Positions 1-64,000 of a stretch of 64,000 nt of DNA are shown piece by piece (the first letter of the stretch is position 1; the number at the start of each line of letters is the position of its first letter). This DNA comes from Bdellovibrio sp. ZAP7 (GTDB lineage: Bacteria > Bdellovibrionota > Bdellovibrionia > Bdellovibrionales > Bdellovibrionaceae). The notes under the pieces were generated by a model. The model saw only the letters and a list, made by a program, of their open reading frames with translations. It made no database searches and was not told where the DNA came from. The position numbers and the translations under genes were made by a program. The stretch covers positions 2,728,001 to 2,792,000 of the forward strand of contig NZ_CP030082.1 of the NCBI RefSeq assembly GCF_006874645.1, written 5' to 3'.

Positions 1-1808
1 GGTGCCGCAATAACCACGTTTTCTCTCTGACGAACCAATCGCTTCGTTCCGTAATAGGCATCCGTGTTCGCGGAGCACATATAAGCAGCAGAAATTTGAT
101 TCAATTTATATGAAATCTTCCCGCGCTTACCGGGCAATGAGCGATCCAGATTTCCATTCGTGTCATAATAGCCTGGATCGTTGGTCAACATTTTGTTGGC
201 CAATGTCACACCACTAACCGAGGTGTAAACATCAGAGGCTCTCATCCAATTGATATTGCCGCTTCCATCAGCAGACTGTGCGATGAAGCATTCATTATTA
301 CCATTTAAACTCGTGCCCAAATAGTAATAGACGTCACCGACTTTACCAATATCGGGCTGCGGAGCTTTAGTAGTGACGTTACCACCGTAGCCAATACAAT
401 CCCCATCCGTGTGATTCGCACCACACTTACCACCTTGAGAAGCCATCGTCCAATTGCAAGCAGTCTCCCAACGATCAACGAAAAGATTGTAACCGAAGTC
501 ATAGTATCCCGTTGGCAAATTTAAAGGGGATTTATTATGACCCGAACTGTAAGGCTGGCCACCAATACCTGAGTACACACAGCGATTTTTGTTCACCGGA
601 TCCGATATCTTATTCATTTGGATACACATTTCATAGTTCGCAGCATCGCGCTGAACCAAGACCATATTCTTTGGCGGAATTGGAACCAGCACGGAATAGC
701 TTTCTAATTGATCCAAGCTCGATGGCAATGGTTCAACCCACGTTTCATTCGTTGCAGTATCCGTGTGTGATAAAGCCATAGAGTATCTATAGCGCGCCGG
801 AGACGCGGCCACGTTCGTATCACGACAATAAATAACACCATTTGTTGGCGTCACCATACTACAAACAACACAGCTTGTTTGAGAGGTGTCGGTACAAGCC
901 GTGGTAACAGAACTATCTAATGTTTTACCATCAACCGTTCTTAACACGACATATTTCGCAGACGTCCCTTGAGAACTGAATGCATTAAATGTCAGTTCAA
1001 CAGAGCGAGCCGATGGCGACTGATTGCTACCCGATGGATGCACCGGAGCTGCAGGAGCATCCCCGAAAGCACGAACCGACATCACGTTTCTCCACTGAGA
1101 AGAGTCCGATCCGTCATTGTCATAACCAATGGTCATGGTCGGTGCCTTAAAAGTGACATCATTCCCATCTTCTTTGCCAAGAGACGAAATATAACCCTGA
1201 GCACTGATAATATAGTTATAACCCGTACGCAAACCTGTCACTTCTACACTGGTATCAGAGCCGCTGATCGTCGCTACGAGTGTCTTATTCCCGCCTACGC
1301 CCATCTGAGCATAGATGCGAATTTCATCGATTACAGTCGCCAAGTTCGCAAAAGATACCATCAGCGATGTGCGCGACGAAGCTTGCACCGAACTGATACC
1401 TGACCAGGAAACTGATTTCACAGTTTTTGTATTGCTGTCTTCAATACCATTTTGGTCAACGGCATTGACTTGATAAGTATAAATCGAGCCCCACGTCACC
1501 GTTCCATCCATGAAAGACGTCAACGACGGTGCGAGCGTTGTTAACAAGGTCTTTTTAGCACCTGAAACACGGTAGACACGGTACGACTTCACCAAATTCA
1601 CGTCCGTCACCGCAGGCCACGAAATCAAAATTCCGGTAACTTTATTAACTGCGGCACTCACGCCAGAAAACTGGGCGCTGGTAATCGCACTCACGGTCGA
1701 TGCTGTTGAAGTGACTCGATTAGACGAACTTAAACTGTCAAAACAACCCGCCAGCAAAAACGTAAGGGATGCAATCGCGACTGTGGAAGACTTAAATGAC
1801 TTCATCAT
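1..1808 (-). CDS. Fibronectin-III-type surface lipoprotein, 3' end cut by the window
   Basis: The frame stays open from the start to the left edge, giving at least 602 residues. It begins with two consecutive ATGs (1808 and 1805) and a lipoprotein signal ending LLAGC, so it should be exported and lipid-anchored. The next roughly 200 residues read as two fibronectin-III-like beta-sandwich repeats (VYRVSGAKKT; IYTYQVNAVDQNG; VEVTGLRTGYNY). A later segment with a YYDFGYN motif and paired cysteines is shared with the gene just upstream, so the two are paralogues. Its ATG overlaps the TGA of that upstream gene (ATGA), implying translational coupling. An adhesion or prey/host-contact role is inference; the C-terminus is not visible. 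Confidence 0.8.
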   Translation of the reverse strand, partial: MMKSFKSSTVAIASLTFLLAGCFDSLSSSNRVTSTASTVSAITSAQFSGVSAAVNKVTGILISWPAVTDVNLVKSYRVYRVSGAKKTLLTTLAPSLTSFMDGTVTWGSIYTYQVNAVDQNGIEDSNTKTVKSVSWSGISSVQASSRTSLMVSFANLATVIDEIRIYAQMGVGGNKTLVATISGSDTSVEVTGLRTGYNYIISAQGYISSLGKEDGNDVTFKAPTMTIGYDNDGSDSSQWRNVMSVRAFGDAPAAPVHPSGSNQSPSARSVELTFNAFSSQGTSAKYVVLRTVDGKTLDSSVTTACTDTSQTSCVVCSMVTPTNGVIYCRDTNVAASPARYRYSMALSHTDTATNETWVEPLPSSLDQLESYSVLVPIPPKNMVLVQRDAANYEMCIQMNKISDPVNKNRCVYSGIGGQPYSSGHNKSPLNLPTGYYDFGYNLFVDRWETACNWTMASQGGKCGANHTDGDCIGYGGNVTTKAPQPDIGKVGDVYYYLGTSLNGNNECFIAQSADGSGNINWMRASDVYTSVSGVTLANKMLTNDPGYYDTNGNLDRSLPGKRGKISYKLNQISAAYMCSANTDAYYGTKRLVRQRENVVIAA

Positions 1809-4309
1809 TCAGCCTCCACTGCACAGAATAAGTTACTGTAGTAACTGCGAGTCGTTGAACCAGCCCAGAATGTCGAATAACGGGAACTCAATCCCGAATG
1901 TGTTGAATAACTTGTAGCAAGCATATGAACGTTATACTGGATAGAATCCCCGGTACCATTTACGGGATAAGTACTCATTTGCCCCGTCAATTGGTACTCG
2001 GACATTTTTCTCATGTTTTGACTTGAGCTCAATGTCCACGCGCAAACTGGAAGTCCCATCGCCGGGATAAAATAAGATGTCGCACTTGTTCCACCACAAG
2101 GGATCCCCCAAGTCGCATAACCAAAGTACGCGTACCAACCAGCTGAATTTGTTGTATAAAAATAAGGTCCCAACGTACCATTGAAATGGAAAGAACCATG
2201 ATCCGAGTTACCAGCATCCAAAGTCGACGTCGTCGCTTGAATCGTGATGGGAGTGGATGCGCCGCTCGTTCTTACGAATGTATCCGAGAATACAGTTCCT
2301 ACACCAATTGGATCTTGAATACCAAAACGCGAAATACACTGATTGGTCGCAGGGCTTCCAATAAAGTGCTTCAAGTTTGCGTAGTTATCCCAGGCATTCA
2401 AGGAATTCCCGCCCACATTCATTGACACGAATGAATTGCCCGGAGCCAACCACTCGCTGATTGTCGTCGCACGTGTGACCGGAGTGTATAAATCCGGATC
2501 ACAAAGAGGGTTTTTCGGTGCGGCCCCGGCCAGTAAAGAACTCATATAACCTGGTTCACCCGCGATGTACGGCAATGGCGTTGCAACCAAATATTCACGA
2601 CGACGCAGCAAACGCTTCGTGCCGTACGCCGTCGACTGTACGTTACACATTTTGCTGCCGGCCGCTTGAGTAAAGATAGATACCGCAGGTCTATGCTTTT
2701 CACCGGTCGGTCCTGGATCATTAGTAATAGCTGATGCAATTTCAGCATCCGTCAACGAAGTCGTGCTACTTAATCCAACCCAACCCGATCCTGATTTCAC
2801 ATAACAAGAATCCTGCGTCCACCATGCTTTATGATGGCCATAGAATACGTTCCCCATCACTCCGAGGGCATTGCTCGGTGGAGTTGTACTGTTATCTACG
2901 GAATTCAAAACATCAACACAACCATTCGGACCGCATGTCGCGGAAGTTTTCGTCCAATTACAAGCAACGCGATAACGGTCCACCATCACGTTGTAACCGA
3001 AGTCATAGTAACCAGCATCATAGGACTTGCTTGGTTTTGAAGGACCTGTCGTCGCAGGAACTGCTCCCAAACCACTGTATACGCAACGCTGATTGTGACG
3101 AGGGTCACTGCTGGCGTTGATGTTTAAGCACATTTCATAGTTTGCAGCATCACGTTGCACCAAGACCATATAGTCTGGTGGCACGTGAGCTTTGACCGTA
3201 TAAAGAGCCATGTTTGAACAGTCCGTGGTATTTTGGCATGGCAATTCCTCCGCATAGGTCGCCCCTGAAGAATCTGTTTTAACGACGGAGATCGCATAAT
3301 AATATGTTTGCGGAGGAGCCGCTAAAGCCGTGTCTTCACAGTATGGAGAGCCGGTTACTTCACAAACTTTGCAAGAAGCAGTCGTCGTCGAAGTACAAGC
3401 TGTCGAAGCGGTCATATCAATCGACGTGGTCGTTGAGCGCACGATTTTATATTTGGTTGCGCCCGTCGCATTGCTAAATGGCAGCCAAGTCATATTGAAC
3501 TGACGACCTGTTGGGCCACTGGTCGCATTTGGAGCAAGACCAAAACCACGGAAGTTCAAAACACCGCGATAGTAGTATGTCGTATCACTGGTTTTACCAC
3601 TACCGAAACTGTCTGAATAAGTTTGACCAAGGACGAAGGACTCATTCCCATCTTCCGCAGCTAAGTAACTCATGTAAGCTCTTGCCGAGAATTTATAGTT
3701 TACCCCCGAGCGCAAACCTGTAATGTCGATGTTTTCGACGTTACCGTTTGCAGATGCCACAAGTGTTGCTGTGCCATTCCCATTTTTTGGCTGAGCGTAA
3801 ATGTGAATAGAATCAAATGCCCCCGTACTGCCATTCAACGAAACAGTTGCTGTTGTTTTACCGGTGATAGTCACTCCCGCAATACCATAAAAAGTCACCG
3901 TCGAAACTTGTTTCGAATTGCCATCTTCAGCGCCCGACGTCGCATCAATTGCTTGCACTTTGTAAGTGTAAACCTGTCCTTCAGAAAGACTGTCCGAGTC
4001 TGTGTAAGTAGTTTGGTCCGCATCGACGGCACCAACAAGAGTCCACTCATTTACACCTGTTGCGGAGTTTGCACGAAGAGAATAAATATTATAACCAAGA
4101 GTCGAACGATCTGCTCGCGCCCAAGAAACTTTCACCGCAGAAGGATATCCACCCAAATTTTTTGCTGAAGTTGCACCGGCAAACCAAGCACTTGTTGATG
4201 CTGCTGCACCAGTGCTCTCGCGTTCCTTAAGACAACCGGAAATAAAAACCGAAACCGTTACCAAGAACGAAATCGCAACAACCTTGAACATATTGTATTG
4301 AGATTTCAT
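1805..4309 (-). CDS. Fibronectin-III-type surface lipoprotein, paralogue of its downstream neighbour
   Basis: About 834 residues from the ATG at 4309, chosen because GGAG lies just upstream; a TTG at 4327 would add six residues without an obvious ribosome-binding site. The signal peptide ends FISGC, a lipobox. Two fibronectin-III-like repeats follow in the first 230 residues (IYSLRANSATG; YTYKVQAIDATSG; IDITGLRSGVNYKF), then a Cys-rich middle containing YYDFGYNVMVDRYRVACNW. The ending is rich in Ser, Tyr and Trp. The same order is seen in the partial downstream gene, so this is a tandem duplication. Likely exposed on the cell surface or in the periplasm; binding partner unknown. A sigma-28-like promoter motif lies about 50 bases upstream. 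Confidence 0.82.
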   Translation of the reverse strand: MKSQYNMFKVVAISFLVTVSVFISGCLKERESTGAAASTSAWFAGATSAKNLGGYPSAVKVSWARADRSTLGYNIYSLRANSATGVNEWTLVGAVDADQTTYTDSDSLSEGQVYTYKVQAIDATSGAEDGNSKQVSTVTFYGIAGVTITGKTTATVSLNGSTGAFDSIHIYAQPKNGNGTATLVASANGNVENIDITGLRSGVNYKFSARAYMSYLAAEDGNESFVLGQTYSDSFGSGKTSDTTYYYRGVLNFRGFGLAPNATSGPTGRQFNMTWLPFSNATGATKYKIVRSTTTSIDMTASTACTSTTTASCKVCEVTGSPYCEDTALAAPPQTYYYAISVVKTDSSGATYAEELPCQNTTDCSNMALYTVKAHVPPDYMVLVQRDAANYEMCLNINASSDPRHNQRCVYSGLGAVPATTGPSKPSKSYDAGYYDFGYNVMVDRYRVACNWTKTSATCGPNGCVDVLNSVDNSTTPPSNALGVMGNVFYGHHKAWWTQDSCYVKSGSGWVGLSSTTSLTDAEIASAITNDPGPTGEKHRPAVSIFTQAAGSKMCNVQSTAYGTKRLLRRREYLVATPLPYIAGEPGYMSSLLAGAAPKNPLCDPDLYTPVTRATTISEWLAPGNSFVSMNVGGNSLNAWDNYANLKHFIGSPATNQCISRFGIQDPIGVGTVFSDTFVRTSGASTPITIQATTSTLDAGNSDHGSFHFNGTLGPYFYTTNSAGWYAYFGYATWGIPCGGTSATSYFIPAMGLPVCAWTLSSSQNMRKMSEYQLTGQMSTYPVNGTGDSIQYNVHMLATSYSTHSGLSSRYSTFWAGSTTRSYYSNLFCAVEAE

Positions 4310-4360
4310 AGCACTCCAAGCTCGCAAAAATCATCCCTGTTAAAAACAATTCACAAGGAC

Positions 4361-4387
4361 TTATCGGCATTTCTTGAGTACTTTTTG
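4361..4387 (-). promoter_or_regulatory. Candidate sigma-28 (FliA)-type promoter for the FN3 lipoprotein pair
   Basis: On the minus strand the octamer GCCGATAA (4368 to 4361) equals the enterobacterial FliA -10 consensus. CAAA lies 15 bases upstream of it, one mismatch from the TAAA core of the -35. The remaining -35 bases match poorly. The site is intergenic and would give a leader of about 45 bases before the ATG at 4309. The octamer also occurs by chance inside coding genes here (for example in pepN near 27052), so this is a hypothesis. Confidence 0.35.
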
Positions 4388-4447
4388 AGCTTTAAAACGA
4401 TTTTAAACAAAAATGAGGTCAATGTTTCTCTGGACGAGACAATCAGG

Positions 4448-7400
4448 TTATAAGCAACTCGAAGCAGCTGCTGCATTTTGGAACTTCATGATGATCTCAC
4501 GTTGATATGTTCCACCACGACCATCTTGAACTTTCAGATAGTAGGTTCGCGAAACTATTCCGGTGCCTGTGTTAAGACATGAGGGAAGTTTGATAGTCCA
4601 GACGTTCGACGTGGTATTAATACTTCCTGGAGCTGAGGTCGTCGTGAATCCCAACGAATAGGAATCATTTGTACCGTCGGCATCCACGTAAGAAAGTGTA
4701 TTCGTATAGGATTTCTGCCACGAATTTCCTGACTTAGAATTTTGTGCTAAATTGATACAGATAGTGAATGCCGTCGTTAATGAGTTTGCAGTACTTCCCG
4801 TACATCCGTTGCTTCCCGAAGTCAGGCCAATGCTCGTTGGAGCACGATTCGTGTTATCCACCTGAACCGTCACTGCAACCTGACTATATATAGTAGGATC
4901 ATCTGTTTTGGTCACCGTGAAATTCAAAATGTAGGTTTTGCTAGTCCCAGGTAAAGGATTGTCCCCGTCCGTAAAATTCGTAGCAATATTATAGATGAAA
5001 TCCTGATCGCCTGAACCTTCCACTGTGGAAGGCGCCTTGATCATGGCTGCGCGGCAGGAACCTCCACCGATCGTCACATAACAAGTTGGACCAGAAACGA
5101 TATAAGAATAAATATTTTGCGCGTCCTGAGTTTTCGCAACAGCATGAAGCGTGATTGGCGTGGTCACTCCTTCAGCTGTCGTCACCATAGTTGTATCAAT
5201 ACCACCTTGTTGCACAGTCACAACCATAGGGGCCGGACTTGGGGCGATCACCATTTTGAATTTATGAGATGCTGAAACTCCGCCCACATCCGTTGCAGTT
5301 AACTCAACATAATAGGTTCCTGCAGTACCGAAATCAGGATTCCAAGCCCCCGTCAAAGCTCCCGAGGACAACTTGAATTTGATATTCATACTAAGACAAG
5401 TATCCGTATACGGCGATCCCAATCCCGTTGTATTGACCATACAAGTCCAAGTAATGTCTTCTCGGGAATCTTGAATATCCAAGTCAGGATCACTGAACAT
5501 TTCCGCCACAGGAATCGACATCGTTTGATTTTCCGTACCGTCGATTTCATCGACGTTCGGAGACGTGATCTCTGTGATCGGGCGATTTGTATTCACGGTA
5601 TCAAAATAGAAAACCTGTGATTTTGTCGCCATCAAGTTTTGATCTGTAGCCACAACCTGGAAGGAACAAGTATTTTCCGAGTCAAAGGCCGGATACCCAT
5701 CCAAGCGCACTTCTCCGGTTGAACTATTAAATGAAATTGTCGTTGTACTGCTCCAGTCACATGAACTGTCACTGGACTGCAACGCAAAGGTCATCGCGGT
5801 CGGATTTGGATTTGGATCGCGCGCAACTCCTAAAGAAACCGAGAATGTAGTTCCTTCGATGAAACTGCCTCCTTGGGCATTCACATCCCAAACTGGCGGG
5901 TCATCTGTATTGGTTAAGTTAAATACGACCGTTTGGGTCGCCAAAATCATGGTACCGTCCAGATTTGAATCTGCTGAAGTATTATACTTCAACCTGAACG
6001 TAACCGAGAATGAACCATCACTGCCAATCATCTGCAGATAGCTCGGGATAAAGCTCCACACGAAACTAGGTGCAATAGGATTCGTAAAATCAGAAGTATA
6101 ATTTGTTAAATTTCCGGCACCACTGGGAGTTCCGTTTTTGATTGTCGTGACTCCCACGACGGACAGAATCAGCGGATCCCCTTCTGGATTTGTGACAGGG
6201 ATGCTGATGTCGGAAGAAATCCCCTCTGTAAATGCGCCCGTAATTGTCGAAGCAAATACAGGGATCTGCACAGAGTTCACCGTGATCGTTCCTTTGGCCA
6301 CGTGAGTAGCCGACGTCATCGTCGTCACCAGAACTTCAAAATTATACGTATTGCCAGCGAGAGCATTCGTTGGTGACCAACGTAAAACTCCCGAAGAATT
6401 GATGGTCATACCTGAAGGGCCCGACACCAGAGAATACGTGACTCCCAAATTTGGCGTCGCCACTGGATTATCCAGGTCACGGCAATATGCTGTCAGACTA
6501 AAGGAGTTGATGCGATTGGCTTTCATCACCAACTGAATTGGTTCATTACAAACTGGGTCACGATTTGCGCGCGCGACTTCATAATGAATTTTGATTCTTG
6601 AACTGAGATCAGCACTGTCCGTAAACGTCGGATTGAAATCGACGGATTCTTGGTCTTCACTTGTGAAAGTATAAATCAATGGCGAGCCACTCACCGTTTC
6701 GGTGGAGCTGTCATTTCTTGTCAATAACCAAGAGGTCGGCTGTATGCGCGCAGTCGAATTCAAGGGGTTGACGGCCACAACGTCGGCAGAAATTGTTTCT
6801 AGCTGTTTCGAAGATTTTGCGCCGTAACCACTCGTCGTCAAAACCGGGCTGCTCCAAACATAGTAAAGAACAGCGGGAGCCCAATTATAAGAAATACTAA
6901 GGGAAGGATTTTCGCTCGCGAGGGTGTTGGTGATTTTAGCAATGATATCGTTACGGCTCAGTAGGAAAGTAAGAACTTGGGAATTAGTTTGAGTCCGGCA
7001 GTTTTGACAAACCAACTCCACGCTGTTTGCGATGGAATTGAAGGTGTTCTGAGAAACTTTGACGTTAGGGATATTAAATCCCCACTTCAACAACCAAAAT
7101 ACCGCAGTCGTTACGTTAGTCACAGTCACCTGCGAAGATAGCAAAGGGGCTTCAAAGATAAAATCGCCAGAGGGATGGGATTCTCGATACACTTTCACCG
7201 TCAGATCCAGTGGTTGAGGAACCGCTGGATCAGTGCGCACACCGTAATCACCTTTCGTCAATGTCGAGGGAATCACTAGGCTTCCATTTTCAGCACCTAG
7301 TTCAGTGACGAAAGTCCCCAAACCATAAGCATCCGTTGGAGCATTGTAGAATACGCGCGTGTTAGCAGTTCCCGAAACATAGTACTCAGAACTCGATAAT

Positions 7401-7489
7401 GAGTTCTGAGAACCTGAACTACTCAGTTCACTTTTTGAGCATCCCAGAATGAGACACATCGATAGAATTGTTAGCAAATACGCGCGCAT
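4448..7489 (-). CDS. Large lipoprotein with cadherin/Ig-like repeats
   Basis: The product is 1013 residues and starts with a lipoprotein signal ending LILGC (Cys17). The rest is a series of beta-sandwich repeats of cadherin-like or putative-Ig (He_PIG) type. Visible repeat phrases are GLTYSLVSGPSGMTI-like text near residue 355, EGDPLILSVVG, DPNPNPTAMTFALQ, DPDLDIQDSREDITW, FGTAGTYYVELTATD and NRAPTSIGL. The Asp/Asn-Pro turns suggest calcium-type linkers, but I cannot assign ion sites. It probably forms a long rod anchored in the outer membrane. About 120 bases separate it from the FN3 lipoprotein downstream, with no clear terminator. An adhesin-like role is inference. Confidence 0.8.
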   Translation of the reverse strand: MRAYLLTILSMCLILGCSKSELSSSGSQNSLSSSEYYVSGTANTRVFYNAPTDAYGLGTFVTELGAENGSLVIPSTLTKGDYGVRTDPAVPQPLDLTVKVYRESHPSGDFIFEAPLLSSQVTVTNVTTAVFWLLKWGFNIPNVKVSQNTFNSIANSVELVCQNCRTQTNSQVLTFLLSRNDIIAKITNTLASENPSLSISYNWAPAVLYYVWSSPVLTTSGYGAKSSKQLETISADVVAVNPLNSTARIQPTSWLLTRNDSSTETVSGSPLIYTFTSEDQESVDFNPTFTDSADLSSRIKIHYEVARANRDPVCNEPIQLVMKANRINSFSLTAYCRDLDNPVATPNLGVTYSLVSGPSGMTINSSGVLRWSPTNALAGNTYNFEVLVTTMTSATHVAKGTITVNSVQIPVFASTITGAFTEGISSDISIPVTNPEGDPLILSVVGVTTIKNGTPSGAGNLTNYTSDFTNPIAPSFVWSFIPSYLQMIGSDGSFSVTFRLKYNTSADSNLDGTMILATQTVVFNLTNTDDPPVWDVNAQGGSFIEGTTFSVSLGVARDPNPNPTAMTFALQSSDSSCDWSSTTTISFNSSTGEVRLDGYPAFDSENTCSFQVVATDQNLMATKSQVFYFDTVNTNRPITEITSPNVDEIDGTENQTMSIPVAEMFSDPDLDIQDSREDITWTCMVNTTGLGSPYTDTCLSMNIKFKLSSGALTGAWNPDFGTAGTYYVELTATDVGGVSASHKFKMVIAPSPAPMVVTVQQGGIDTTMVTTAEGVTTPITLHAVAKTQDAQNIYSYIVSGPTCYVTIGGGSCRAAMIKAPSTVEGSGDQDFIYNIATNFTDGDNPLPGTSKTYILNFTVTKTDDPTIYSQVAVTVQVDNTNRAPTSIGLTSGSNGCTGSTANSLTTAFTICINLAQNSKSGNSWQKSYTNTLSYVDADGTNDSYSLGFTTTSAPGSINTTSNVWTIKLPSCLNTGTGIVSRTYYLKVQDGRGGTYQREIIMKFQNAAAASSCL

Positions 7490-7609
7490 ATTATCTTTTC
7501 GGTTCCCATTTACCGGTTCTTTAAGAAAAAACTGAATTCTGTTGACCTCATGAAGTAAGTTTTCACTACTGGCCTACCAAATTCGATTAGACGAATCTAT
7601 AGTTTCATC

Positions 7610-8695
7610 ATGATATGGGCTTTAACTTTCTTTTTGACGTTTTTGACTGGCCGGGCATCTTTCGCCCAGCAAACTGCCGCTCCTACGTTGAATGAAAAAC
7701 CAAAATTAACAGACGAAGAAACCGAGCAAAGACTGGGTAAAGACTGGAAAGGGATCCTCTATATTTGTAATCCCTATTGTGAGTTCATATCAGTTCGCGA
7801 AGAGAAATCCTGGAATCCTCCCTTAGGAAAAAGGGATTCCGACTGGGAGCACACCAAGACCGTCGCGCAATCAGATCCTCTCTATCCCCTTTTAATTTCA
7901 AAAAATCCCGTCTTGCCATTCATCAATCGTAAGCTTCAGGCTTCCAATAAAGATGAAATCAAATCTGAAATTAAGCCTCCCAAATATGCCGCCTACAATT
8001 TTAACTGGGGTTATGCAGTTTCGGGTGGATTGCTGCTTTCCCAAAGCTCCTGGACTGGTAATACTCAGCTACAAAACGACCTGTCATCCGAAGGGGTGCA
8101 ATACATGCCTTTCGTCCAACTCCAATTCATGAAAGGTCAGCCAACCAAGCTCTATTCTTTGTGGATTCAACACGAGATTTTTGGAAACTATGCGTCCTCT
8201 CCTGGCTATAAATCAAAGGACGTCAATCTGTCGGTCACCAATACGTCTTTAGGCTTTGGCTACCGTGCATGGCTAACTTATCCCGACTTCAAAATCGGCC
8301 CTAGCATTAGTTACGACACCGAGGCCTGGACAACGTCCATCAATTCTCTGCAGCACTTTTCATTCGACAGGCAATCATATTTGATCGGTGTCGCTGCGAA
8401 GTGGGATCACTGGATGTTCAATCTGGATACAGCTTTCATGTCCAAGATTTCCGAGCAACAAAAATTCCGACAAGACCCTTTTACTTTGAATTGGTACCGC
8501 CTGAAAATTCAGAAGTGCACTCCTGATATCAGTTTGTACGACATTACTTTCGGTGTTTGTGGAGGTGGAATGGTGCTGCTTGATCAACAAGAAGCCGCTC
8601 TTGCCAACAACATTCTTCTGTCGGAGACCAGCACAATGAACCGCACAGACTTTGGAGCTTACTTCTCGATTCGTATTGGTGAGGATCTATACTAA
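7610..8695 (+). CDS. Exported protein, probable outer-membrane beta-barrel
   Basis: The product has 361 residues, with an N-terminal hydrophobic segment and likely cleavage after ASFA, so it is Sec-exported. Residues 1-130 are polar and contain a CNPYC pair. From about residue 135 alternating strands with aromatic girdles appear (NFNWGYAVSGGLLL, LGFGYRAWLTYP, FGAYFSIRIG), as in small outer-membrane barrels, and the chain ends in Tyr. The stop TAA overlaps the next start (TAATG), so it is almost certainly co-translated with the vWA gene. There is no convincing Shine-Dalgarno before the ATG; a short dyad ATTCG/CGAAT (7581-7596) lies just upstream. Function unknown. Confidence 0.72.
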   Translation: MIWALTFFLTFLTGRASFAQQTAAPTLNEKPKLTDEETEQRLGKDWKGILYICNPYCEFISVREEKSWNPPLGKRDSDWEHTKTVAQSDPLYPLLISKNPVLPFINRKLQASNKDEIKSEIKPPKYAAYNFNWGYAVSGGLLLSQSSWTGNTQLQNDLSSEGVQYMPFVQLQFMKGQPTKLYSLWIQHEIFGNYASSPGYKSKDVNLSVTNTSLGFGYRAWLTYPDFKIGPSISYDTEAWTTSINSLQHFSFDRQSYLIGVAAKWDHWMFNLDTAFMSKISEQQKFRQDPFTLNWYRLKIQKCTPDISLYDITFGVCGGGMVLLDQQEAALANNILLSETSTMNRTDFGAYFSIRIGEDLY

Positions 8696-10065
8696 TGGTT
8701 ACTCAAGCAGCTCTTTCCTTCATTTTAATGCTCGACTATTCCGGCTCCATGGAGCAGCCACTGAACAAGACTCCCAAGATTCAGATCGTACAAAAGCAAG
8801 TGCATGCCCTCCTTTCCACAGCGCCTGTTCAAAGTAGCTCCGAAGCCATCGTGTTTGGAACCAAGCCAGAAAAAGAATGTAAAGACGTACGATTGATGAA
8901 TGGAAAAAATCCAACGTTGCAAAAACAAGTCATGGAAATGAAGCCCGGGGCTTTTGGTAAGACTCCCCTGACTCAGGGATTCAGAACCCTGGTGGGCCGC
9001 TTGCAAAAATATCCCGGGACCAAAGCCGTGGTTATCACTGACGGTTCTGACACCTGTGGAGAAAATCCTTGCGAGTTTTTAAAAGAGGCAGACAAGAAAG
9101 TCAAAACAGATAAACCCTATGAGATCTTCATGGTGGGATTGGATTTGAAAGAAGACCGAAGCCAAATGCAATGCTTCAAGGATTTGAAACTTAACAATTT
9201 CAAGATTCACTTCTCTGATATTGATTCTAAAGAAGACCTGTTAAATCAACTAAAGGCCGCGCAATCGCTGAACAAAGACATCGAAACGGAAATCAAAGAC
9301 TCGATGCGCACGGGCGGCACCAACATCAAAATTTACAAACTAAAAGGACAAGGAAGAAACTCCCGCCTCGGAAGTACGAACCCGCAGGATCAGAAACCAC
9401 CGTCTCCACCGGCAATTATCGAGATCACGGGAGCGCCGGAAGAAGCTCATTTCTCCATCCAAAATGAAAAGTTCAATCAGTCTTGGGAAGGTCCCTTTGC
9501 GATCACAGTTCCATCGGGTGAATACAAAATTCGCTTTGAAGACGCTGCGAACGGCACGGAAATTACCTTTAAACTTTTGCCAGGAACTTTGACAAAAATT
9601 CCCTGGGCCCAATTAATGAAAAAGTCCGTCGGTGCAGTTGACATGAACGAAATGGCACTGACGCTTCAGTGGACGCCAGAGAACTCCACCAAAGAAATTC
9701 ATGGCGATTTAAAGCCGATTGAAACGATTGCCCGACTGGACAATAAAGTCACAGCTCTTCCCAATATCCCCTTTGGAAAATGGAGCGTCGAGGTGATCTC
9801 TCCGCCTTGGCTAATGAAACGAATGCCGGCGAAATCCATCGTGATTGCGAATGGAATCAAAAACAAAATCAACATTTCAGAACTTTTTAAAGACGAAATC
9901 AAATGGGTGGATGCACCGCAAACTGCAGGCCCGCAAGTTATGGTTATTCAAAACAAAGACTCTCAGGAAGAACGTCACTTTCTTCCTGCGGGTCAGTTTA
10001 AACATATTCCGATTCTTAAAGATACAGAAGCAAACTGGCTGACTCCTGAAACACCTAAAAACTAG
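8695..10065 (+). CDS. von Willebrand factor A domain protein
   Basis: The product has 456 residues. The vWA fold starts immediately: a hydrophobic strand runs into DYSGSM (Asp14, Ser16, Ser18), the DxSxS part of a MIDAS metal site. Thr90/Thr93 and the TDGSDT loop (Asp116) complete it. Residues from about 240 onward form further beta-rich modules, including a PEGA-like stretch (FAITVPSGEYKIRFED). vWA domains with intact MIDAS normally bind a partner through Mg2+. No signal peptide precedes the domain, although its coupled neighbour is exported. Either it works in the cytoplasm, leaves by another route, or the true start lies elsewhere. The start overlaps the previous stop by one base. Its end overlaps the convergent phosphatase gene by four bases. 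Confidence 0.85.
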   Translation: MVTQAALSFILMLDYSGSMEQPLNKTPKIQIVQKQVHALLSTAPVQSSSEAIVFGTKPEKECKDVRLMNGKNPTLQKQVMEMKPGAFGKTPLTQGFRTLVGRLQKYPGTKAVVITDGSDTCGENPCEFLKEADKKVKTDKPYEIFMVGLDLKEDRSQMQCFKDLKLNNFKIHFSDIDSKEDLLNQLKAAQSLNKDIETEIKDSMRTGGTNIKIYKLKGQGRNSRLGSTNPQDQKPPSPPAIIEITGAPEEAHFSIQNEKFNQSWEGPFAITVPSGEYKIRFEDAANGTEITFKLLPGTLTKIPWAQLMKKSVGAVDMNEMALTLQWTPENSTKEIHGDLKPIETIARLDNKVTALPNIPFGKWSVEVISPPWLMKRMPAKSIVIANGIKNKINISELFKDEIKWVDAPQTAGPQVMVIQNKDSQEERHFLPAGQFKHIPILKDTEANWLTPETPKN

Positions 10066-11783
10066 TGAGAGGGGCCGTTGATATTGTGTTTGACGATAAA
10101 GTAAGATAAATCATCGATTAAACCTGACTGCCCACGCCACTCATTGGTATCTTTCTTAGCCATGTTCAAAATCGCATCAGCCGCAAAAGAGTCATTCGTC
10201 ACTTTTGTCAAAACTTTCAAAATCCGTCTTTCTTCAAAGGCCTTGTTTTCGCTATTCACGATGTCTTTAAGACCATCAGAATAGAACAAGAAGACACTGC
10301 CTGCTTCAAACGATAAAGACGTTTCCGTGAACTCCGCATCCAAGCTTTCACCCAGGCGAGGCCCGTTGACGGCCTCAAAGACATTTATATCGGTACGTTT
10401 CATACCATCTCGCGGAGTAAAGTAATACGTCGGCTCGTGGCTGGCATTACAATAAGTCATAGTGTTATCACGCTTATTGAAAGCCGCGATCAAGCACGTC
10501 ATATTCAAAGCCCCGCGAGAAGTTTCAAACACCGCGCGATTCATCGCTTGCATCAATTGAGCGGGCCCCTGCAGGTTGGATTTAAAACTTGCCACGACGG
10601 CACACGCCGCGGACGTAATTAGAGCGGACTGCAGCCCATGCCCCGTCACGTCGCAAATACAAACAATAAAGTGGTCTTCCGTTTCAACATAAGTCCACCA
10701 GTCCCCACCACATTGACTTGCAGGTTCATAAAAGCCCGCAAATTGGTAGCGACTGTTTGAATAGATATCCAGAGGAAAGAATTTGCGCTGCAGATCTGAA
10801 GCCAGGACCATTTCGGCATCGATACGCGCCTTTTCCTCGTGCACGGACATAAGCTGCTTGATATGAGTCACCATATCATTGAAAAGTCCGGCCAACTGCC
10901 CGACTTCATCTTTTGAGCCCACTTCAAGATGCACATCCATTTGCCCGGCCCCGAAGTTCTGCATAGCATTTCTTAAGCGCACCACACTGCGGATCAAGGC
11001 GCCCGAAGCAAATAACGCTGCCATAATCGTGATCAACATCAAGGCTGCGGCGAAAATAATGCCACGATAAACGAAGAAATACGCTGCACGCTCTGGCGCC
11101 GATCTTGCCGTCATCGAGATGATTAATAAAGATTCATTGGGAATACGGTAAAAATTCAAAAGGTACGTTTCACCATCGCGTTTGTCTTTGATCTCAACTC
11201 GGCCCTTTTCAAAGCTGTTATCAAAGATTTCTTTAACGCCATTACCGACAATAGACATAAGTTCCCGGCCAATCGGGAATCCCGGAGGTCCAGCGATCAC
11301 GTAGCCATCATACCCCACCAGGATGTTTTCGCTGATTCCGCGTTCCGCAAAGTAGGTCTCAAGACGACTGCGATCAAAGGCAAAAAGCTCATAGCTGTTT
11401 TTAAGCTTATGGCAATAGGTATAAACCATGCGGCCTTCAATTTCGATCCAAGTGATGCTGCGAAGGCCTGAACACATAGCCGCAGCATAGGTTTTAATGA
11501 TGCTGATGGCCTCGTCTTTTTGTACTCGACCAGCCACATCTAAAACATTATTCATTGCCGTATCCACGTGCGCAACGAACAATGCCTCTTGTGGGTCGTT
11601 CTTCATACGCATCAGATTTAAATCAATCTGGCTGGCAATGTATCGCGACTGAAGCTGATTCCACTCATATACGAAAGCTTTTTTATCATCGACGAAGGTG
11701 ACAACCGATAGACTTAAGAATACCAACAAACAGATTGTTGGTAAAAGAACCATCCCCAATAAAAGTTTAATTCTAAAGCTCAT
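10062..11783 (-). CDS. Membrane HAMP-SpoIIE (PP2C-type) serine phosphatase
   Basis: The product has 573 residues. Topology reads as a transmembrane helix at about 7-30, a periplasmic sensor region at 31-235, a second helix at 236-260, then HAMP at about 261-315 (including EVGQLAGLFNDMV). The SpoIIE/PP2C catalytic domain spans about 345-570. Metal-binding acidic motifs are present: GGDWW (Asp361), CDVTGHG (Asp378) and FYSDGLKD near residue 510. Such RsbU/SpoIIE-type enzymes dephosphorylate anti-sigma-factor antagonists or similar Ser/Thr phosphoproteins after sensing an external signal. No partner STAS or kinase gene is nearby, so the target is unknown. The periplasmic region resembles a Cache-like sensor only by position. 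Confidence 0.9.
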   Translation of the reverse strand: MSFRIKLLLGMVLLPTICLLVFLSLSVVTFVDDKKAFVYEWNQLQSRYIASQIDLNLMRMKNDPQEALFVAHVDTAMNNVLDVAGRVQKDEAISIIKTYAAAMCSGLRSITWIEIEGRMVYTYCHKLKNSYELFAFDRSRLETYFAERGISENILVGYDGYVIAGPPGFPIGRELMSIVGNGVKEIFDNSFEKGRVEIKDKRDGETYLLNFYRIPNESLLIISMTARSAPERAAYFFVYRGIIFAAALMLITIMAALFASGALIRSVVRLRNAMQNFGAGQMDVHLEVGSKDEVGQLAGLFNDMVTHIKQLMSVHEEKARIDAEMVLASDLQRKFFPLDIYSNSRYQFAGFYEPASQCGGDWWTYVETEDHFIVCICDVTGHGLQSALITSAACAVVASFKSNLQGPAQLMQAMNRAVFETSRGALNMTCLIAAFNKRDNTMTYCNASHEPTYYFTPRDGMKRTDINVFEAVNGPRLGESLDAEFTETSLSFEAGSVFLFYSDGLKDIVNSENKAFEERRILKVLTKVTNDSFAADAILNMAKKDTNEWRGQSGLIDDLSYFIVKHNINGPSH

Positions 11784-11832
11784 CGAAATTATTTTCTCAA
11801 CATATTATGGGTTAGGCAATATCATCTGACCT

Positions 11833-12606
11833 GTGACCAATAAACGCTCAGAACTTATCCTTAAATTGTATGGCGTCTTTTCAGGATTTCTGATCCTTTA
11901 TATTGCCTATTACTTTGCGACTCATACAAGTCCAATAAAACAAAAGAACTCTCCAGATGAGAATAAGAAGTATCCCGTTATCGGCAGAATCGTATTTCTA
12001 GACGGCGACGTTCGCATCCGTATGGCAGGAGAACTGCTTTGGCTTCCGGGTAAAGAAAACGACCTCATTCACGACAACGACAACGTCTTTACTGGCACGA
12101 ATGGCAAAGTTCACGTTTATCTGACTCAACAGACGAATCTTTATATTTCCAAAGACTCCCTGGTTCGCATCACCCGTCGCAACAATCTGAACACCATACA
12201 TTTAGATGAGGGCCAGGTTCAAATGTCCTCCGGCACCGACGAGTCTGCGGTTCTTCAAGTGAACGATCGCTCTCGCCTCCTTAAACTGACCGGTGTCGAA
12301 GAAAAAATCTCTTATCAAGGCGAACGCAGTCGGCAACGCCAGCAAAAAGCTAAACTGGCCGAAGCTCCCCAAGAATCTTTCTCGACCGCGCAAAGTGAAG
12401 TTCCTCAGGACCAAGGCCCATTGGGACCTGCTCCAAGTGATGAAGTCGAGGAAATAGCTGCAACTACAGAAAAAGTCGAAGAAAAAAAAGTTGATCTCGA
12501 CGACGAGACGACGATGAGCTTTATTATTTGGCTTTCCATTGGCTATGGAGTCTTCTCGCTCCTTGCCGTGAAAGAGTTTTTGGCTATGCGAAAAAACGAA
12601 AGCTAG
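11833..12606 (+). CDS. FecR-like membrane protein
   Basis: The product has 257 residues and starts at GTG, divergent from the phosphatase gene. It has a transmembrane segment at about 10-29 and a beta-rich region at about 46-150. That region resembles a FecR domain: GRIVFLDGDVRIRMAG, then TGTNGKVHVYLTQQTNLYIS, then DEGQVQMSSG. An acidic/Gln-rich linker follows, and a second hydrophobic helix lies at about 228-247. FecR domains elsewhere sense or scaffold in the periplasm. This gene lies 170 bases upstream of the motor-like operon and shares its orientation, so it may belong to the same envelope system, but that is inference. The Shine-Dalgarno is weak, so the GTG is not certain. Confidence 0.7.
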   Translation: MTNKRSELILKLYGVFSGFLILYIAYYFATHTSPIKQKNSPDENKKYPVIGRIVFLDGDVRIRMAGELLWLPGKENDLIHDNDNVFTGTNGKVHVYLTQQTNLYISKDSLVRITRRNNLNTIHLDEGQVQMSSGTDESAVLQVNDRSRLLKLTGVEEKISYQGERSRQRQQKAKLAEAPQESFSTAQSEVPQDQGPLGPAPSDEVEEIAATTEKVEEKKVDLDDETTMSFIIWLSIGYGVFSLLAVKEFLAMRKNES

Positions 12607-12720
12607 ATAGAGCTTCAATTCTACTCCCATAAACTCAAATTCATTTTTCAAAATACTTTGGAGTCAGTGATGGGTTCCATAGCTCACATTTGAAAACAAT
12701 CTCTCCTTTGGTCCACTGTG

Positions 12721-12743
12721 TAAAAGCTCGGTTAAGCCGATAG
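12721..12743 (+). promoter_or_regulatory. Weak sigma-28-like promoter motif before the motor-like operon
   Basis: GCCGATAG at 12736-12743 matches seven of eight bases of the FliA -10 consensus, and TAAA occurs at 12721-12724. The gap between them is 11 bases, whereas the consensus needs about 15, so the -35 assignment is poor. It lies about 35 bases upstream of the first start codon of the stator operon, which is why it is recorded. Confidence 0.25.
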
Positions 12744-12777
12744 ATCCTGAGAGGAATTTTGCTTTTCGGAGGAAACA

Positions 12778-13386
12778 ATGGCATTGAACTGGAAGCTTCT
12801 TATTGCAACTTTATTGTTGGGCGCATGCTCATCAAAACTAGTTGTACAAAGCGAGCCATCCACTGCAGCCGTGTACATCTCCGCGACTGGCAAAGCCGAT
12901 CGCGTAAAAGTTGGCGACACTCCCCTTGAGTTGACGGAGATGCAGATCGCTGAGACTTTGAAACTAAGCCCTGAATCTTCGAACTGGGTTGAATTCTCCT
13001 TTGAAAAGAAAGATCACGAAGCGAAAACAATCATGCTCCCGTCCAATCGCTGGGGCGAAATGACTCGTATCGTGAAAGTAAAGTTAAAACCTTCAGATGA
13101 GGCTTCAACGACAGCGACGAAGATTTTGAAATACTTCTTCAATGCTAAAAAATTCGTAGAAACTCGTCAGTTTGAAGCTGCACATCAGGAAGTCGACAAA
13201 GTTTTGGCTATCGACAGCCAAAATTCTCAAGCGATGACCATGAAAGCTGGCATCTACTATTTGCAAAGCAATATCGACGAAGCTCGTAAGCTTTATAAGA
13301 AGGCTTTAGAGATCGATCCGGGCTCCAGTGACGCGATTAAAATGTTAGAGAAAATCCAGCGAGATCAGGGAGGAACCGTCGAATGA
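12778..13386 (+). CDS. PEGA/TPR lipoprotein of the motor-like operon
   Basis: The product has 202 residues. The start is fixed by a strong GGAGGAAAC site just before the ATG. The signal ends LLGAC, so Cys17 should be lipidated. Residues 20-105 form a PEGA-like beta domain (VVQSEPSTAAVYIS; VKVGDTPLEL), a module common in periplasmic, surface-layer-type contacts. Residues 117-200 contain tetratricopeptide repeats (ARKLYKKALEIDPGSSDAIKML). The gene overlaps the next one by four bases (ATGA). Co-transcription with the rotor-like fusion and motAB suggests a periplasmic scaffold or peptidoglycan/outer-membrane contact for that machine, which is inference. Confidence 0.85.
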   Translation: MALNWKLLIATLLLGACSSKLVVQSEPSTAAVYISATGKADRVKVGDTPLELTEMQIAETLKLSPESSNWVEFSFEKKDHEAKTIMLPSNRWGEMTRIVKVKLKPSDEASTTATKILKYFFNAKKFVETRQFEAAHQEVDKVLAIDSQNSQAMTMKAGIYYLQSNIDEARKLYKKALEIDPGSSDAIKMLEKIQRDQGGTVE

Positions 13387-15233
13387 GGTTGATTCTTCTC
13401 CTGCTCGTTTTGTTCACATCTCAATTCGCATTCGCCCAGGCCACAAACCTGGCATCTGACGTTGTGACTAAGCGTAATAACATTGAAAACGAAGTTCGCC
13501 GCAACCTGGAAGACTTGATCTCGACTCGATTGGAGAAAAAGACTTTCAATGTGGCTGTTCGTGCCCAATTAAGCCCTATTCAACCTCCTAAAAAAGAAAA
13601 AGAACCAGAGGCTGACAAGCTTCCGGAAGGCATGGACATTGGCTCCATCGACGTTCGTAACGTCGTTGATTCCTATGAAAAGAAAATCGAAGAATTAAAG
13701 CTTAAAAAAGAACAGCTTAAAGAAGAGAAGCAATTCCAAATTTCTTCGTTAGAAGTGTTCGTGGGCCTGGATACTCAAGCTTACCCTGAATCCTATGCCA
13801 AAGAACTCAATAAGTGGCTACAAGACCGTTTAACGAAAGACTATGGCAAAGTTGCCAAAGCAACGGTTGGCAAAATCAATCCTAAAATTGAAAAACCAAA
13901 AGATCCGATCACTGGTAAACCAGAAGCGACGCCAGAAACTTGGGCACAAATGCTACGCAAATGGGCCCCCGTCATCGCGGCGGGACTTTTGGCATTGGCA
14001 CTATTCATCATGGGTCTTTTGCTAAGATCTGGTATGAATTCAATCGCTTCTGCACAAAAACCTCTGACCATTGAACAAAAAGGTGAATTGGCCATTGAAG
14101 GTACCGGTACAGACGCTTTGGGCGGTGGTGACGAACAAGAGCTTCTTCCTGCGCCAGTGAGTCGTCTTGCCAGCGAAGAACTTGATATGATGATCAAGAA
14201 AATTGCGTTCGTGTGCATGGAGATCGGTGCCAGAACCAATGAATTGATCAAAGTTTGGATTGATGCGAACGAAGAAGGCTTTGCAAAAACAGCCTTGCTC
14301 GTGGATTGCTTGATCACGGCACGCGAAAAAATCATGAAAGAAACTGGTGCGATGGCAGCTTTGCGCATTCCATTGGAACAAGACATGATTTCTAATTATG
14401 AAGAACATTTGGCAGAGGCCTATCGCAATGTGGGTATGATGGATGATCCTGAAAAGTTAAAAATGCTTAAGGGCATCTATTGGGATTTGATCAGTGTTCG
14501 TACGTTGGGTATCCAATCTTTGCGTCGTCCATTCGACTTCTTGAATCAGGCGGCTCCGTCTGACGTTAAAGAGCTTTTGGATCACCAACCGGATGATACC
14601 CGCGCTTTAGCTATGATGTATCTTCCTAAAGAAACGCAATCCGATCTATTAACCAGCATGGATGAGTTTAACAAATTGAATACGATCCGTAGCATGTTAT
14701 TGAATGCCGAAGTTGATGTTAAGAAACTTTGGGATCACGATACGAGTGTGAAAGTGGTTGTTGAGTCGCAACAATCTAAAGAACAAACTCGTCTGGTCAA
14801 TCTCTTCCCAAGAACATTGGAAGCGATCCAAACTCTTACTCCAGTCGACGAGATTACGACTTTACGCAAAGTTTCCCCATCGCTTCCTATGGATGGCCGC
14901 AACTTGAAACACAATTATCTGACGTTGGCCTTTGTTGATGAATGGAAACCAGACTATCTCCGTCGCTTGACGCAAATTGCGACGGCGGAAGAAGTTCTAA
15001 ACTTGATTCGCGTGATCCCTCAAGCACAAGAGGCGATCCTGGCTCAGTGTCCTCCAATGATGAAGACAATCTTGTCAGACGATTTGAAACTGAGCTCAAA
15101 AGTGGATCTGAACGTTCAAAACCAAAAAGTAAAAGCTTTGAAAGCGAAATGGGCGAAACTTATCCAGTCAGAGAACATCACGATCGCGCGTCTGTATGTT
15201 GATCGTGAGATGGGAGAAGCAAATGTCGCTTAG
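13383..15233 (+). CDS. FliF-like/FliG-like rotor fusion protein
   Basis: The product has 616 residues. A signal peptide (about 1-18) is followed by a periplasmic part. Residues 33-65 resemble the FliF ring-building segment (IENEVRRNLEDLI... then VAVRAQLS). A charged coiled coil lies at 97-117, and residues 118-165 give a second FliF-like strand/helix (ISSLEVFVGLD). A transmembrane helix spans about 194-214. The cytoplasmic part begins with ELIKVWID (287-294), which recalls the FliF tail that docks FliG. Residues 394-430 resemble FliG middle domain (LLDHQPDDTRALAMMYL in place of the EHPQ motif). Residues 530-600 resemble the FliG C-terminal motor domain. Homology is judged by eye and is distant. 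The gene sits between a lipoprotein and motAB, so a rotor-like partner of these stators is the simplest reading. Confidence 0.72.
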   Translation: MRLILLLLVLFTSQFAFAQATNLASDVVTKRNNIENEVRRNLEDLISTRLEKKTFNVAVRAQLSPIQPPKKEKEPEADKLPEGMDIGSIDVRNVVDSYEKKIEELKLKKEQLKEEKQFQISSLEVFVGLDTQAYPESYAKELNKWLQDRLTKDYGKVAKATVGKINPKIEKPKDPITGKPEATPETWAQMLRKWAPVIAAGLLALALFIMGLLLRSGMNSIASAQKPLTIEQKGELAIEGTGTDALGGGDEQELLPAPVSRLASEELDMMIKKIAFVCMEIGARTNELIKVWIDANEEGFAKTALLVDCLITAREKIMKETGAMAALRIPLEQDMISNYEEHLAEAYRNVGMMDDPEKLKMLKGIYWDLISVRTLGIQSLRRPFDFLNQAAPSDVKELLDHQPDDTRALAMMYLPKETQSDLLTSMDEFNKLNTIRSMLLNAEVDVKKLWDHDTSVKVVVESQQSKEQTRLVNLFPRTLEAIQTLTPVDEITTLRKVSPSLPMDGRNLKHNYLTLAFVDEWKPDYLRRLTQIATAEEVLNLIRVIPQAQEAILAQCPPMMKTILSDDLKLSSKVDLNVQNQKVKALKAKWAKLIQSENITIARLYVDREMGEANVA

Positions 15234-15801
15234 ATCATTGCTCCTTTCTTTATTGGTCACCTTCGCTATCGCACCAGCGGCTCACGCGGGATTCCGTGTA
15301 GCCGGTGGTTTGGGTTTAGGGTCGACGACAACCAGCAATGAGATCTCTGAGGACGAAGGCCCTCTGACGATGCTTATTTCTGTGGACTATGTTTATCACT
15401 CGAAGTTGCTTCTGGGCTTTGAACACTTGCGGTCCTTGTCTATGAGCCCTCCCGCAACTTCGAATGCATTTTCTGGGTTGTATTTTCAATGGTATTGGAA
15501 TGCAGTTCCGACACCTTACTTGACCGCCGATAAAATGAATACGAATGAAATCATATTCCGAGACATCGGATATTTCTGGGGAACCGGCGTGGGCATTGCC
15601 CAATCAGCGAATCTTCCCGATGCAGAAGGAAAAACCTCGAATGCGGCAGGCTTTTACCTCTCCCCTCGCGTCGGTGCTGATTTACAGCTGACTGGCAAGA
15701 TGGGTGCGCGCGGCGAGTTCATCATGGCAACGACGGTGATCGGCACAGGTACGATCACATCGATGTCCTTGATGGGTTCCTTGTATTTTAGTTTTAATTA
15801 A
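15223..15801 (+). CDS. Small outer-membrane beta-barrel of the motor-like operon
   Basis: The product has 192 residues. The start at 15223 is preferred because GGGAGA lies seven bases upstream and a clean signal peptide follows, ending AAHA. The in-frame ATG at 15196 would place 9 residues before it. The gene overlaps the end of the rotor-fusion gene by 11 bases. Alternating strands (FRVAGGLGLGST; LTMLISVDYVYHSKLLLGFEHL; GFYLSPRVGADLQL; MGSLYFSFN) ending in Phe-Asn indicate an eight-strand-type barrel. It could supply the outer-membrane end of the assembly encoded by this operon. No enzymatic motif is visible. Confidence 0.78.
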   Translation: MSLRSLLLSLLVTFAIAPAAHAGFRVAGGLGLGSTTTSNEISEDEGPLTMLISVDYVYHSKLLLGFEHLRSLSMSPPATSNAFSGLYFQWYWNAVPTPYLTADKMNTNEIIFRDIGYFWGTGVGIAQSANLPDAEGKTSNAAGFYLSPRVGADLQLTGKMGARGEFIMATTVIGTGTITSMSLMGSLYFSFN

Positions 15802-15816
15802 TTAAGGAGTACGGCA

Positions 15817-16605
15817 ATGAATTTATCAGCACTATTAGGTCTTTTGATGGCCTTCTCGGTTATGATCGGAGCGATGGTCACATCGACTGATAAAGCTAAG
15901 ATCTTCTTGGATGCGCATGCCTTTGTCATCGTTATCGGTGGTACAATCGCAGCCAGCCTTCTAAGCTTCTCTGCTAAAAAACTCCTGGCACTGGGCAAAG
16001 TGTTCTTTAAAAGAACCCTGGGTAAAAATGACGACATCAACGTAGCCGTCAATGAGATGGTGGACCTGGCGAAAGGCTATCGCGAAAACGACAACTATCT
16101 TCGCGACAAACACGCGAGCTTAAAAACTCCATTTTTGAAAGAAGCGATCGGCATGTTGAACGAAGGTGCCATCGACACAGATCAAATGGATAAAATCCTG
16201 AATAAACGCGCCCACAACATGGCTCACCGTCATGAAGAAGATGCTGAGATCTTTAAAGCTCTGGCAAAGTTCCCTCCTGCCTTCGGTCTATTGGGTGCGG
16301 TTATCGGTATCATCTCTTTGATGGCGAACATGGGGGGCGCTGATGCCGCTCAAAAAATGGGCCCTTCGTTTGCGATTGCCTTGGTTGCGACTATGTACGG
16401 TATCGCGGTAGCAAACTTTATCTTTTTGCCACTGGGTGAGAACTTGGCAAAAGCCAATCGTATGGATCAAATCATCCGTCAAATGGTGATCGATGGATTT
16501 AAATTAATCCGCGATAAAAAGCATCCTATCGTAGTTGAAGAAAGCATTAAGAGTTACCTGCTTCCAAGTGAACGCGGTGAATCTGCGAATAAGAAAGCGG
16601 CTTAA
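15817..16605 (+). CDS. motA: MotA-type stator proton-channel subunit
   Basis: The product has 262 residues, close to usual MotA length, with an AAGGAG ribosome-binding site. Four hydrophobic helices are visible (about 1-20, 32-52, 152-172, 183-206). The large cytoplasmic loop between helices 2 and 3 holds the region that contacts FliG, with Arg131 and Glu140 as candidates for the conserved charged pair. The channel prolines are present: FPPAFG (Pro153/Pro154) and FLPLG (Pro205). MotA and MotB together couple ion flow to torque on a rotor. Two bases separate it from motB. The neighbouring rotor-like fusion, instead of flagellar genes, is unusual. Confidence 0.93.
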   Translation: MNLSALLGLLMAFSVMIGAMVTSTDKAKIFLDAHAFVIVIGGTIAASLLSFSAKKLLALGKVFFKRTLGKNDDINVAVNEMVDLAKGYRENDNYLRDKHASLKTPFLKEAIGMLNEGAIDTDQMDKILNKRAHNMAHRHEEDAEIFKALAKFPPAFGLLGAVIGIISLMANMGGADAAQKMGPSFAIALVATMYGIAVANFIFLPLGENLAKANRMDQIIRQMVIDGFKLIRDKKHPIVVEESIKSYLLPSERGESANKKAA

Positions 16606-16607
16606 TT

Positions 16608-17366
16608 ATGGGTTTGCGTAAGAATAACCTTAAAGCGGTGCCAGTGCCGGAAGAGCAAAAACCTCTTCACGAGCGCTATCCGGAACTCAATGATGATCAT
16701 GAGTCCCAACCGCCGATTGTTATCAAAAAAGAAGAGGGCGAGGGTCCTTGGATCGTCAGTTACGCTGACTTGATGACATTGCTGATGGGTTTCTTTGCGA
16801 TGATGTACTCGATGTCAAAGCCCGACGTCGCAAAATTGGAACAAGCTAAGAAAGCCAACACGGAAAGATTCGGCGGCCATTACGAAGAGCCTTACAAGGA
16901 TTTAGAAAACGCCTTGAAGAAAACTTTGAAAGCCAACGGACTTGAAAAACAAGTGCAAATTGAATCCGGTTACGATGGCGTGACAATGACTTTCACAGGC
17001 ACTCTGTTCTTTGAAAGTGGTGACTTCCACGTTAAGGAAGAAGCCGTCAACATCGTCAACAAATTGGCTGGCACCATTCAAAAAGACGCCAAAGGTTATA
17101 ACATCAAAATCGAAGGCCATACGGACAGCGCACCCATCTCCCACCCTATTATCGCAAGTAACTGGGAACTTTCGGGACTTCGTGCCGCCCGTATCGCTCA
17201 GCTTTTTGAAACCAATGGTTTTGCAAGAAAACAGCTTTCGATGATTGGCATGGGTGATACCAAGCCGATTGTTCCGAATGAAAATACGGACGGCACTCCG
17301 AATCTGGAAAACCGATCCAAGAATCGCCGGGTTGTGATTAAGGTCTTTAAAGAAGTAACAGAATAA
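16608..17366 (+). CDS. motB: MotB-type stator subunit with OmpA/peptidoglycan-binding domain
   Basis: The product has 252 residues. A roughly 45-residue cytoplasmic tail precedes the single transmembrane helix (about 47-68). WIVSYADLMTLL supplies the essential proton-carrying aspartate (Asp54). A plug/linker region follows, and residues about 130-248 form an OmpA-like peptidoglycan-binding domain (KIEGHTDSAP; NWELSGLRAARI; NRSKNRRVVIKV). It anchors the MotA/B complex to the cell wall. It directly follows motA and is the last gene before a strong bidirectional terminator. All residues needed for a working stator appear intact. Confidence 0.94.
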   Translation: MGLRKNNLKAVPVPEEQKPLHERYPELNDDHESQPPIVIKKEEGEGPWIVSYADLMTLLMGFFAMMYSMSKPDVAKLEQAKKANTERFGGHYEEPYKDLENALKKTLKANGLEKQVQIESGYDGVTMTFTGTLFFESGDFHVKEEAVNIVNKLAGTIQKDAKGYNIKIEGHTDSAPISHPIIASNWELSGLRAARIAQLFETNGFARKQLSMIGMGDTKPIVPNENTDGTPNLENRSKNRRVVIKVFKEVTE

Positions 17367-17370
17367 AAAA

Positions 17371-17397
17371 AAGCCCGGTGATGAACCGGGCTTTTTC
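17371..17397. terminator. Bidirectional intrinsic terminator after motB
   Basis: A perfect 9-bp stem (AAGCCCGGT, 17371-17379, with ACCGGGCTT, 17385-17393) and a five-base loop is followed by T residues on the plus strand. On the other side an A-run gives U residues for the minus-strand transcript, so it can end both motB and the convergent small secreted-protein gene. Confidence 0.9.
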
Positions 17398-17407
17398 ATT
17401 TTATCAA

Positions 17408-17824
17408 TTAGTAAACTTCGTTTTCCCAAACAAGATTCACGATGAAAGAAATTGCCGACAAGTGGCAGTAAGCCGTTTCTGAACGTGCCATCGTCCCACC
17501 ATCTGCATCGAAATGCGCCTGGCAGCGCGCTTCCATAGTGCTTAGCAAGTCTTTATCAACTTTTGGCGGATTGAATTTAGCCAAGTTAGCTTCACATACA
17601 GCATAAGCACTTGCTGCCGTTCTCACGTCAAGGCTCGAACCCCAGGCACAAGCTTCCGCCAATTCTTTTGCTTCATAGCAATTTGAAGACTTTGAAATCA
17701 ATTCCTGAAATACAGCTGGTTGATTCAAGATATCGTTACCTTGAGCATCCGTGCACTCACGTGCCATTGCCATTGGAGTTGCTGCCAAAACCACTACTGC
17801 GATAAGAGCTTTCATAGAGTTCAT
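17408..17824 (-). CDS. Small secreted Cys-rich protein of unknown function
   Basis: The product has 138 residues from the ATG at 17824, which follows an AAGGAATT ribosome-binding site; the longer frame to 17878 adds a polar stretch that would spoil the signal peptide. The signal ends about AMA. The mature protein is about 120 residues, mostly helical, with six cysteines spaced CTDAQG, SNCYEAK, EACAWG, AVCEANL, ARCQAHF and AYCHLSA, suggesting disulphides. I recognise no family. It is transcribed towards motB and ends just beyond the shared terminator. Confidence 0.75.
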   Translation of the reverse strand: MNSMKALIAVVVLAATPMAMARECTDAQGNDILNQPAVFQELISKSSNCYEAKELAEACAWGSSLDVRTAASAYAVCEANLAKFNPPKVDKDLLSTMEARCQAHFDADGGTMARSETAYCHLSAISFIVNLVWENEVY

Positions 17825-18006
17825 GTATAATTCCTTTTTTTTGTTAGTTAGTTCGTTACATGAACGGATATGCCCCATTTCTTATTGCTCTGTATAATAG
17901 AAGGATTCGAATCTATCCGTCTAAAATTTGGAATTCTCACTTCAGTACGAGGCCACAGTCATTCAACAATTGATCCGTATTATGTATCCAGTACGGAGGT
18001 ACTCCT

Positions 18007-18828
18007 ATGTGCGACGACGCACCAAAGTTTAATGGAATGCAAAGACGTCAACTCCTTGTTGCCCTTTTAGGGACAGGAGCAACTATGCTGCTTGCAGGAT
18101 GCAGTCAGACTGGTTTTAGCCCTTTAACTTCTTCATCGGATGGAACAGATTCCAGCGATGGCAGTAGCGGCACCACGGGTGGTTCCTGCGTGCAAAGTGC
18201 AACAGAAACAAATGGTCCCTTCCCCGCCGACGGCAGTAATGCCGCAGGTGACGGCACCTCCACCCGCCTGGATAAAGTTTACACCGGCTCGCCCATCATC
18301 CGCCGCGATATCACGGAAAGCATTGCGGGAGTCCCACTTACTTTGAATATATCATTGCAGAATGTGCGCAACAGCTGTGCGACGATTCCGAATTATTATA
18401 TTTATATCTGGCACTGCACTCCGACGGGTCAGTACTCAGCCTACACGGCGTCTAATAATGGCGGCTCGCACTCTAGTTTAGAGTCTTATTTCCGGGGAAT
18501 TCAGCAAACCGATTCCAATGGTGAGGTGACCTTCACCACGATTTATCCGGGTTGGTACACGGGCCGCGCGATACATATTCACGCGGAAGTGTATGCGGGA
18601 CTTGATGATGCCTCTCCCATTAAGATCACGCAGTTCGCATTTCCCATGAGTATTAATAAAGCGGTCGCCGCGCAAACGACCTATGGCTACAAAGGAACCT
18701 CAGGAATGATGGACAATTCATCAGATGGAATCTTTAGAGACGGCACCAGCACCGAGATGCTGACCGTCGCCTCAAACTCATCAACCGGCGGTTACACTGC
18801 CTCAATTGCAGTCAGAGTGTCCGTATAA
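18007..18828 (+). CDS. Intradiol-dioxygenase-family lipoprotein
   Basis: The product has 273 residues, with a strong GGAGGT site before the start. The N-terminus combines a twin-arginine-like RRQLL (Arg13, Arg14) and a lipobox LLAGC (Cys32), so it may be exported folded and lipid-anchored. A Ser/Gly/Thr-rich linker (about 38-60) leads to an intradiol dioxygenase fold. Motifs include YIWHCTPTGQYSAY, RGIQQTDSNGEVTF and PGWYTGRAIHIH. The likely Fe(III) ligands are Tyr143, Tyr184, His190 and His192, all present. Cytoplasmic relatives cleave catechols; exported lipoprotein versions are known from genomes but their substrates are mostly unclear. No aromatic-degradation genes are adjacent. Confidence 0.88.
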   Translation: MCDDAPKFNGMQRRQLLVALLGTGATMLLAGCSQTGFSPLTSSSDGTDSSDGSSGTTGGSCVQSATETNGPFPADGSNAAGDGTSTRLDKVYTGSPIIRRDITESIAGVPLTLNISLQNVRNSCATIPNYYIYIWHCTPTGQYSAYTASNNGGSHSSLESYFRGIQQTDSNGEVTFTTIYPGWYTGRAIHIHAEVYAGLDDASPIKITQFAFPMSINKAVAAQTTYGYKGTSGMMDNSSDGIFRDGTSTEMLTVASNSSTGGYTASIAVRVSV

Positions 18829-18874
18829 CTCGCCATTTCTCTAATAAACCTATCGAAAATCCCACCTGCCACAC

Positions 18875-18912
18875 TGCCTCCTCCCCTCCTCCTCTTGACC
18901 GAGGGGGAGGCA
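18875..18912. other. Intergenic hairpin between dioxygenase and citrate synthase genes
   Basis: TGCCTCC (18875-18881) pairs with GGAGGCA (18906-18912) across a C/T-rich loop of 24 bases. No T-run follows, so it is not a classical intrinsic terminator. It may weaken read-through from the dioxygenase gene. Confidence 0.35.
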
Positions 18913-18952
18913 CGGTCTAGCCTCGAGCCATTACTTTACTTTAACTTAATGC

Positions 18953-18990
18953 GGTGCTTCTGCAGAATATGGCAGGCACCTTTTCGGAGG
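18953..18990 (+). promoter_or_regulatory. Leader hairpin and strong ribosome-binding site of citrate synthase
   Basis: GGTGC plus CTGC (18953-18963) can pair with GCAG plus GCACC (18972-18980), with a two-base bulge and an eight-base loop. The stem ends five bases before a near-ideal CGGAGG site (18985-18990) and the ATG at 18995. Such a hairpin could stabilise the 5' end or tune initiation; no known riboswitch is recognised. Confidence 0.4.
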
Positions 18991-18994
18991 AAAA

Positions 18995-20161
18995 ATGGCT
19001 GAATATATCAATCCAGATTACGTTCCAGAACCAGAGAAAATGAACGTAAAAAAAGGTCTTGATGGCGTGGTAATGGATACATCTTCTGTATCTAAAGTGA
19101 ATCCACACACAAACTCTTTGATCTACCGCGGTTACCCAGTTCAAGACTTGGCTGAAAACTGCTCTTTCGAAGAAGTTGCATACCTAATGTACAATGGCGA
19201 GTTGCCAAACAAAACTCAACTTGCTGACTTCACTAAAAAAGAACGCGCAAACCGCGACATCACTGCAACTTTGTTGAACGTGATCAAATCACTTCCACAA
19301 AAATGTCACCCGATGGATTCTATCCGTACGGCAGTGTCTTTCATGGGTGCTGAAGACCCTCGTATCTGGGATTCTTCTCCAGCGACGAACTTGGACAAAG
19401 CGATGATGTTGTTGGCGAAAATCCCAACTGCTGTTGCTGCTGACTACCGTTTCAAAAAAGGTTTGGATTTCATTCCTCCAAAAGCTGATTTGACGATGGC
19501 TGAAAACTTCTTCCACATGTGCTTTGGTAAAGTACCTCAAAAAGAAGTTGTTAAAGCATTCGACGTTTCTTTGATCCTTTACGCTGAACACAGCTTCAAT
19601 GCTTCCACTTTCACAGCACGTGTTGTGACTTCAACTCAATCTGATATCTACTCTGCAACAGTAGCTGGTATCGGGGCGCTTAAAGGTCCTTTGCACGGTG
19701 GTGCGAATGAAATGGTTATGCATATGATGAAAGAAATCGCTGATCCTGCAAAAGCAGAACAGTGGATGATCGATGCATTGGCACAAAAGAAAAAAGTTAT
19801 GGGCTTCGGTCACCGCGTTTACCGCTCTGGCGACTCTCGCGTTCCGACAATGAAAAAGTACGCTCAAGTTATGGCTGACGTAACTGGCGAACAAAAATGG
19901 ATGCAAATGTACACTGCTTTGGAAAAAGTTATGGTAGATAAAAAGAAAATCTACCCTAACCTGGATTTCCCAGCAGGTCCTGCATACTACATGATGGGCT
20001 TCGAGATCGACTTCTTTACTCCGATCTTCGTTATGGCTCGTACAACTGGCTGGTCTGCACACATCATGGAACAAGCAGCTGACAACCGCATCATCCGTCC
20101 TCTATCTGAGTACGTAGGTGCGGAACAACGTAAAGTTGTACCTTTGTCAGAAAGAAACTAG
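18995..20161 (+). CDS. gltA: Citrate synthase
   Basis: The product has 388 residues, the length of the shorter citrate/2-methylcitrate synthase class. It condenses acetyl-CoA (or propionyl-CoA in methylcitrate synthases) with oxaloacetate in the cytoplasm. The catalytic triad positions are visible: GPLHGG (His234), GFGHRVY (His273) and LDFPAG (Asp324). EHSFNAST (about 198-205) is also a family signature. No prpB or prpD neighbours are present, so a TCA-cycle role is more likely. It is a single-gene unit with its own leader hairpin and terminator. Codon use is strongly biased, as in a highly expressed gene. Confidence 0.95.
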   Translation: MAEYINPDYVPEPEKMNVKKGLDGVVMDTSSVSKVNPHTNSLIYRGYPVQDLAENCSFEEVAYLMYNGELPNKTQLADFTKKERANRDITATLLNVIKSLPQKCHPMDSIRTAVSFMGAEDPRIWDSSPATNLDKAMMLLAKIPTAVAADYRFKKGLDFIPPKADLTMAENFFHMCFGKVPQKEVVKAFDVSLILYAEHSFNASTFTARVVTSTQSDIYSATVAGIGALKGPLHGGANEMVMHMMKEIADPAKAEQWMIDALAQKKKVMGFGHRVYRSGDSRVPTMKKYAQVMADVTGEQKWMQMYTALEKVMVDKKKIYPNLDFPAGPAYYMMGFEIDFFTPIFVMARTTGWSAHIMEQAADNRIIRPLSEYVGAEQRKVVPLSERN

Positions 20162-20186
20162 TTCCTAAATTCTATTTAGAATTTCT

Positions 20187-20218
20187 AAAGCCCACTCCAA
20201 AGAGTGGGCTTTTTTTTT
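20187..20218 (+). terminator. Intrinsic terminator of citrate synthase
   Basis: A perfect 10-bp stem (AAGCCCACTC, 20188-20197, with GAGTGGGCTT, 20202-20211) and CAAA loop is followed by a long T-run ending at 20218. The T-run also forms the outer end of the large palindrome that follows. Confidence 0.93.
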
Positions 20219-20469
20219 ACCTAATTCACATGGAAGATTGATCTCGGCCCTGAAGCTTCCGAGCACATCTGCCTCGGCTCCGTCGCTCTCCTACCCACTT
20301 CTCCGCGACACGCCATCCATGGACTCAACCGTGCCTCGCCTTTGGCGAGTGCGCGCCATCGTGGCGCCCACGGAGGTCGCTGCGTAGGAGGTATGAGCCC
20401 GCCGAATCCGAGTCAGCTGCACTCGGAATCTTCAGAGTGACTTCAAAGTTTTCATTTGAATTATGTAAA
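20216..20469. repeat. 254-bp near-symmetric imperfect palindrome
   Basis: The element is symmetric about 20342.5. The ends match with one difference (TTTACCTAATTCA, 20216-20228, against the complement of 20457-20469). CTGAAG at 20250-20255 pairs exactly with CTTCAG at 20430-20435. CTCGG/CCGAG-type blocks continue inward, and the centre is a perfect hairpin CTCGCC (20335-20340), TTT, GGCGAG (20344-20349). The interior is more GC-rich than its surroundings and holds no plausible gene. It could be a MITE-like element or a structured RNA. No target-site duplication is seen. Confidence 0.7.
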
Positions 20470-20706
20470 AGAAAAAGACTCGTACAGAAGTTTATGACGT
20501 TTCAAATCATCGTGAATAACTTTTAGACTTACTAAGTTTCAAAGAAAGAAGCTCTCTATTTACAGTAGTTTAGTGAGCGGCATGAAACCGCGTGGAGCGT
20601 TTGAAGAAAAATTCACACTGAAATTGTTGCGATGTCTTTTAGATAGGTTCAGCATCACGTTTAGATAACTGATTTGAACTTTGTTTAATTTGTTTGGAGG
20701 TATTTA
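20470..20706 (+). promoter_or_regulatory. Long leader/promoter region of the small exported protein
   Basis: About 240 bases without an ORF of note. It is A/T-rich, unlike the palindrome before it, and contains a short hairpin GCGG-CATGAAA-CCGC near 20577-20591. A strong TTGGAGG site (20693-20699) precedes the ATG at 20707. Promoter elements cannot be placed with confidence. Confidence 0.3.
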
Positions 20707-20952
20707 ATGAAAGTATTGAAAGCAACTGTAGCACTAGCATCTGTATTGGCATTCTCTTCAGCTTACGCTGTGGAAGCGGCTCCTTCTCAACCATCTATGG
20801 ATGGTTCTTCTGTGAACAGCCAAACTGTTCAACAACACTCTGAAATCAAAAAAGATAGCAAAGGTGTTATCAAGAAAAAGAAATCTACAGTTGAAGAGCA
20901 AAACACTCAGCAAGTTCTTCCTGAATCTCAACAACCTGCTGCAGGCAAATAG
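20707..20952 (+). CDS. Small exported Gln/Ser/Lys-rich protein
   Basis: The product has 81 residues, with a GGAGG site at good spacing and a typical Sec signal cleaved after SSAYA. The mature part (about 60 residues) is polar and low in complexity: Gln/Ser-rich at both ends with a lysine cluster (VIKKKKSTVEEQ) in the middle. It is probably disordered in the periplasm. It has its own intrinsic terminator. No family is recognised; codon use is consistent with a real and well-expressed gene. Confidence 0.8.
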   Translation: MKVLKATVALASVLAFSSAYAVEAAPSQPSMDGSSVNSQTVQQHSEIKKDSKGVIKKKKSTVEEQNTQQVLPESQQPAAGK

Positions 20953-20960
20953 TTGAGTTG

Positions 20961-21005
20961 GTTGGAGTCTCGTTTCGCAGTTATCGCGGGACTCCAACAG
21001 TTTTT
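20961..21005 (+). terminator. Intrinsic terminator of the small exported protein gene
   Basis: GTTGGAGTC (20961-20969) pairs perfectly with GACTCCAAC (20990-20998) around a 20-base loop; AG and five T residues follow (to 21005). Confidence 0.85.
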
Positions 21006-21477
21006 ACTGTTCAGTGTAAAATAGAATTTCGCCTTCGCGAATGATCTTCCCAAGCTCGCCGGACTCATCGTTACTGCGGCAACCTTGGACTTCACTCACC
21101 TGCCCATTTTTTTCCATGCGAATGTTGAAGGGTGATTTGCATTCTTCAGACCCGGCTTTAGTTTTTTTATAACTTTCAGCGAAATCATAAATACGATTGG
21201 CGATAGAGATATACTTGTCTCGAGCGATCTTACGGTTTTCAATTACTTTTTCATTCACGGCACTTTTGGCGCTAAAGTCAGCATCATTCAAGGACTGAAG
21301 CTGAAACAAATAGGCATTGTGGCGCAAAGAATAGTTAATACTGATCTTGTTCTCCGGCACTACTTGAATACCCGGCGGGATAAAGCTTTCTTCTTTGGCT
21401 GGTTTTGTCGCACAAGCGGCAAGCATGGCCACTGAAAGACATAAGATCGAATTTGAAAGCCATTGTGATTTGATCAT
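21004..21477 (-). CDS. Small lipoprotein coupled to a metalloprotease gene
   Basis: The product has 157 residues. The signal ends MLAAC, giving a lipidated cysteine at residue 22. The mature protein is largely helical with two late cysteines (EECKSPF; VQGCRSND) that could form a disulphide. Its ATG overlaps the TGA of the upstream protease gene by four bases, so both are made together. It could be an anchor, chaperone or inhibitor for the protease, but no family is recognised. It ends convergently at the terminator of the small exported protein gene. Confidence 0.78.
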   Translation of the reverse strand: MIKSQWLSNSILCLSVAMLAACATKPAKEESFIPPGIQVVPENKISINYSLRHNAYLFQLQSLNDADFSAKSAVNEKVIENRKIARDKYISIANRIYDFAESYKKTKAGSEECKSPFNIRMEKNGQVSEVQGCRSNDESGELGKIIREGEILFYTEQ

Positions 21478-22583
21478 CGTTGTGGACCTTTCAACTTAGG
21501 TGGTTCGAATCTGCAATAGGGTTTCACAGTTCCAGAGTTTGCACACTGCAATTCTTTTCTTAACAAAGTGTTCTTAGAAAAAATCGATTTCACGCGAATG
21601 ACATCTGTTGGGTAATATTCCAGATTCACTTTTTCAAACCCTGAAGAGTCGTCACAAAGATCGCGAACAGCGTTAATGGCCGCGCGTGTTTTTTCTTCGA
21701 TGCTGTACTTAGTTTGCATGCGCAGGAATCGGGCTAGAATTTCTGATCCCACCCAGTCCGCGAAAACTTCAGATGTTTTATCTTTATTGCCACATTGGGC
21801 TTCTTCTTTTTTGATCCACTGACTATCAACAAAGCATTGAACCAGTTCATTGTAGACAACCTGATTCAAATTCTCGCCCTGGATACCGCATGGATCGATG
21901 GAATGAGCCAACTCGTGGGCCATGCTAAAGATAATGCTAAATTCCGAGGACGTATTTAAAACATAAGCGCCCCCAACACGCACCCTGTGGATGGCTCCGT
22001 CATGACTCCGCTCATAATAGATTTCACTCTTGGTGTATAAGTCCGTCGCATCAGAATATGTGGTGCGATCTACAGGCAATTCCAAATTCACTTTGGAAAT
22101 ACGTTCGATCAAAGTCGCTTTATCGACATCGGAAAATGTTTTGGAACTTTGCTGCTTGATGTATTCAATCATTTGCGCGCGCACGAGTTCAAAAATACGG
22201 TGCAATTTTTCTTTGCGCTCTGGTGTATAGATGCGCGTGACCAGCTCGTCTTCAATTTGCTCCGTGGTCCAACCAGGATTGGTACGAACGATTCGACGCA
22301 AGACCCGCAACGCACGAATCTCGCCACGGTAATCCAAAGATGTCTCCCCTGTAGGATCCGCCACAGCATTACCTTTACAGATAGAGTCATAGCTTTTTTC
22401 ACAAAAAAGTTCGTTGGCTTTAACAACGGGAGTATTTTCGGAGGCAGGTTTTTTTTCAATAGGAAATGAGGACTTTTCAGCTATTGGCGCTGCTGACAAC
22501 ATCGGGCCTTGCCTCAGGAAAAATCCAAAAGCGGCGGTGCCCAATACGATGCCCATAGGAAGGAGATACCGTCTCATCCTCAT
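21474..22583 (-). CDS. Exported zinc metalloprotease, gluzincin (M13-like) type
   Basis: The product has 369 residues, with an N-terminal signal or anchor helix (about 5-23) carrying several arginines. The zinc site HELAH (His223, Glu224, His227) lies in FSMAHELAHSID. It is followed 45 residues later by EVFADW (Glu272, Asp276), which has the third-ligand/ExxxD arrangement of M13 neprilysin-type enzymes, though the protein is much shorter than them. Six cysteines after residue 60 suggest disulphides in the periplasm. It probably cleaves peptides outside the cytoplasm. It is coupled to the lipoprotein gene that follows (ATGA). Confidence 0.8.
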   Translation of the reverse strand: MRMRRYLLPMGIVLGTAAFGFFLRQGPMLSAAPIAEKSSFPIEKKPASENTPVVKANELFCEKSYDSICKGNAVADPTGETSLDYRGEIRALRVLRRIVRTNPGWTTEQIEDELVTRIYTPERKEKLHRIFELVRAQMIEYIKQQSSKTFSDVDKATLIERISKVNLELPVDRTTYSDATDLYTKSEIYYERSHDGAIHRVRVGGAYVLNTSSEFSIIFSMAHELAHSIDPCGIQGENLNQVVYNELVQCFVDSQWIKKEEAQCGNKDKTSEVFADWVGSEILARFLRMQTKYSIEEKTRAAINAVRDLCDDSSGFEKVNLEYYPTDVIRVKSIFSKNTLLRKELQCANSGTVKPYCRFEPPKLKGPQR

Positions 22584-22685
22584 TTAAAAATGGTAGCAAA
22601 AAGAGCCACATCTGCATACGAGAAAGGCCTCTTTTTCATGGGACACTGGTTAAACTGATATTAAGTCCCAATTAGTTAATACCGT

Positions 22686-23243
22686 TTATTTAAGGGCCAA
22701 TTGGATACTTTTTGAGTCAAAACGCTGACGGACTTTATTATATTCCGCCAGAACCGTTTTAAATTCTGAGGCGAACTTTGCCCCACCCATCGTTTCTTGA
22801 ATGGCATTTTTTGAAACCGGCAAAGACAAAATATAATCACTGCGACGAACTAAGTTTTGAAATTCAAACTCGCTGACGCGATCGAATTTTTTATACTGCG
22901 TGTGTTTATCGAAAAGCATCGCCATGACTTGCAGGTGACTTTTCAGATCTTTGGAGAAAGTCTTTTGCAACGAAGATTCGTCGATACCACGCTTCCACTT
23001 TTGGATATAGCTAAAGCCTGCCGCATTCATCAAAGGTTCCAGTTGTGAATCAAGATTTTCAGCAGAAGCCGTGGCAGCGAACAAATCACTGACAACTTCA
23101 CGTTGCCAGCTTTTGCTTACAGGGGAGACCTTTTGCGGCTGTCTCATTCTGATAAGAGCCTTTTTATTTGCAGCTTGAGCTGCAGAAAGCCCCATAAAAA
23201 GCGTCAGAACTACCATTACAACAACTTTGAACTTGGACAACAT
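22686..23243 (-). CDS. Exported helical protein of unknown function
   Basis: About 185 residues. The start is ATG 23243; GTG 23246 in frame has equally good spacing to AAAGGG and cannot be excluded. A clean signal peptide ends AAQA. The mature protein is basic and helical with no cysteines, containing repeated hydrophobic heptads (LKSHLQVMAMLFDKH; FASEFKTVLAEYNKV). No family is recognised. It is separated by about 100 bases from the metalloprotease gene downstream and has no clear terminator. Confidence 0.75.
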   Translation of the reverse strand: MLSKFKVVVMVVLTLFMGLSAAQAANKKALIRMRQPQKVSPVSKSWQREVVSDLFAATASAENLDSQLEPLMNAAGFSYIQKWKRGIDESSLQKTFSKDLKSHLQVMAMLFDKHTQYKKFDRVSEFEFQNLVRRSDYILSLPVSKNAIQETMGGAKFASEFKTVLAEYNKVRQRFDSKSIQLALK

Positions 23244-23319
23244 CACAGCATACCCTTTCGTTCGTACTCAATGAGTAACCATTTCAAGGGCCGTGCCTGA
23301 TCTCAGAATGAGACGCGAA

Positions 23320-23907
23320 CTATTCCTCGATATGATCCCAGAGCTTAAACTCACGGGAGCCAACAGCCTGAGGCAGACTGAACAAAGCCTGGGTCCACGC
23401 AACTGCATCTTGCGCTGTTGCTTCCGGCGCATGGTTCGCGATCTGGGTGATGGGCACCTCAACGCGACGATTGAAATCGGGAACCTCTTCATTTTTGGCG
23501 TGAATCACAATAAAGCCACGACATAGATTTGTGACTTCCAAAGCTTTGGCCATATACTCGGCTCCGACACTGATGCCCATTGCGACGATCTTGTCAGGAT
23601 TGACGATACTGTGTTCTTTTAAAAAAGAGAGAGCCGCAACAATATCCTCGACCCTTTTGGTTGGTGATTCCCAGGACATCGGAGCCTCTTGGTCATCATT
23701 ATAAAAAGCATGATCGAGCACCATGCACACGACGCCTTCGTCGCTGATGGCCCGGGCTAACTTATCAGAGATTTGTGAAGCTCCACCGGTCATGGCCCCT
23801 TCGATTAAAAAGGCTGCCAGGGGTTCTTCGTGAGGATTGTTGTCAGGGATAAAGAGGCCGGCTTCCAGCAAGCGATCCTCTGCCTTGAAGGTGACTGAGA
23901 CTTTCAT
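23320..23907 (-). CDS. Small alpha/beta-hydrolase (dienelactone-hydrolase-like)
   Basis: The product has 195 residues from the ATG at 23907, fixed by a GGGAGG site; upstream in-frame codons to 23985 lack one. A core strand (VVCMVLDHAFYN) is followed by the nucleophile elbow GISVGAEY (Ser113), a GxSxG motif. His159 near the C-terminus (ITQIANHAPEAT) and an acid before it could complete the triad. The length and order fit small serine hydrolases. Substrate unknown. No signal peptide, so cytoplasmic. Confidence 0.75.
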   Translation of the reverse strand: MKVSVTFKAEDRLLEAGLFIPDNNPHEEPLAAFLIEGAMTGGASQISDKLARAISDEGVVCMVLDHAFYNDDQEAPMSWESPTKRVEDIVAALSFLKEHSIVNPDKIVAMGISVGAEYMAKALEVTNLCRGFIVIHAKNEEVPDFNRRVEVPITQIANHAPEATAQDAVAWTQALFSLPQAVGSREFKLWDHIEE

Positions 23908-24005
23908 AAAAACCTCCCTCTCCCACGATATTAAACCCGCAGCGCGAAGAGAGGTGTAAGTCCAATGTTGCCTTACAGGGATCAAGACTGATTCTGGACT
24001 ATTGT

Positions 24006-26162
24006 TTATTTCAAGGCGGATTTTGCGCGGCGGTTTTCCAGCAGTCTTTTAACGATGAACTCGCGTAAAGTGTTAAGGCTGTTCGTCATGCGATCTGTTT
24101 CATCAAAGAACAGACCGTACCGATCTTGTTCGGCACGCATTTTTTCTAGCTCCACAAACGCCGCACGTAAATCAGGATACTCGTTATTGGGAATCTCTTG
24201 GCCACGTAACGCCCGGGACAGGTTATCCAAGGTGATTTCAATTTTGTCGGCAAAGCTTTTAAAAATCTTTTGCTGTTCAGAATCCAGCGTAAATGGAGAA
24301 GCTGATTCCAAAGCCACCAGGGCATGGGCAAAACGATTTCCTGCGGCCGTCACTCCCGCCAAGAATTCACGATCTACAGAAGTGGATCCCCTTTCCCGCA
24401 GATAACGATCTTGTGATGCCATGTAATTGGCACGAGCCACTCGAGACTGTTGACGAAGCTGATCGCGATCACTCTCACTTGCTGGAGCTTCTCCAATGCT
24501 TAATGTTGCAATCGAATGAAAGGAGCGACGATATGTTTCCAACATTTTTGCCACCACATCAGAGAGCTGCGTTTTCTCCCACGTCGGCCACAGCATATAT
24601 GCAAACATCGCCAAGACTCCGCCCAGGCAAGTATTCACACCGCGGGCCCAAATCACATCTTTCGGCGGCACTCCGGTCATCGCGACCAAAATCACCACCA
24701 AGGCACTGACAGAAACCGCAAAGATCCCGTAATTGGCCTGCCCCACCCATCTCATCATAAATCCAAAGATCACCATCAATGCAATCGCCCAACAAGGACC
24801 TTCCGGCATGATGTGAAATAGAGCTGTCGCAAGCAACAAACCTAAAATAGTTCCACCGATACGAAGCAAACCGCGATTAAAGGTCGATGCATAATCAGAT
24901 TTCAAAACGATTGCCACCGTCATCGGGACCCAGTAGCTGCGATCCACCGAAATCATGTTGCTGATGATCTCTCCCACAGCGATACAAATCGCCAAACGAA
25001 GAGCATGACGAAATCCTGGTGACTGAAAAGTAAAGTTGGCTCTTAAGGTTGCCCAGACTCCACGGAATCTAAATCTCCATGGGCGCGCATTTTCATTGCG
25101 TTGCGATTCAACCATCCCCGCTTCCGTGGTTCGGGTCGCAAGTTCAATGACCGCACGGGATTGTCCGATGATAGATTCCATTTGGCGAAGGGCATCGCTT
25201 AACACCGCTCGCATGAATACAGACTGATTGCTATAGTCATTATCGCGAACTTTTGCCGTATCCAGCTCGAGTGATTTTAAATTTTCACGAGCCTCTTGGA
25301 TCTGTTCTTCATCACGAATGATGACCGATACCTTTTGCAGCAAACTTTTCTCGATGGATAAAAAGTCCGCGATGATCTCGATGGAGGGATTTCCGGGATT
25401 TTCCCTTTCAATGCGATTTTTCAATCGTCCTAAAGACAAAATGCCCAAGCGCAAACGCTCGCCTTGAGTGAGTAGCGAACGATAGCGACGACCTTCCGGT
25501 CTTGAATCCTGAGAGATCGCACCCAAGTTAATTTGCGTGTGAATACTCTGCGCACTGCCACCGGGAACTTCTTCCGGTTTAAATTGCAAATCACACAACG
25601 AAGAAAGATCGACAAAGAATGTAGCTAAAGCCCTGCGCTCGGGACGATACCGTCGAAATGGCCACAACATCAAAGCTAGCAGAGCTTGAATTCCCGCTCC
25701 CAAAAGTGCAAACAGACTTAAATGAAAGGCTTGCGCAGGGTCCATCGGATGCGCACCAAACACCACGAAGGTTGCGATGGCGACAGTTCCTAAATCGGCA
25801 AGGACCGTATCTAAAACAATCAAGTAACCTGACGCAAATGCCAGTAAGGTCACTAAGGCTAATGAAACTATAAAATTGCCTGCAGAAATGGAAGCCAAGA
25901 ATACCAACAGCACCGTGACAAACGCGGCTCGCGCCATACGTTTTGCGCGGAAAGCATAAGCATCGGAGTTATCAGAAAAACACGCATTCAGTGCGCCAAG
26001 AACGACGATCATGCCGATAGTGTTGGAATTCAGCCACACTCCAACTAGCATCGACAGACCAATTGCGATGGCGCCACGCGCCGCAACCCAGATATCTAAG
26101 CGTGAACGATCGAAACTAAAAAGAGGGCCCCAAAAAGAGGATTTGGAAGGAATGAGTGCCAT
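24006..26162 (-). CDS. FUSC-family (YccS/AaeB-like) membrane exporter
   Basis: The product has 718 residues. The architecture is a first block of about six transmembrane helices (about 25-175), a cytoplasmic helical region (about 180-360), a second block of helices (about 385-530) and a C-terminal cytoplasmic helical tail. This duplicated arrangement is that of FUSC proteins, which export aromatic acids or act in membrane stress. Typical text is WVPMTVAIVLKSDYASTFNRGLLRIGGTILG, shown here only in part: YWVPMTVAIVLKSD then RIGGTILGLLL. No membrane-fusion partner gene is adjacent, so its cargo cannot be deduced. Confidence 0.85.
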   Translation of the reverse strand: MALIPSKSSFWGPLFSFDRSRLDIWVAARGAIAIGLSMLVGVWLNSNTIGMIVVLGALNACFSDNSDAYAFRAKRMARAAFVTVLLVFLASISAGNFIVSLALVTLLAFASGYLIVLDTVLADLGTVAIATFVVFGAHPMDPAQAFHLSLFALLGAGIQALLALMLWPFRRYRPERRALATFFVDLSSLCDLQFKPEEVPGGSAQSIHTQINLGAISQDSRPEGRRYRSLLTQGERLRLGILSLGRLKNRIERENPGNPSIEIIADFLSIEKSLLQKVSVIIRDEEQIQEARENLKSLELDTAKVRDNDYSNQSVFMRAVLSDALRQMESIIGQSRAVIELATRTTEAGMVESQRNENARPWRFRFRGVWATLRANFTFQSPGFRHALRLAICIAVGEIISNMISVDRSYWVPMTVAIVLKSDYASTFNRGLLRIGGTILGLLLATALFHIMPEGPCWAIALMVIFGFMMRWVGQANYGIFAVSVSALVVILVAMTGVPPKDVIWARGVNTCLGGVLAMFAYMLWPTWEKTQLSDVVAKMLETYRRSFHSIATLSIGEAPASESDRDQLRQQSRVARANYMASQDRYLRERGSTSVDREFLAGVTAAGNRFAHALVALESASPFTLDSEQQKIFKSFADKIEITLDNLSRALRGQEIPNNEYPDLRAAFVELEKMRAEQDRYGLFFDETDRMTNSLNTLREFIVKRLLENRRAKSALK

Positions 26163-26234
26163 AGTCCCATGCTACTCCCTTAAGAGAGCGAGACAAGCTT
26201 CGACTTGACGGTTTTGAGATATTAAATGTGAATC

Positions 26235-26591
26235 CTATTTCTGACAAAGTTCGATAGAATGACCATCGGGATCCAAAATAATGGCCTTTTTCCCGTCAGG
26301 CATTTCAGTGGGATCTAAAATCAGCAAGCTGCCGGGCACTTTTGCTAAATCAGCGACCGTGTTTTCCAGCTCTGTAATTTGAAACCCCAATTGAAGACTG
26401 GGAACCTGAGCTTTCTGTGCGGTTGGCAAAGAATAAAGGGAGAACTCCACCCCATCGTGCAGAGCACGGTAAACTTCACTCCCCTTATCCACCCGCACCA
26501 TTTGGAATTTAAAGCCGACACAGCGATAAAATTCCAGCATGTTCTGTAGCTGGCCAGTGTTAATTGTGATAGAAGAGATTACCAAACTCAT
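26235..26591 (-). CDS. VOC (glyoxalase/bleomycin-resistance) domain protein
   Basis: The product has 118 residues, one complete VOC unit of two beta-alpha-beta-beta-beta modules. Visible pieces are LEFYRCVGFKFQ, GVEFSLYSL, LQLGFQI and the typical end IILDPDGHSIELCQK, whose Glu is a common metal ligand. Such proteins act on small electrophiles or bind antibiotics, and many have no assigned substrate. It diverges from pepN with only 26 bases between the two start codons, so the promoters must overlap the coding ends. Confidence 0.85.
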   Translation of the reverse strand: MSLVISSITINTGQLQNMLEFYRCVGFKFQMVRVDKGSEVYRALHDGVEFSLYSLPTAQKAQVPSLQLGFQITELENTVADLAKVPGSLLILDPTEMPDGKKAIILDPDGHSIELCQK

Positions 26592-26617
26592 TGTTCTATT
26601 ATCAGAAGCGAGGACTC

Positions 26618-29233
26618 ATGAAACAAGAGAAAATTTATCTTAAGGACTATAAAGCCCCAGCTTTTTCAGTGGAGTCCGTGCACCTCGACTTCATTTTGAA
26701 TGAGGACTTTTGTCGAGTTATCGCAAAATCTAAAATCAAAACTCTTACGAATGGTGTTCCCCTTCAGCTAAATGGTGAAGAACTGAAACTTGTTAGCGTA
26801 AAGATCAACGACAAGGTTCTTTCTGCCAGCGAATACCAACTGACGGATGAAGAGATGATCATCGCTTCTGTTCCTGGTGAGTTCACGTTGGAAATCGAAA
26901 CTCAGTTGGAACCTCAAAACAATACATCCCTTGAAGGTCTTTATAAATCCAACGGCATCTTCTGTACTCAGTGTGAGGCGCAAGGTTTCCGTAAGATCAC
27001 TTGGTTCTTGGATCGTCCGGATGTGATGACGTCATACACGGTGACTATCGAAGCCGATAAAGCAAAATACCCAGTACTTCTTTCCAACGGCGACCGTATG
27101 AAAGTTGAAGACTTGGGCAATGGTCGTCACAAAGCTTACTGGCGTGATCCGCACAAAAAACCTTGTTACCTGTTTGCACTGGTTGCTGGTGACTTGGGAG
27201 TGATCCGCGACACCTTCACGACATCTTCTGGTCGCAAAGTGAATTTGGAAGTTTATGCTGCTCACGGAAAACAAGAACGTTGCTGGCATGCGCTTGAGTC
27301 TTTGCAAAAATCTATGAAATGGGACGAAGAAGTTTTCGGTCGCGAGTATGACCTGAACGAATACATGATCGTAGCCATTGACGATTTCAATGCGGGCGCG
27401 ATGGAGAACAAAGGTTTGAACATCTTTAACTCCCGCCTGGTATTAGCTGACACCAACTCGGCAACGGACTCTGACTTCCACGCGATTGAATCCGTGGTGG
27501 CCCACGAATACTTCCATAACTGGACAGGAAACCGTGTGACTTTGCGTGACTGGTTCCAACTTTCTTTAAAAGAAGGTCTGACCGTTTTCCGCGATCAGGA
27601 ATTCTCGGCTGATATGACAGACCGTGGAGTGCAACGTATCGAAGACGTTGATTCCTTGCGCGCCGGTCAGTTCGCTGAAGATGCGGGTCCGAATGCTCAC
27701 CCCGTTCGTCCTGAATCCTGCATGGCTGTTGATAACTTCTTTACGATGACGATCTATGAAAAAGGCTCAGAGCTGATTCGTATGATGCAAACGATTGTGG
27801 GTCGTAAAGGCTTCCGCAAAGGTATGGATGAGTACTTCAAACGTCATGATGGCCAAGCTGTGACGACGGAAGATTTCGCAGCGGCGATTTCTGAACCGAA
27901 CGGAAAAGACTTCACCCAGTTTAAACGTTGGTACAACCAATCGGGAACTCCTGTGGTCGCGATCCAAGAGCGCTTTGATGACAAGTCTGGTGAATACCAT
28001 TTAACTCTTGAACAGTCCTGCCCGCCGACACCAAATCAACCGACGAAAGAGCCATTCCACATTCCATTGATGATGGGTCTTTTGGATAAATCAGGACAAG
28101 AGTTGGCTTTGAACTGCGACAAGATCGAGAAAAACTCTGACGGTCAGCACGTGATCGAACTTAAAAATCAAAAAGAAACTTATGTGTTCAAAGGTTTGAA
28201 AGAGCGCCCGGTTCTTTCCATCTTGCGTGAGTTTTCAGCTCCGGTGAACTTGAATTGGGAAGCGTCTGAAGAAGATCTTTATTTCTTAATGGAAAAAGAC
28301 ACGGACTCTTTCAACCGTCGCGAGATCACACAAAAACTTGCGATGCGTTTGATGTCTGATTTGATTAAGCAATCACGCCAAGGCAAAGAATTGAAAGTCG
28401 ATGCCCGCTTCATCAATGCGATGAAGACCGTGATGAATGATCCAAACATGGATTCCGCTTTCAAAGCTAAAATGCTGCAGATGCCAAGCCTTGCTGTCTT
28501 GGCGCAAATGGAACCGGTGTTAGATCCCGTAGCATTCGATAAAGCTCGCACAACTTTGCGTCAAGAGATCGCGAAAGCTAACAAAGAAACGTTACTTGCG
28601 ACTTACAACAAGTACCACGGTGTGGAAGCGAAAAGCCGCAGCACGAAAGTATTTGGTCAACGCCTGCTAAAAAACCAGGCTTTGCATTACTTAGCTGATT
28701 TACGTGAACCAGCCATTTACGAAATAGTGGCTAAACAATACTGGGAAGCGCAAAACATGACAGACCGTATGACGGCACTGATGATTTTGGCGGACTCAGA
28801 AAGCACACACCGTGAAAAGGTATTGGCGGATTTCCACACCAACTGGAAAGACGATTCTGTTGTGATCAATAAGTGGTTCACCGTTCAAGCCCTGGCTCAC
28901 CGTCCACAGATTTTGGACGAGATCAAAGCTTTGACTAAGAATCCAACGTTTAACATCAACAATCCAAACAATGTGTACTCACTACTTCGCGCATTCACGA
29001 CGAACCTTGTAAGCTTTAACAATGAAAAAGCTTACGAGTTCATCGCAGATAAGATCATCGAGATCGATCCAAAGAATCCGCAAGTGGCTGCGCGCTTGTG
29101 CTCGGCCTTCAACTTTGTTGGTAAGCTGGAACCACAATTGAAGGACCTGGCTATGAAACAAATCCGCCGCATGGTGGATGTCCCGGGACTATCAAAAAAC
29201 TCCCGCGAACTTTTGCAGTCAGCATTGCAATAA
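26618..29233 (+). CDS. pepN: Aminopeptidase N (M1 family)
   Basis: The product has 871 residues from ATG 26618, which follows AGGA; the TTG at 26591 would overlap the divergent VOC start. It is a full-length M1 enzyme of the E. coli PepN type. It contains GAMEN (260-264, N-terminal substrate grip), HEYFH (296-300) with Glu319 as third zinc ligand (LKEGLTVFRDQEF), and the Tyr of the KGSELIRMM region. It removes N-terminal residues from peptides in the cytoplasm. In a predator that digests prey protein a large peptidase load is expected, which is inference. No signal peptide. Confidence 0.96.
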   Translation: MKQEKIYLKDYKAPAFSVESVHLDFILNEDFCRVIAKSKIKTLTNGVPLQLNGEELKLVSVKINDKVLSASEYQLTDEEMIIASVPGEFTLEIETQLEPQNNTSLEGLYKSNGIFCTQCEAQGFRKITWFLDRPDVMTSYTVTIEADKAKYPVLLSNGDRMKVEDLGNGRHKAYWRDPHKKPCYLFALVAGDLGVIRDTFTTSSGRKVNLEVYAAHGKQERCWHALESLQKSMKWDEEVFGREYDLNEYMIVAIDDFNAGAMENKGLNIFNSRLVLADTNSATDSDFHAIESVVAHEYFHNWTGNRVTLRDWFQLSLKEGLTVFRDQEFSADMTDRGVQRIEDVDSLRAGQFAEDAGPNAHPVRPESCMAVDNFFTMTIYEKGSELIRMMQTIVGRKGFRKGMDEYFKRHDGQAVTTEDFAAAISEPNGKDFTQFKRWYNQSGTPVVAIQERFDDKSGEYHLTLEQSCPPTPNQPTKEPFHIPLMMGLLDKSGQELALNCDKIEKNSDGQHVIELKNQKETYVFKGLKERPVLSILREFSAPVNLNWEASEEDLYFLMEKDTDSFNRREITQKLAMRLMSDLIKQSRQGKELKVDARFINAMKTVMNDPNMDSAFKAKMLQMPSLAVLAQMEPVLDPVAFDKARTTLRQEIAKANKETLLATYNKYHGVEAKSRSTKVFGQRLLKNQALHYLADLREPAIYEIVAKQYWEAQNMTDRMTALMILADSESTHREKVLADFHTNWKDDSVVINKWFTVQALAHRPQILDEIKALTKNPTFNINNPNNVYSLLRAFTTNLVSFNNEKAYEFIADKIIEIDPKNPQVAARLCSAFNFVGKLEPQLKDLAMKQIRRMVDVPGLSKNSRELLQSALQ

Positions 29234-29278
29234 CCGAATGTTCATAGGAATAGAGCCGTAAACTGCATGTGTCCTGGT

Positions 29279-29310
29279 CTGAATCTTGATCTAACAAAGA
29301 TCAGAATCAG
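29279..29310 (+). promoter_or_regulatory. Hairpin immediately before the DUF2252 gene ribosome-binding site
   Basis: CTGAATCTTGATCT pairs with AGATCAGAATCAG around a short A-rich loop; GATCT (29288-29292) and AGATC (29298-29302) form the perfect inner part. The stem ends directly before GAAGGGA and the ATG at 29320. It could be an operator dyad or an initiation-tuning RNA hairpin. Confidence 0.4.
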
Positions 29311-29319
29311 GAAGGGACC

Positions 29320-30501
29320 ATGCAAACGAAATTAACCACGGCTCTATTCACGACCGTGCAGAACATTTTGACAGCCTTTGCCCTATTGGCGCCACTGGCT
29401 GCTAATGCCCAAGGCCCTTCCTGTTCCAGTGTCTTTACTGGATCTGACGCCCCTCCGATTCGCCTTCAAATTGATGGTTCTTTTAGAAAAGCCCCGGGCG
29501 GCACATTTATGGCTTTTCGCTCAAATGCCCCTCACTATTGGAACTGGCTTCGCGAAAACAACGTCCCCATCATGAGTGCCCGCGGCATCGTCACGGGGGA
29601 CCCCCACATCCTGAATTTCGGAGATGTGCAGTTGAAAGAGGGCGGCGCAAAATTCGGCTTGATTGATATCGATGATGCGGGTGTGAATGCGCCCCTGGCC
29701 GGCGACCTCTTACGCTATTATATCGGAAATCAAATCTCACCCTATAAAGTTGCATCCAAGGACTTATTCAAAGCCTACGTGGAAGGTCTTACAGGCAAGA
29801 AAATGAATAAGCCCCGCTATCTGGAGAAGGCCCGCGACAAAGCTGATCGTGATTTTAAAACTCTTCAAGAAAATCGAATTTCAAAACTAATTTCAGACAA
29901 TACGTTTGCTCCCGACTCGGGACTAACTGCACTTGAAAACTTTCCTGCCGACGTGCGCACACTGTATGAGCAGTCACTGGAAGTTTTTAAAACCGAGATG
30001 ACTGGATACAAAATTCTGGATGTGGGTTATCGCACGAAAGAGTCTGGCGGAAGTCAGTACCTGCCCCGCTTTAATTTCTTAGTTGAAAAGGGTAAAGAAC
30101 GACATATCTGGGAATTCAAATTAGAAACCACTCCTGCGATCTCGCTGTTCGTGCGTCAGCCTGATGCTCAATCCAGATTCAATTATGTCGTTAACGTTTA
30201 CCGTCCATCTGAGCCCCTGGGTCCTTATCGTTTTGTGCAAGCCGGAGAACACACCTTCTTGCTGCGCGAACGCATTTTCAAGTCCACTGATTTGGATCCG
30301 GCACTTATCGCCTCAGATAAAGATGTGAAAGACGGAAAAGAGATGTCGCTCTTTATCGCGAATCGCATGGGACTTGCCCACGGCTCGCAATCGAGTGCCA
30401 CAACTTTGTTGTTTTACCTTGAGCAACCGGGCGCCTTTGAAAGCCTTAACGCCCTGGCGAATCAATACATCAACACACTAAAAAAATTGAATAACGATTA
30501 A
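29320..30501 (+). CDS. Exported DUF2252-family protein
   Basis: The product has 393 residues with a Sec-type signal ending about AANA (residue 30). The DUF2252 signature is visible: MAFRSNAPHYW, GDPHILNFGD (Asp94, His96, Asn99) and LIDIDDAGVNAPLAGDLLR with Asp residues at 116, 118, 119 and 129. A late HGSQS matches the family's C-terminal motif. The pattern recalls kinase-like (aminoglycoside-phosphotransferase) folds, but activity is unproven. Most family members I recall are cytoplasmic, so the signal peptide is notable. It overlaps the convergent downstream gene by four bases. Confidence 0.75.
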   Translation: MQTKLTTALFTTVQNILTAFALLAPLAANAQGPSCSSVFTGSDAPPIRLQIDGSFRKAPGGTFMAFRSNAPHYWNWLRENNVPIMSARGIVTGDPHILNFGDVQLKEGGAKFGLIDIDDAGVNAPLAGDLLRYYIGNQISPYKVASKDLFKAYVEGLTGKKMNKPRYLEKARDKADRDFKTLQENRISKLISDNTFAPDSGLTALENFPADVRTLYEQSLEVFKTEMTGYKILDVGYRTKESGGSQYLPRFNFLVEKGKERHIWEFKLETTPAISLFVRQPDAQSRFNYVVNVYRPSEPLGPYRFVQAGEHTFLLRERIFKSTDLDPALIASDKDVKDGKEMSLFIANRMGLAHGSQSSATTLLFYLEQPGAFESLNALANQYINTLKKLNND

Positions 30502-31154
30502 TTAAAGACTTGCTTGCAGGTGCCGCCGCCAAGGTACAAAGCTTTGCTGCCGATTTCGAATTGAAATTTGCCGCTGCTAAGTTCAGCTTCCGTAGCGTTA
30601 ATCACGGTTGATTTTCTGAAGGCTGTCTTTCCTGATCTAACAGTGATCTTGAATTTTGCAGCACTTTCTTCCAAGTCGGCACCGCTCCACTCTTGTTTTA
30701 GATTTTTCACAGGAATTCTGTAGGTACCAACCTTGGTCAGCGTGAGCTTACCACCGCCTCGGCTCTCAGAGCCAAAATTAGCTGTGCCCAGGCCGTCCCA
30801 CGCAAGCACTTCGCGTGCGAGAGTTCTTTTAAGTTCTTCGGCATTATTGATATTTCTTTTGTGCTCGGAAAGGTCTGCTTGCGATGACATTCCTGATTTC
30901 ACCGCCATCGCTTCAACTTCGTGACGAATATAGGAATCAAGCTCTGCGATCTTTCGGTGATTCTCTCTGTGCTTCACCATGTTTTCATCAACCACAGGAC
31001 TCTCCGGCACGACATCGATCGTGACCGTCACATCTGTCGTCTCTAAAGAGTTCAAACTTAAACGCAGTTCTCCGTTTTCAATACGCGCTTCCATCGCCGC
31101 AAAAGATACGTGGGGAATAGCCAAAACCAATAAAGCGCAAAGAAGCTTGTTCAC
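30498..31154 (-). CDS. Exported protein of unknown function
   Basis: The product has 218 residues, from a GTG start after GAGAGGG. The signal peptide ends SFA. An N-terminal beta domain (ARIENGELRLSLNSLETTDVTVTIDVV), given here as ARIENGELRL then TTDVTVTIDV, leads to a helical charged middle (about 65-115). A C-terminal beta region follows (GGGKLTLTKVGTYRIPVKNL; KITVRSGKTAFRKST). One late cysteine near the end. No family is recognised. Its 3' end overlaps the DUF2252 gene. Confidence 0.72.
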   Translation of the reverse strand: MNKLLCALLVLAIPHVSFAAMEARIENGELRLSLNSLETTDVTVTIDVVPESPVVDENMVKHRENHRKIAELDSYIRHEVEAMAVKSGMSSQADLSEHKRNINNAEELKRTLAREVLAWDGLGTANFGSESRGGGKLTLTKVGTYRIPVKNLKQEWSGADLEESAAKFKITVRSGKTAFRKSTVINATEAELSSGKFQFEIGSKALYLGGGTCKQVFN

Positions 31155-31252
31155 AGAAAAACCCTCTCAAATGTTAATCAGTTCGAATACATTGCTTATA
31201 GAGCAAATGACCGGCCAACATTTGGAGGAATACTTGAGTCTTAGAACGAATA

Positions 31253-31277
31253 AGGGGTGTTTCCAAGAAACACCCCT
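31253..31277. other. Perfect 11-bp hairpin downstream of folE
   Basis: AGGGGTGTTTC (31253-31263) and GAAACACCCCT (31267-31277) pair perfectly over a three-base loop. No T-run follows on either strand, although A/T-rich sequence lies between it and the folE stop. It may act as a factor-assisted terminator or an mRNA 3'-end stabiliser for folE. Confidence 0.6.
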
Positions 31278-31320
31278 GTCAAAGTTCCGTTAATTGTCAG
31301 TTTGGAAAAATAAAAAAGGA

Positions 31321-32043
31321 CTACTTCAGACGGCAGTGGTGAAGGAATTCTTCACGTGTCTCAGGCAAGGTTTTAAAGTGCCCACGGACATCAGACGTCG
31401 CTGTCGTGCTGTCAGTATCTTCGATACCTCTCATCATTACGCAGTAGTGTTTGGCGTTGATGTGAACAGCCACGTGGTCCGTATCCAACACATATTGCAA
31501 GCAATCAGCAATCTGTTTCGTCAGACGTTCTTGTACCTGAGGACGACGCGCAAAGTATTGAACGATGCGGTTGATTTTAGAAAGACCAATCACCTTTTTG
31601 TAAGGGATATAAGCCACTGTCGCAAAACCATCGATTGGCAACAAGTGGTGTTCGCAGAAAGACAGACATTTGATATTTTGCACCACGATCATTTGATCGT
31701 AGTTCATCTTGTTGTCGATCACTGTCATCTTAGGGAATTTGTGAGGATCCAGACCACCGAAAACTTCGTTCACGTACATCTTAGCCACACGCTTCGGCGT
31801 ATCCGCTAGACTGTCATCATTCAAATCCAAGCCCAATACTTCCAGGATCTCGGTGAACTTTTCGGTGATTTTTTCGATTTTTTCTTCATTGCTAAGACCG
31901 TTATCGATCATTGGCGTTGGACGAACGTTGTCCAAAATATCTTTGGTACTTAGGACATGTTCGATTTCAGAATCGACAACTTTTTTTAGAGCCTTTTTGC
32001 CAGCACCCTGCTTAGTGATTTTTTTAGCTTTTGCTTTACTCAC
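31321..32043 (-). CDS. folE: GTP cyclohydrolase I
   Basis: The product has 240 residues, GTG start after GGAACC. It converts GTP to 7,8-dihydroneopterin triphosphate, the first step of folate (and other pterin) synthesis, in the cytoplasm. The zinc ligands are present: CEHHLLP (Cys130, His133) and HYCVMMRG (Cys201). VIGLSKINRIVQYFARRPQVQERLT is the family core, abbreviated here as GLSKINRIVQYFARRPQ. The N-terminal 45 residues are Lys-rich and longer than in the E. coli enzyme. The stand-alone setting, without other folate genes, is common. Confidence 0.96.
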   Translation of the reverse strand: MSKAKAKKITKQGAGKKALKKVVDSEIEHVLSTKDILDNVRPTPMIDNGLSNEEKIEKITEKFTEILEVLGLDLNDDSLADTPKRVAKMYVNEVFGGLDPHKFPKMTVIDNKMNYDQMIVVQNIKCLSFCEHHLLPIDGFATVAYIPYKKVIGLSKINRIVQYFARRPQVQERLTKQIADCLQYVLDTDHVAVHINAKHYCVMMRGIEDTDSTTATSDVRGHFKTLPETREEFLHHCRLK

Positions 32044-32104
32044 GGTGGTTCCTATCTTGATGAAATTCTTATGCCCTAAAAGCGGTCCTCAAGGAAGGGA
32101 AAGG

Positions 32105-32884
32105 TTAAACACTTTGCAAATTTTGACTGATAAGCCACTGACGAATCTGCTCTTGTTCATGGTCAGAGGTATCGACGAAATGGACTCGGATTTCGCTATG
32201 GCCAACAGCGATGACTTTGGCCTGACAAAGGATGCCGTCGATATCAGGAACCTCTACAGACAGCCTCTGGCCGACTTTAAACTTCTCTCGCGCTTGAAAT
32301 ACGGCGATGCGGGCCCCCGTATAGGACAAATCCAGGGTTTTACACTGATCCTTGCCCCCCAAAACAACGGGAATCCCCACATAATAACGATGGGCTGTTT
32401 GCCCCAACCAATGCTGGCGGCGATCCAAATCAGGGGATCTGGCAAAATACAGCCAGGCAATTCCGGCAACTACGATGGAGCTTACGATTTTAAAAGCAAA
32501 GGCCTCTGTCGCCAAAGGTGGCTCCTGAAAAAACATCAGATGCGAAAGATTGATCGCGATAAAAAGAGCGCACAGAACCAGGCCAACCAACCATAAGAGC
32601 TTGTGACGAATCAAAAAACTGACACCCGCCGCAAACACGACAAGCCAACCGATGATTTCAAGAGGCACAGTGGAGCCCGTGTGCATCGTGGTAAAATCCA
32701 TGACTGGGATCACCATTAAAATAAATGCCGCTGGCACAATCACCCATGGACCGTGTGTTATTCCCACTGTTTTTCTCATAGCTAACTTATCGGCATCACG
32801 AATGTGGGAATACAGTTTTTTTGTTGCTTCCCCGGCTGTTCTAAATAGACTGTTTAACTGTGAGACATCTATTAAAAATACCAT
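32105..32884 (-). CDS. Membrane protein with C-terminal PilZ-like domain
   Basis: Up to 259 residues. Four hydrophobic helices (about 45-62, 74-91, 95-112, 130-147) precede a PilZ-like beta-barrel (about 160-255): RYYVGIPVVL, then LDLSYTGARIAV, which fits the D-x-S-x-x-G part of the c-di-GMP site. The RxxxR arm before it is degenerate (RRQHWLGQTAHR). The start is doubtful: the ATG at 32884 overlaps the divergent gene by 25 bases and has no ribosome-binding site. The in-frame ATG at 32779 would remove 35 residues but keep all helices. c-di-GMP sensing at the membrane is inference. Confidence 0.75.
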   Translation of the reverse strand: MVFLIDVSQLNSLFRTAGEATKKLYSHIRDADKLAMRKTVGITHGPWVIVPAAFILMVIPVMDFTTMHTGSTVPLEIIGWLVVFAAGVSFLIRHKLLWLVGLVLCALFIAINLSHLMFFQEPPLATEAFAFKIVSSIVVAGIAWLYFARSPDLDRRQHWLGQTAHRYYVGIPVVLGGKDQCKTLDLSYTGARIAVFQAREKFKVGQRLSVEVPDIDGILCQAKVIAVGHSEIRVHFVDTSDHEQEQIRQWLISQNLQSV

Positions 32885-34032
32885 TTCTTATTGGCGCATT
32901 CTTAGTTTCAAAACAAGCCATGGCCTATCCTGATTTTATCGGATACGGTTATTCCTCTTGCATTACCTGCCACTATAATGGCCTTGGTGGCGGAGCTCTG
33001 AATGACTATGGAAGAGCCCTCTTTGCGACGGAAATCACTTCTCGCTCAGTGTACCCGGCCTCTATGGATGAGGAAGCTATTGGCGCCAGCTCTGGTTTTT
33101 TAATTACGCAGCCTTTGCCTTGGTATTTCCGTCCCGGCATTAAATATCGCGGCCTTTATTTTCAACAAAATCCCAATGGCTCAAACGAAGTGAACAAATG
33201 GGTGAACATGCAGCGCGATTTCAATTTAAATTTCTTCTTTGATAAAAAGCAGAACTTGGCGCTGATCACAACAGCTTCCTATGCGGATTTCGATATTCCT
33301 GAAACGACGATCGATAAATGGACGATGTACGCGAAAGAATTCTATTTGCGCTACAAACAAAGTAACAACCTGTGGTGGTATGCCGGTCAAATGGATAAAG
33401 CCTATGGTATTCGCAACGTGGATCACACGGCGGTGAACCGTTTCCCCGCAACGGATGTGGGCTTAAATCAATACGGTCAAACTTTGGGGGTGATGGCGCA
33501 CTTCACTTATCCGACCTGGGATATCGCCGTGAATCCGTTCTTTGGAAACGTCTATACGGTGCCTGAGAAACGTCAAAAAGGTTTCTCCGTCGTGGGTGAA
33601 TATCAAGTCTATGAAAAGTTTAAAGTGGGCGGATCTGTTTTAGCGTCAGAATCTGATGAAACACGCTGGCGCTTAGCCGGTGCGACCGCTCGCTGGGGAC
33701 TTTCAAAGGGAAGCTCCCTTTTGGCAGAGGCCGGCCTTAAAGAGCAAACTCGCAAAGGCTCGAACTCAGATCCTGTGCTGGGCTCTTATGCTTGGGTGCA
33801 ATCGATGGTCGCTATCGCACGCGGGTATAATATCTTAACGACGATCGAACAATCCCGAGACGACATTCAAAGTTCATCGGCTGAAAACTTGAAATACAGT
33901 TTTGGTCTTTTGGCATTTCCACTCCCCCGCACGGAATTCCGTTTGGGGCTTTCGAATGGAAAAACGAATTTGGATGGAACCGGTGTGGATGATTCCTGGG
34001 CCCTGCAAACGCAAGTGCATTTATCTTATTAG
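32860..34032 (+). CDS. Outer-membrane barrel with an N-terminal c-type heme motif
   Basis: The product has 390 residues. GTG 32860 is the only start giving a full signal peptide (cleavage after AMA, residue 22). Directly after it comes YSSCITCHYN: Cys34, Cys37 and His38 form a CXXCH heme-attachment site, followed by a Gly-rich loop. The rest reads as alternating amphipathic strands of a porin-like barrel (FNLNFFFDKKQNLALITTASY; WRLAGATARWGL), given here in pieces, ending HLSY. This single-heme plug/barrel layout is unusual; electron transfer across the outer membrane is one possible use. Nine bases before the next barrel gene, so probably an operon. Confidence 0.75.
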   Translation: MRHLLKIPFLIGAFLVSKQAMAYPDFIGYGYSSCITCHYNGLGGGALNDYGRALFATEITSRSVYPASMDEEAIGASSGFLITQPLPWYFRPGIKYRGLYFQQNPNGSNEVNKWVNMQRDFNLNFFFDKKQNLALITTASYADFDIPETTIDKWTMYAKEFYLRYKQSNNLWWYAGQMDKAYGIRNVDHTAVNRFPATDVGLNQYGQTLGVMAHFTYPTWDIAVNPFFGNVYTVPEKRQKGFSVVGEYQVYEKFKVGGSVLASESDETRWRLAGATARWGLSKGSSLLAEAGLKEQTRKGSNSDPVLGSYAWVQSMVAIARGYNILTTIEQSRDDIQSSSAENLKYSFGLLAFPLPRTEFRLGLSNGKTNLDGTGVDDSWALQTQVHLSY

Positions 34033-34040
34033 GAGCGCAA

Positions 34041-34832
34041 ATGGGTAAAATGAAAATTTCAATCTTGCTATGCCTTTTGCTGACAAGCTCTTTAGCTTCT
34101 GCTCAACAACCTAAAGCCAACGGTAAAACGCGCATTCCTGCACAATCAACAACTTCAGAAAATACGACTCCGACCACGCCAGCGACTACAACTGCGACCG
34201 AAGGCTCAACGACTTTTGAAGACACTGCGGAAACACCAGCAGAAGATGCGACGGCGATCAATCCTGACGCTGAAACCGACTCAAATCAGGTTGGCGTCAC
34301 CACCGCTCGTCCGCGTGGCATGCGCCTTCCCGTACAATCTGTGTCTTCTTGGGCGGCGGGTGTGACGACACTTCAGTGGAACGAAATCCTAACGGTTTCT
34401 CAGCTGGGCACGACGACAAAATCCAATATGAACTTTAATGGTGTGGGTCTGATTCTGCAGAAGGAAACATACTATCTGCAATGGGGATGGAACGTTGGCG
34501 GTATGCTAGCAGCGGGACGAGCGAACAGCGGGCCCTTTGCGAACGATGTGAAAATTGAACGCCAGGGTTTTACGATGATGGCCCTGACCCCGCGTATTTT
34601 CTGGCGCCTGACGAACAGTGTGAATATTGGTGGGACAGCGATGATTTACATCCGTAACATCGACCTTCCGACTGGTAACGGCGTAGAAATGACTGCAGGA
34701 CGAAAAAACAATGCGGGTTTTTTGGCGGATATGAATTTAAGAATTTTTAAAACGTGGGATTTCTATCAAGCAATAGGCCCCATCAATGATGGAGCCTATC
34801 TTTGGAAAGTCGGCGTTAATTACCGCTTTTAA
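34041..34832 (+). CDS. Outer-membrane barrel with Thr/Pro-rich N-terminal linker
   Basis: The product has 263 residues, with AGGAG at good spacing. The signal peptide ends ASA (about residue 21). Residues 30-90 are a low-complexity Thr/Glu/Pro/Ala tract, probably a flexible periplasmic arm. From about residue 100 beta strands with aromatic girdles lead to the C-terminal GVNYRF, ending in Phe as expected for BAM-dependent barrels. It follows the heme-motif barrel by eight bases and may act with it. No enzyme motif is visible. Confidence 0.8.
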   Translation: MGKMKISILLCLLLTSSLASAQQPKANGKTRIPAQSTTSENTTPTTPATTTATEGSTTFEDTAETPAEDATAINPDAETDSNQVGVTTARPRGMRLPVQSVSSWAAGVTTLQWNEILTVSQLGTTTKSNMNFNGVGLILQKETYYLQWGWNVGGMLAAGRANSGPFANDVKIERQGFTMMALTPRIFWRLTNSVNIGGTAMIYIRNIDLPTGNGVEMTAGRKNNAGFLADMNLRIFKTWDFYQAIGPINDGAYLWKVGVNYRF

Positions 34833-34834
34833 AA

Positions 34835-35350
34835 CTATTTCTTAGGAGCTGCTTTTGGTGCTGCCGCTGCGGCACCGACTGGCACTTCAACGTGAACTTT
34901 CACGTCGTCTTCAGTTCCTACACCCATGTAGTTAACATCTTTGATACCGATATCAGAAGCTTTCACAACGAATTCAGCTTTCAACAAGCCACCTTCAACT
35001 TTGTAAGTTCCTTCAACATTCACTGGCTTGTTTTTGATATTGATTGTTGCTTTACCCTTGCCACCTTTACCAGTAGCAGTCACCAAAGTTGCAGTTGGGT
35101 ATTTATCTGTCTCAAGGTATTTTTGAGTGTGCTTATCACGAAGATCAACGCCCGTTTTCAAGCTCTTCATGTTAACAACGATGTTTTGTGCTGAAACTTC
35201 ATCGCCTTTAACTTGGGCTGTTCCTTTAATTTGATTTGTTTTCGCCTTGAAATCCCCCATTGGATTCAAAGTCACATCAAACACGACAGACTGTGCAAAC
35301 GCACTAGAAACACCCAAAGTCACCATTGCTGCTGCAATAACCAATTTCAT
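34835..35350 (-). CDS. YceI-family periplasmic lipid-binding protein
   Basis: The product has 171 residues; GGGAGAA precedes the ATG. A signal peptide ends AFA. The mature part follows the YceI pattern: an N-terminal strand pair, then VNMKSLKTGVDLRDKHTQKYL, quoted here as LKTGVDLRDKHTQKYL, then YPTATLV and later beta strands of the lipocalin-like barrel. YceI proteins bind isoprenoid/quinone-like lipids in the periplasm. The C-terminus is an Ala/Pro/Lys tail (APKAAPKK) not typical of the family. Its end meets the convergent barrel gene two bases away. Confidence 0.88.
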   Translation of the reverse strand: MKLVIAAAMVTLGVSSAFAQSVVFDVTLNPMGDFKAKTNQIKGTAQVKGDEVSAQNIVVNMKSLKTGVDLRDKHTQKYLETDKYPTATLVTATGKGGKGKATINIKNKPVNVEGTYKVEGGLLKAEFVVKASDIGIKDVNYMGVGTEDDVKVHVEVPVGAAAAAPKAAPKK

Positions 35351-35371
35351 TAATTTCTCCCATGGTTTTAT

Positions 35372-36370
35372 TTACTGAATGTTGGATATCCAATCATACA
35401 CAGCTTGCAACTGAGTTGCACTCACTGTTGTACCATTGTCTGGCATATTTTTTGTGCCACCACCCTGGGAGCCTTTCATTCTAAAATAAAGCGACGAACT
35501 TAATGGTTGGCCTGCCTTAACAAAACCCCGGGTGATCATACTGGCTGCGGTCATATTTGAGAAATCTCCACGAGTCGAGCCCGCCCCATGGCAACTTAAA
35601 CAGGAGGAATCAATAACAGCTTTTGCTGCTGCCAATTTTGTATCCACAGTCGATCCCGTCGAGCCACTGGAGTCGGCAAAAATAGCCGGGTCAAACATCA
35701 CCTGACTCACGGAATTTGTCGTACCAATTAAACGAGACAAAGAGTTGAGTTGAGCATTATTGAGACGGTCATTAAAAAACATGTACTCATAAACCATCCC
35801 ACCCGTTGTTCCAGCAACCAAAGTCTTGGTTACAAACGAAAACTCCTGAGGGCTTCCTGTTTTTGTAATTGTCATCGTCTGCACAATCCCATTCACTAAC
35901 AATGAAAAGTCGTCAGGCTGCGCACCAGCTCGCAAGGCAATGACCATGCGTGTGCCCGTCGATGGAAGATTCACCGTGGCTTGAGCACTGTTACCGGCAG
36001 AAAAAGTACGACTGACTGTGATCTTGCCACTCGCAACAGAGACAGCCGTCTCCTCGGCATTCGCACTCCCAGAATAAGCGGTAAAGATCTTTCCGGTCAT
36101 GGTACGATCTGCAGCGAAAACATAACTAAGCTTATCAGCCCCCGTATAGGCTTTATCGACTTTGCTGGGCTGACCTTGTTGATACCAACGCACCAAAGGA
36201 CCACGAGATGGATCCGTCAGAATGGGAAGCTCCTGAGCATCCAGGTAGCTTTGTCCGCTTGCTAAAGAAGCCGATTCAAGAATCGCTTGCTGGACCGTGA
36301 AGTCACTGCAATTTTGAAACGAAAAAACCATCAGCGGGAGACCTAGAATCGGTACCCATTTCATTTTCAT
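35372..36370 (-). CDS. LamG-like lipoprotein with C-terminal cytochrome c domain
   Basis: The product has 332 residues from ATG 36370, which overlaps the previous stop (ATGA) and follows GGGAG. The signal peptide ends FSFQNC with Cys21 as probable lipidation site. Residues about 60-215 form a concanavalin/LamG-like beta sandwich (DFSLLVNGIVQTM; YEYMFFNDRLNNAQL). The C-terminal part carries one c-type heme motif, CLSCH (Cys257, Cys260, His261). KNMPDNG (about 310) supplies a likely Met axial ligand. It is the last gene of a four-gene coupled operon. It is presumably displayed on the outer membrane. Confidence 0.83.
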   Translation of the reverse strand: MKMKWVPILGLPLMVFSFQNCSDFTVQQAILESASLASGQSYLDAQELPILTDPSRGPLVRWYQQGQPSKVDKAYTGADKLSYVFAADRTMTGKIFTAYSGSANAEETAVSVASGKITVSRTFSAGNSAQATVNLPSTGTRMVIALRAGAQPDDFSLLVNGIVQTMTITKTGSPQEFSFVTKTLVAGTTGGMVYEYMFFNDRLNNAQLNSLSRLIGTTNSVSQVMFDPAIFADSSGSTGSTVDTKLAAAKAVIDSSCLSCHGAGSTRGDFSNMTAASMITRGFVKAGQPLSSSLYFRMKGSQGGGTKNMPDNGTTVSATQLQAVYDWISNIQ

Positions 36371-37050
36371 AACTGCTCCCATCCACTGGATTCACAAATC
36401 GCCAGAATCAAATATCTCCAGCGGTCAATACCAGCAATCGAAGGATTTTTTTCGTACATCATGCGATCTGAAGCCACAAGGCCTTGAATCAATCCTGGGT
36501 CCGCATCATCGCCGCGATAAAACTGACCGAACGCCAACTCAATGGAGGTTGCTGTTGGAGCCGAGCCCACGACACTGACTTTGCTGACGAAATTATTCAC
36601 GAAAGTATTATTGGACAAAACAGTCTGACAGGCCTGTGACTTAAAGGCTGCTCGCAAAGTGTTTGTGCCTGTGTTCATTGGCGCAAGAATAGTCCCGTTA
36701 CAATCATTGACACCAGTTTTGATGTCACATGGATAGCCAAATGCGGAAGTCTTGTTCTTAAACCATTGATTGGTGATATTTGTTAATGTCGTTTTTTCAG
36801 CCGCAGGGGAAGATGACGTTAGAAATATATCTTCAAACAAACTCGTCATGTAAACGCGATTCACCAGTAACGGAGATTGCGTGGAGGCTGCGGCCACGGC
36901 ATTACCCGGATGCTCAGAACCCATGCTGTAATCCATGTCTCCAGACAGCGAAGAAAGTTCGAATGGCTGAGCACAGTTTTGAAAGGCTTGTGTTAGAACC
37001 AATCCAATTGTTAAACCTGCAACTGTGAGTGTGATACGTTTATTCATCAT
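36367..37050 (-). CDS. Lipoprotein of the cytochrome/Tat operon
   Basis: About 227 residues starting at ATG 37050 (ATG 37047 also possible) after AGGTGG. The signal ends AFQNC, the same unusual lipobox-like sequence as the next gene, which suggests a common sorting feature. The mature part contains CDIKTGVNDCNG and further cysteines (SQACQTVL; AICESSGWEQL) but no heme motif. It resembles no family I can name. It overlaps the following gene by four bases and abuts the preceding one, so all four are translated together. Confidence 0.75.
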   Translation of the reverse strand: MMNKRITLTVAGLTIGLVLTQAFQNCAQPFELSSLSGDMDYSMGSEHPGNAVAAASTQSPLLVNRVYMTSLFEDIFLTSSSPAAEKTTLTNITNQWFKNKTSAFGYPCDIKTGVNDCNGTILAPMNTGTNTLRAAFKSQACQTVLSNNTFVNNFVSKVSVVGSAPTATSIELAFGQFYRGDDADPGLIQGLVASDRMMYEKNPSIAGIDRWRYLILAICESSGWEQL

Positions 37051-37056
37051 AGCCAC

Positions 37057-38781
37057 CTAGACAACCTTCGGCATACCCACCAAGGATGTGATAACCCCGG
37101 TGGACTCGTTAAAGGAAATCATGGCAGGAGCTGTGTTCTCCCATGGATTCGATTCAACCCGCATCAAGCGTGACAAAGTCGACGTCGCCGAAGCCGTTGA
37201 AGGAACACCACTTAAGTATCCGCTGATCGCGGCTCCGTAACCGTTGGTACCATTACCTGCATTCTGACGTAAATTACCGATCACATACGGCCCGTTTTTA
37301 ATGGCTCCCGAAAAAGCGCTCGTGACCATGCACGGATAACCATGCCCTGAGGACTGACCACTCATTGCTGCATTTCGCGCAAATTCTGCCGAAACCTGAA
37401 TCACGGATTCCGACCACATATTTGCACCCGTGGAAGCTCTGCGAACCGTTTGCAAGCGATCGCGCATTTCCAAAATACCAGCCAAAATTCCTGAATAGAA
37501 GTTATGAGTCAGCAATAACGCCGTATAGGCACCGGTGTTGCCGTCCATGTCTGTATGCGAGAACGCCAGGTTCCCACCATTTACGAAAAGATTATTTACA
37601 TCATCACCCGCGATGTAACTTGTGCGGATGCGAACGTTATTAAAGTTGCTCGTTCCAACTGAAACGGAAGCCGTCAGCTCTTTTGTCAGACAGTACTCTG
37701 CCAATGCCAATTGCTGATAGAAATCGTTATAGGTCAGAGCCGAAGTCATTTCACGCATATCAAAATCCGGAGCCAGCGTGAAATTTCTTTGTAAATTAAA
37801 ACCACCACTGTTTACAAAACCGAAAATACCGAATTGTCCCGCAGGACCTGCCATTGATGAAGGAGTGACAGGCGCTTCAGAGATACCCTGGATCCCAGAC
37901 ATGCGAGCGGTCCCCTCCACCGCATTTTTATAACGATTCACAGCTGCATCCCAGAAACCATCGATATCGCTGATACCTTGTTTCATTTTTACTGATGCAT
38001 TTTCAAGATTCTTGTTCAGTGTTTCCGCACCCAAACGGTTTGAACGAGCGTAGGCCTTTAAGTAAGACATCGCGTTTTCATAGGCGTTTTTATAAGCCTC
38101 TTTACCCGCCGTGGTCGTTGCAATCGCTGAGGACTGCGCAAAACCCGCCATCAACTCTCGCACATAACCTGAACCCACTTGGGTTCCCGCCTTATTATGC
38201 GAAGACGTAAAGCCGACATTGTTATTGCCCGTCATCACACCCGCAAACAAGCGTTCTGAAGAGTCCGCCAATAAACCATTCAAGCTTGGCAGTCCCGAAA
38301 CCGGAACCTGCACCAGCAAGGCATTGGTGTCATGCCCGTCAAAGGCTGAACCAAAACCACGCATCACCATCATGTTATTTAACGCATCCGAGGCATTACG
38401 ATTCCCACCCTGGCCATTTTTAATCGGCAAAGAAAAGATATGCGGGACATTCAGACCATTGTATTTAAAAGTTTTGTAGGCAAGCCCTGCGACTTTGCCA
38501 CCACTGAAATTAAAAGCCGTGGAGACATAGGGATTCGTGACAATGTTATCCCCGTCATAAATTTTAACCCACTGGTCAAAGGAGTAACGCATCGGTCCTC
38601 CATTAATCCAGATGTTCAACAAAAAGCGTGGATCTGATTCTCCCGTCAAGGCTTCAGCACGAGCTTGTTGAATAAAGCCAGCACCAATTTTCATTGCTAG
38701 CGATTCCACAATGGAAGCTGATAAAACAGTTCCACCCAAAATCATCCCCTGCTTTAAGAATTCACGACGATTTGATCTCAT
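37057..38781 (-). CDS. Tat-exported protein of DUF1501-like type
   Basis: The product has 574 residues, beginning with a twin-arginine signal SNRREFLKQG (Arg5, Arg6) and hydrophobic stretch, so it is exported folded. The mature part contains NIWINGGPMRYSFDQW, a GHDTNALL segment and SAEFARNAAMSGQSSGHGYP, quoted here in pieces. The pattern recalls DUF1501/alkaline-phosphatase-superfamily-like proteins that are paired with heme-motif proteins in planctomycetes and other bacteria; the assignment is tentative. Its start overlaps the upstream CXXCH gene by four bases (ATGA). A Tat substrate paired with cytochromes usually suggests a cofactor or redox role, which is inference. Confidence 0.7.
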   Translation of the reverse strand: MRSNRREFLKQGMILGGTVLSASIVESLAMKIGAGFIQQARAEALTGESDPRFLLNIWINGGPMRYSFDQWVKIYDGDNIVTNPYVSTAFNFSGGKVAGLAYKTFKYNGLNVPHIFSLPIKNGQGGNRNASDALNNMMVMRGFGSAFDGHDTNALLVQVPVSGLPSLNGLLADSSERLFAGVMTGNNNVGFTSSHNKAGTQVGSGYVRELMAGFAQSSAIATTTAGKEAYKNAYENAMSYLKAYARSNRLGAETLNKNLENASVKMKQGISDIDGFWDAAVNRYKNAVEGTARMSGIQGISEAPVTPSSMAGPAGQFGIFGFVNSGGFNLQRNFTLAPDFDMREMTSALTYNDFYQQLALAEYCLTKELTASVSVGTSNFNNVRIRTSYIAGDDVNNLFVNGGNLAFSHTDMDGNTGAYTALLLTHNFYSGILAGILEMRDRLQTVRRASTGANMWSESVIQVSAEFARNAAMSGQSSGHGYPCMVTSAFSGAIKNGPYVIGNLRQNAGNGTNGYGAAISGYLSGVPSTASATSTLSRLMRVESNPWENTAPAMISFNESTGVITSLVGMPKVV

Positions 38782-40202
38782 TCGCTCCCCCGAGGATTAA
38801 AGGTGGCTTTATTATAATAGTTCGAGCGTAAAATCGATTCGACTAACTTTGTTAACGACTGCGTTTGGGAAAGTTCTTTTCCCAAAGTCTCCACAAACTT
38901 GCGGTCTTCCACATCCCGTTCAGTTAAGGCTTTGTTGAGAGGTGCATTTGCTGGATCCGTTCTGTCGTACAAAGACACATCGATACCCGTGAAATAACGG
39001 AAGTATTTTTTAGCTGCGCACTGATAATATTCCGGAAGCTCGGTCAAGCGTGCGCCCATCTCTTCAACGTTCGCGACATCGCGATTGATCAAGGTTCCAT
39101 TGTAATAGGAACGAATCATCAGCTTACCCGTTGGATTTTGGCGATGATAACCGGCCACGGCCGTTGCCGACCAGGAATTTGCAACGGTTGCTCCCACAGT
39201 GAAATTACCCACCATGATAGATTTTTGCACATTGCCCTTCGCAGTTTCCGCCACCACCCAGTTGCGTGCGGTGGAAGCAAACTGATCCATCGTCGCGTGA
39301 CAAGTAATACAACTTCCAGCACGACGGAATGGAACATCAGAACCGCTGCTGATGTAAGCCTGAATATCGCTTTCACGTAATGCTGGCAGCGAAAAGCAAA
39401 GCATGTTTTCCAAAGTCGTCTTGGCCCATTTGCGCGGCATTTTTAGAGCGCCGTCAAAAACCTGTCCCTTACTGTGACCGACATTCAAAAGAAAATAAGC
39501 TTGCTGACCCAAAATACCGCCACCCAAGGCGCGGTGAAGATCGATGCCTGTTTGTCCATCTACTTGCGTTGCTAAGCCCAAATTAGGTACGGAGTAATTC
39601 GCTAGAATCAAAGCCGAAGATCCCGGCACGATTCCAGAAATAAGTCCAGTTCCGGAATAAGGAGCTGGGACCACCGACGTCGAAGAAACGTTTCCTGCCG
39701 CATCTGTTTGTGCCAATGCAAACGTTCCCGTTGTTCCACGGACGGGTGCATATTTAACGGTGCCACGAAGGACATTGGAATAAAGCAAATCCGAAAACAG
39801 CGCACGAGTCAGAGTTAAAGCTGGCGTTGTCATCTCGATAAAGTCATTGGTATTGCTGTCGAATTCGTTTTGATAACCAGATATTTGGTCCTGATTGGCT
39901 GTGGGAAACCACGTGCGGTGAAATTGATAGAAGTTATTGAGAACTCTCACGCTCTCGGTGTCATTGACTGCTAAAGCTCCGCTGCTCGCAAGCTTACCTT
40001 TATTTAAAAGGGCGATGCAGGCATCAATGGCTTTGGTCTTGCCAGCTTTAATACTTGCCATAACGGTGCTGTTGGTTGGGACAGGGAGTCCTGTGAGCTG
40101 AGCATAGCAACGGGAATAAATCGCTTTCTCTGAAAGCGCATGTGCTGAATGAGAATATACAATGACCGCAATAAGCGCCATTGACCCCAGGAATGACTTC
40201 AT
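38778..40202 (-). CDS. Exported CXXCH protein, first gene of the operon
   Basis: The product has 474 residues from ATG 40202, chosen because GGGGGA precedes it and a signal peptide (ending AHA) follows. The open frame extends to 40493 but that part is not exported-protein-like. One CXXCH motif, SCITCHATMDQ (Cys298, Cys301, His302), lies inside a Tyr/Asn-rich region. GSxVPFRRAGSCxxCH followed by MDQ resembles the DUF1588-type heme loop. The C-terminus (EYYQCAAKKYFRYFTGIDVS) fits the DUF1585/1592 style. These families accompany Tat-exported partners like the next gene. No other heme is visible. Confidence 0.75.
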   Translation of the reverse strand: MKSFLGSMALIAVIVYSHSAHALSEKAIYSRCYAQLTGLPVPTNSTVMASIKAGKTKAIDACIALLNKGKLASSGALAVNDTESVRVLNNFYQFHRTWFPTANQDQISGYQNEFDSNTNDFIEMTTPALTLTRALFSDLLYSNVLRGTVKYAPVRGTTGTFALAQTDAAGNVSSTSVVPAPYSGTGLISGIVPGSSALILANYSVPNLGLATQVDGQTGIDLHRALGGGILGQQAYFLLNVGHSKGQVFDGALKMPRKWAKTTLENMLCFSLPALRESDIQAYISSGSDVPFRRAGSCITCHATMDQFASTARNWVVAETAKGNVQKSIMVGNFTVGATVANSWSATAVAGYHRQNPTGKLMIRSYYNGTLINRDVANVEEMGARLTELPEYYQCAAKKYFRYFTGIDVSLYDRTDPANAPLNKALTERDVEDRKFVETLGKELSQTQSLTKLVESILRSNYYNKATFNPRGSE

Positions 40203-40335
40203 TTTTCCCCCATTTTTAGTTTCGGTCACTTTGAGATTTTTTGTATATATATTTGCAAGATTCTCGATCTGAGACACACAAATGATGTTAGACCAGCTGA
40301 TTAAGATTTTCCCAAATTGTGTCGATAGGTTGCGT

Positions 40336-41199
40336 ATGAAAACACTGATTGCAACTTTGATATTACTAAGCCTGTCTATCAACGCGAACGCAGCCAAGGT
40401 TACTAAAGTATCTGGCGGTAAAGCGCTTATCGATCTTGAAGGCGACACAGCTCTTGTTGGCGACCAATTTTTCGTCATCGATAGCAGCGGCAAAAAACGC
40501 GGCCTTATTCAAGTTTCAAAAGTTCAAGGCGGTCGAGCTATCGCAACGATTTCAAAAGGAAATGTAACTCCAGGTACGACACTTCAGCGTTATCAAGGAC
40601 GCATGAGTGCCGCTCCAAATGAAGTGAACTCTTCAAGCGGTGGCTCCACGACGGGTGGCGGTAAAAAAGCTTGGGGTTTGATGGCGGGCATGGTGAACAG
40701 TTCGATGAATGTGAAATCTTCAACAGCTTCCATGACGATGAGTGGCTCAAGTTTCAACCTTGTTGGTTACTACCAAACTTATCTTGATAAAAACATCAGC
40801 GTTAAAGCCTTGGCAGGTTACGAGACTTTGAATGTGACTGGCACTGCTCCATCGGGTTGGTCTGGTGGTACTTGTGCCGCTGGTTCAAGCTGTACAGCCG
40901 ATATCGGTTATTTGGGTATGAATGTTTTGATTCGTTATTCGTTCGCAAGAACTAAAACAATGGAATTCACGGCCGGTGGTGGTTTGGGTTTCCTGTTCGC
41001 GATGCAAAAATCTTCAAACGTCTTGGACACTGCTAAAATCTCTACGAACCAAACAATCGTAGGTACTTTGGGTATGGACTGGCACTTGGACAGACGCACA
41101 TATGTTCCAATCCAATTCGACTATGCAATGTTCCCGGACAACAACACTTCCAGCGCCACACAAATGATCTTGCGCGCGGGCTACGGTTGGAAGTTCTAA
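40336..41199 (+). CDS. Exported protein with C-terminal outer-membrane barrel
   Basis: The product has 287 residues from ATG 40336; the open frame upstream to 40282 is not needed. The signal peptide ends ANA. Residues 22-90 form a small beta domain (KVTKVSGGKALIDLEGD; GLIQVSKVQGGRAIATI) of a type used for surface or peptidoglycan contact. A Ser/Gly linker at about 97-110 leads to a barrel (SFNLVGYYQTYL; MEFTAGGGLGFLFAM; MILRAGYGWKF) ending in Phe. It diverges from the cytochrome/Tat operon and has its own terminator. Confidence 0.82.
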   Translation: MKTLIATLILLSLSINANAAKVTKVSGGKALIDLEGDTALVGDQFFVIDSSGKKRGLIQVSKVQGGRAIATISKGNVTPGTTLQRYQGRMSAAPNEVNSSSGGSTTGGGKKAWGLMAGMVNSSMNVKSSTASMTMSGSSFNLVGYYQTYLDKNISVKALAGYETLNVTGTAPSGWSGGTCAAGSSCTADIGYLGMNVLIRYSFARTKTMEFTAGGGLGFLFAMQKSSNVLDTAKISTNQTIVGTLGMDWHLDRRTYVPIQFDYAMFPDNNTSSATQMILRAGYGWKF

Positions 41200-41227
41200 G
41201 CCGTTCTACAACAGAATAGCTTCATCG

Positions 41228-41253
41228 AAAAACCTCGCACCAGCGAGGTTTTT
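41228..41253 (+). terminator. Intrinsic terminator after the barrel gene
   Basis: AAAAACCTCGC (41228-41238) and GCGAGGTTTTT (41243-41253) pair perfectly over an ACCA loop, with the T-run inside the right arm. It can work in both directions. Confidence 0.9.
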
Positions 41254-41407
41254 CTGTTTCTAAATCTCGAGTTCCCAGTCGTACGGAAAACTGCTGTCCG
41301 GCTTATTATCCATATCCTGCTCCCGTCCCTAGGTCATACCGGCACCCCTTCCGCGATTTGCTTCCGGTCAATGTACACGCCCATGTATTCCGTGAGAAAT
41401 TTGTCAC

Positions 41408-41965
41408 TCAACTCCAAAGTTCCTGCAGTTGCTCTAAACTGAGCCCCCGCAAACGAGTTTTCGAATAAGATCGACCTAAAGCCTCCAACTCATTTAGTTG
41501 AACGTAATCCCGAACAACCCGATAGGCCTTGTAGCCTCTGATCACTCGGGAAAACGGTCGATACCGCCACACTTTAACCCCTTCATGTTTCCGGCTGAAG
41601 GTATCGGTCAACACCTGCGCAAACTGCCCCGCCACCACTCGCAAGAAACTTTGCAACAGAATCCTTTTCCCCCGCACTAGCAAATGCACATGATCGGTCT
41701 GAACTGAAAACTGTTCGATTTTCACACCGAACTTCCGAGAATATTTTTTTAATAACGAATTCATCAGTGAAAAGTGACGAGGTTGGCGGAGTCCGTTTTT
41801 CACAGCCGTCTTGTTAACTTTAAACACGATATGCAATGGATCTTTACTTGAAAGAGGTCGCGCGCCCCGCCCTTTTGAAGACTTTCGCAAAACACCCCCA
41901 TGACAATGACGATGTTTCCAGTGAGTGTTTATTCCGGAAAATGCCTGTTGTTTTTCTCGCTTCAT
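41408..41965 (-). CDS. REP-associated tyrosine transposase (RAYT, Y1/IS200-like HUH enzyme)
   Basis: The product has 185 residues, with GGGGGAG before the ATG. The HUH motif HVHLLV (His92, His94) marks a Y1 transposase. Tyr154 in VVRDYVQLNELEA (or Tyr148 nearby) is the likely nucleophile in the helix that follows. The basic N-terminus (KREKQQ; HWKHRHCHGG) suits DNA binding. RAYTs are single-copy relatives of IS200/IS605 transposases that act on REP sequences. Four copies of a REP-like motif lie in the 450 bases upstream of this gene, matching that expectation. No terminal repeats of a complete insertion sequence are seen. Confidence 0.88.
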   Translation of the reverse strand: MKREKQQAFSGINTHWKHRHCHGGVLRKSSKGRGARPLSSKDPLHIVFKVNKTAVKNGLRQPRHFSLMNSLLKKYSRKFGVKIEQFSVQTDHVHLLVRGKRILLQSFLRVVAGQFAQVLTDTFSRKHEGVKVWRYRPFSRVIRGYKAYRVVRDYVQLNELEALGRSYSKTRLRGLSLEQLQELWS

Positions 41966-41991
41966 TGCTACTCCCCCGCTGTTGAAGCATC

Positions 41992-42006
41992 ATGACCGAT
42001 ACCCCC
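41992..42006 (+). repeat. REP-like motif, copy 1
   Basis: ATGACCGATACCCCC, the first of four copies of this 13-15-base core, lies 27 bases upstream of the RAYT start codon on the opposite strand. Confidence 0.75.
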
Positions 42007-42141
42007 AAACGCCCAAATTAGAGTGCAAAACCAAGACGAGAGTGAGTTGAACCGTAACGACTGTCAGCAATAACAAAGTCGAATATCGGATATCTGATTC
42101 AACCTAGCCGAAATTTGCTTTCGCGAAAAAGATACAGCGAT

Positions 42142-42211
42142 GATGGATGGATAGATGGATAGATGGATGGATGGATGGATGGATGGATGGATGGATAGTT
42201 AGATGGATCCA
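42142..42211. repeat. Tetranucleotide (ATGG) microsatellite
   Basis: The tract contains eight uninterrupted ATGG units at 42163-42194 within a longer imperfect GGAT/AGAT array. It lies in non-coding sequence between the RAYT gene and the next operon. The open frames it creates (Pro-Ser-Ile-His repeats) are artefacts. Confidence 0.9.
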
Positions 42212-42290
42212 CCATCGTACGGAATTTGGTTTTACAGGATTCAGAGGGGGCCAGCTCAGAGCCAGTGGGCCATGCCCCGCTCGTCTCCCC

Positions 42291-42338
42291 GGGGGTATCG
42301 GTCATTGCAGTTAATAGTAATTCATGACCGATACCCCC
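42291..42338. repeat. REP-like inverted pair (BIME-like), copies 2 and 3
   Basis: GGGGGTATCGGTCAT (42291-42305) and ATGACCGATACCCCC (42324-42338) are exact inverted copies separated by 18 bases, giving a potential 15-bp stem. This matches the arrangement of bacterial interspersed mosaic elements. Confidence 0.8.
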
Positions 42339-42364
42339 AGAACGACCTTGATTCAGTGGAGCAC

Positions 42365-42402
42365 GTGAGTAAGTGAGTGAGTTTAAGTGTGTGTGTGTGT
42401 GT
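42365..42402. repeat. GTGA and GT simple-sequence tract
   Basis: An imperfect GTGA/AGTG tract (42365-42381) is followed by eight GT units (42387-42402). It directly abuts REP-like copy 4. Confidence 0.85.
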
Positions 42403-42415
42403 TGACCGATACCCC
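42403..42415 (+). repeat. REP-like motif, copy 4
   Basis: TGACCGATACCCC matches 13 bases of the REP-like core. It follows directly on a GT-dinucleotide tract. A weaker partial match in reverse (TCGGGGGTAT) lies at 42517-42526. Confidence 0.65.
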
Positions 42416-42442
42416 GAAACCCCGAATTCCGTATGGAAATTG

Positions 42443-42477
42443 GGGATTGGGATTTGGGATTGGGATTTGGGATTGGG
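42443..42477 (+). repeat. GGGATT/GGGATTT tandem repeat with G-quadruplex pattern
   Basis: GGGATT and GGGATTT alternate, giving a 13-base period repeated about two and a half times. Six GGG runs are separated by three- or four-base loops, which satisfies the usual G-quadruplex sequence rule. The rest of the 41966-42677 gap (between repeats and up to the next start) holds no gene I can support. Confidence 0.85.
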
Positions 42478-42677
42478 AAAATATGCGGGGCTTGCTGGAG
42501 TTCGTGCGAGGAGGTGTCGGGGGTATTTTTGAAAAATGGGTGCTAGCGCTGGCTTTGAAGGAAATACCCGAAGTGTCAGGACTCTAGACATAAGTTAACC
42601 AGCTGTTTTCTTAGGGACACACTCTATTCGATCTCAGTTGGACCCCCTCTTGCATTGGCACAGGCATCTCTTTAGCG

Positions 42678-44396
42678 ATGAGGTTTTCTGTGCTTCGAAA
42701 GACACCTAAATTATTTCTGCCCATGATCCTTGGGCTTTCCGGTCTCCAGGCACATGCCATGGATGCGGATCCTTACATGACCCAAGAGCATTTGCTGAAC
42801 AAAGCCGTGCAAGTTCATGTCACCACACGTGGGATGAAATACTTTGATTCGGAACTCGCAAAAATCCTGGGCAACCTGGGTGTGAATATTGACGAGGGGT
42901 ACTTCCCTGCTTTGTCGTACACTTTCGAAAAGCCGATCAATCCGGATGACTTTGCTAAAGACAATCCTGAAGAAGTGAAAATGTATAAACAGGTTCGCGA
43001 GCTTTTGACAAAATGGCTTGTGGGCTTTTCACTCAACGATCACCGCCCGACAATCGAAATCGGCGAATCAGGATACATTGCTAAATTCTCGCGCTTCTCT
43101 TTGGTGACAGATCAAAAGTTAATGGAAAAACTGGGCAAGCGCGAAGGTGCGATCCTGGCGATTGAACTGGAGATCAAACATCTGACGCTGGGAACGAACT
43201 CCGTCAAAGTCTGGGATATCAACAACGAATTCCTGGGTAAAGTGGGCGCTGAAGAAGTGAGCCTTTCTGCGGGTGATGCTAAAAACCCACTCAAAGTGCG
43301 TTTGCCGTTTTACCTGCGCATGAATGCATACGGCGCGTTGGAGTTCGAAGCCCTGGATGTTGAAAACAACTTGGACTCTATCCCCGTCAGCCTTCAGTAC
43401 AAAAAACTTTTGGTTCCGCAGTTTGCGATCGAGATCAACGGTAAAAAGTTTTTGTTAAACAATAAAGAAATCGACAAGCTTTTCACGGAACAAGCTCCAG
43501 CAATTCTAGAGTCTGTACGTAAGAATTTGGGCGACTTTGCGCGCAACCAATTGCCCGCGATGCTAAATGAAAAGGCCAAAGAGTTCTTAAAAGGTAATTT
43601 GGACCAGGTCCAAAATATGGTACCACCGGGTAAAGAACCGAATGACACTCGCCCTGATTTCAAATGGGGTTTGCGCCTCCAGAATATTGGCTTGAAAGAG
43701 TCTTTGAATATTGAGTTGGGCGCTTACGCCGAAGACCCCGTGAATCCCCGCAGTTTGCCTCGCCCCGAGGACAAATCCCGTGGTCTTGTCACTTGGGGAC
43801 TGATCCCACAAACGAAGTATGACATCGGTTTGAGCCTGGATCGTGGCCTGATAAACCGTATTTTGCAGCTTTCCTTTGAACGCCGTAATTTCGAAAAGAT
43901 CGCCATGTCAGATGGTTCCACTTTGAGAATGATGGCGTCTCCTTTGATTGACTATGTAAAAGCACCAGTTGCGATGCCAATTAAGGACAGCGAAACCTGG
44001 GTTAAATTGCGTGTCGCGGTGGAAAACAAGCCAGACTCTATTTTCCTGAAAGAGAAGATCGTTGTTGAGTTCGATATTATTGCAAAATTGCGCCAAATGG
44101 CGGATAAGACCGGCATGCAGCTTGTGCTGTATTCCATCGATCCAGACAGTATGGCGATGGACGATAAGTACTTTTCAATTGCTGGTAAGCTTTTGAAAGG
44201 AAAAGTTCGCGACGGTATCAAAGATAAACTTCGCGAACAGTGCGCAGGATGGAAATCGAAAGAGGAAGCAATTCCTGGAGCTTTCCCTCTGCCACCGGAA
44301 ATTTTAGGTATTAAATTAGATATCAATCGCGTACTCATGGACCCCAAAGGTCATTTAGTAATGTATCTGAACTACGCGAATGCAGGAGCGAAGTAA
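42678..44396 (+). CDS. Exported protein, possibly TULIP/BPI-like lipid-binding
   Basis: The product has 572 residues with a signal peptide ending AHA (about residue 27). The mature protein is a long alternation of strands and amphipathic helices. There is an N-terminal helix, EHLLNKAVQVHVTTRG, and a middle segment, FARNQLPAMLNEKAKEFL. The C-terminal part runs KLLKGKVRDGIKDKL, then FPLPPEILGIKLDI and HLVMYLNY. The ending resembles the last strands of BPI-type lipid-binding (TULIP) domains, but I have no motif that proves it. No catalytic residues are recognised. No clear Shine-Dalgarno. The next small gene begins one base after its stop. Confidence 0.7.
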   Translation: MRFSVLRKTPKLFLPMILGLSGLQAHAMDADPYMTQEHLLNKAVQVHVTTRGMKYFDSELAKILGNLGVNIDEGYFPALSYTFEKPINPDDFAKDNPEEVKMYKQVRELLTKWLVGFSLNDHRPTIEIGESGYIAKFSRFSLVTDQKLMEKLGKREGAILAIELEIKHLTLGTNSVKVWDINNEFLGKVGAEEVSLSAGDAKNPLKVRLPFYLRMNAYGALEFEALDVENNLDSIPVSLQYKKLLVPQFAIEINGKKFLLNNKEIDKLFTEQAPAILESVRKNLGDFARNQLPAMLNEKAKEFLKGNLDQVQNMVPPGKEPNDTRPDFKWGLRLQNIGLKESLNIELGAYAEDPVNPRSLPRPEDKSRGLVTWGLIPQTKYDIGLSLDRGLINRILQLSFERRNFEKIAMSDGSTLRMMASPLIDYVKAPVAMPIKDSETWVKLRVAVENKPDSIFLKEKIVVEFDIIAKLRQMADKTGMQLVLYSIDPDSMAMDDKYFSIAGKLLKGKVRDGIKDKLREQCAGWKSKEEAIPGAFPLPPEILGIKLDINRVLMDPKGHLVMYLNYANAGAK

Positions 44397-44397
44397 T

Positions 44398-44907
44398 ATG
44401 AAATCATTTAAACTTGTCATCATCAATGCTCTGACTTTGTTAGTTGGCTTGGGAATTATGACTGGTTCTTTTTCCTCGAAGTCTGCTAAAGCAGCAAAGT
44501 TGGAATCAGTTCCTTCTATTCAAGTGAACAAGCTTGGAAACTATAAAGGACAATACCTGACAGTACTTTACGCTGTCGGCTCCCGTCCGTTTATTTCCAC
44601 AGACGCTTCTCAACTGAATATCTCTCAAGTGAAAGAATCCCGCACAGTTTACATCACAGGTGACACGGTGACGTTGCCACAGGTTCAAGTTGAAAAAGAA
44701 GGCTTCCGTCCTTCATACAACATTGTGGTGTTTGTGGTTTCTCCACAGCAAAATTATTCTTGGGTGAATGCCGATGGCTCATCTCCACAAGGGATGCCCG
44801 CTACCAGCAACCGCCTATCAAACAAATTCAATGCTGTGAACAAATCTGACGTTGATAGCTTTGTCGCTTCTAAAGGCGAACAAGCCGTGATGCCGGTAAA
44901 TCTTTAA
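44398..44907 (+). CDS. Exported protein, operon partner of the preceding gene
   Basis: The product has 169 residues from ATG 44398, set by GGAG eleven bases upstream; the frame from 44380 would overlap the previous gene. The signal ends about AKA. The mature part is a compact beta-rich domain (QYLTVLYAVGSRPFIS; YNIVVFVVSPQQNYSW). No cysteines or catalytic motifs are visible. It is probably co-expressed with the preceding exported protein. It overlaps the convergent flavin oxidase gene by four bases. Confidence 0.78.
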   Translation: MKSFKLVIINALTLLVGLGIMTGSFSSKSAKAAKLESVPSIQVNKLGNYKGQYLTVLYAVGSRPFISTDASQLNISQVKESRTVYITGDTVTLPQVQVEKEGFRPSYNIVVFVVSPQQNYSWVNADGSSPQGMPATSNRLSNKFNAVNKSDVDSFVASKGEQAVMPVNL

Positions 44908-46403
44908 ATAGAGATTGAATTGGCCGCTTGAATTCCAGTCTCGAGGGCACCGTTCAAGGTGCCCGGGAATTTCAAGCTTGTATGCTCTCCTGCAAATTGG
45001 AAACGCCCCCCGTATTCGGGCTCCCCAGCAGCTCCCCTAAACTTCATGTACTGACCTTTTTTATAGACCGCCATGGAGCCACCGGCCCAAGGGCGCTGCT
45101 TCCAGTTCACCATCTGATGGTTCGCCGGCGCTTGCGGCAATTCTTTATAGAACAATTCCAGATCAAACACCGCTTCTTGCTCCGCCCCGGCACCAGCATT
45201 GGCGCCGGATTTACCTGCACGCGAATAAGTCATTAAGGCCTTCGTGCCTTTTTGCTCGCGACTGCTGTCCCAGAACTTCTGCGACAAGAAATCACCGGTG
45301 AAGTTTCCAAGATTCGCCGCCAAGCCGTTTTTCTTATTCCAGAATGGGGAATTGAAACCCAACACACCTTTGCTGTGAGTGGCGTAAGTCAGATTCGTCA
45401 GAGCCTCTTTTTTCACTTCAGAAAAATGCAGTGAATCGATATTGTTCACTTCACGCAACTTTGAAAACGGCAGTGTGCAGATAATGTTGCGAGTTTTATA
45501 TTGCTCACGACCCTTTGGAGTTTGGAAATTCAAAGTAAAGAGACCTTCTTTTTCAGAAATTTCCACCAGAGCGTGATTCATCTTTAAGCTGTAGTCAGGA
45601 ATCACTCCCGCCACTCGGGACGCCAAAGTCTGCATCAGGTTTGTAAGCCCGCCTTCCATGCGATAGGTGTTTCTGCCGGCAAGCAAGCTGCTGCCTTCAG
45701 AATCTAGGGTGCTTAGGAAATGCAGTGAGGATTGTTCCGAGGCATCCACTCCAAAGCGCGACACCGCCTGGCTTTCGATCAATTCCAAAACCAGAGGGTC
45801 GACTTCACCCTTCCACGAATTCAAAAGATCTGCCAACGAAAGAGTGTCGTAATAAGTGGAACGGTCGTATACCAAAGAATTGCGATACGTGAGAATCGCT
45901 TCCTGATCTCTGAAAAGATCCGAGCGCACGCGGCGCAAAGGTGTCGCCAGAGTCTTAAATTTCGGGGCGAGATCTTGCACGCGATAGTTTTTCCCATTGA
46001 AGCGGAAATAGTGGGCTTCAAAGCCTTTGCGCGATTTTAATTCGACCGGATTAAGACTGAATTCTTTAGCCAGAGCGAAAACCGTGCGGTGGGACTCTTC
46101 GAAAAACTCTGCTCCCAACTCGGCCACCGGCTCTTCACCTGAAAACACAGAGACCGTCTGCACACGTCCACCAATACGCGAAGACGCTTCGAATAGGCGA
46201 AAAGGAACTTTATTCTTTTTCAGGGTGTGAGCGGCCGCTAAACCCGCAGCACCCGCCCCAAGAATGATGACTTCACCTTCTAGATTTCGTTTGTCACCCG
46301 TAAAAAGTCGATCGAGACCTGCGCAGCCCCCCAAAGCAAGAGAGGTTGAACTCAGTGCAGAAATTTTTAAAAACTCGCGACGACTTAAAGAACTTTTTGC
46401 CAT
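44904..46403 (-). CDS. Tat-exported flavin amine oxidase-type lipoprotein
   Basis: The product has 499 residues from ATG 46403, after GGGATTG; the frame extends to 46454 without a better start. The N-terminus has a twin-arginine signal SLSRREFLK (Arg8, Arg9) and a lipobox ALGGC (Cys27), so it is exported folded with its FAD and anchored. The dinucleotide motif VIILGAGAAGLAAAHTL (GAGAAG at 49-54) is followed by GGRVQT, the amine-oxidase second signature. The C-terminal AGEHTSLKFPGTLNGALETG is the FAD-binding end typical of monoamine oxidase/phytoene-desaturase-like enzymes, quoted here as AGEHTS and GALETG. The substrate is unknown. Confidence 0.9.
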   Translation of the reverse strand: MAKSSLSRREFLKISALSSTSLALGGCAGLDRLFTGDKRNLEGEVIILGAGAAGLAAAHTLKKNKVPFRLFEASSRIGGRVQTVSVFSGEEPVAELGAEFFEESHRTVFALAKEFSLNPVELKSRKGFEAHYFRFNGKNYRVQDLAPKFKTLATPLRRVRSDLFRDQEAILTYRNSLVYDRSTYYDTLSLADLLNSWKGEVDPLVLELIESQAVSRFGVDASEQSSLHFLSTLDSEGSSLLAGRNTYRMEGGLTNLMQTLASRVAGVIPDYSLKMNHALVEISEKEGLFTLNFQTPKGREQYKTRNIICTLPFSKLREVNNIDSLHFSEVKKEALTNLTYATHSKGVLGFNSPFWNKKNGLAANLGNFTGDFLSQKFWDSSREQKGTKALMTYSRAGKSGANAGAGAEQEAVFDLELFYKELPQAPANHQMVNWKQRPWAGGSMAVYKKGQYMKFRGAAGEPEYGGRFQFAGEHTSLKFPGTLNGALETGIQAANSISI

Positions 46404-46434
46404 CAATCCCTCACCTGCATAGAATGGCAACACT

Positions 46435-47061
46435 TTGGAACAGAAGCAAATCAATCTCTCAGCATTAAGACAATCCTTCGAGAAATTGGCGGAAAATAAC
46501 TGGGCTCTCGCAGCAGACGTCTTTGCTCCTGATTTTTGCGCAAAACTCGCCCAAGAGTGTCAAAAGCTTTACTCTGAAGGTGAACTCAAAAAGGCCTCCA
46601 TTGGTCCCACGGGGAACAAGCTGACAGCTGCGGAAATTCGTGGCGATTTTACCCTGTGGTTGGATGAGGGAAACTCCTCACTCCAAAAAGAATTCCTGAA
46701 ATGCCTGGATATAATCCGCGAGGAATTGAATCAGTTTTTCTTTATGGGTTTAAAACGTGTGGAAAGTCATTTTGCTTTTTATCCACCTGAAGCTGGTTAC
46801 GATAAACATATCGACAATCCCCGCGGAGCGAGTCATCGTAAAATCACTTTCGTGCTGTATCTTAATGAGTCCTGGCAAAAAGACCACGGTGGCGAATTGA
46901 GCCTGTATAATCCAGAGAAGCCTGATGAGTTGTTGGCTCGCGTAGAGCCCCACTTGGGCCAATTGATATTTTTTCGAAGCGAACTTTTCCCTCACCAAGT
47001 GGAAAAGAGCTTCAATCCCCGCCTGAGTTTAACTGGGTGGTTTAGGGACGATGCATTATGA
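46435..47061 (+). CDS. 2-oxoglutarate/Fe(II) dioxygenase (prolyl-4-hydroxylase-like)
   Basis: The product has 208 residues. The only start after the in-frame stop is TTG 46435, without a good ribosome-binding site. The double-stranded beta-helix motifs are intact: YDKHID (His125, Asp127) and FPHQVEKS (His187) bind iron, and RLSLTGWFR (Arg196) binds 2-oxoglutarate. GGELSLY lies between. This is the SM-20/EGL-9/P4H-like class that hydroxylates protein side chains. Its stop overlaps the ABC transporter start (ATGA), so it may act on or with the exported substrate. Confidence 0.88.
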   Translation: MEQKQINLSALRQSFEKLAENNWALAADVFAPDFCAKLAQECQKLYSEGELKKASIGPTGNKLTAAEIRGDFTLWLDEGNSSLQKEFLKCLDIIREELNQFFFMGLKRVESHFAFYPPEAGYDKHIDNPRGASHRKITFVLYLNESWQKDHGGELSLYNPEKPDELLARVEPHLGQLIFFRSELFPHQVEKSFNPRLSLTGWFRDDAL

Positions 47062-48845
47062 GATCTTTGTTTTCGGAAGTAGTCTTCACCCGCCTTCATG
47101 CCCGATTTATTATTCTGGGTTGTTCATTATTGGCGGCACTGTTTGGCATCTTGGGTCCGTTCTTCCAAAAAGAATTCATCGATCAACTGACGCACACTCC
47201 ATCAAAGCTTCATCTGTTTCAAGTAAGCTCGCCGTTGTGGTTTATCCTGGGAGCTTTTTTGTGTGTTCTTTCTTCCCAAGCGTTCAGTCAGCTGACGAAT
47301 TACTTAAGCTCTAAAGAAGCTTTGTTCATGCAAAGGATCTTTGCGGAACGCCTATATTCCAAAACTTTAAATCTGCGAGTCGATACGATGAGCCACCGCC
47401 CCGTGGGCGAGATCGTGTCCCTGTATGCAACGGACGTGCAAGGTGCCACCGTGTTTTTGGATCAAACGTTACCGGCAGGGGCATCCACATTGTTTCCGCT
47501 GATCCTGTCACCCTTTGCGATTTCTATTCTATTTGATATCCCCTTATGGCCGACGATCTGGGTGATGATTGGGATCACTTGCCTGAATTCCTTTATGGCG
47601 TTTCGTCAGTCTCGATTCTTTTTCCGCTTTAAACAATTGGCAGCGGAACGCATTGGTTTGGTAAATGAGTGGATTCAAAACATTCGCACCATTCGCATCC
47701 TGGGTTGGATTCGCCATTTCGAAGACGGCATTTTTGCCAAACGTGAAGTGGAAACACGCAACCGCGTGATGATGGTGACAAACGGGCAGATCATGAATGC
47801 CATTTCGTCTTCAGTGACTTTTATTTTGAATGTGGTGACGTTGGGTTCTTTGGTTCTTTATACCAAGCAAACATTGACCAGTGGCGAGCTTTTGGCGCTG
47901 TTGTGGATTGTTGCCATCTTTTTGACTCGTCCGTTCCGCCAGATGCCGTGGTTCTTTACCTTCGCGTTTGATTCTTGGACTTCTTTAAAACGCCTGGAAG
48001 AATTCTTTTCCACAAAAAACAATCAGACCGATGGCACTGACATCGAAACAGCAGAACAAGCGGCTCTGGATGAAAAGTACGCTTTGCAAGTAAGGGGCCT
48101 GAATCTTCGCATCGGCAGCCGCCATATTCTTAAAAATATGACTTTTGATATCAAAGAGGGCGAATTTGTTGCGGTAGTTGGCGAAGTCGGTTCTGGCAAG
48201 TCGATGTTACTTTTGTCTTTGCTGCGTGAAACCGGAGCCCGCTTCCAAAGCTACCGCATTGGAGCGATGGACGCCCTGAAAGAGAAAAACAATTCCGTGC
48301 GCAGTAACTTTGCTTACGTTCCGCAAGAGGGCTTTATCATGAGTGCCACGTTGCGTGAAAACGTGGCCTTCCTTTACGATATTGATCCTGAGCGCGACTC
48401 CTTGGTTGAAGAGTCTTTGAAGCTTGCACAGTTTGAACTGAACACCGAGCGTGTAGAAAAGGGACTCAGCACCGAAATCGGTGAACGTGGCGTGAACCTG
48501 TCTGGCGGTCAACGCCAACGCGTCAGTTTGGCGCGCGTTCACTATCACGATGCTCCGATTTTACTTTTGGATGACTGCTTAAGTGCTGTCGATGTCGATA
48601 CGGAACAAAAGCTATTCGATACACTTTTGATGGGCGCTTGGGAAAATCGCACGCGGATCCTGGTCACTCACCGCCTGTCCGCTTTGAACCGTGTGGATCG
48701 AATCTTATTCTTGGAAGAAGGGCGAATTATCGACCAGGGTACTTTCGAGGAGCTTTTAGCTCATAACGAAAAGTTCAGAGAGTACACAACATCTGTTGCC
48801 AAAGAAGCTACCACTCAAAAAGAGGGCGAGGTAACTCGTGACTAA
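47058..48845 (+). CDS. ABC exporter half-transporter with degenerate ATPase site
   Basis: The product has 595 residues, with about six transmembrane helices (15-305) and a nucleotide-binding domain. Walker A is GEVGSGKS (375-382), signature LSGGQ (481-485), Walker B ILLLDD (501-506). The catalytic Glu after Walker B is replaced by Asp506, as in the first ATPase domain of ABCC/MRP transporters and other heterodimeric exporters with one inactive site. It overlaps its partner gene by eight bases. Substrate unknown. Confidence 0.92.
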   Translation: MRSLFSEVVFTRLHARFIILGCSLLAALFGILGPFFQKEFIDQLTHTPSKLHLFQVSSPLWFILGAFLCVLSSQAFSQLTNYLSSKEALFMQRIFAERLYSKTLNLRVDTMSHRPVGEIVSLYATDVQGATVFLDQTLPAGASTLFPLILSPFAISILFDIPLWPTIWVMIGITCLNSFMAFRQSRFFFRFKQLAAERIGLVNEWIQNIRTIRILGWIRHFEDGIFAKREVETRNRVMMVTNGQIMNAISSSVTFILNVVTLGSLVLYTKQTLTSGELLALLWIVAIFLTRPFRQMPWFFTFAFDSWTSLKRLEEFFSTKNNQTDGTDIETAEQAALDEKYALQVRGLNLRIGSRHILKNMTFDIKEGEFVAVVGEVGSGKSMLLLSLLRETGARFQSYRIGAMDALKEKNNSVRSNFAYVPQEGFIMSATLRENVAFLYDIDPERDSLVEESLKLAQFELNTERVEKGLSTEIGERGVNLSGGQRQRVSLARVHYHDAPILLLDDCLSAVDVDTEQKLFDTLLMGAWENRTRILVTHRLSALNRVDRILFLEEGRIIDQGTFEELLAHNEKFREYTTSVAKEATTQKEGEVTRD

Positions 48846-50715
48846 TCGCAATCAGCGCACTCAAGTGATCAAACCCAAATATCTGTCCGATGGCGAAGTT
48901 CGCAAAGAAGGTGGTTATAACAAAACCATTTATGAAACTTTGCTGTTTGCTTACAAGCCATTCCTTGCTCGCATCGCCGCTTGTATCGCTTTAGGCATTA
49001 TTGGCCGTGGCTTGTTATTAGCAAACACCAATGTCATCGGTTATTGGGTGGACAGCCTGGTTGGCAAGCACTCCCCACTTGAGTCGCTTTCCTCAGTGCA
49101 AATCATTGCCCTGCTTTTTGTGATGGCGATTTGTGGATTTTTTATGACTTTGGTATTCCGCGTGGGTTTTTCGCGCCTGTCAGCTCAAGCCATTTCCAGT
49201 TTTTACGATGAAGTAACTTTACGCACTTCGCGTTTACCGATGGGATTTTTTGATAGCACTCCTGCCGGCCGAATCATCACACGCTTTTCCAGCGATTATG
49301 GCAACGTCTTTCGCCTGTTCGGTGGCCCCCTGGCCGAGTTCCTAAGCATCATCTTTGATTTGATCATGATGACCATTCTGATCACTGTCGCAAACCCGGT
49401 GTTTCTGATTCTGGTGGCCTTTATCGGTGTTTTGAATTTCTTTGTTTACAAACTAAACCAGGAAAGACTGCGCAAAGCCCGCCGTGAACTATCGGCGAGC
49501 CGCTCTCCAAGTATTGCGCACTTTGCAGAGACAACTCAAGGAGCCAGCACGATTCGCTCCTTCCGTCGTCAGGAATCATTTAGCGAACGATTTGAAAGCT
49601 TAGATCGCTATTTCCTAAGCCAAAAACTTTTCACGACGAAACAGCTGATCAGCTTCTCTTTCCAAATGAACAGCATGACAGCCGTTTTACTTTTGATCAC
49701 CGGCGTGTCCTCTTATTTCATGATTGAAAAAGGCTGGGCCAGTGTGGGTTCCGTCGGGGTTGCTTTCACATTTATCTCTTTGTCAGGGAATACTGTGCAA
49801 ATGTTCTTCGAGTGGTTGACTCAATTCGAAGAGGCCATGATTGGTGTTGAACGCTTGGATCAGTACATGCGCATGGATATCGAAAAAGGCAATCACCTGC
49901 CATCGACAGCGAAATTTGCAACGGGTCATCCGGTTTATGCTCCAGAAACTGAAAAATACCTTTCGCACCGTCGCCTGACTGACGATCGCTGTGCTTCGGT
50001 GGAAGTTAAAAACCTGTCCTTCCGTTACCGCGAAGATCTGCCCTGGGTTCTAAAAAATTTGAATTTTGAAGTGAAGGCCGGAGAGCGTTTGGGTATCGTG
50101 GGTCGCACAGGTTCGGGGAAATCCAGTTTGATCCAAGCTCTTTTCCATTTATACCCGATTGATCAGGGCCAAATCACCATCAACCACCATGCTCCGAAAA
50201 TCAAAGACACGGATCAGGGAATGGATTTGAATTTGTATCGCCAATCCATGGCCTTTATTTCCCAGGAGCCCATTTTGTTCCAAGGGACCTTGCGCTTTAA
50301 CTTGGATATCGAAGGCAACCACAAGGACGAAGCTCTGTTTGAAGTCCTGCAAAAAGTTGGTTTATTGGAATGGGTCCAGGGGCAGGTCCAGGGCCTTGAA
50401 ATGAGAATTGAAGAGCGCGGTAAGAATTTATCCTTGGGCGAGCGCCAGCTTTTATGTATGGCTCGCTGCCTTTTACAGCAATCCCCGATTGTGATTATGG
50501 ATGAGGCCACCAGCTCTGTGGATCCGCAGTCTGAAGAGATTCTGGTCCGTGCCACTGAAGAATTCTTTGCTGACCGTACACAGATCATCATCGCTCACCG
50601 TTTATCGACCCTGGCAAAGTGTGATAGGATTTTATGGTTACAGAATGGGGAAATTGTAGAGATGGGACACACGGAGGAGATTTTGCCTCGGTTTAAAAAA
50701 ACAGAATTGGTATAA
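48838..50715 (+). CDS. ABC exporter half-transporter, catalytically competent partner
   Basis: The product has 625 residues, GTG start after GAGG. Six transmembrane helices (about 42-330) precede the ATPase domain: Walker A GRTGSGKS (422-429), Walker B IVIMDE with Glu556 intact. The signature is LSLGE (531-535) instead of LSGGQ, as in the second domain of ABCC transporters. Combined with the Asp in the upstream partner, the two form a heterodimer with one consensus and one degenerate site. It is the third gene of the oxygenase/exporter operon. Confidence 0.93.
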   Translation: MTNRNQRTQVIKPKYLSDGEVRKEGGYNKTIYETLLFAYKPFLARIAACIALGIIGRGLLLANTNVIGYWVDSLVGKHSPLESLSSVQIIALLFVMAICGFFMTLVFRVGFSRLSAQAISSFYDEVTLRTSRLPMGFFDSTPAGRIITRFSSDYGNVFRLFGGPLAEFLSIIFDLIMMTILITVANPVFLILVAFIGVLNFFVYKLNQERLRKARRELSASRSPSIAHFAETTQGASTIRSFRRQESFSERFESLDRYFLSQKLFTTKQLISFSFQMNSMTAVLLLITGVSSYFMIEKGWASVGSVGVAFTFISLSGNTVQMFFEWLTQFEEAMIGVERLDQYMRMDIEKGNHLPSTAKFATGHPVYAPETEKYLSHRRLTDDRCASVEVKNLSFRYREDLPWVLKNLNFEVKAGERLGIVGRTGSGKSSLIQALFHLYPIDQGQITINHHAPKIKDTDQGMDLNLYRQSMAFISQEPILFQGTLRFNLDIEGNHKDEALFEVLQKVGLLEWVQGQVQGLEMRIEERGKNLSLGERQLLCMARCLLQQSPIVIMDEATSSVDPQSEEILVRATEEFFADRTQIIIAHRLSTLAKCDRILWLQNGEIVEMGHTEEILPRFKKTELV

Positions 50716-50813
50716 ATAAATCTTCTCCCCCCTCAATTTAAAGTTTGCCGCGTCCGATTAAAAGAGGTACTCCTCGAGACACGACAAAAACTCTGCACGA
50801 CGATGAGGTGGGC

Positions 50814-52151
50814 ATGGATAACAACCAATCCCTCGACGAAACACTAGACGAAAACTCCGTGATCAGTTTGACGGATCAGTGGTCTTCATTGACCCCTGAT
50901 GAGCGTCGTGAAAAGTTCAAAGAGCTGCCCCGCACCGATGCCGAGGAGCTCTTCCTCAATCTACCGACTCATGACCAGGCCGAACTTATTTCTGAAGCGT
51001 CTCACCTTGAGAAACGCTCTTGGGTGCGCTTACTTGCCCCCGATGACGTGGCCGATTTAATTCAGGAAATGGGTCCAGAGCACAAGGACGACTTGTTGTC
51101 GTTGTTAGATCCACAAACGAAACGTGAAGTGATTGCCCTGCTGGCTTATGCCGAAGATGCAGCCGGGGGTTTGATGAGCACCCGTTTCGTGCGTCTGCGA
51201 GCCGAGATGACCGTGGACGAAGCGATCAGCTATTTACGTATTCAAGCCAAAACTCACGTCGAGTCGATCTATTACGCTTACGTTTTGGATTCCGAACAGC
51301 ACCTGGCTGGAGTGATCTCTTTCCGTGAGATTTTTTCTGCAGCTGCGGGTACAAGGATTTCTGAAATCATGCAAACCGAGGTTCTGAAGGTCCCACCAGA
51401 CATGGACCAAGAGGAAATCGGTCGTATCTTTTCGCAACATGATTTGATGGCCCTCCCCGTTGTTGATGAACACAACGTGATGAAGGGTATCGTCACATTC
51501 GACGACGTGGCGACAGCAGTCCAAGAAGAAACCACAGAAGACATCCACAAACTGGGTGGGGTGGAATCCTTGGATGCTCCCTATATGAAAATCTCCATGT
51601 TCGACATGATTAAAAAACGTGCGGGCTGGTTGTTGGTGCTTTTCTTGGGTGAGATGTTCACAGCAACAGCCATGGGGTATTTCCAAACGGAAATCGAGCG
51701 CGCCGTTGTGCTGGCTCTGTTCATTCCATTGATTATCAGCTCGGGTGGTAACTCAGGCTCTCAAGCATCGACTTTGATTATTCGTGCGATGGCCTTGGGC
51801 GAAGTTCGTATCCGTGATTGGTGGCGCGTTCTGGGCCGCGAGTTGATGGCGGGCCTGGCACTGGGTGTGACTTTGGGATTGGTCGGCCTTTGCCGTATCC
51901 TAATCTGGCCTACCCGTGAAGCCTTGTACGGTCCGCACTATGTTCTAGTAGCAGTCACTGTGATGCTGAGCTTGATTGGTATTGTACTGTGGGGAACGAT
52001 TTCTGGATCAATGCTTCCGTTTTTGCTTAAAAAGATTGGCTTTGACCCGGCTTCCGCTTCTGCCCCTGCCGTTGCCACGTTGGTAGATGTAACCGGCCTG
52101 ATTATATACTTCTCGGTGGCTTCTGTTGTATTGCACGGGGTTTTGCTCTAA
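50814..52151 (+). CDS. mgtE: Magnesium transporter MgtE
   Basis: The product has 445 residues from ATG 50814, close to the family length; the frame from 50745 (TTG) would add 23 residues. The order is an N-terminal superhelical domain (about 15-120), a CBS-domain pair (about 125-245) and five transmembrane helices (about 280-445). The pore signature is PLIISSGGNSGSQASTL, and the C-terminal segment ASAPAVATLVDVTGL has the conserved Asp of the channel. It imports Mg2+ and is gated by cytoplasmic Mg2+ through the N and CBS domains. Confidence 0.95.
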   Translation: MDNNQSLDETLDENSVISLTDQWSSLTPDERREKFKELPRTDAEELFLNLPTHDQAELISEASHLEKRSWVRLLAPDDVADLIQEMGPEHKDDLLSLLDPQTKREVIALLAYAEDAAGGLMSTRFVRLRAEMTVDEAISYLRIQAKTHVESIYYAYVLDSEQHLAGVISFREIFSAAAGTRISEIMQTEVLKVPPDMDQEEIGRIFSQHDLMALPVVDEHNVMKGIVTFDDVATAVQEETTEDIHKLGGVESLDAPYMKISMFDMIKKRAGWLLVLFLGEMFTATAMGYFQTEIERAVVLALFIPLIISSGGNSGSQASTLIIRAMALGEVRIRDWWRVLGRELMAGLALGVTLGLVGLCRILIWPTREALYGPHYVLVAVTVMLSLIGIVLWGTISGSMLPFLLKKIGFDPASASAPAVATLVDVTGLIIYFSVASVVLHGVLL

Positions 52152-52174
52152 CTTAATTTCATAATTATAAAAAG

Positions 52175-52207
52175 AAAAAGGCGTCTTGTTTCCAAGACGC
52201 CTTTTTT
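52175..52207. terminator. Bidirectional intrinsic terminator after mgtE
   Basis: GGCGTCTTG (52180-52188) pairs with CAAGACGCC (52193-52201) over a four-base loop, with an A-run before and a T-run after, so it serves mgtE and the convergent lipoprotein gene. Confidence 0.93.
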
Positions 52208-52228
52208 ATTTTAAATTTATAGATGCAA

Positions 52229-53134
52229 TTATTCTTTATCAGAGTCCGCTTCCGAATCGCTATCAGCAGCGACTTTCGCGCCCGATTTCATTTGCGCTTC
52301 TTCGTTCTTGTCATGGATGCGTTGCAATTTTTCGGCAGAAGTATCTTTTGATTTTGCAGCATCTTCCACCGCCGAGATCACGTTACCACCTTGGCTTGTT
52401 AGCATCAAAGTGCCATCACCAGTGACATCTTTGATCACATTCATATTAAGGATCGGAGCATCTACAACTTCACCCGCTGTATCCACACCCATTGTACCAA
52501 TACGGTTTTGACCTTTTAGAACCAGGCTGTTAGCAGCGACGTCTACTGCGCCAGCAGCCACCATGTTCACAAGGTTCACGCTATCTAAGATAAGTTTATC
52601 GGCTTTGATTGCAGCACTGATCGTTCTAAGACCTACGTTACCGCAGATAAAAACAACTTTCGCGGTCATTCTTACGGAAGTGGCGTCTTTAACGTCGCCC
52701 AACTCTTTTGCTGTCAAACCGTTCGTATACGTTTTATCGATTTGGTCTTCAGAGCAACCCACATTCAAGTATGTTGATTCAGTTTCAGCTTTTTCAACGT
52801 CAGTATCTTTTTGATTTTGATTTTGGCTCAAGCTGTCTTGTGGTTTTGCTGTGACTTCAGCAACTTTACCGTCCAAAGCCTTACCACCCATTAAATTCAA
52901 AGAGATACCTGATTTAAGAGTCTTCCCGCCTTTTTCAGCATCGTCGACGACAAGGACACCCATGATATTGACTTTGCCGGGTTGGCCACCTGGAAGAACT
53001 TTTGAAGAAACCTCGCCCGTAGGAGCGCCATCGTTATTCGCATGGAGAGCTACTTTACTTGCTTTATCATCTTTAACCGCGCAAGCAGCAAGACACATCA
53101 AAACAGCAGTTGCCAAGAGTTTAGAAATCTTCAT
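52229..53134 (-). CDS. Lipoprotein of unknown function
   Basis: The product has 301 residues from ATG 53134, fixed by GGAGG; the open frame to 53185 adds an unlikely basic leader. The signal ends LAAC (Cys18). The mature part begins polar (about 20-130), with a Gln/Asn/Lys patch (SQNQNQKDTD). A probable beta-helix-like stretch of short repeats follows (ISAAIKADKLILDSVNL; VAANSLVLKGQNRIG). It ends in an acidic Ser/Asp/Glu tail. Two cysteines (GCSEDQ; FICGNVG) may pair. No family is recognised. Confidence 0.75.
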   Translation of the reverse strand: MKISKLLATAVLMCLAACAVKDDKASKVALHANNDGAPTGEVSSKVLPGGQPGKVNIMGVLVVDDAEKGGKTLKSGISLNLMGGKALDGKVAEVTAKPQDSLSQNQNQKDTDVEKAETESTYLNVGCSEDQIDKTYTNGLTAKELGDVKDATSVRMTAKVVFICGNVGLRTISAAIKADKLILDSVNLVNMVAAGAVDVAANSLVLKGQNRIGTMGVDTAGEVVDAPILNMNVIKDVTGDGTLMLTSQGGNVISAVEDAAKSKDTSAEKLQRIHDKNEEAQMKSGAKVAADSDSEADSDKE

Positions 53135-53295
53135 GAATGGCCTCCTTAACAAGGCGAAATAATACTTCCACCCCTTATTCAGCAAGATCCACTCCAGGCG
53201 GTTCAGCGACTCAGCTGGAACTGTTTTGATTTGAGAAAAAAGAACGACCCTCTAACGTCACCCGGTGACATTTATGGGCGCCAATTTTAGAAGAC

Positions 53296-54075
53296 CTACA
53301 AAGAAGGCGTTCGGCCGCCATCGATCGGTAAATTGATACCATTAATATAAGATGCCGCCGGACTGACTAAAAAGGCAATCCCTTCGGCCGCTTCCACCGG
53401 GTCACCGATACGCCCCGCAGGAATCGTCTTAATCCATTGTTCTTCGATTTCATCAACGGAATTTCCTGATTTCTGAGCCGCAGCTCCCATCAACGATTCA
53501 ATACGTCCTGTGCGAATATAGCCCGGCAGCATATTGTTAACCGTGATGCCGTAAGGCCCCAACTCCCCCGCCAAAGTTTTTGACCAATTCGCCATAGCTC
53601 CACGAATGGTGTTAGAAACTCCCAAACCCGGGATCGGATTTTTAACAGAGGTCGAAATGATATTCACGATTCTTCCGTATTGAGCGGTGCGCATGGCTGG
53701 CACCACCGTCTGCACCATCAAGTGCGCGGCTTTAAGATGGGCCTTGATCGGCGCTTCAAATTCTTCGATGGAGGCTTCCAGCAGCGGACCGCCTTTAGGA
53801 CCGCCGGAATTGTTAATCAGAATCTGCACGTTTTCTTTGGCGATTTCGGGAAGGGTCTTTTTAAGAGCTTCGGTATCGGCAAGATCGAGCACATAGTATT
53901 TATGCCCAGCCCCACCCTTGAGGGATTTCATCAGATCTTTTAATTTGTCTTCGTTACGCGCCAATGCGATCACTCGCGCCCCACGCTCTGCCAGAAGTTT
54001 GGCAGTGGCTTCGCCGATTCCTTGTGAAGCTCCACACACGATGGCTGTTTTACCCTGTAGATCCCATGAACTCAT
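53296..54075 (-). CDS. Short-chain dehydrogenase/reductase without the canonical Tyr
   Basis: The product has 259 residues from ATG 54075, after GGAGGTGGG. The Rossmann signature GASQGIG (near residue 15) and NNSGG (about 88-92) are intact, and the C-terminus INGINLPIDGG is typical of FabG-like SDRs. The catalytic YxxxK is missing: the expected place reads VSNTIRGAMANWSK. The same substitution occurs in a BKR-like SDR subfamily I recall with a similar SNxxR sequence, so this may be a lineage feature and not damage. Whether it is an active oxidoreductase is unclear. Confidence 0.85.
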   Translation of the reverse strand: MSSWDLQGKTAIVCGASQGIGEATAKLLAERGARVIALARNEDKLKDLMKSLKGGAGHKYYVLDLADTEALKKTLPEIAKENVQILINNSGGPKGGPLLEASIEEFEAPIKAHLKAAHLMVQTVVPAMRTAQYGRIVNIISTSVKNPIPGLGVSNTIRGAMANWSKTLAGELGPYGITVNNMLPGYIRTGRIESLMGAAAQKSGNSVDEIEEQWIKTIPAGRIGDPVEAAEGIAFLVSPAASYINGINLPIDGGRTPSL

Positions 54076-54128
54076 ACCCACCTCCACGTCGAAATCATTT
54101 CAACAAGGATTCAAGTCATCGGCAAAGC

Positions 54129-54161
54129 AAAAAAAGAGGCGCTTTATTCAAGCGCCTCTTT
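54129..54161 (-). terminator. Intrinsic terminator of the subtilisin-PilZ gene
   Basis: AAAGAGGCGCTT (54133-54144) and AAGCGCCTCTTT (54150-54161) form a perfect 12-bp stem with a five-base loop. The A-run at 54129-54135 gives the U-tract on the minus-strand transcript. Confidence 0.92.
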
Positions 54162-54188
54162 GGTGGTTACTCTTTTATTCAACAGGGA

Positions 54189-56093
54189 TTATGATTTCAC
54201 AAGATTAGCAGTCCATTGTTGAATCATAGCCAAAGTTCCCTGCTTCGCATTGGCGAATTGGACACCGTATGCTTGATTTGCTTCGCTCCACACGACTTGA
54301 CCCTGAACCTCGATGACCTCGTTGCCATCTGGGCTTTGGATACGCATCGTAATGATGCCGCCTTTTTCCAGAGCCTGATCGGTGTTGAATGACAGACCAC
54401 CTTGAGAGATGGAGTTCATTGAACCAACCAGCTCGCGATCGCCGACCATTACTTTGATCGATGATTGCATTTTGAAGCGCTCGTAGCGACGTTTGTTTTT
54501 CGGATCGTTTGCCATCGCACGCTGGCGAAGGACGAACCACACCGCCATCGGAAGCATCATCAAACCAAAGACCACACCGGCAGTTGGATTTGCGCCGCCT
54601 GCACCTGGGCCGCCATTAATAGCTGTCGTCACCAAACCACAACCTGTCGCGCCACCTGCTGACTCAGCTGATGCCGGATAACGACTTGCAGAGTACACGT
54701 AGCTTGGTTGAGAAGCTGTCTCCCCGTGACTTGCTTGAACCGCCGTAATCAACTTCGCAGAGTCAATACGACCACTTGTTGAAACGTAGTTTGCAAGACC
54801 TGCAATCACGTCAACATTGGCAAAAAGTTTTTGCTTAATCTGGTAACCCGTCAATTGCGGTTCTTCACGAAGCGCCAACGCTGCTACACCGGCAACAAAC
54901 GGAGATGCCATAGAGGTACCAGACATATAGTTATAACCGCCACCTGGAACGGTACTTAGGATACTTTCACCCGGGCTTGCAATATGAACTGTGTTTTTAC
55001 CATAGTTCGAGAATGAAGAGCGAGTATCAGAAGAACCCACGGATGCAACCGAGATTACACTTGGAAGATCGTAGTTCGCTGGATACATCGGCACGCTGTC
55101 ATTGTTACTGTTATAGTTACCTGCCGCATTGACGATCAAAATACCATTGTTATAAGCCGCCGTCAGAGAATCCAACAACGCTTTAGAGAAGTTTGATCCC
55201 CCCCAAGAGTTATTGATAACCTGCGCGCCGTTATTCACGGCATAGTCGATCGCTTTGATCGCTGTGGCCGTTGTCCCCGTCCCATCAGCAGCCAAAGACT
55301 TCACTGGCATAATCACGATTTTTGATTCAGGCAAAGGACGTTGGAAGATATTAAGACCTGCACCCACAACGATACCCGACACGTGAGTACCGTGGTTGTT
55401 GTCGTCATTTACGTTGGGAGAGTTCGAGACGAAGTTCCAACCATTGATATCATCGACGAAACCATTTCCGTCATCGTCATAACCTGGTGTTCCGTTAGCT
55501 TCAGCCGTATTCACCCACAAAGCGCCCGAACCACCCGTACCATCTGCTTTATACGCTTTAAATACCGGATGCGTGCGATCAAGACCGGAGTCGACAACCG
55601 CCACGATGACTTTATTACTATTAGTGGAAAGTGATGTTGAAATATTCCAGGCACTTGTCACGGCCGTGTTATTTACAACCGTATTTGAAAACTGTGAATA
55701 AGACGTCGAATTCGTAGAAACCCAATTGTTGGTTACCAACGTTTGCAAAGCATAACCTTGGGAAGCGTATTCGGAATAAGAAGTCTGACCAGCCGACCAA
55801 ATATAGTTAGGCTCTACGTACTCAATATCTGGATCTTGCTTAAGATCTTCAACCTCTTGAGAAGCCGTCGCCAAAGAACGAACAGAAACGTGATACATAC
55901 CTAAACGGCTGTAAGCACCTTTCATAGTGACTCTTTGCGCAAGTCTTGAACGAACGCCTTGTTGGTTTACACCCGTTGAACTGTTACGCACTTTCACGAT
56001 GTATTCGCCCGGAACAACAGTCGACATCTGTGCGAATGCTGCTCCACTGAATGCTACGAACGAGGCAATGAAACCTAATATAATGCGTTTCAC
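54189..56093 (-). CDS. Exported subtilisin protease with C-terminal transmembrane helix and PilZ domain
   Basis: The product has 634 residues. Signal peptide (1-21), inhibitor-I9-like propeptide (about 26-98, ending DIEYVEPNY), then a subtilisin domain. Its triad is Asp168 (VVDSGLD), His234 (NHGTHVSG) and Ser394 (SGTSMASPFVAG), with oxyanion Asn326 (NAAGN). A DxDxDG-type acidic loop (YDDDGNGFVDD, 205-215) suggests Ca2+. A Gly-rich region with GATGCG (about 481-486) leads to a helix (about 503-524) and an RQR stop. Residues 535-630 form a PilZ domain: RRYER (Arg535, Arg539) and SISQGG (Ser561, Ser563, Gly566), where the usual Asp/Asn is Ser. The domain should face the cytoplasm, giving a possible c-di-GMP link. 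Flanked by a strong terminator. Confidence 0.9.
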   Translation of the reverse strand: MKRIILGFIASFVAFSGAAFAQMSTVVPGEYIVKVRNSSTGVNQQGVRSRLAQRVTMKGAYSRLGMYHVSVRSLATASQEVEDLKQDPDIEYVEPNYIWSAGQTSYSEYASQGYALQTLVTNNWVSTNSTSYSQFSNTVVNNTAVTSAWNISTSLSTNSNKVIVAVVDSGLDRTHPVFKAYKADGTGGSGALWVNTAEANGTPGYDDDGNGFVDDINGWNFVSNSPNVNDDNNHGTHVSGIVVGAGLNIFQRPLPESKIVIMPVKSLAADGTGTTATAIKAIDYAVNNGAQVINNSWGGSNFSKALLDSLTAAYNNGILIVNAAGNYNSNNDSVPMYPANYDLPSVISVASVGSSDTRSSFSNYGKNTVHIASPGESILSTVPGGGYNYMSGTSMASPFVAGVAALALREEPQLTGYQIKQKLFANVDVIAGLANYVSTSGRIDSAKLITAVQASHGETASQPSYVYSASRYPASAESAGGATGCGLVTTAINGGPGAGGANPTAGVVFGLMMLPMAVWFVLRQRAMANDPKNKRRYERFKMQSSIKVMVGDRELVGSMNSISQGGLSFNTDQALEKGGIITMRIQSPDGNEVIEVQGQVVWSEANQAYGVQFANAKQGTLAMIQQWTANLVKS

Positions 56094-56269
56094 GGTTTCT
56101 CCTTAAGAAATTGACCCTTAACTATTCGGTAAATGGTCTAGGAAAGATGAGTAGAAATGCGCATTATTTAGAGGCCCATTTTGAGACAAGCGTAAGGCCT
56201 TGAAGCAACTGGCCTTCCCTGATATTAATTTTTTACCGATACAAAGAGAGACAAAAGGACCATCCAGCT

Positions 56270-56878
56270 ATGAAACAGCTTCAGAAAATTTTCTTGCAAG
56301 GGCTCGTAACTTTCCTGCCCATCGCACTTACGATTTACATCATCTATGCTGGTGTCTCTATCGTGGATAGCATCCTCGGGGATGCCCTTCGCCAAGTGAT
56401 GCCAGTGTATATTCCTGGCTTGGGTTTCTTACTGACGATCGTTTTGATCTTCTTTTTGGGCTTCCTTCTGAATAACCTTTTGGCTGCGGGTCTTTTTCAC
56501 AAACTTGAACAAAAGATGACTCAGGTTCCCTTGTTCAAAGCCGTTTACAGTCCCCTGCGCGATTTGATGAATATGTTCTCAAAAAGCGGCGGTCCCGGTG
56601 GTGCTATGCAAACCGTGGTTTTGGTTGATATCGCTGAATCAGGTATCCGTGCCATGGGTTTGGTCACTCGCGAAAGCTTTTCTGACATTCCTGCGATCCA
56701 AGCTCAAGCCAATGACCACGTATCTGTGTATATTCCGATGAGTTATGGTTTGGGTGGTTTCACTCTTCTGGTGCCTCGTAACCGCATCACGCCAATCGAC
56801 ATCCCGATTGAACGAGCGATGAGCCTGGCTATTACGGGTTGGGTCAAAGCAGATAAGCACGAGGGAGACAAGTCATGA
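56270..56878 (+). CDS. DUF502-family membrane protein
   Basis: The product has 202 residues. Two transmembrane helices (about 8-30 and 49-72) enclose a short loop. A soluble beta-rich domain follows, with the family phrases PLFKAVYSPLRDLMNMF and FTLLVPRNRITPIDI, the latter resembling the conserved TxPNP-type region. DUF502 proteins are widespread and their role is unknown; a membrane-stress role has been suggested only loosely. The gene overlaps the next by four bases (ATGA). Confidence 0.85.
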   Translation: MKQLQKIFLQGLVTFLPIALTIYIIYAGVSIVDSILGDALRQVMPVYIPGLGFLLTIVLIFFLGFLLNNLLAAGLFHKLEQKMTQVPLFKAVYSPLRDLMNMFSKSGGPGGAMQTVVLVDIAESGIRAMGLVTRESFSDIPAIQAQANDHVSVYIPMSYGLGGFTLLVPRNRITPIDIPIERAMSLAITGWVKADKHEGDKS

Positions 56879-58284
56879 GCGATGCATCTTGCGCTACCAC
56901 TGTCAGCAAAGCTCTTAAAATCAACAACGACCTGACTCGCTATGGGGCTTTTGCCGAGATTGGTGCGGGTCAAGAAGTGGCACGTCACTTTTTCCAAGCC
57001 GGTATGGCGTCGCAGACTATTGCGAAAACTATTTCTGCCTATGACATGATCGTCAGCGACGAAATCTATGGCCGTGAAGCCCATGGTCGCTATGTTTGTG
57101 AATCCCGTTTAGAAAAAATGCTCGATCACGAGTATAAACTTTTGATTGAACGTCTGAGTGGCCCGCGTGGCGGCAAAACTTGTTTCTTTTCTTTCGCCTC
57201 CACTGTGGCAACGGCCTCCGTTGGATCAAGCAAGCAATCCCATGGTTGGATTGGGGTTCGCTTTCAAGCGACTCCTGGCGGTCCCGCAAATGAAATCATC
57301 CTGCATGTGCGCATGCTGGATCGTCACCGCCTGCAACAACAAGAGTCTTTGGGCATCTTGGGTGTAAATCTGATTTTCAGTGCTTTCTATGATTTGGCTG
57401 ACACCGAAAACTTCATTCCGCAATTGGTGGAAAACCTTAAAGAAGGCCAAGTTGTTATCGACGTGATTAAATTCCAAGGCCCGGCTGTTGCTCACTTTGA
57501 CAACCGCCTGATGAACCTGGAACTGGTTCACCGTGGCTTGGCTGAAGCGATCATGTTCTCTCCTAAAAACGAGATACTGAATGTTTCAGATGCGATCTAT
57601 GGCAAAGCCCTTCTTATTCAGCGTGGGACCTTCCGCCCGGTTACGACAACTCATATTGATGTGATCCAAAAAGGCATGGTGCAAATGCGTGCCGACGTCA
57701 AAGCGATGGAAGGCAAAGACATTGAGGTTCTGCCGATCATGGAAATGACGATGCACAATTTGATGACCGATGGAGATGTCGACGAGACCGACTTTCTGCA
57801 AAGAGTGGAAACGCTGACGAGCCTGGGTTTTCATGTGATGATTTCTAATTTCCGTTTATTCTATACGTTGAAAAGATTCATTCGTCGCTACAATCAAAAC
57901 ATGCTGGCTTTGATTATTGGTGCTTCTCACTTGGAAAAGCTTTTCCAGGAATCTCACTATCAAAATCTGGAAGGCGGCTTACTTGAAGGTTTAGGCAAAC
58001 TGATGGAACAAAAGACCAAAGTTTACGTCTACCCTCACAAGACGGCACAAATGTGTATGACGACGAAAAGCTTCTTCCCGCCGAACAACCTACGCCACAT
58101 CTATGCTTACTTCGTGGAAAGTAAGCAGATTGTGGACGTATCTGGTTGCGACGAAACAGCGGATTACCTGCATTCTGGCGACGTCATGAAAATGATGAGC
58201 TCCCAAGATTCCCGCTGGGAGCAGTTCGTTCCGGAAAAAGTAGTTACCGCGATTAAATCGCGAAAACTGTTCGGCTATAAATAA
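56875..58284 (+). CDS. Conserved hypothetical protein found widely in bacteria
   Basis: The product has 469 residues, cytoplasmic, no signal or helices of membrane type. The N-terminus KINNDLTRYGAFAEIGAGQEVARHFF, quoted as RYGAFAEIGAGQEVARHF, followed by ISAYDMIVSDEIYG, is a highly conserved start that I recall from proteins annotated variously as hypothetical, TonB-box-like or nucleotide adenylyltransferase-like. A Lys/Arg/Cys-containing segment lies near residue 98-102 (GGKTCFF). I do not trust any of these annotations. It is coupled by ATGA to the DUF502 gene, so a membrane-associated job is possible. Confidence 0.75.
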   Translation: MSDASCATTVSKALKINNDLTRYGAFAEIGAGQEVARHFFQAGMASQTIAKTISAYDMIVSDEIYGREAHGRYVCESRLEKMLDHEYKLLIERLSGPRGGKTCFFSFASTVATASVGSSKQSHGWIGVRFQATPGGPANEIILHVRMLDRHRLQQQESLGILGVNLIFSAFYDLADTENFIPQLVENLKEGQVVIDVIKFQGPAVAHFDNRLMNLELVHRGLAEAIMFSPKNEILNVSDAIYGKALLIQRGTFRPVTTTHIDVIQKGMVQMRADVKAMEGKDIEVLPIMEMTMHNLMTDGDVDETDFLQRVETLTSLGFHVMISNFRLFYTLKRFIRRYNQNMLALIIGASHLEKLFQESHYQNLEGGLLEGLGKLMEQKTKVYVYPHKTAQMCMTTKSFFPPNNLRHIYAYFVESKQIVDVSGCDETADYLHSGDVMKMMSSQDSRWEQFVPEKVVTAIKSRKLFGYK

Positions 58285-58297
58285 TCTTAATAAATAG

Positions 58298-58341
58298 ACA
58301 CCCGGTTTTATTCGTCGTGAGAGATGGTTTATTTCGGGTGT
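58298..58341 (+). other. Inverted repeat downstream of the conserved hypothetical gene
   Basis: ACACCCG (58298-58304) pairs with CGGGTGT (58335-58341) around a 30-base loop. There is no T-run, so a terminator role is weak. The rest of the 58285-58802 gap, other than the repeats listed separately, shows nothing I can assign. Confidence 0.35.
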
Positions 58342-58379
58342 TCGTTTGCGCGAGTTTACGTGCGCTTTAAAGAAGAGTG

Positions 58380-58422
58380 TCTAGTGCAGGTTTGCACTGA
58401 AAATATCTAGTGCAGATTTGCA
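58380..58422 (+). repeat. Two tandem operator-like dyads
   Basis: TCTAGTGCAG plus RTTTGCA occurs at 58380-58396 and again at 58406-58422, a 26-base period. Each unit has a GTGCA/TGCA inverted core, which is perfect in the first copy. A protein-binding site pair is one explanation. Confidence 0.5.
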
Positions 58423-58590
58423 AGACAAGATAGCAATACAGAGTTCTCTTTATCATTCAGATCCAAAGTCATCTTTGCTTTGATCATTTCTAGTAGCTTA
58501 ACCATTAATCAGCGCCTCCTTTCATTGCACCAATATACGGTAAAACCACCCAATATCTCCAACGCATATTAAGAATCCGAATATGTACAA

Positions 58591-58703
58591 AACGCATACC
58601 CCCAAAGGTACGGACACACTTTCTCCCCTAAGCCTTACGTCGAGTTCACAGCAGGTTTTTTCGGGAGAAAGTGTGTCCGTACCTTTGGGATTCTCAGTGC
58701 GTT
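58591..58703. repeat. Long perfect inverted repeat (27-bp arms)
   Basis: The 27 bases at 58601-58627 (starting CCCAAAGGTACGG) are exactly the reverse complement of 58663-58689. The loop is 35 bases (58628-58662). AACGCA (58591-58596) and TGCGTT (58698-58703) extend the symmetry. A 75-residue frame across it on the minus strand is a by-product. It may be a MITE, REP-type element or regulatory hairpin. Confidence 0.9.
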
Positions 58704-58802
58704 GTCGTTTAATTCTCAATGGGCTTTCATAAACGAGAATGACTTTCAAAATCTTGGATCTCTGCCGACAGGCTTTTTAAGCTATAACAGTTGGAGGTCC
58801 CC

Positions 58803-58976
58803 GTGAGCCTAGTGCAACTTATCTCTGGAACCGAATGCAAAATCTCTGTCATTACGATGGAAACGCTTAATCTTATCAATGGGCTCTTGTCCCAGTCTAC
58901 TTCGCGCCAAGAAGTTTACCGCTTATGTTGCAAAGCTGGCATTTGTCCTGTCACCATTCTCCGCCCTAAAAGATAG
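58803..58976 (+). CDS. Possible small protein of 57 residues
   Basis: A GGAGG site (58793-58797) sits five bases before GTG 58803. The frame codes MSLVQLISGTECKI..., with VYRLCCKAGICPVT near the end, a Cys-rich tail. It is A-plus-B hydrophobic without a signal peptide. It overlaps the 3' end of the convergent MarR gene by 11 bases. No family is recognised. The good ribosome-binding site is the main support; a TTG at 58791 is less likely. Confidence 0.45.
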   Translation: MSLVQLISGTECKISVITMETLNLINGLLSQSTSRQEVYRLCCKAGICPVTILRPKR

Positions 58977-59412
58977 TCGCCCCCGTATCGGCTAACTTTA
59001 AAATCATGGATGCGGCTTTTTGGCAGGCCGCTGATCCCAATTCTTTTTCAAAGTGATTTTGAATCTGATCGTAGACTTTTATTAACGTCAGCGCTTTCTT
59101 TTTACCTTCGGGTTTAAGTTCGATAAAAAACTTACGCGCATCCTTGGGATCTAAAACTCTCTTGACCCAGCCTTTGTATTCCAGGTGCGAGAGGATGTGA
59201 CTCATATTTCCGCGGGAAGTTTTAAACTGTTCAGCCAGACTTGAAGGACTGAGATCAGAACGCCCTTCAAAAAAAAGTGCCGTCAGCACCAACCCCTGCA
59301 ACAGGTTGACGTCTTCTTTCTTAAGTCTTTTGTTCATATAGGGGATTGTCGCCTCGTAGGCTGAATTAATGGCAAATACAGGGCTGTGCTCGAGGTACTT
59401 TGAAATCTTCAT
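58966..59412 (-). CDS. MarR-family transcriptional regulator
   Basis: The product has 148 residues, the normal MarR size. The winged helix-turn-helix is clear: LSPSSLAEQFKTSRGNMSHILSHLE, quoted as SLAEQFKTSRGNMSHILSHL, then the wing VKRVLDPKDARKFFIELK with the family's DxRxxxxxLTxxG-like pattern. Terminal helices should make the dimer. It diverges from bioY with 104 bases between starts, so it probably regulates itself and bioY. The ligand is unknown. Confidence 0.9.
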   Translation of the reverse strand: MKISKYLEHSPVFAINSAYEATIPYMNKRLKKEDVNLLQGLVLTALFFEGRSDLSPSSLAEQFKTSRGNMSHILSHLEYKGWVKRVLDPKDARKFFIELKPEGKKKALTLIKVYDQIQNHFEKELGSAACQKAASMILKLADTGATIF

Positions 59413-59422
59413 AGGACGATTT

Positions 59423-59452
59423 TAGTTTAACTATTCAACTATTGATAACAAA
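59423..59452. promoter_or_regulatory. Candidate MarR operator between marR-type gene and bioY
   Basis: TAGTT (59423-59427) and AACTA (59437-59441) are inverted, with an extra AACTA at 59429-59433. TTGATAACAA, an imperfect TTG/CAA dyad, follows. Both fit the short A/T-rich palindromes bound by MarR dimers. The site lies 11-40 bases upstream of the MarR start. Confidence 0.4.
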
Positions 59453-59482
59453 AACAGTGTTTTTCTGATTTTTTTAAAGACC

Positions 59483-59514
59483 ACCTCCCTTTATTCTTTC
59501 AAAAAAAGGGAGGT
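59483..59514 (+). promoter_or_regulatory. Hairpin sequestering the bioY ribosome-binding site
   Basis: ACCTCCCTTT (59483-59492) pairs perfectly with AAAGGGAGGT (59505-59514) over a 12-base loop. The right arm contains GGGAGG, the only Shine-Dalgarno for bioY (ATG 59517), so the folded leader should block translation. No known biotin riboswitch is recognised. Confidence 0.75.
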
Positions 59515-59516
59515 CC

Positions 59517-60041
59517 ATGACTGCCGAAAAATCATTTATTCCGTCACTCGTTCTTAAACTGGGCAATAAAATCAGCCATAATATTGCCGCCACTTTGATG
59601 GGGGCTTTGATCATTGCAGCGGTTGCGCAAATCAAAATCCCCCTGCCCTTCACTCCGGTGCCGATCACGGGACAAACGTTTGGTGTAGCTTTGATTTCAC
59701 TGTTGTGGGGTAAAACTCGGGGGTTTTCTGCAGTGGTGATTTATCTAATCTTTGCGACGACAAGCATAAGCTTCGGCCCCACCAGTGGTTATTTGATCGG
59801 GATGTTGGTCGCATCCTATTTGATGGGCGATCTTTCCGATCGTGGATGGACCGGAAAATTTTGGAGCACTTGGCTGGCTGCTTTCTTTGGTAGTTGCGTG
59901 ATCTTGTCTTGTGGAGTTTTGGTTCTGTCGCTGTATATGCCTCACGATACATTACTGTTGACGGGTGTTTTACCTTTCCTCCCCGGGGACTTCCTTAAAA
60001 CTCTGCTGGCGTGCTTTATCGTCAGACAGGTCGCACGATGA
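59517..60041 (+). CDS. bioY: BioY biotin transporter (ECF S component)
   Basis: The product has 174 residues, a usual BioY length, with about six transmembrane helices. The family signature PLPFTPVPITGQTFGV is present, abbreviated here as FTPVPITGQTFGV, then SISFGPTSGYLIGM and an ending FLPGDFLKTLLACF. BioY binds biotin and works alone or with an ECF energising module, which is not encoded here. It diverges from a MarR gene and has a hairpin over its ribosome-binding site, so uptake is probably tightly controlled. Confidence 0.94.
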   Translation: MTAEKSFIPSLVLKLGNKISHNIAATLMGALIIAAVAQIKIPLPFTPVPITGQTFGVALISLLWGKTRGFSAVVIYLIFATTSISFGPTSGYLIGMLVASYLMGDLSDRGWTGKFWSTWLAAFFGSCVILSCGVLVLSLYMPHDTLLLTGVLPFLPGDFLKTLLACFIVRQVAR

Positions 60042-60145
60042 TTCACGTCAACAGTGCCAAAGTGACTCTTAAAATACTGGCACTCCCCTTGCTACGGTAA
60101 GTTTCACCTTCGCTGATGAAGGCAACTACCACAGGGGGATTTTTT

Positions 60146-60490
60146 ATGATGATGAGAACAACTTTTGCCGCTTTTATTTCGCTAGCGACACTGTTTATAA
60201 CAGCCCCCTCCCACGCACAGTCCCGCGGACCTGAAGACTTGCAACGACGGGTTTATCAATTGGAGTCGACGGTTTATCAACTTTCGCAGCGTCTGGAGCG
60301 CTTGGAATACGGGGCGCCCGATCAAGGCAGTCGATGGTGGATTTGCACAGTGAAAGATTCAACCTGGGGAACCGTCTATCAGAACAAAGCGGAATCACGC
60401 CTTCAAGCGGCCGCGAATGCGACCAATAACTGCATCAGAGCCTCCATGGCAGCAAACTGCAAAGCACAACCCGTTTGCGAGCGCCTTTAA
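60146..60490 (+). CDS. Small exported protein with a short coiled coil
   Basis: The product has 114 residues from ATG 60146 (ATG 60149 and 60152 are also in frame), preceded by GGGGGA. Signal ends about SHAQ. The mature part has a heptad stretch DLQRRVYQLESTVYQLSQRLERLE, quoted as LQRRVYQLESTVYQL, then a C-terminal region RWWICTVKD...CKAQPVCERL with four cysteines. A disulphide-bonded helical dimer is likely. No family is recognised. Confidence 0.75.
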   Translation: MMMRTTFAAFISLATLFITAPSHAQSRGPEDLQRRVYQLESTVYQLSQRLERLEYGAPDQGSRWWICTVKDSTWGTVYQNKAESRLQAAANATNNCIRASMAANCKAQPVCERL

Positions 60491-60623
60491 AAAATCCTTC
60501 GAAAAAATTTATTACAAAACACAGCGCGAAACCGCAGCGGTTCCGCAAGGCAGCAATACGATAGCAAAGCAGATAAAAATCTAATGCGTTTCTGAGTAAA
60601 AGCGTAATTAGAACTAAATTCTG

Positions 60624-61187
60624 TCAAGATAGTTTCGATAATGCGATTCGTGCGCCATCCAAAACGGCTTTCCGATTTTCATGGACTAGAAGTTTTCTAA
60701 GTTTCGAAACTGAAACGATTATCTTTAATTCTCCGCACGCAATGGCAGCATGCTGACGTACATACCACTGTTCATCAGCCAAGGACTTTATGATCGCTTT
60801 ACCAGAGGATTTATCTTTTATTTCTACTAATGCATCAAGTGCATTGACTCGAATTCCACCACTGGGATCAGTCAACAGACGTCGAATGGCAGGCCCCGCC
60901 GGTTTGTACTTCATCCGCCCTAAAGCACGAATTGCATGAAGTTTCACTGTCATACGTTCATCTTTTAGAGTTTTCACCAGAAGCGGTGCGGCCCTTTTAT
61001 CACCAATTGCTCCCAAAGCCTGAAGACTCCATTTTCTCGCACGCGGGCGAGATAAGTCCGATGCCGTCTTAATTAAGATGCAGACGGCCGGCTTCCCAAT
61101 TTTACTGAGTTTCAAAATCACTCGTTCTGCAACTTTGTCGCTCGAAGTATCTAAATCAGAAATTAGAGATTGAATAGTTTTTGTCAT
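60624..61187 (-). CDS. HEAT-repeat protein
   Basis: The product has 187 residues from ATG 61187; the TTG at 61193 would add two residues. It consists of about five HEAT/PBS-lyase-type repeats of roughly 31 residues: RARKWSLQALGAIGDKRAAPLLVKTLKD, quoted as WSLQALGAIGDKRAAPLL, then KLHAIRALGRMKYKPAG, IRVNALDALVEIKDKS and VRQHAAIACGELK. These form a protein-binding solenoid. No signal peptide. Partner unknown. The Shine-Dalgarno is weak. Confidence 0.85.
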   Translation of the reverse strand: MTKTIQSLISDLDTSSDKVAERVILKLSKIGKPAVCILIKTASDLSRPRARKWSLQALGAIGDKRAAPLLVKTLKDERMTVKLHAIRALGRMKYKPAGPAIRRLLTDPSGGIRVNALDALVEIKDKSSGKAIIKSLADEQWYVRQHAAIACGELKIIVSVSKLRKLLVHENRKAVLDGARIALSKLS

Positions 61188-61367
61188 AAACAAAACATAG
61201 TGCGAGGGATTCGGTCTGACAAGAAACCAAAATGCTTTTAATCCTCCTTAGGGATCACAATCAACTGATTTGCCAACCAGGAAACACAAGAAAAGCGATG
61301 TTTGGAATCAGGGAATCGTTTTGATCTCAATGAAATATTTCAGAAAAAAATGAAGCTCTACCCTAAC

Positions 61368-61394
61368 AAAAAACCACGGCTTTTGAGACCGTGG
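61368..61394 (-). terminator. Intrinsic terminator of pepA
   Basis: CCACGG (61374-61379) pairs with CCGTGG (61389-61394); the A-run at 61368-61373 is the U-tract on the minus strand. It lies about 30 bases past the pepA stop. Confidence 0.8.
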
Positions 61395-61425
61395 CTTTTC
61401 GTTTAAATAACAGGTAAGGCCGTAC

Positions 61426-62964
61426 CTAAACGCGGGATTCCAGGAATTCGATCAAGCATTGCACGGGTTGACCGGATCCACCGCTGCTGCCGATGGCGCC
61501 GTTTGCGCGATCGGCCCAAGCGTACACATCTAAGTGCGCCCATTTTTTGCCGCCGACAAATTTTTGTAAGAACAAGGCTGCTGTGATCGCACCGCCGAAA
61601 CCGCCACCGGAGTTTTTGCAATCCGCAAATGGCGATGATAAATCACCCCAGTATTTATCGAACAAAGGCATGCGCCAGTTCAAATCACCTGCGCGCTGGC
61701 CGGCTTTGGTCAATTCGTTAGCCAAGTCGTCGTCGTTTGCGAAAAGACCTGCGATCTCGGCGCCCAAACCAACTTTGATAGCACCCGTTAATGTTGCCAC
61801 GTCGATCACGAATTCAGGATCATCGGAACCTTTTTGTTTGCAAGCGACATCCAAAACGTCTGCCAAAACCAAACGGCCTTCAGCATCGGTGTTGTCGATT
61901 TCAACTTTCATTCCGTTACGAGCTGTGACGATATCGCCAGGACGGAATGCATTTGCATCCACTGCATTTTCCGCCAAAGCCAAATAGAAATCCAAAGGAC
62001 CCGGGTATTGAGATTCAGAAGCCCACAACGCCAAAGCGATCACGCTGGCCGCTCCCCCCATGTCTTTTTTCATCAAGCGCATTGCCGACGACGGCTTGAT
62101 ATCCAAACCACCCGTATCAAAAGTGATCCCTTTACCGACGAAAGCGATTGGCTTTAGACCTGACTTTTTAGTTGGGCGGTATTTCATGTGCACCATGCGA
62201 GGACCATGGGTAGCGCCCATGCCTACTGACAAGTGCAAACCCATTTTTTCAGAGGCCAGCTTTCTATCGTCCCAAACTGTCACTTTCAAGTTTTTACCGA
62301 AAGGAAGTTTTTTCGTCGCCATTTCGGCAAATGTTTTCGGATTCAAATCATTCGGTGGCATATTCACCAAGTGGCGAGCCAATGTCACCGCACGGGCACG
62401 AACTGAGGCTTCTTTAATCAAAGCTTTATCGAAATCTTCAGAAGACTTGATCAAAGACACTTTCGGCATATCTGCAAGGTGTTTGCCGTCGACGAATTGG
62501 CGATAGTTGTAAGGAGCCATGTCCAAACCAACCAAGGCACCCAACTCTTGAGCTCTTTCAGTGCCAAAGAACTCAATGCGCAAAGCTTTCAACTGGTTGG
62601 CTTTGAAATGAGGAACCAAGGAGCCAAACTGATCACGGGCCCAAGTGTATGTCGCCTCATCCAATAAACCATCATGTCCAACCGAGTTTTTGCCTTTAGG
62701 GCGCAAAATCCAAACCGGCCCTTGCAGGCCCACGAAATAGTTAAAATCTTTGTCATTCTTTTTGATGGATTCCATTTGCCATGCCAGAGCATGCTCCTCC
62801 ACCAAGCCTTGAAGCTTATTGGAGTCGTCGGCACCCAAGAAATAGACAAAGCCCGTCATTTCGTTTTTGGCTTTAAGTTCCTTGCCGATATCAAATGTTT
62901 CAATCCACGAACGGATTTGAAGCTTTGCAGATGCTTTTGGCGCCGCTGCCTTCTTTTTTGCCAC
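61426..62964 (-). CDS. pepA: Leucyl aminopeptidase (M17)
   Basis: The product has 512 residues, the family length. The catalytic domain (about 190-512) carries GKGITFDTGGLDIK (metal and carbonate/Lys region), KKDMGGAA and the NTDAEGRL signature (about 355-362), which supplies metal-binding Asp and Glu. The N-terminal domain is diverged. An Ala/Lys-rich N-terminus (AKKKAAAPKASA) is not usual. It cleaves N-terminal residues from peptides in the cytoplasm. With pepN this is the second broad aminopeptidase in the window. Confidence 0.94.
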   Translation of the reverse strand: MAKKKAAAPKASAKLQIRSWIETFDIGKELKAKNEMTGFVYFLGADDSNKLQGLVEEHALAWQMESIKKNDKDFNYFVGLQGPVWILRPKGKNSVGHDGLLDEATYTWARDQFGSLVPHFKANQLKALRIEFFGTERAQELGALVGLDMAPYNYRQFVDGKHLADMPKVSLIKSSEDFDKALIKEASVRARAVTLARHLVNMPPNDLNPKTFAEMATKKLPFGKNLKVTVWDDRKLASEKMGLHLSVGMGATHGPRMVHMKYRPTKKSGLKPIAFVGKGITFDTGGLDIKPSSAMRLMKKDMGGAASVIALALWASESQYPGPLDFYLALAENAVDANAFRPGDIVTARNGMKVEIDNTDAEGRLVLADVLDVACKQKGSDDPEFVIDVATLTGAIKVGLGAEIAGLFANDDDLANELTKAGQRAGDLNWRMPLFDKYWGDLSSPFADCKNSGGGFGGAITAALFLQKFVGGKKWAHLDVYAWADRANGAIGSSGGSGQPVQCLIEFLESRV

Positions 62965-63018
62965 GAGTTCCTCACTTTTTCTTTGTGATTAAGACAGAAA
63001 AATCCCTAAAATAGTAAT

Positions 63019-64000
63019 ATGACGTGGACCGAGACCACAAACCTTAAATTTTGCTTACTCAATGCAGAGAATCTGTTTCTGCTTTTTGACGAGCCGCCTA
63101 CTGCTGAGGTCCTCAAGTACAATGAGCGTCAATGGCAAGGTCAGTCCATTTCCATTTATGAGAATAAGTCTTTAAAGAAGTGCCAGGACATCGCAAAAAG
63201 CCTGATCGAGATCAATGCCGATATCATTATGCTGTGCGAAGTTGGCGGCTTTGAATCCCTGAAAAACTTCAACCATCTCTTTATGAACGACGCCTACTCG
63301 CCCTGTTTGATTGAAGGAAACTCCGATCGTAATATCGACGTCGGGTTTTTAATACGCAAGGGACTTCCGTTTTACTTTGATCTATTGTCCAATAAGGCAC
63401 GGTTGATCAATTATCTTTATCCCCATGAACGCCAAAGCTTGAACAGTGGTTATCAGGTCAAAGGCGGCAAAGTGACGACCAGTCATAAATTTTCCCGTGA
63501 CGTCGTAGAGTTGCGCCTCTTTAAGCAAGACAAAGATAAACCCTTTATGATCTTGCTTTTAACTCACTTAAAATCACGTTTGGATCCGGAACGCATCGAT
63601 CCAAACGGTTTTGAACGCCGCCAGGCAGAACTTCGCACGCTTTTGGAAATCTATCGCGAGCTAGAGGAAAAGCATCCGCAAATCCCCATTATGGTGGCTG
63701 GTGATTTCAATGGAAATGCCGGGATCTTAAATACCGACGAAGAATTTAAGGACATTTATACCTCCACGGGACTTAAAGATGTCTTTGAAGTTGCTAACTT
63801 AAGCGCTGAAGAGCGTGCGACTTATTATCAAGTTAAAAGCAGTGCCCGCACCGAGGGGCGCCAAATCGACTTCGCCTTTTTGTCACCATTGATGCAAACA
63901 CTCTTAAAGCCGAACTCTGCCAAAGCATTCCGTTACCGAGACGAGCTGGGCAGCGAACGCGGGATTCCACAAAATATGGAAGCCAAAATGCGCATCCCAT
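63019..64000 (+). CDS. Endonuclease/exonuclease/phosphatase-family protein, 3' end cut by window
   Basis: The frame is open from ATG 63019 to the right edge (at least 327 residues). EEP-superfamily motifs appear in order: LLNAENLF (Asn), IIMLCEVGG (catalytic Glu), LLTHLKSR, VAGDFNGNAG (Asp and Asn) and RQIDFAFLS. The final His motif would lie beyond the edge. No signal peptide. Members hydrolyse nucleic acid, phospholipid or other phosphodiesters; the substrate cannot be told here. It diverges from pepA with about 50 bases between starts. Confidence 0.88.
   Translation, partial: MTWTETTNLKFCLLNAENLFLLFDEPPTAEVLKYNERQWQGQSISIYENKSLKKCQDIAKSLIEINADIIMLCEVGGFESLKNFNHLFMNDAYSPCLIEGNSDRNIDVGFLIRKGLPFYFDLLSNKARLINYLYPHERQSLNSGYQVKGGKVTTSHKFSRDVVELRLFKQDKDKPFMILLLTHLKSRLDPERIDPNGFERRQAELRTLLEIYRELEEKHPQIPIMVAGDFNGNAGILNTDEEFKDIYTSTGLKDVFEVANLSAEERATYYQVKSSARTEGRQIDFAFLSPLMQTLLKPNSAKAFRYRDELGSERGIPQNMEAKMRIP

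Follow-up and report, generated by a model that had tools for sequence, protein, structure and literature searches.

A compact operon of five + strand genes occupies positions 12778–17366 of the window, a 64,000-nucleotide stretch of the Bdellovibrio sp. ZAP7 genome (Table 1). The genes are tightly packed and encode, in order, a TPR lipoprotein, a 616-residue fusion protein, an 8-strand outer-membrane barrel, MotA and MotB, with spacings of −4, −11, +15 and +2 bases down the operon and a terminator-like hairpin at its end. An initial annotation, made from the sequence alone, had described five such genes with overlaps or small gaps and a single terminator, and the reading frames, spacing and hairpin bear this out. 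The intact MotA prolines (P154 and P205, corresponding to E. coli P173 and P222), the MotB Asp54, and the signal peptide and single transmembrane helix of the fusion that it listed were likewise all found. Its PEGA/TPR lipoprotein stands as far as the TPR repeats go (E 4e-8); the PEGA part is weak and falls below the cut-off (E 0.04).

Table 1. Features of the operon and of neighbouring genes, with positions counted along the window.
Feature	Position	Strand	Details
840-aa FN3 lipoprotein	1805..4327	-	candidate surface partner
1013-aa lipoprotein with Ig-like (He_PIG) domains	4448..7489	-	candidate surface partner, on the basis of linkage in relatives
HAMP-SpoIIE (PP2C-type) phosphatase	10062..11783	-	divergent; similar gene adjoins second system L021
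FecR-like protein	11833..12606	+	upstream; two membrane stretches; linked in close relatives L034, L095, L036
TPR lipoprotein	12778..13386	+	Cys17 in lipobox LGAC; TPR repeats (TPR_19 E 3.7e-8) after a weakly PEGA-like N part (PEGA E 0.043)
Rotor fusion, 616 aa	13383..15233	+	order: signal peptide, RBM3, TM helix, FliG
Predicted FliF RBM3 (S-ring ring-building) domain	13440..13886	+	residues 20-168; a-b-[insert]-b-a-b in predicted structure; presumably periplasmic
Single transmembrane helix	13950..14048	+	residues 190-222, where FliF has TM2; hydropathy; model helix 187-223
FliG part (N-like, middle, C-terminal torque domains)	14274..15185	+	residues 298-601; hmmsearch and structure match; presumably cytoplasmic
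Asp566-Asp567	15078..15083	+	equivalents of E. coli FliG D288-D289 (MotA R90 contact), by alignment
Small 8-strand outer-membrane beta-barrel	15223..15801	+	signal peptide; AF2 pLDDT 82.5
MotA, MotA/PomA-class stator subunit	15817..16605	+	R90, P173, P222 equivalents kept; Arg replaces E98
MotB	16608..17366	+	Asp54 in TM helix; OmpA-like peptidoglycan-binding domain
Terminator-like hairpin	17368..17396	+ (functional on both strands)	operon end; 12-bp stem, then T-rich tail

The fusion carries a FliG whose identity, judged by sequence, is certain. Family-level profiles were needed to see it, because Pfam and NCBIfam scans of the single sequence gave nothing above cut-off: no FliG or FliF Pfam model matched the window fusion by itself, and its top match was MgtE_N (E 0.006). 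Searched with the fusion profile, the FliG of PDB entry 1lkv matched at E 1.1e-25 across all of FliG_M and FliG_C (hmmsearch), and a profile built without any flagellar FliG still picked up the flagellar proteins, with E values between 1e-11 and 5e-21. Of 14 members of the fusion family, Pfam recognized FliG_M in seven (best E 2.5e-9), FliG_C in five and FliG_N in two. Comparison of the predicted structure agreed, as residues 298–601 match the Salmonella C ring and residues 514–601 match FliG bound to MotAB (8ucs); the FliG_N-like region, model residues 298–380, lies inside the aligned range of the C-ring FliG chains and carries no separate score. The EHPQ FliM-binding motif, present in 39 of 40 flagellar FliG proteins, occurs in none of 35 fusions.

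The presumed periplasmic part of the fusion is predicted to be a FliF RBM3 domain. Its model superimposes on FliF 8z5v with a VIA Z of 12.8 (rmsd 2.4 over 98 residues) and on 7cg7 with Z 11.8; across FliF RBM3 structures Z ranged from 10.1 to 12.8, with rmsd mostly 2.2–2.6, against Z 9.3 for the best unrelated fold. The sequence signal is weak, with an hhalign E of 0.016 that covers the start of RBM3 only. RBM1, RBM2 and the N-terminal membrane helix of FliF (TM1) are absent, so that the chain runs from its signal peptide straight into RBM3, and no Pfam match to the FliF C-terminal domain was found in the window fusion or in family members. The relative placement of the domains is not fixed by the AF2 model of the fusion, which has a pTM of 0.39. 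The proposal that FliF-like and FliG-like stretches share one chain is thus supported, by the FliG profile match (E 1e-25) and by a model of the fusion alone that holds both the ring-building RBM3 and the FliG armadillo and torque domains.

Conservation of the gene set extends through the phylum Bdellovibrionota. Counted from matches at E < 1e-50 only, some 48 of 369 genomes, from seven families, carry a full-length fusion, mostly next to the same types of lipoprotein, barrel and MotAB; fusion-profile matches in 261 of the 369 genomes were mostly ordinary FliG and were not used for prevalence. Among 34 fusion loci, 28 have the lipoprotein (directly upstream on the same strand at 21), 22 the barrel, 26 MotA and 25 MotB. 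Since this set recurs in distant genomes, its assembly in the operon is not chance, and the earlier interpretation of a reduced rotor fusion with its stator gains support. Within Bdellovibrio the system is patchy: close copies of the window type are found in only a few genomes, and others either carry the L021 type or lack the system. A scan of a genome collection with the window fusion protein as query returned no matches, and a weak scan with a narrower alignment returned eight loci, all from Bdellovibrionota or matching genomes already analysed, which is no measure of other phyla. One candidate was rejected: a 242-aa FliG_C-like protein in L020 had been considered as part of a fusion with its 574-aa neighbour, whose sequence lacks FliF or FliG features.

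Two near-complete genomes separate the system from the flagellum. G331 (99% complete) and G109 (97%) encode the fusion, MotA and MotB, and their MotA proteins group with the window MotA in the tree (support 89/96). No FliF, FlhA or FliM/FliN was found in either genome. Because both retain the fusion together with this MotAB type in the absence of these proteins, the system does not require a flagellum. Of the roles that the initial annotation had suggested, powering gliding, twisting in prey and modification of the flagellar motor, this weakens the last.

The stator belongs to the flagellar class (MotA/PomA) and not to TolQ/ExbB, and the MotA proteins of the system split from AglR-type proteins with support of 100/99. 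We compared the residues through which stator and rotor meet. The R90 equivalent is present in the window MotA and in nearly all system MotA proteins, and on the rotor side an acidic residue occupies the D289 equivalent in 32 of 35 fusions and the D288 equivalent in 26. The second contact looks different: glutamate at the E98 equivalent, an arginine in the window MotA, survives among system MotA proteins only at L079 and L081, and the R281 equivalent is Met559 in the window fusion and arginine in 6 of 35 fusions, compared with 40 of 40 flagellar FliG proteins. By alignment, the MotA R90–FliG D288/D289 contact has been kept and the E98–R281 contact has been lost from both partners.

Rotor and stator have probable outer-membrane partners. 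The TPR lipoprotein is a probable outer-membrane or periplasmic coupling partner, and the barrel matches NspA (E 1e-7), OmpA and OprF in Foldseek. Large FN3/Ig/FG-GAP lipoproteins lie near 14 of 30 system loci versus 3 of 25 controls (P 0.008), a test whose strict pattern missed true cases, including some in L042, L089 and L090. These lipoproteins are outside the operon, and the association is statistical rather than strict. Nearer the operon, the FecR-like protein is probably an accessory, and the HAMP-SpoIIE phosphatase probably an accessory or regulator.

We consider it likely that this is the operon of a dedicated rotary motor of the envelope, one that is driven by protons, needs no flagellum and turns a reduced MS/C-ring that lacks a switch; its task is perhaps to move surface lipoproteins. 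The architecture of the system is well supported; ring formation, rotation, outer-membrane coupling and the job of the system are what we infer. RBM3 domains of the fusion would assemble into a ring against the periplasmic face of the inner membrane; every subunit would span the membrane once and bear an entire FliG as the cytoplasmic torque ring. MotAB units from the operon, anchored on peptidoglycan through the MotB OmpA domain, would draw on the proton gradient and push the FliG torque helix via the R90–D288/D289 contact. Rotation should be unidirectional, as there is no FliM/FliN switch. Motion could then pass from the periplasmic ring through the TPR lipoprotein and the barrel to large FN3/Ig/FG-GAP surface lipoproteins, and surface adhesin movement, in gliding or prey handling, would be the likely use.

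A role within the flagellar motor, as an accessory or as an alternative component, would explain some of the same observations. The fusion might join or cap the MS/C ring, or the MotAB units might supply extra flagellar torque, and a stator of flagellar class fits either version. HD100 MotAB2 (Bd3020/3021) reportedly contributes to swimming, and this pair seems to be encoded in an operon of the present kind. Three HD100 MotAB pairs are regarded as flagellar stators, and milder defects in motility are described for a mutant in MotA3, from a different pair (PMC11323537). Such a role is nevertheless unlikely: the system is retained in the two flagellum-less genomes, the E98–R281 contact and the EHPQ motif are gone, none of the loci examined lies in a flagellar cluster, and a separate MotAB1 in the same genome as the system MotAB retains E98.

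Two further explanations were weighed. In one, a non-rotating force transducer powered by protons, akin to Tol/Ton, would use FliG only as a docking platform and would tether the outer membrane or move lipoproteins outward. The trans-envelope chain of barrel, TPR lipoprotein and peptidoglycan-binding MotB would suit it, as would the large lipoproteins in the vicinity. We regard it as quite improbable, given that MotA is not of the TolQ/ExbB class and that the torque-helix aspartates are conserved, when a FliG serving only as a platform should have no need of them. In the other, MotAB and the fusion would sense load or a surface from the resistance that they meet, and the signal would be relayed by the PP2C phosphatase and the FecR-like protein, whose genes adjoin the operon; the second system also has a similar phosphatase gene alongside. 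Linkage of these genes is confined to certain relatives and the constant part is formed by the motor genes; a sensor seems very improbable indeed.

A rotary envelope motor of this kind would matter in several ways. MotAB stators are viewed as flagellar and their relatives ExbB, TolQ and AglR as generic, and FliG and FliF serve as flagellar markers. From a conserved rotor–stator unit in flagellum-less cells it would follow that the torque core is separable from the export and filament parts, with a bearing on flagellar evolution and on the annotation of flagellar genes. We found no description of such a system in the literature searched, and it is probably an envelope motor that has gone undescribed. 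In a 2026 review (PMC13104615), finding the gliding motor of Bdellovibrionota is put forward as a challenge still open; the operon is a concrete candidate for that motor and suggests a new reading of Bdellovibrio stator mutants. More tentatively, and at somewhat less than even confidence, the system could be a family of its own, the third, among the rotary motors of bacterial motility. In it the flagellar rotor–stator pair, stripped of export apparatus and filament, would rotate a ring across the envelope and so carry surface lipoproteins along, and it would be the motor still sought for Bdellovibrio gliding and prey handling, or one of several such motors. If so, HD100 MotAB2, long counted as a flagellar stator, would belong to the new system.

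The system shares with the flagellar rotor and stator (FliF–FliG plus MotAB) the predicted RBM3, a TM2-like helix, FliG_M and FliG_C with a putative FliG_N, the torque-helix aspartates, the MotA R90 and prolines, and the MotB aspartate and OmpA domain. Unlike the flagellum, its rotor is one chain lacking RBM1, RBM2, TM1 and the EHPQ motif, with no extra FliM/FliN; export apparatus, rod, hook and filament are absent, outer-membrane barrel and lipoprotein partners are present, and the system persists in genomes without flagella. Engineered and mutant FliF–FliG fusions of Salmonella, which also join MS-ring protein and FliG in a single chain, assemble into rings, and motility persists in the mutant (PMC6079021). 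Those are full-length FliF plus FliG in flagella, whereas the Bdellovibrio fusion is natural, RBM3-only, phylum-conserved and probably non-flagellar.

Gliding machines offer further parallels. The GldLM/type IX motor of Bacteroidota is a proton-driven rotary envelope motor that moves surface adhesins, a likeness by analogy, as no homology of parts was detected and GldLM is not MotAB (PMC13104615). The Agl-Glt machine of Myxococcus, partial in Bdellovibrio, has in common with the system a proton-driven stator, TPR lipoproteins, outer-membrane barrels and, in relatives, GYF-domain proteins nearby, but its AglRQS stator is TolQ/ExbB-like and lacks a FliG rotor, in contrast to the MotA/PomA-class stator and FliG ring proposed here. 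Separate AglR-type loci are also present in the window genome. GYF_2 proteins adjoin the system in six relatives, and in the window genome they adjoin an AglR-type stator.

The operon is a flagellar rotor-stator core in a new form, separated from the flagellum, whose rotation and function we infer. Open reading frames confirmed the positions that the initial annotation had assigned to its five genes, and its anatomy was right overall. No gap between neighboring genes exceeds 15 bases, some of them overlap, and all five end at a common terminator, as had been noted. The channel prolines of MotA and the aspartate of MotB, read as intact, are present, and MotB carries a peptidoglycan-binding OmpA domain. 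For the lipoprotein, described as PEGA/TPR, clear TPR repeats stood, while PEGA was a weak match only. The small protein was modeled as an eight-strand outer-membrane barrel (pLDDT 82.5), nearest to NspA and OmpA.

Coordinates of the operon and related features (window positions unless a locus, L, is named)
Feature	Coordinates	Strand	Remarks
Large lipoproteins (three)	3-1808; 1805-4327; 4448-7489		
Signal-peptide protein	7610-8695		361 aa
VWA-domain protein	8695-10065	+	
Lipoprotein	12778-13386	+	lipobox
Fusion	13383-15233	+	616 aa
Predicted outer-membrane barrel	15223-15801	+	
MotA	15817-16605	+	
MotB	16608-17366	+	
Hairpin terminator	17368-17396		
Second system, L021 (G000:C1 3343000-3358000)	7059-13727		MotA, MotB, PEGA/TPR lipoprotein, barrel-like protein, 330-aa protein, 584-aa fusion
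Lone fusion gene, L045	9712-11406	+	
FliG_C-like protein, L020	5620-6348	-	242 aa
Divergent MotAB set, L196	6642-10513	+	

By itself, the window fusion matched no FliG model; its FliG part becomes visible once relatives are included. Among 14 family members, FliG_M was matched in seven (best E 2.5e-9), FliG_C in five and FliG_N in two. A profile of 35 members, flagellar FliG excluded, matched the solved structure of Thermotoga FliG (1lkv) at E 1.1e-25 across the entire middle and C-terminal domains, with further solved FliG proteins ranking below it. The two families also matched by hhalign (E 1.2e-6), and the fusion could be aligned with FliG of E. coli and with flagellar FliG from the same phylum. 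These comparisons identify that part as FliG and bear out the FliG-like stretches proposed from the sequence alone.

The N-terminus is predicted to be the FliF RBM3 ring domain. In an AlphaFold model of the fusion (pLDDT 77.8, pTM 0.39), single domains are reliable but their mutual arrangement is not; the N-terminal fold runs helix, strand, insert, strand, helix, strand, followed by the transmembrane helix. Residues 20-168 matched Vibrio FliF RBM3 with Z 12.8 (rmsd 2.4 over 98 residues), in agreement with the FliF-like part first suggested, and many Salmonella FliF structures mostly with Z 10-12 (rmsd 2.2-2.6); the top unrelated fold, Ohr/OsmC, reached Z 9.3. Sequence signals were weak but located at the RBM3 start, both by hhalign against FliF (E 0.016) and by HMM against the best of 31 FliF sequences (E about 0.002). 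RBM1, RBM2 and TM1 of FliF are absent from the chain, which has a signal peptide in their place. With RBM3 first, then a TM2-like helix and then FliG, the chain is ordered like a FliF-FliG fusion reduced to its S-ring half.

The operon is a conserved system. Full-length fusions (E < 1e-50) occur in about 48 of 369 phylum genomes from seven families, by hand count from a table, and further genomes carry divergent forms of 600-900 aa. Of 34 fusion loci studied in detail, 28 include the TPR lipoprotein, in 21 sitting directly upstream of the fusion and on its strand; 22 include the barrel, 26 MotA and 25 MotB. The gene order, whose recurrence in other Bdellovibrionota had been raised as a question, is found again in distant families. 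At 3350-3357 kb (L021), the window genome itself carries the system a second time in diverged form; a PP2C-type phosphatase gene adjoins it, and the fusion there exceeds the Pfam FliG_C cut-off. Diverged fusions with the same neighbor genes also occur at L082-L084 (640 aa) and L079-L081 (750-780 aa), the latter type missing MotA R90 too. Another Bdellovibrio has a fusion gene with no adjoining lipoprotein, barrel or MotAB (L045), and L020 encodes, outside any flagellar cluster, a soluble protein that combines a FliG_C-like domain with a coiled-coil tail.

The system does not need a flagellum, because two near-complete genomes, G331 (99%) and G109 (97%), keep the fusion and MotAB of the window's type while FliF, FlhA and FliM/FliN were sought in both and none found. 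Their MotA is the closest to the window MotA outside the window's family (tree support 89/96). In the MotA tree, system MotA is separate from same-genus flagellar MotA1 and from AglR-type stators; branches by the flagellar ones are weakly resolved. At L196, G109 has an additional MotAB set that diverges more strongly; a TPR lipoprotein and a 554-aa protein with a signal peptide accompany it, and it is perhaps a third subtype.

Part of the rotor-stator interface is kept. In E. coli, MotA R90 contacts FliG D288/D289 and MotA E98 contacts FliG R281 (PMC12505986). The window retains R90 and both aspartates, with E98 replaced by Arg and R281 by Met. Of the 35 fusions, 32 have an acidic residue at the D289 position and six have Arg at the R281 position, versus Arg in 40/40 flagellar FliG. 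The FliM-binding EHPQ motif is absent from all 35 fusions (39/40 in flagellar FliG), and the window genome has one FliM and one FliN only, at a single shared site. A rotor turning without a switch fits best.

No description of the fusion was found in the published, mostly open-access papers searched. HD100 has been reported to possess two copies of FliG and three pairs of MotAB (PMC3539863). In genome G073, apparently that of B. bacteriovorus HD100, a stator pair at 2919 kb lies in the same operon as a fusion and a TPR lipoprotein (L195, G073:C1 2905000-2924000). The G073 MotA genes at 129, 2919 and 3172 kb are consistent with Bd0144, Bd3021 and Bd3254 of HD100; because the pair fitting Bd3021 shares that operon, MotAB2 of the literature (Bd3020/3021) probably belongs to a system of the window's kind. 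Every MotAB pair reportedly contributes to swimming (Morehouse 2011), which weakens a purely non-flagellar role.

Large lipoproteins carrying FN3, Ig-like or FG-GAP domains are found near the system; a strict test places them at 14 of 30 system loci and in 3 of the 25 stretches used as controls (P 0.008). Six relatives encode a GYF-domain protein near it, and another adjoins an AglR-type stator in the window genome; Myxococcus GltJ has a GYF domain too. Bdellovibrio gliding proceeds without flagella or pili, by a motor that a 2026 review calls unidentified (PMC13104615). From these lipoproteins, GYF proteins and gliding, we tentatively prefer the moving of surface adhesins as the machine's job, a reading somewhat short of an even chance. 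Agl-type genes are an established alternative, and an aglS mutant is unable to attach to prey (PMC6561027).

In relatives, GYF_2 proteins lie near MotAB or fusion genes at L193, L194, L038, L089, L097 and L037; at L023, the protein adjoining the AglR-type stator combines GYF_2 with a PilZ domain. The adjoining VWA-domain and 361-aa proteins of the window stay close to the operon in L034, L035 and L095.

Follow-up and report, generated by a model that had tools for sequence, protein, structure and literature searches.

The window analysed here is the whole stretch of 64,000 nucleotides at positions 2728001–2792000 of the complete 4.12 Mb genome of Bdellovibrio sp. ZAP7. One of its genes encodes a chain in which an S8 protease is followed by a single transmembrane helix and a C-terminal PilZ domain (Table 1). 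According to Pfam, the chain carries Peptidase_S8 at residues 160–426 (E 4.6e-51), a Fervidolysin-type prodomain at residues 27–96 (E 1.1e-4) and PilZ at residues 533–628 (E 1.9e-18; 67 bits against a curated cut-off of 22.5), the last being the top scorer among the 14 PilZ matches of the genome. Apart from the signal peptide, hydropathy analysis gives a single helix. The original prediction had read a complete catalytic triad, a propeptide, a single hydrophobic helix at 503–524 and the PilZ motifs RRYER and SISQGG from this chain, and each of these was borne out; the motifs correspond to R535/R539 and S561–G566, and the triad D168/H234/S394 is accompanied by the oxyanion residue N326. We regard the S8–TM–PilZ architecture as confirmed, in one real chain.

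Table 1. Features of the S8–PilZ locus (positions in the window).
Feature	Position	Strand	Basis or remark
Whole gene, S8 protease–TM–PilZ	54189..56093	(-)	Single chain, 634 aa, GTG start
Ribosome-binding site AAGGAG	56099..56104	(-)	5 nt upstream of GTG; kept in close relatives
Signal peptide, residues 1–21, MKRIILGFIASFVAFSGAAFA	56031..56093	(-)	Sequence and hydropathy
Propeptide region, residues 22–140	55674..56030	(-)	Fervidolysin prodomain / weak Inhibitor_I9 match
Peptidase_S8 catalytic domain, residues 160–426; D168, H234, N326, S394	54816..55616	(-)	Pfam and alignment
Gly-Cys-Gly motif, residues 484–486	54636..54644	(-)	Alignment; C485 54/54
Transmembrane helix 503–524, invariant Pro515, Arg/Lys-rich cytoplasmic side (predicted)	54522..54587	(-)	Hydropathy, alignment
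PilZ domain, residues 533–628	54210..54497	(-)	Pfam
PilZ first motif RxxxR (R535, R539)	54477..54491	(-)	54/54
PilZ second motif SISQGG, residues 561–566	54396..54413	(-)	Family form [S/T]xSxGG
Intrinsic-terminator-like hairpin and T run, 3' of the S8–PilZ gene	54133..54161	(-)	
Divergent neighbour, DUF502 (PF04367) gene	56270..56878	(+)	Adjoins orthologue in 34 compared loci

The terminator-like hairpin lies between the S8–PilZ gene and the downstream SDR gene, so the S8–PilZ gene is probably transcribed alone. A sigma-70 promoter scan for this gene gave a result no better than that from shuffled sequences.

Conservation, topology and the PilZ motifs

A full-length S8–TM–PilZ copy was found in 54 of 59 genomes (ZAP7 included), with 39–100% identity and no internal stops. 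The phylum was surveyed with an even sample of 290 genomes, in which 87 of the 96 from the order Bdellovibrionales have one full-length copy each. The tail is present in 49 of the 51 genomes from the same family as ZAP7 and in 38 of the 45 that represent the rest of the order; a sister order within the same class adds two genomes. Tail-bearing genes in this sample are nearly all open frames of about 600–700 codons, and every strong tail match is the only one in its genome. No full-length S8–TM–PilZ was found elsewhere in the phylum among the 290 sampled genomes, the other six matches being short generic PilZ matches. Both exceptions within the family are draft genomes, in one of which (G287) the gene runs off the contig end, and the seven further exceptions in the order are small genomes (1.2–2.1 Mb) of one family. 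A search of genome contigs returned seven loci, all from the Bdellovibrio group and none outside it. The search among relatives that had been proposed with the original prediction thus finds the architecture to be near-universal in the order, and the suggestion that it might not be conserved is rejected. We found no point in favour of the idea that an assembly error or frameshift had artificially joined two genes, and it has practically no chance of being correct, as the architecture is seen in 54 aligned genomes from about ten families with no internal stops. The fusion is also not a chance one, because its PilZ domain is the best of those in the genome and the full-length arrangement recurs across the order at 39–97% identity.

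The different parts of the chain are conserved to very different extents: all-pairs identity is highest in the S8 domain (59%), followed by PilZ (52%), and is lowest in the helix (31%) and the spacer (28%). Two within-genus pairs were informative, and in each dN is lower for PilZ than for S8 (0.013 versus 0.040 and 0.041 versus 0.117), and dN/dS is 0.05 or less, with dS near saturation in places. The PilZ domain is under strong purifying selection.

All four catalytic residues of the protease (D168, H234, N326 and S394) are invariant in the 54 aligned full-length orthologues, and the presence of triad and oxyanion Asn in an S8 fold (PF00082) places the domain in peptidase family S8. Its closest solved structure is that of deseasin MCP-01 (PDB entry 3vv3). 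Most residues of a D/N-rich insert at 206–215 (DDDGNGFVDD) are also invariant among the orthologues, and this insert is probably a calcium site.

The 15 residues before the helix have a mean net charge of +0.4 and the 15 after it +4.9, and this asymmetry gives an N-out/C-in orientation by the positive-inside rule in 53 of the 54 orthologues. It supports the predicted topology, already put forward in the original prediction, in which the protease would be exported and the PilZ domain cytoplasmic. An AlphaFold model built from seven sequences shows one helix (505–528) and PilZ-like strands; its confidence is low (mean pLDDT of 45), and it gives no view of coupling.

Within the PilZ domain R535, R539, S563, G565 and G566 are invariant (54/54), so that every canonical binding residue is fixed in the family except at position 561. 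Canonical PilZ domains have Asp or Asn at the equivalent position (PMC11800159), giving a [D/N]xSxxG motif; here the S and G are kept in all 54 orthologues, while the first position is Thr in 33, Ser in 19, Asp in one and Cys in one. The Ser in place of Asp/Asn that had been pointed out in the ZAP7 protein is therefore real, but it is a family trait and not a lesion of one copy, since 52 of the 54 have Ser or Thr. Two other PilZ proteins of the genome (L002 and L005) also have Ser at the equivalent position. The tail scores well above the PilZ profile cut-off and has the RxxxR motif; searched against solved structures, its profile finds PilZ proteins as the closest matches, the first being YpfA from B. 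subtilis (5vx6), a weak match (E 0.0012) whose alignment with the tail covers RxxxR and S..GG. We consider it very unlikely that this PilZ domain has lost c-di-GMP binding and serves as a structural cap or stabilizer of the membrane protease: the substitution at 561 and the dispensability of PilZ in some lineages (see below) would fit such a role, but retention of both Arg residues and of the S, G and G in every orthologue is not expected after ligand loss.

Gene neighbourhood

The 34 loci in which a DUF502 gene adjoins the orthologue all belong to the family of ZAP7, a few being duplicates of one genome. In this family the S8–PilZ gene is divergent from the DUF502 gene, which is followed by the gene for a 469-aa protein (56875–58284, plus strand in ZAP7); this protein has no Pfam match and is kept beside the other two genes in 33 loci of the family. 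In the other families and the sister order the gene mostly lies behind a gene for a membrane PpiD/SurA-type PPIase, which shares its strand in 13 of the 17 loci outside the family, and in several loci of other families mreC (mreC/mreD-type genes) is found nearby, beyond the PPIase gene. A PpiD/SurA-type neighbour fits a periplasmic, membrane-proximal job. These neighbours would also suit a PilZ domain that acts as a localizer, placing the membrane protease at a pole or an envelope machine with or without c-di-GMP and leaving catalysis unaltered, and there are PilZ domains that do not bind c-di-GMP and work via partner proteins instead (PMC11800159). The invariant RxxxR and S.GG positions point to ligand binding and not to a pure adaptor, however, and we judge the localizer reading unlikely.

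The window holds a second PilZ gene at 32129–32392 (minus strand; L012), within a 260-codon frame with several hydrophobic stretches ahead of PilZ and a second motif of canonical type (DLSYTG). It is probably the counterpart of Bd2524. The PilZ genes Bd2524 and Bd2545 are reported to be down-regulated at the end of the attack phase (PMC2797640). One S8–TM–PilZ gene is found at 2454661–2456547 in G006, another genome of this genus, and about 20 ORFs separate it from a further PilZ gene. This spacing fits Bd2524 and Bd2545; if these are the two genes, the S8–PilZ gene is probably Bd2545 and an attack-phase gene, an assignment made from spacing only. Also in the window, at 52229–53185 (minus strand), is a 318-aa orphan with a lipoprotein-like start and no Pfam match, which recurs as a neighbour of the S8–PilZ gene only in L016 and L018. 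Two short frames elsewhere in the ZAP7 genome (L129 and L130, at G000:C1:3426018 and 2693467) have similar translations (FRDTPS.LTVA.F.GSRI.RRRRSLH) and are perhaps an interspersed repeat.

The anchor segment and relatives without PilZ

The feature that is new here is the segment that precedes PilZ, in which an invariant Gly-Cys-Gly is followed first by a variable spacer and then by a helix whose proline is also invariant. Gly-Cys-Gly is 99% identical and is flanked by stretches of about 30% identity, and C485, the sole Cys of the ZAP7 protein, is present in all orthologues. Three relatives that lack PilZ end at this point, just past the helix and its basic residues: L069 (in G039), L072 (a second copy in G016) and L105 (in G148). 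All three fall among the PilZ-bearing proteins in a tree of the S8 core: L072 pairs with L046, which is from another family (support 0.87), and L105 pairs with L104 (0.68), the position of L069 being unresolved. As L105 still has next to it the PpiD-type gene that adjoins its PilZ-bearing kin, we take it to be an orthologue after PilZ loss; G039 is an apparent case of the same loss with protease and anchor retained. PilZ has thus probably been lost more than once while Cys, spacer, helix and Arg-rich stretch were kept. Because this segment stayed where PilZ was lost, and because the relatives end exactly there, it appears to have a role of its own and to be a unit of its own; the protease can evidently persist without PilZ. 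Loss of PilZ together with c-di-GMP signalling was considered and rejected, since G039 and G148 both retain GGDEF and PilZ genes. No PilZ remnant was found downstream of L072 (G016:C9:51851-53302), and as the tree groups this extra copy with another family, horizontal transfer is possible.

The order of an invariant Cys, a helix and an Arg-rich stretch is also that of the MYXO-CTERM tag, which is associated with the myxosortase MrtX (PMC11980579). The segment may accordingly be a processing or sorting tag, cut by a membrane protease at or near the Gly-Cys-Gly or the helix, with C485 lipidated or not. The cut would detach the subtilase from both the membrane and PilZ, and PilZ would gate or time release and not act as an allosteric driver. 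We hold this reading to be rather unlikely overall, although a cut inside or beside the helix is a live possibility because the PilZ-less relatives keep Gly-Cys-Gly and the Pro-helix as their C-terminus. The near-invariance of the motif, together with the invariance of C485 and of the helix Pro, is in line with a tag, as is the tripartite MYXO-CTERM layout (PMC11980579) of L069, L072 and L105. A sister-order S8 protease without PilZ (L126; G273:C17:57240-58193) has a plain sorting-tag-like end, GCGKSSSQSSEGIPTAMVGLALPFALGAILRRRKK, with the layout GCG...TM...RRRKK. On the other side, no tail reaches the cut-off of a curated CTERM model (the best is TIGR03901 with E 0.011, in one of 28 tails), and TIGR03382 gave only noise below cut-off across 18 genomes. 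A tail profile search found no second protein with the tail in the ZAP7 genome, compared with typically dozens per genome for MYXO-CTERM. The single CPBP protein of this genome has no match to the MrtX model NF040593 at E<=0.01, and its three rhomboids are all below the curated rhombosortase cut-off. A MYXO-CTERM tag stands at the extreme C-terminus, whereas here PilZ follows and only the three PilZ-less relatives end at the tag. By its sequence the segment looks sorting-tag-like, but not a MYXO-CTERM member.

Proposed mechanism and relation to known systems

Our preferred reading, to which we give an even chance, is that, within one chain, the binding of c-di-GMP to PilZ determines how active a periplasmic protease is, where it sits or whether it is released. 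The subtilase would be exported via Sec and matured by propeptide removal, probably in a calcium-dependent manner, and the one helix would anchor it in the inner membrane with the catalytic domain in the periplasm. We infer that c-di-GMP is a ligand of the cytoplasmic PilZ domain, held by R535/R539 and the [S/T]xSxGG loop. The bound ligand would alter the state of the chain, either by making PilZ dock onto the membrane or onto partners or by a change in oligomeric state, and this altered state would control the protease in whichever direction. Substrates may be envelope proteins of the predator or periplasmic proteins of the prey during invasion. Diguanylate cyclase domains are present in the genomes tested. 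The non-canonical start of the second PilZ motif speaks against c-di-GMP control, as does retention of protease and anchor without PilZ in G148 and apparently in G039. Allosteric activation, relocation and gated release are not distinguishable from the present data. The specific form in which cutting of the Gly-Cys-Gly/Pro-helix segment by a membrane protease depends on the state of PilZ is, in our estimate, quite improbable; if true, an intracellular second messenger would free or withhold the subtilase, at the surface or in the periplasm, at one particular stage of the attack on prey, by way of a sorting-type tag seen in only one protein of the ZAP7 genome.

Several known systems share parts of this arrangement. 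The mycosins (MycP) are exported S8 proteases held by a C-terminal helix; they are without PilZ and are part of type VII secretion, and the S8–PilZ protein scores 128 bits against the mycosin model TIGR03921, below its cut-off of 278.75. Alg44 and BcsA likewise have PilZ on the cytoplasmic face of a membrane protein, and in Alg44 the periplasmic part belongs to the PilZ-bearing chain, but both serve polysaccharide synthesis and have no protease. LIC_20173 of Leptospira (PrsW-PilZ) combines a membrane protease with a PilZ-type domain (PMC12943098), a pairing that is likewise only predicted; it differs in being an intramembrane metalloprotease with a non-canonical PilZ and no exported catalytic domain.

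The domain pair itself was tabulated in 2008 as ‘Subt-PilZ’ (NP_969350.1 of Bdellovibrio bacteriovorus) under ‘Signalling’, with no function given (PMC2605481). This Bdellovibrio protein combines the same two domains and is very probably the orthologue of the ZAP7 protein; the entry is a table row, without topology, conservation, Cys–TM motif or mechanism. We found no functional study of S8–PilZ in the open literature, and c-di-GMP binding may already have been measured elsewhere. The protein is real, conserved and, as far as the open literature shows, uncharacterized. Few outputs are known for the roughly 15 PilZ receptors of B. bacteriovorus, and the choice of this species between predation and axenic growth is set by c-di-GMP (PMC3271064); a single chain, conserved order-wide, that unites receptor and protease would be a direct c-di-GMP output that can be tested by point mutants.

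The original prediction named no established system for inside-to-outside control of an exported protease, which was an overstatement given the 2008 table and LapD/LapG, for which it is established that c-di-GMP inside the cell controls a protease in the periplasm (PMC3032545, PMC3032553). In LapD/LapG cytoplasmic c-di-GMP sensing governs the protease, as is only proposed for S8–PilZ, but two proteins are involved: a sensor with a degenerate EAL-type domain and the cysteine protease LapG. The LapG family (PF06035) was found in none of six genomes tested, so this route does not compete here. If our preferred reading is true, S8–PilZ would be a case of inside-out control of proteolysis by a single protein, where LapD/LapG uses two.
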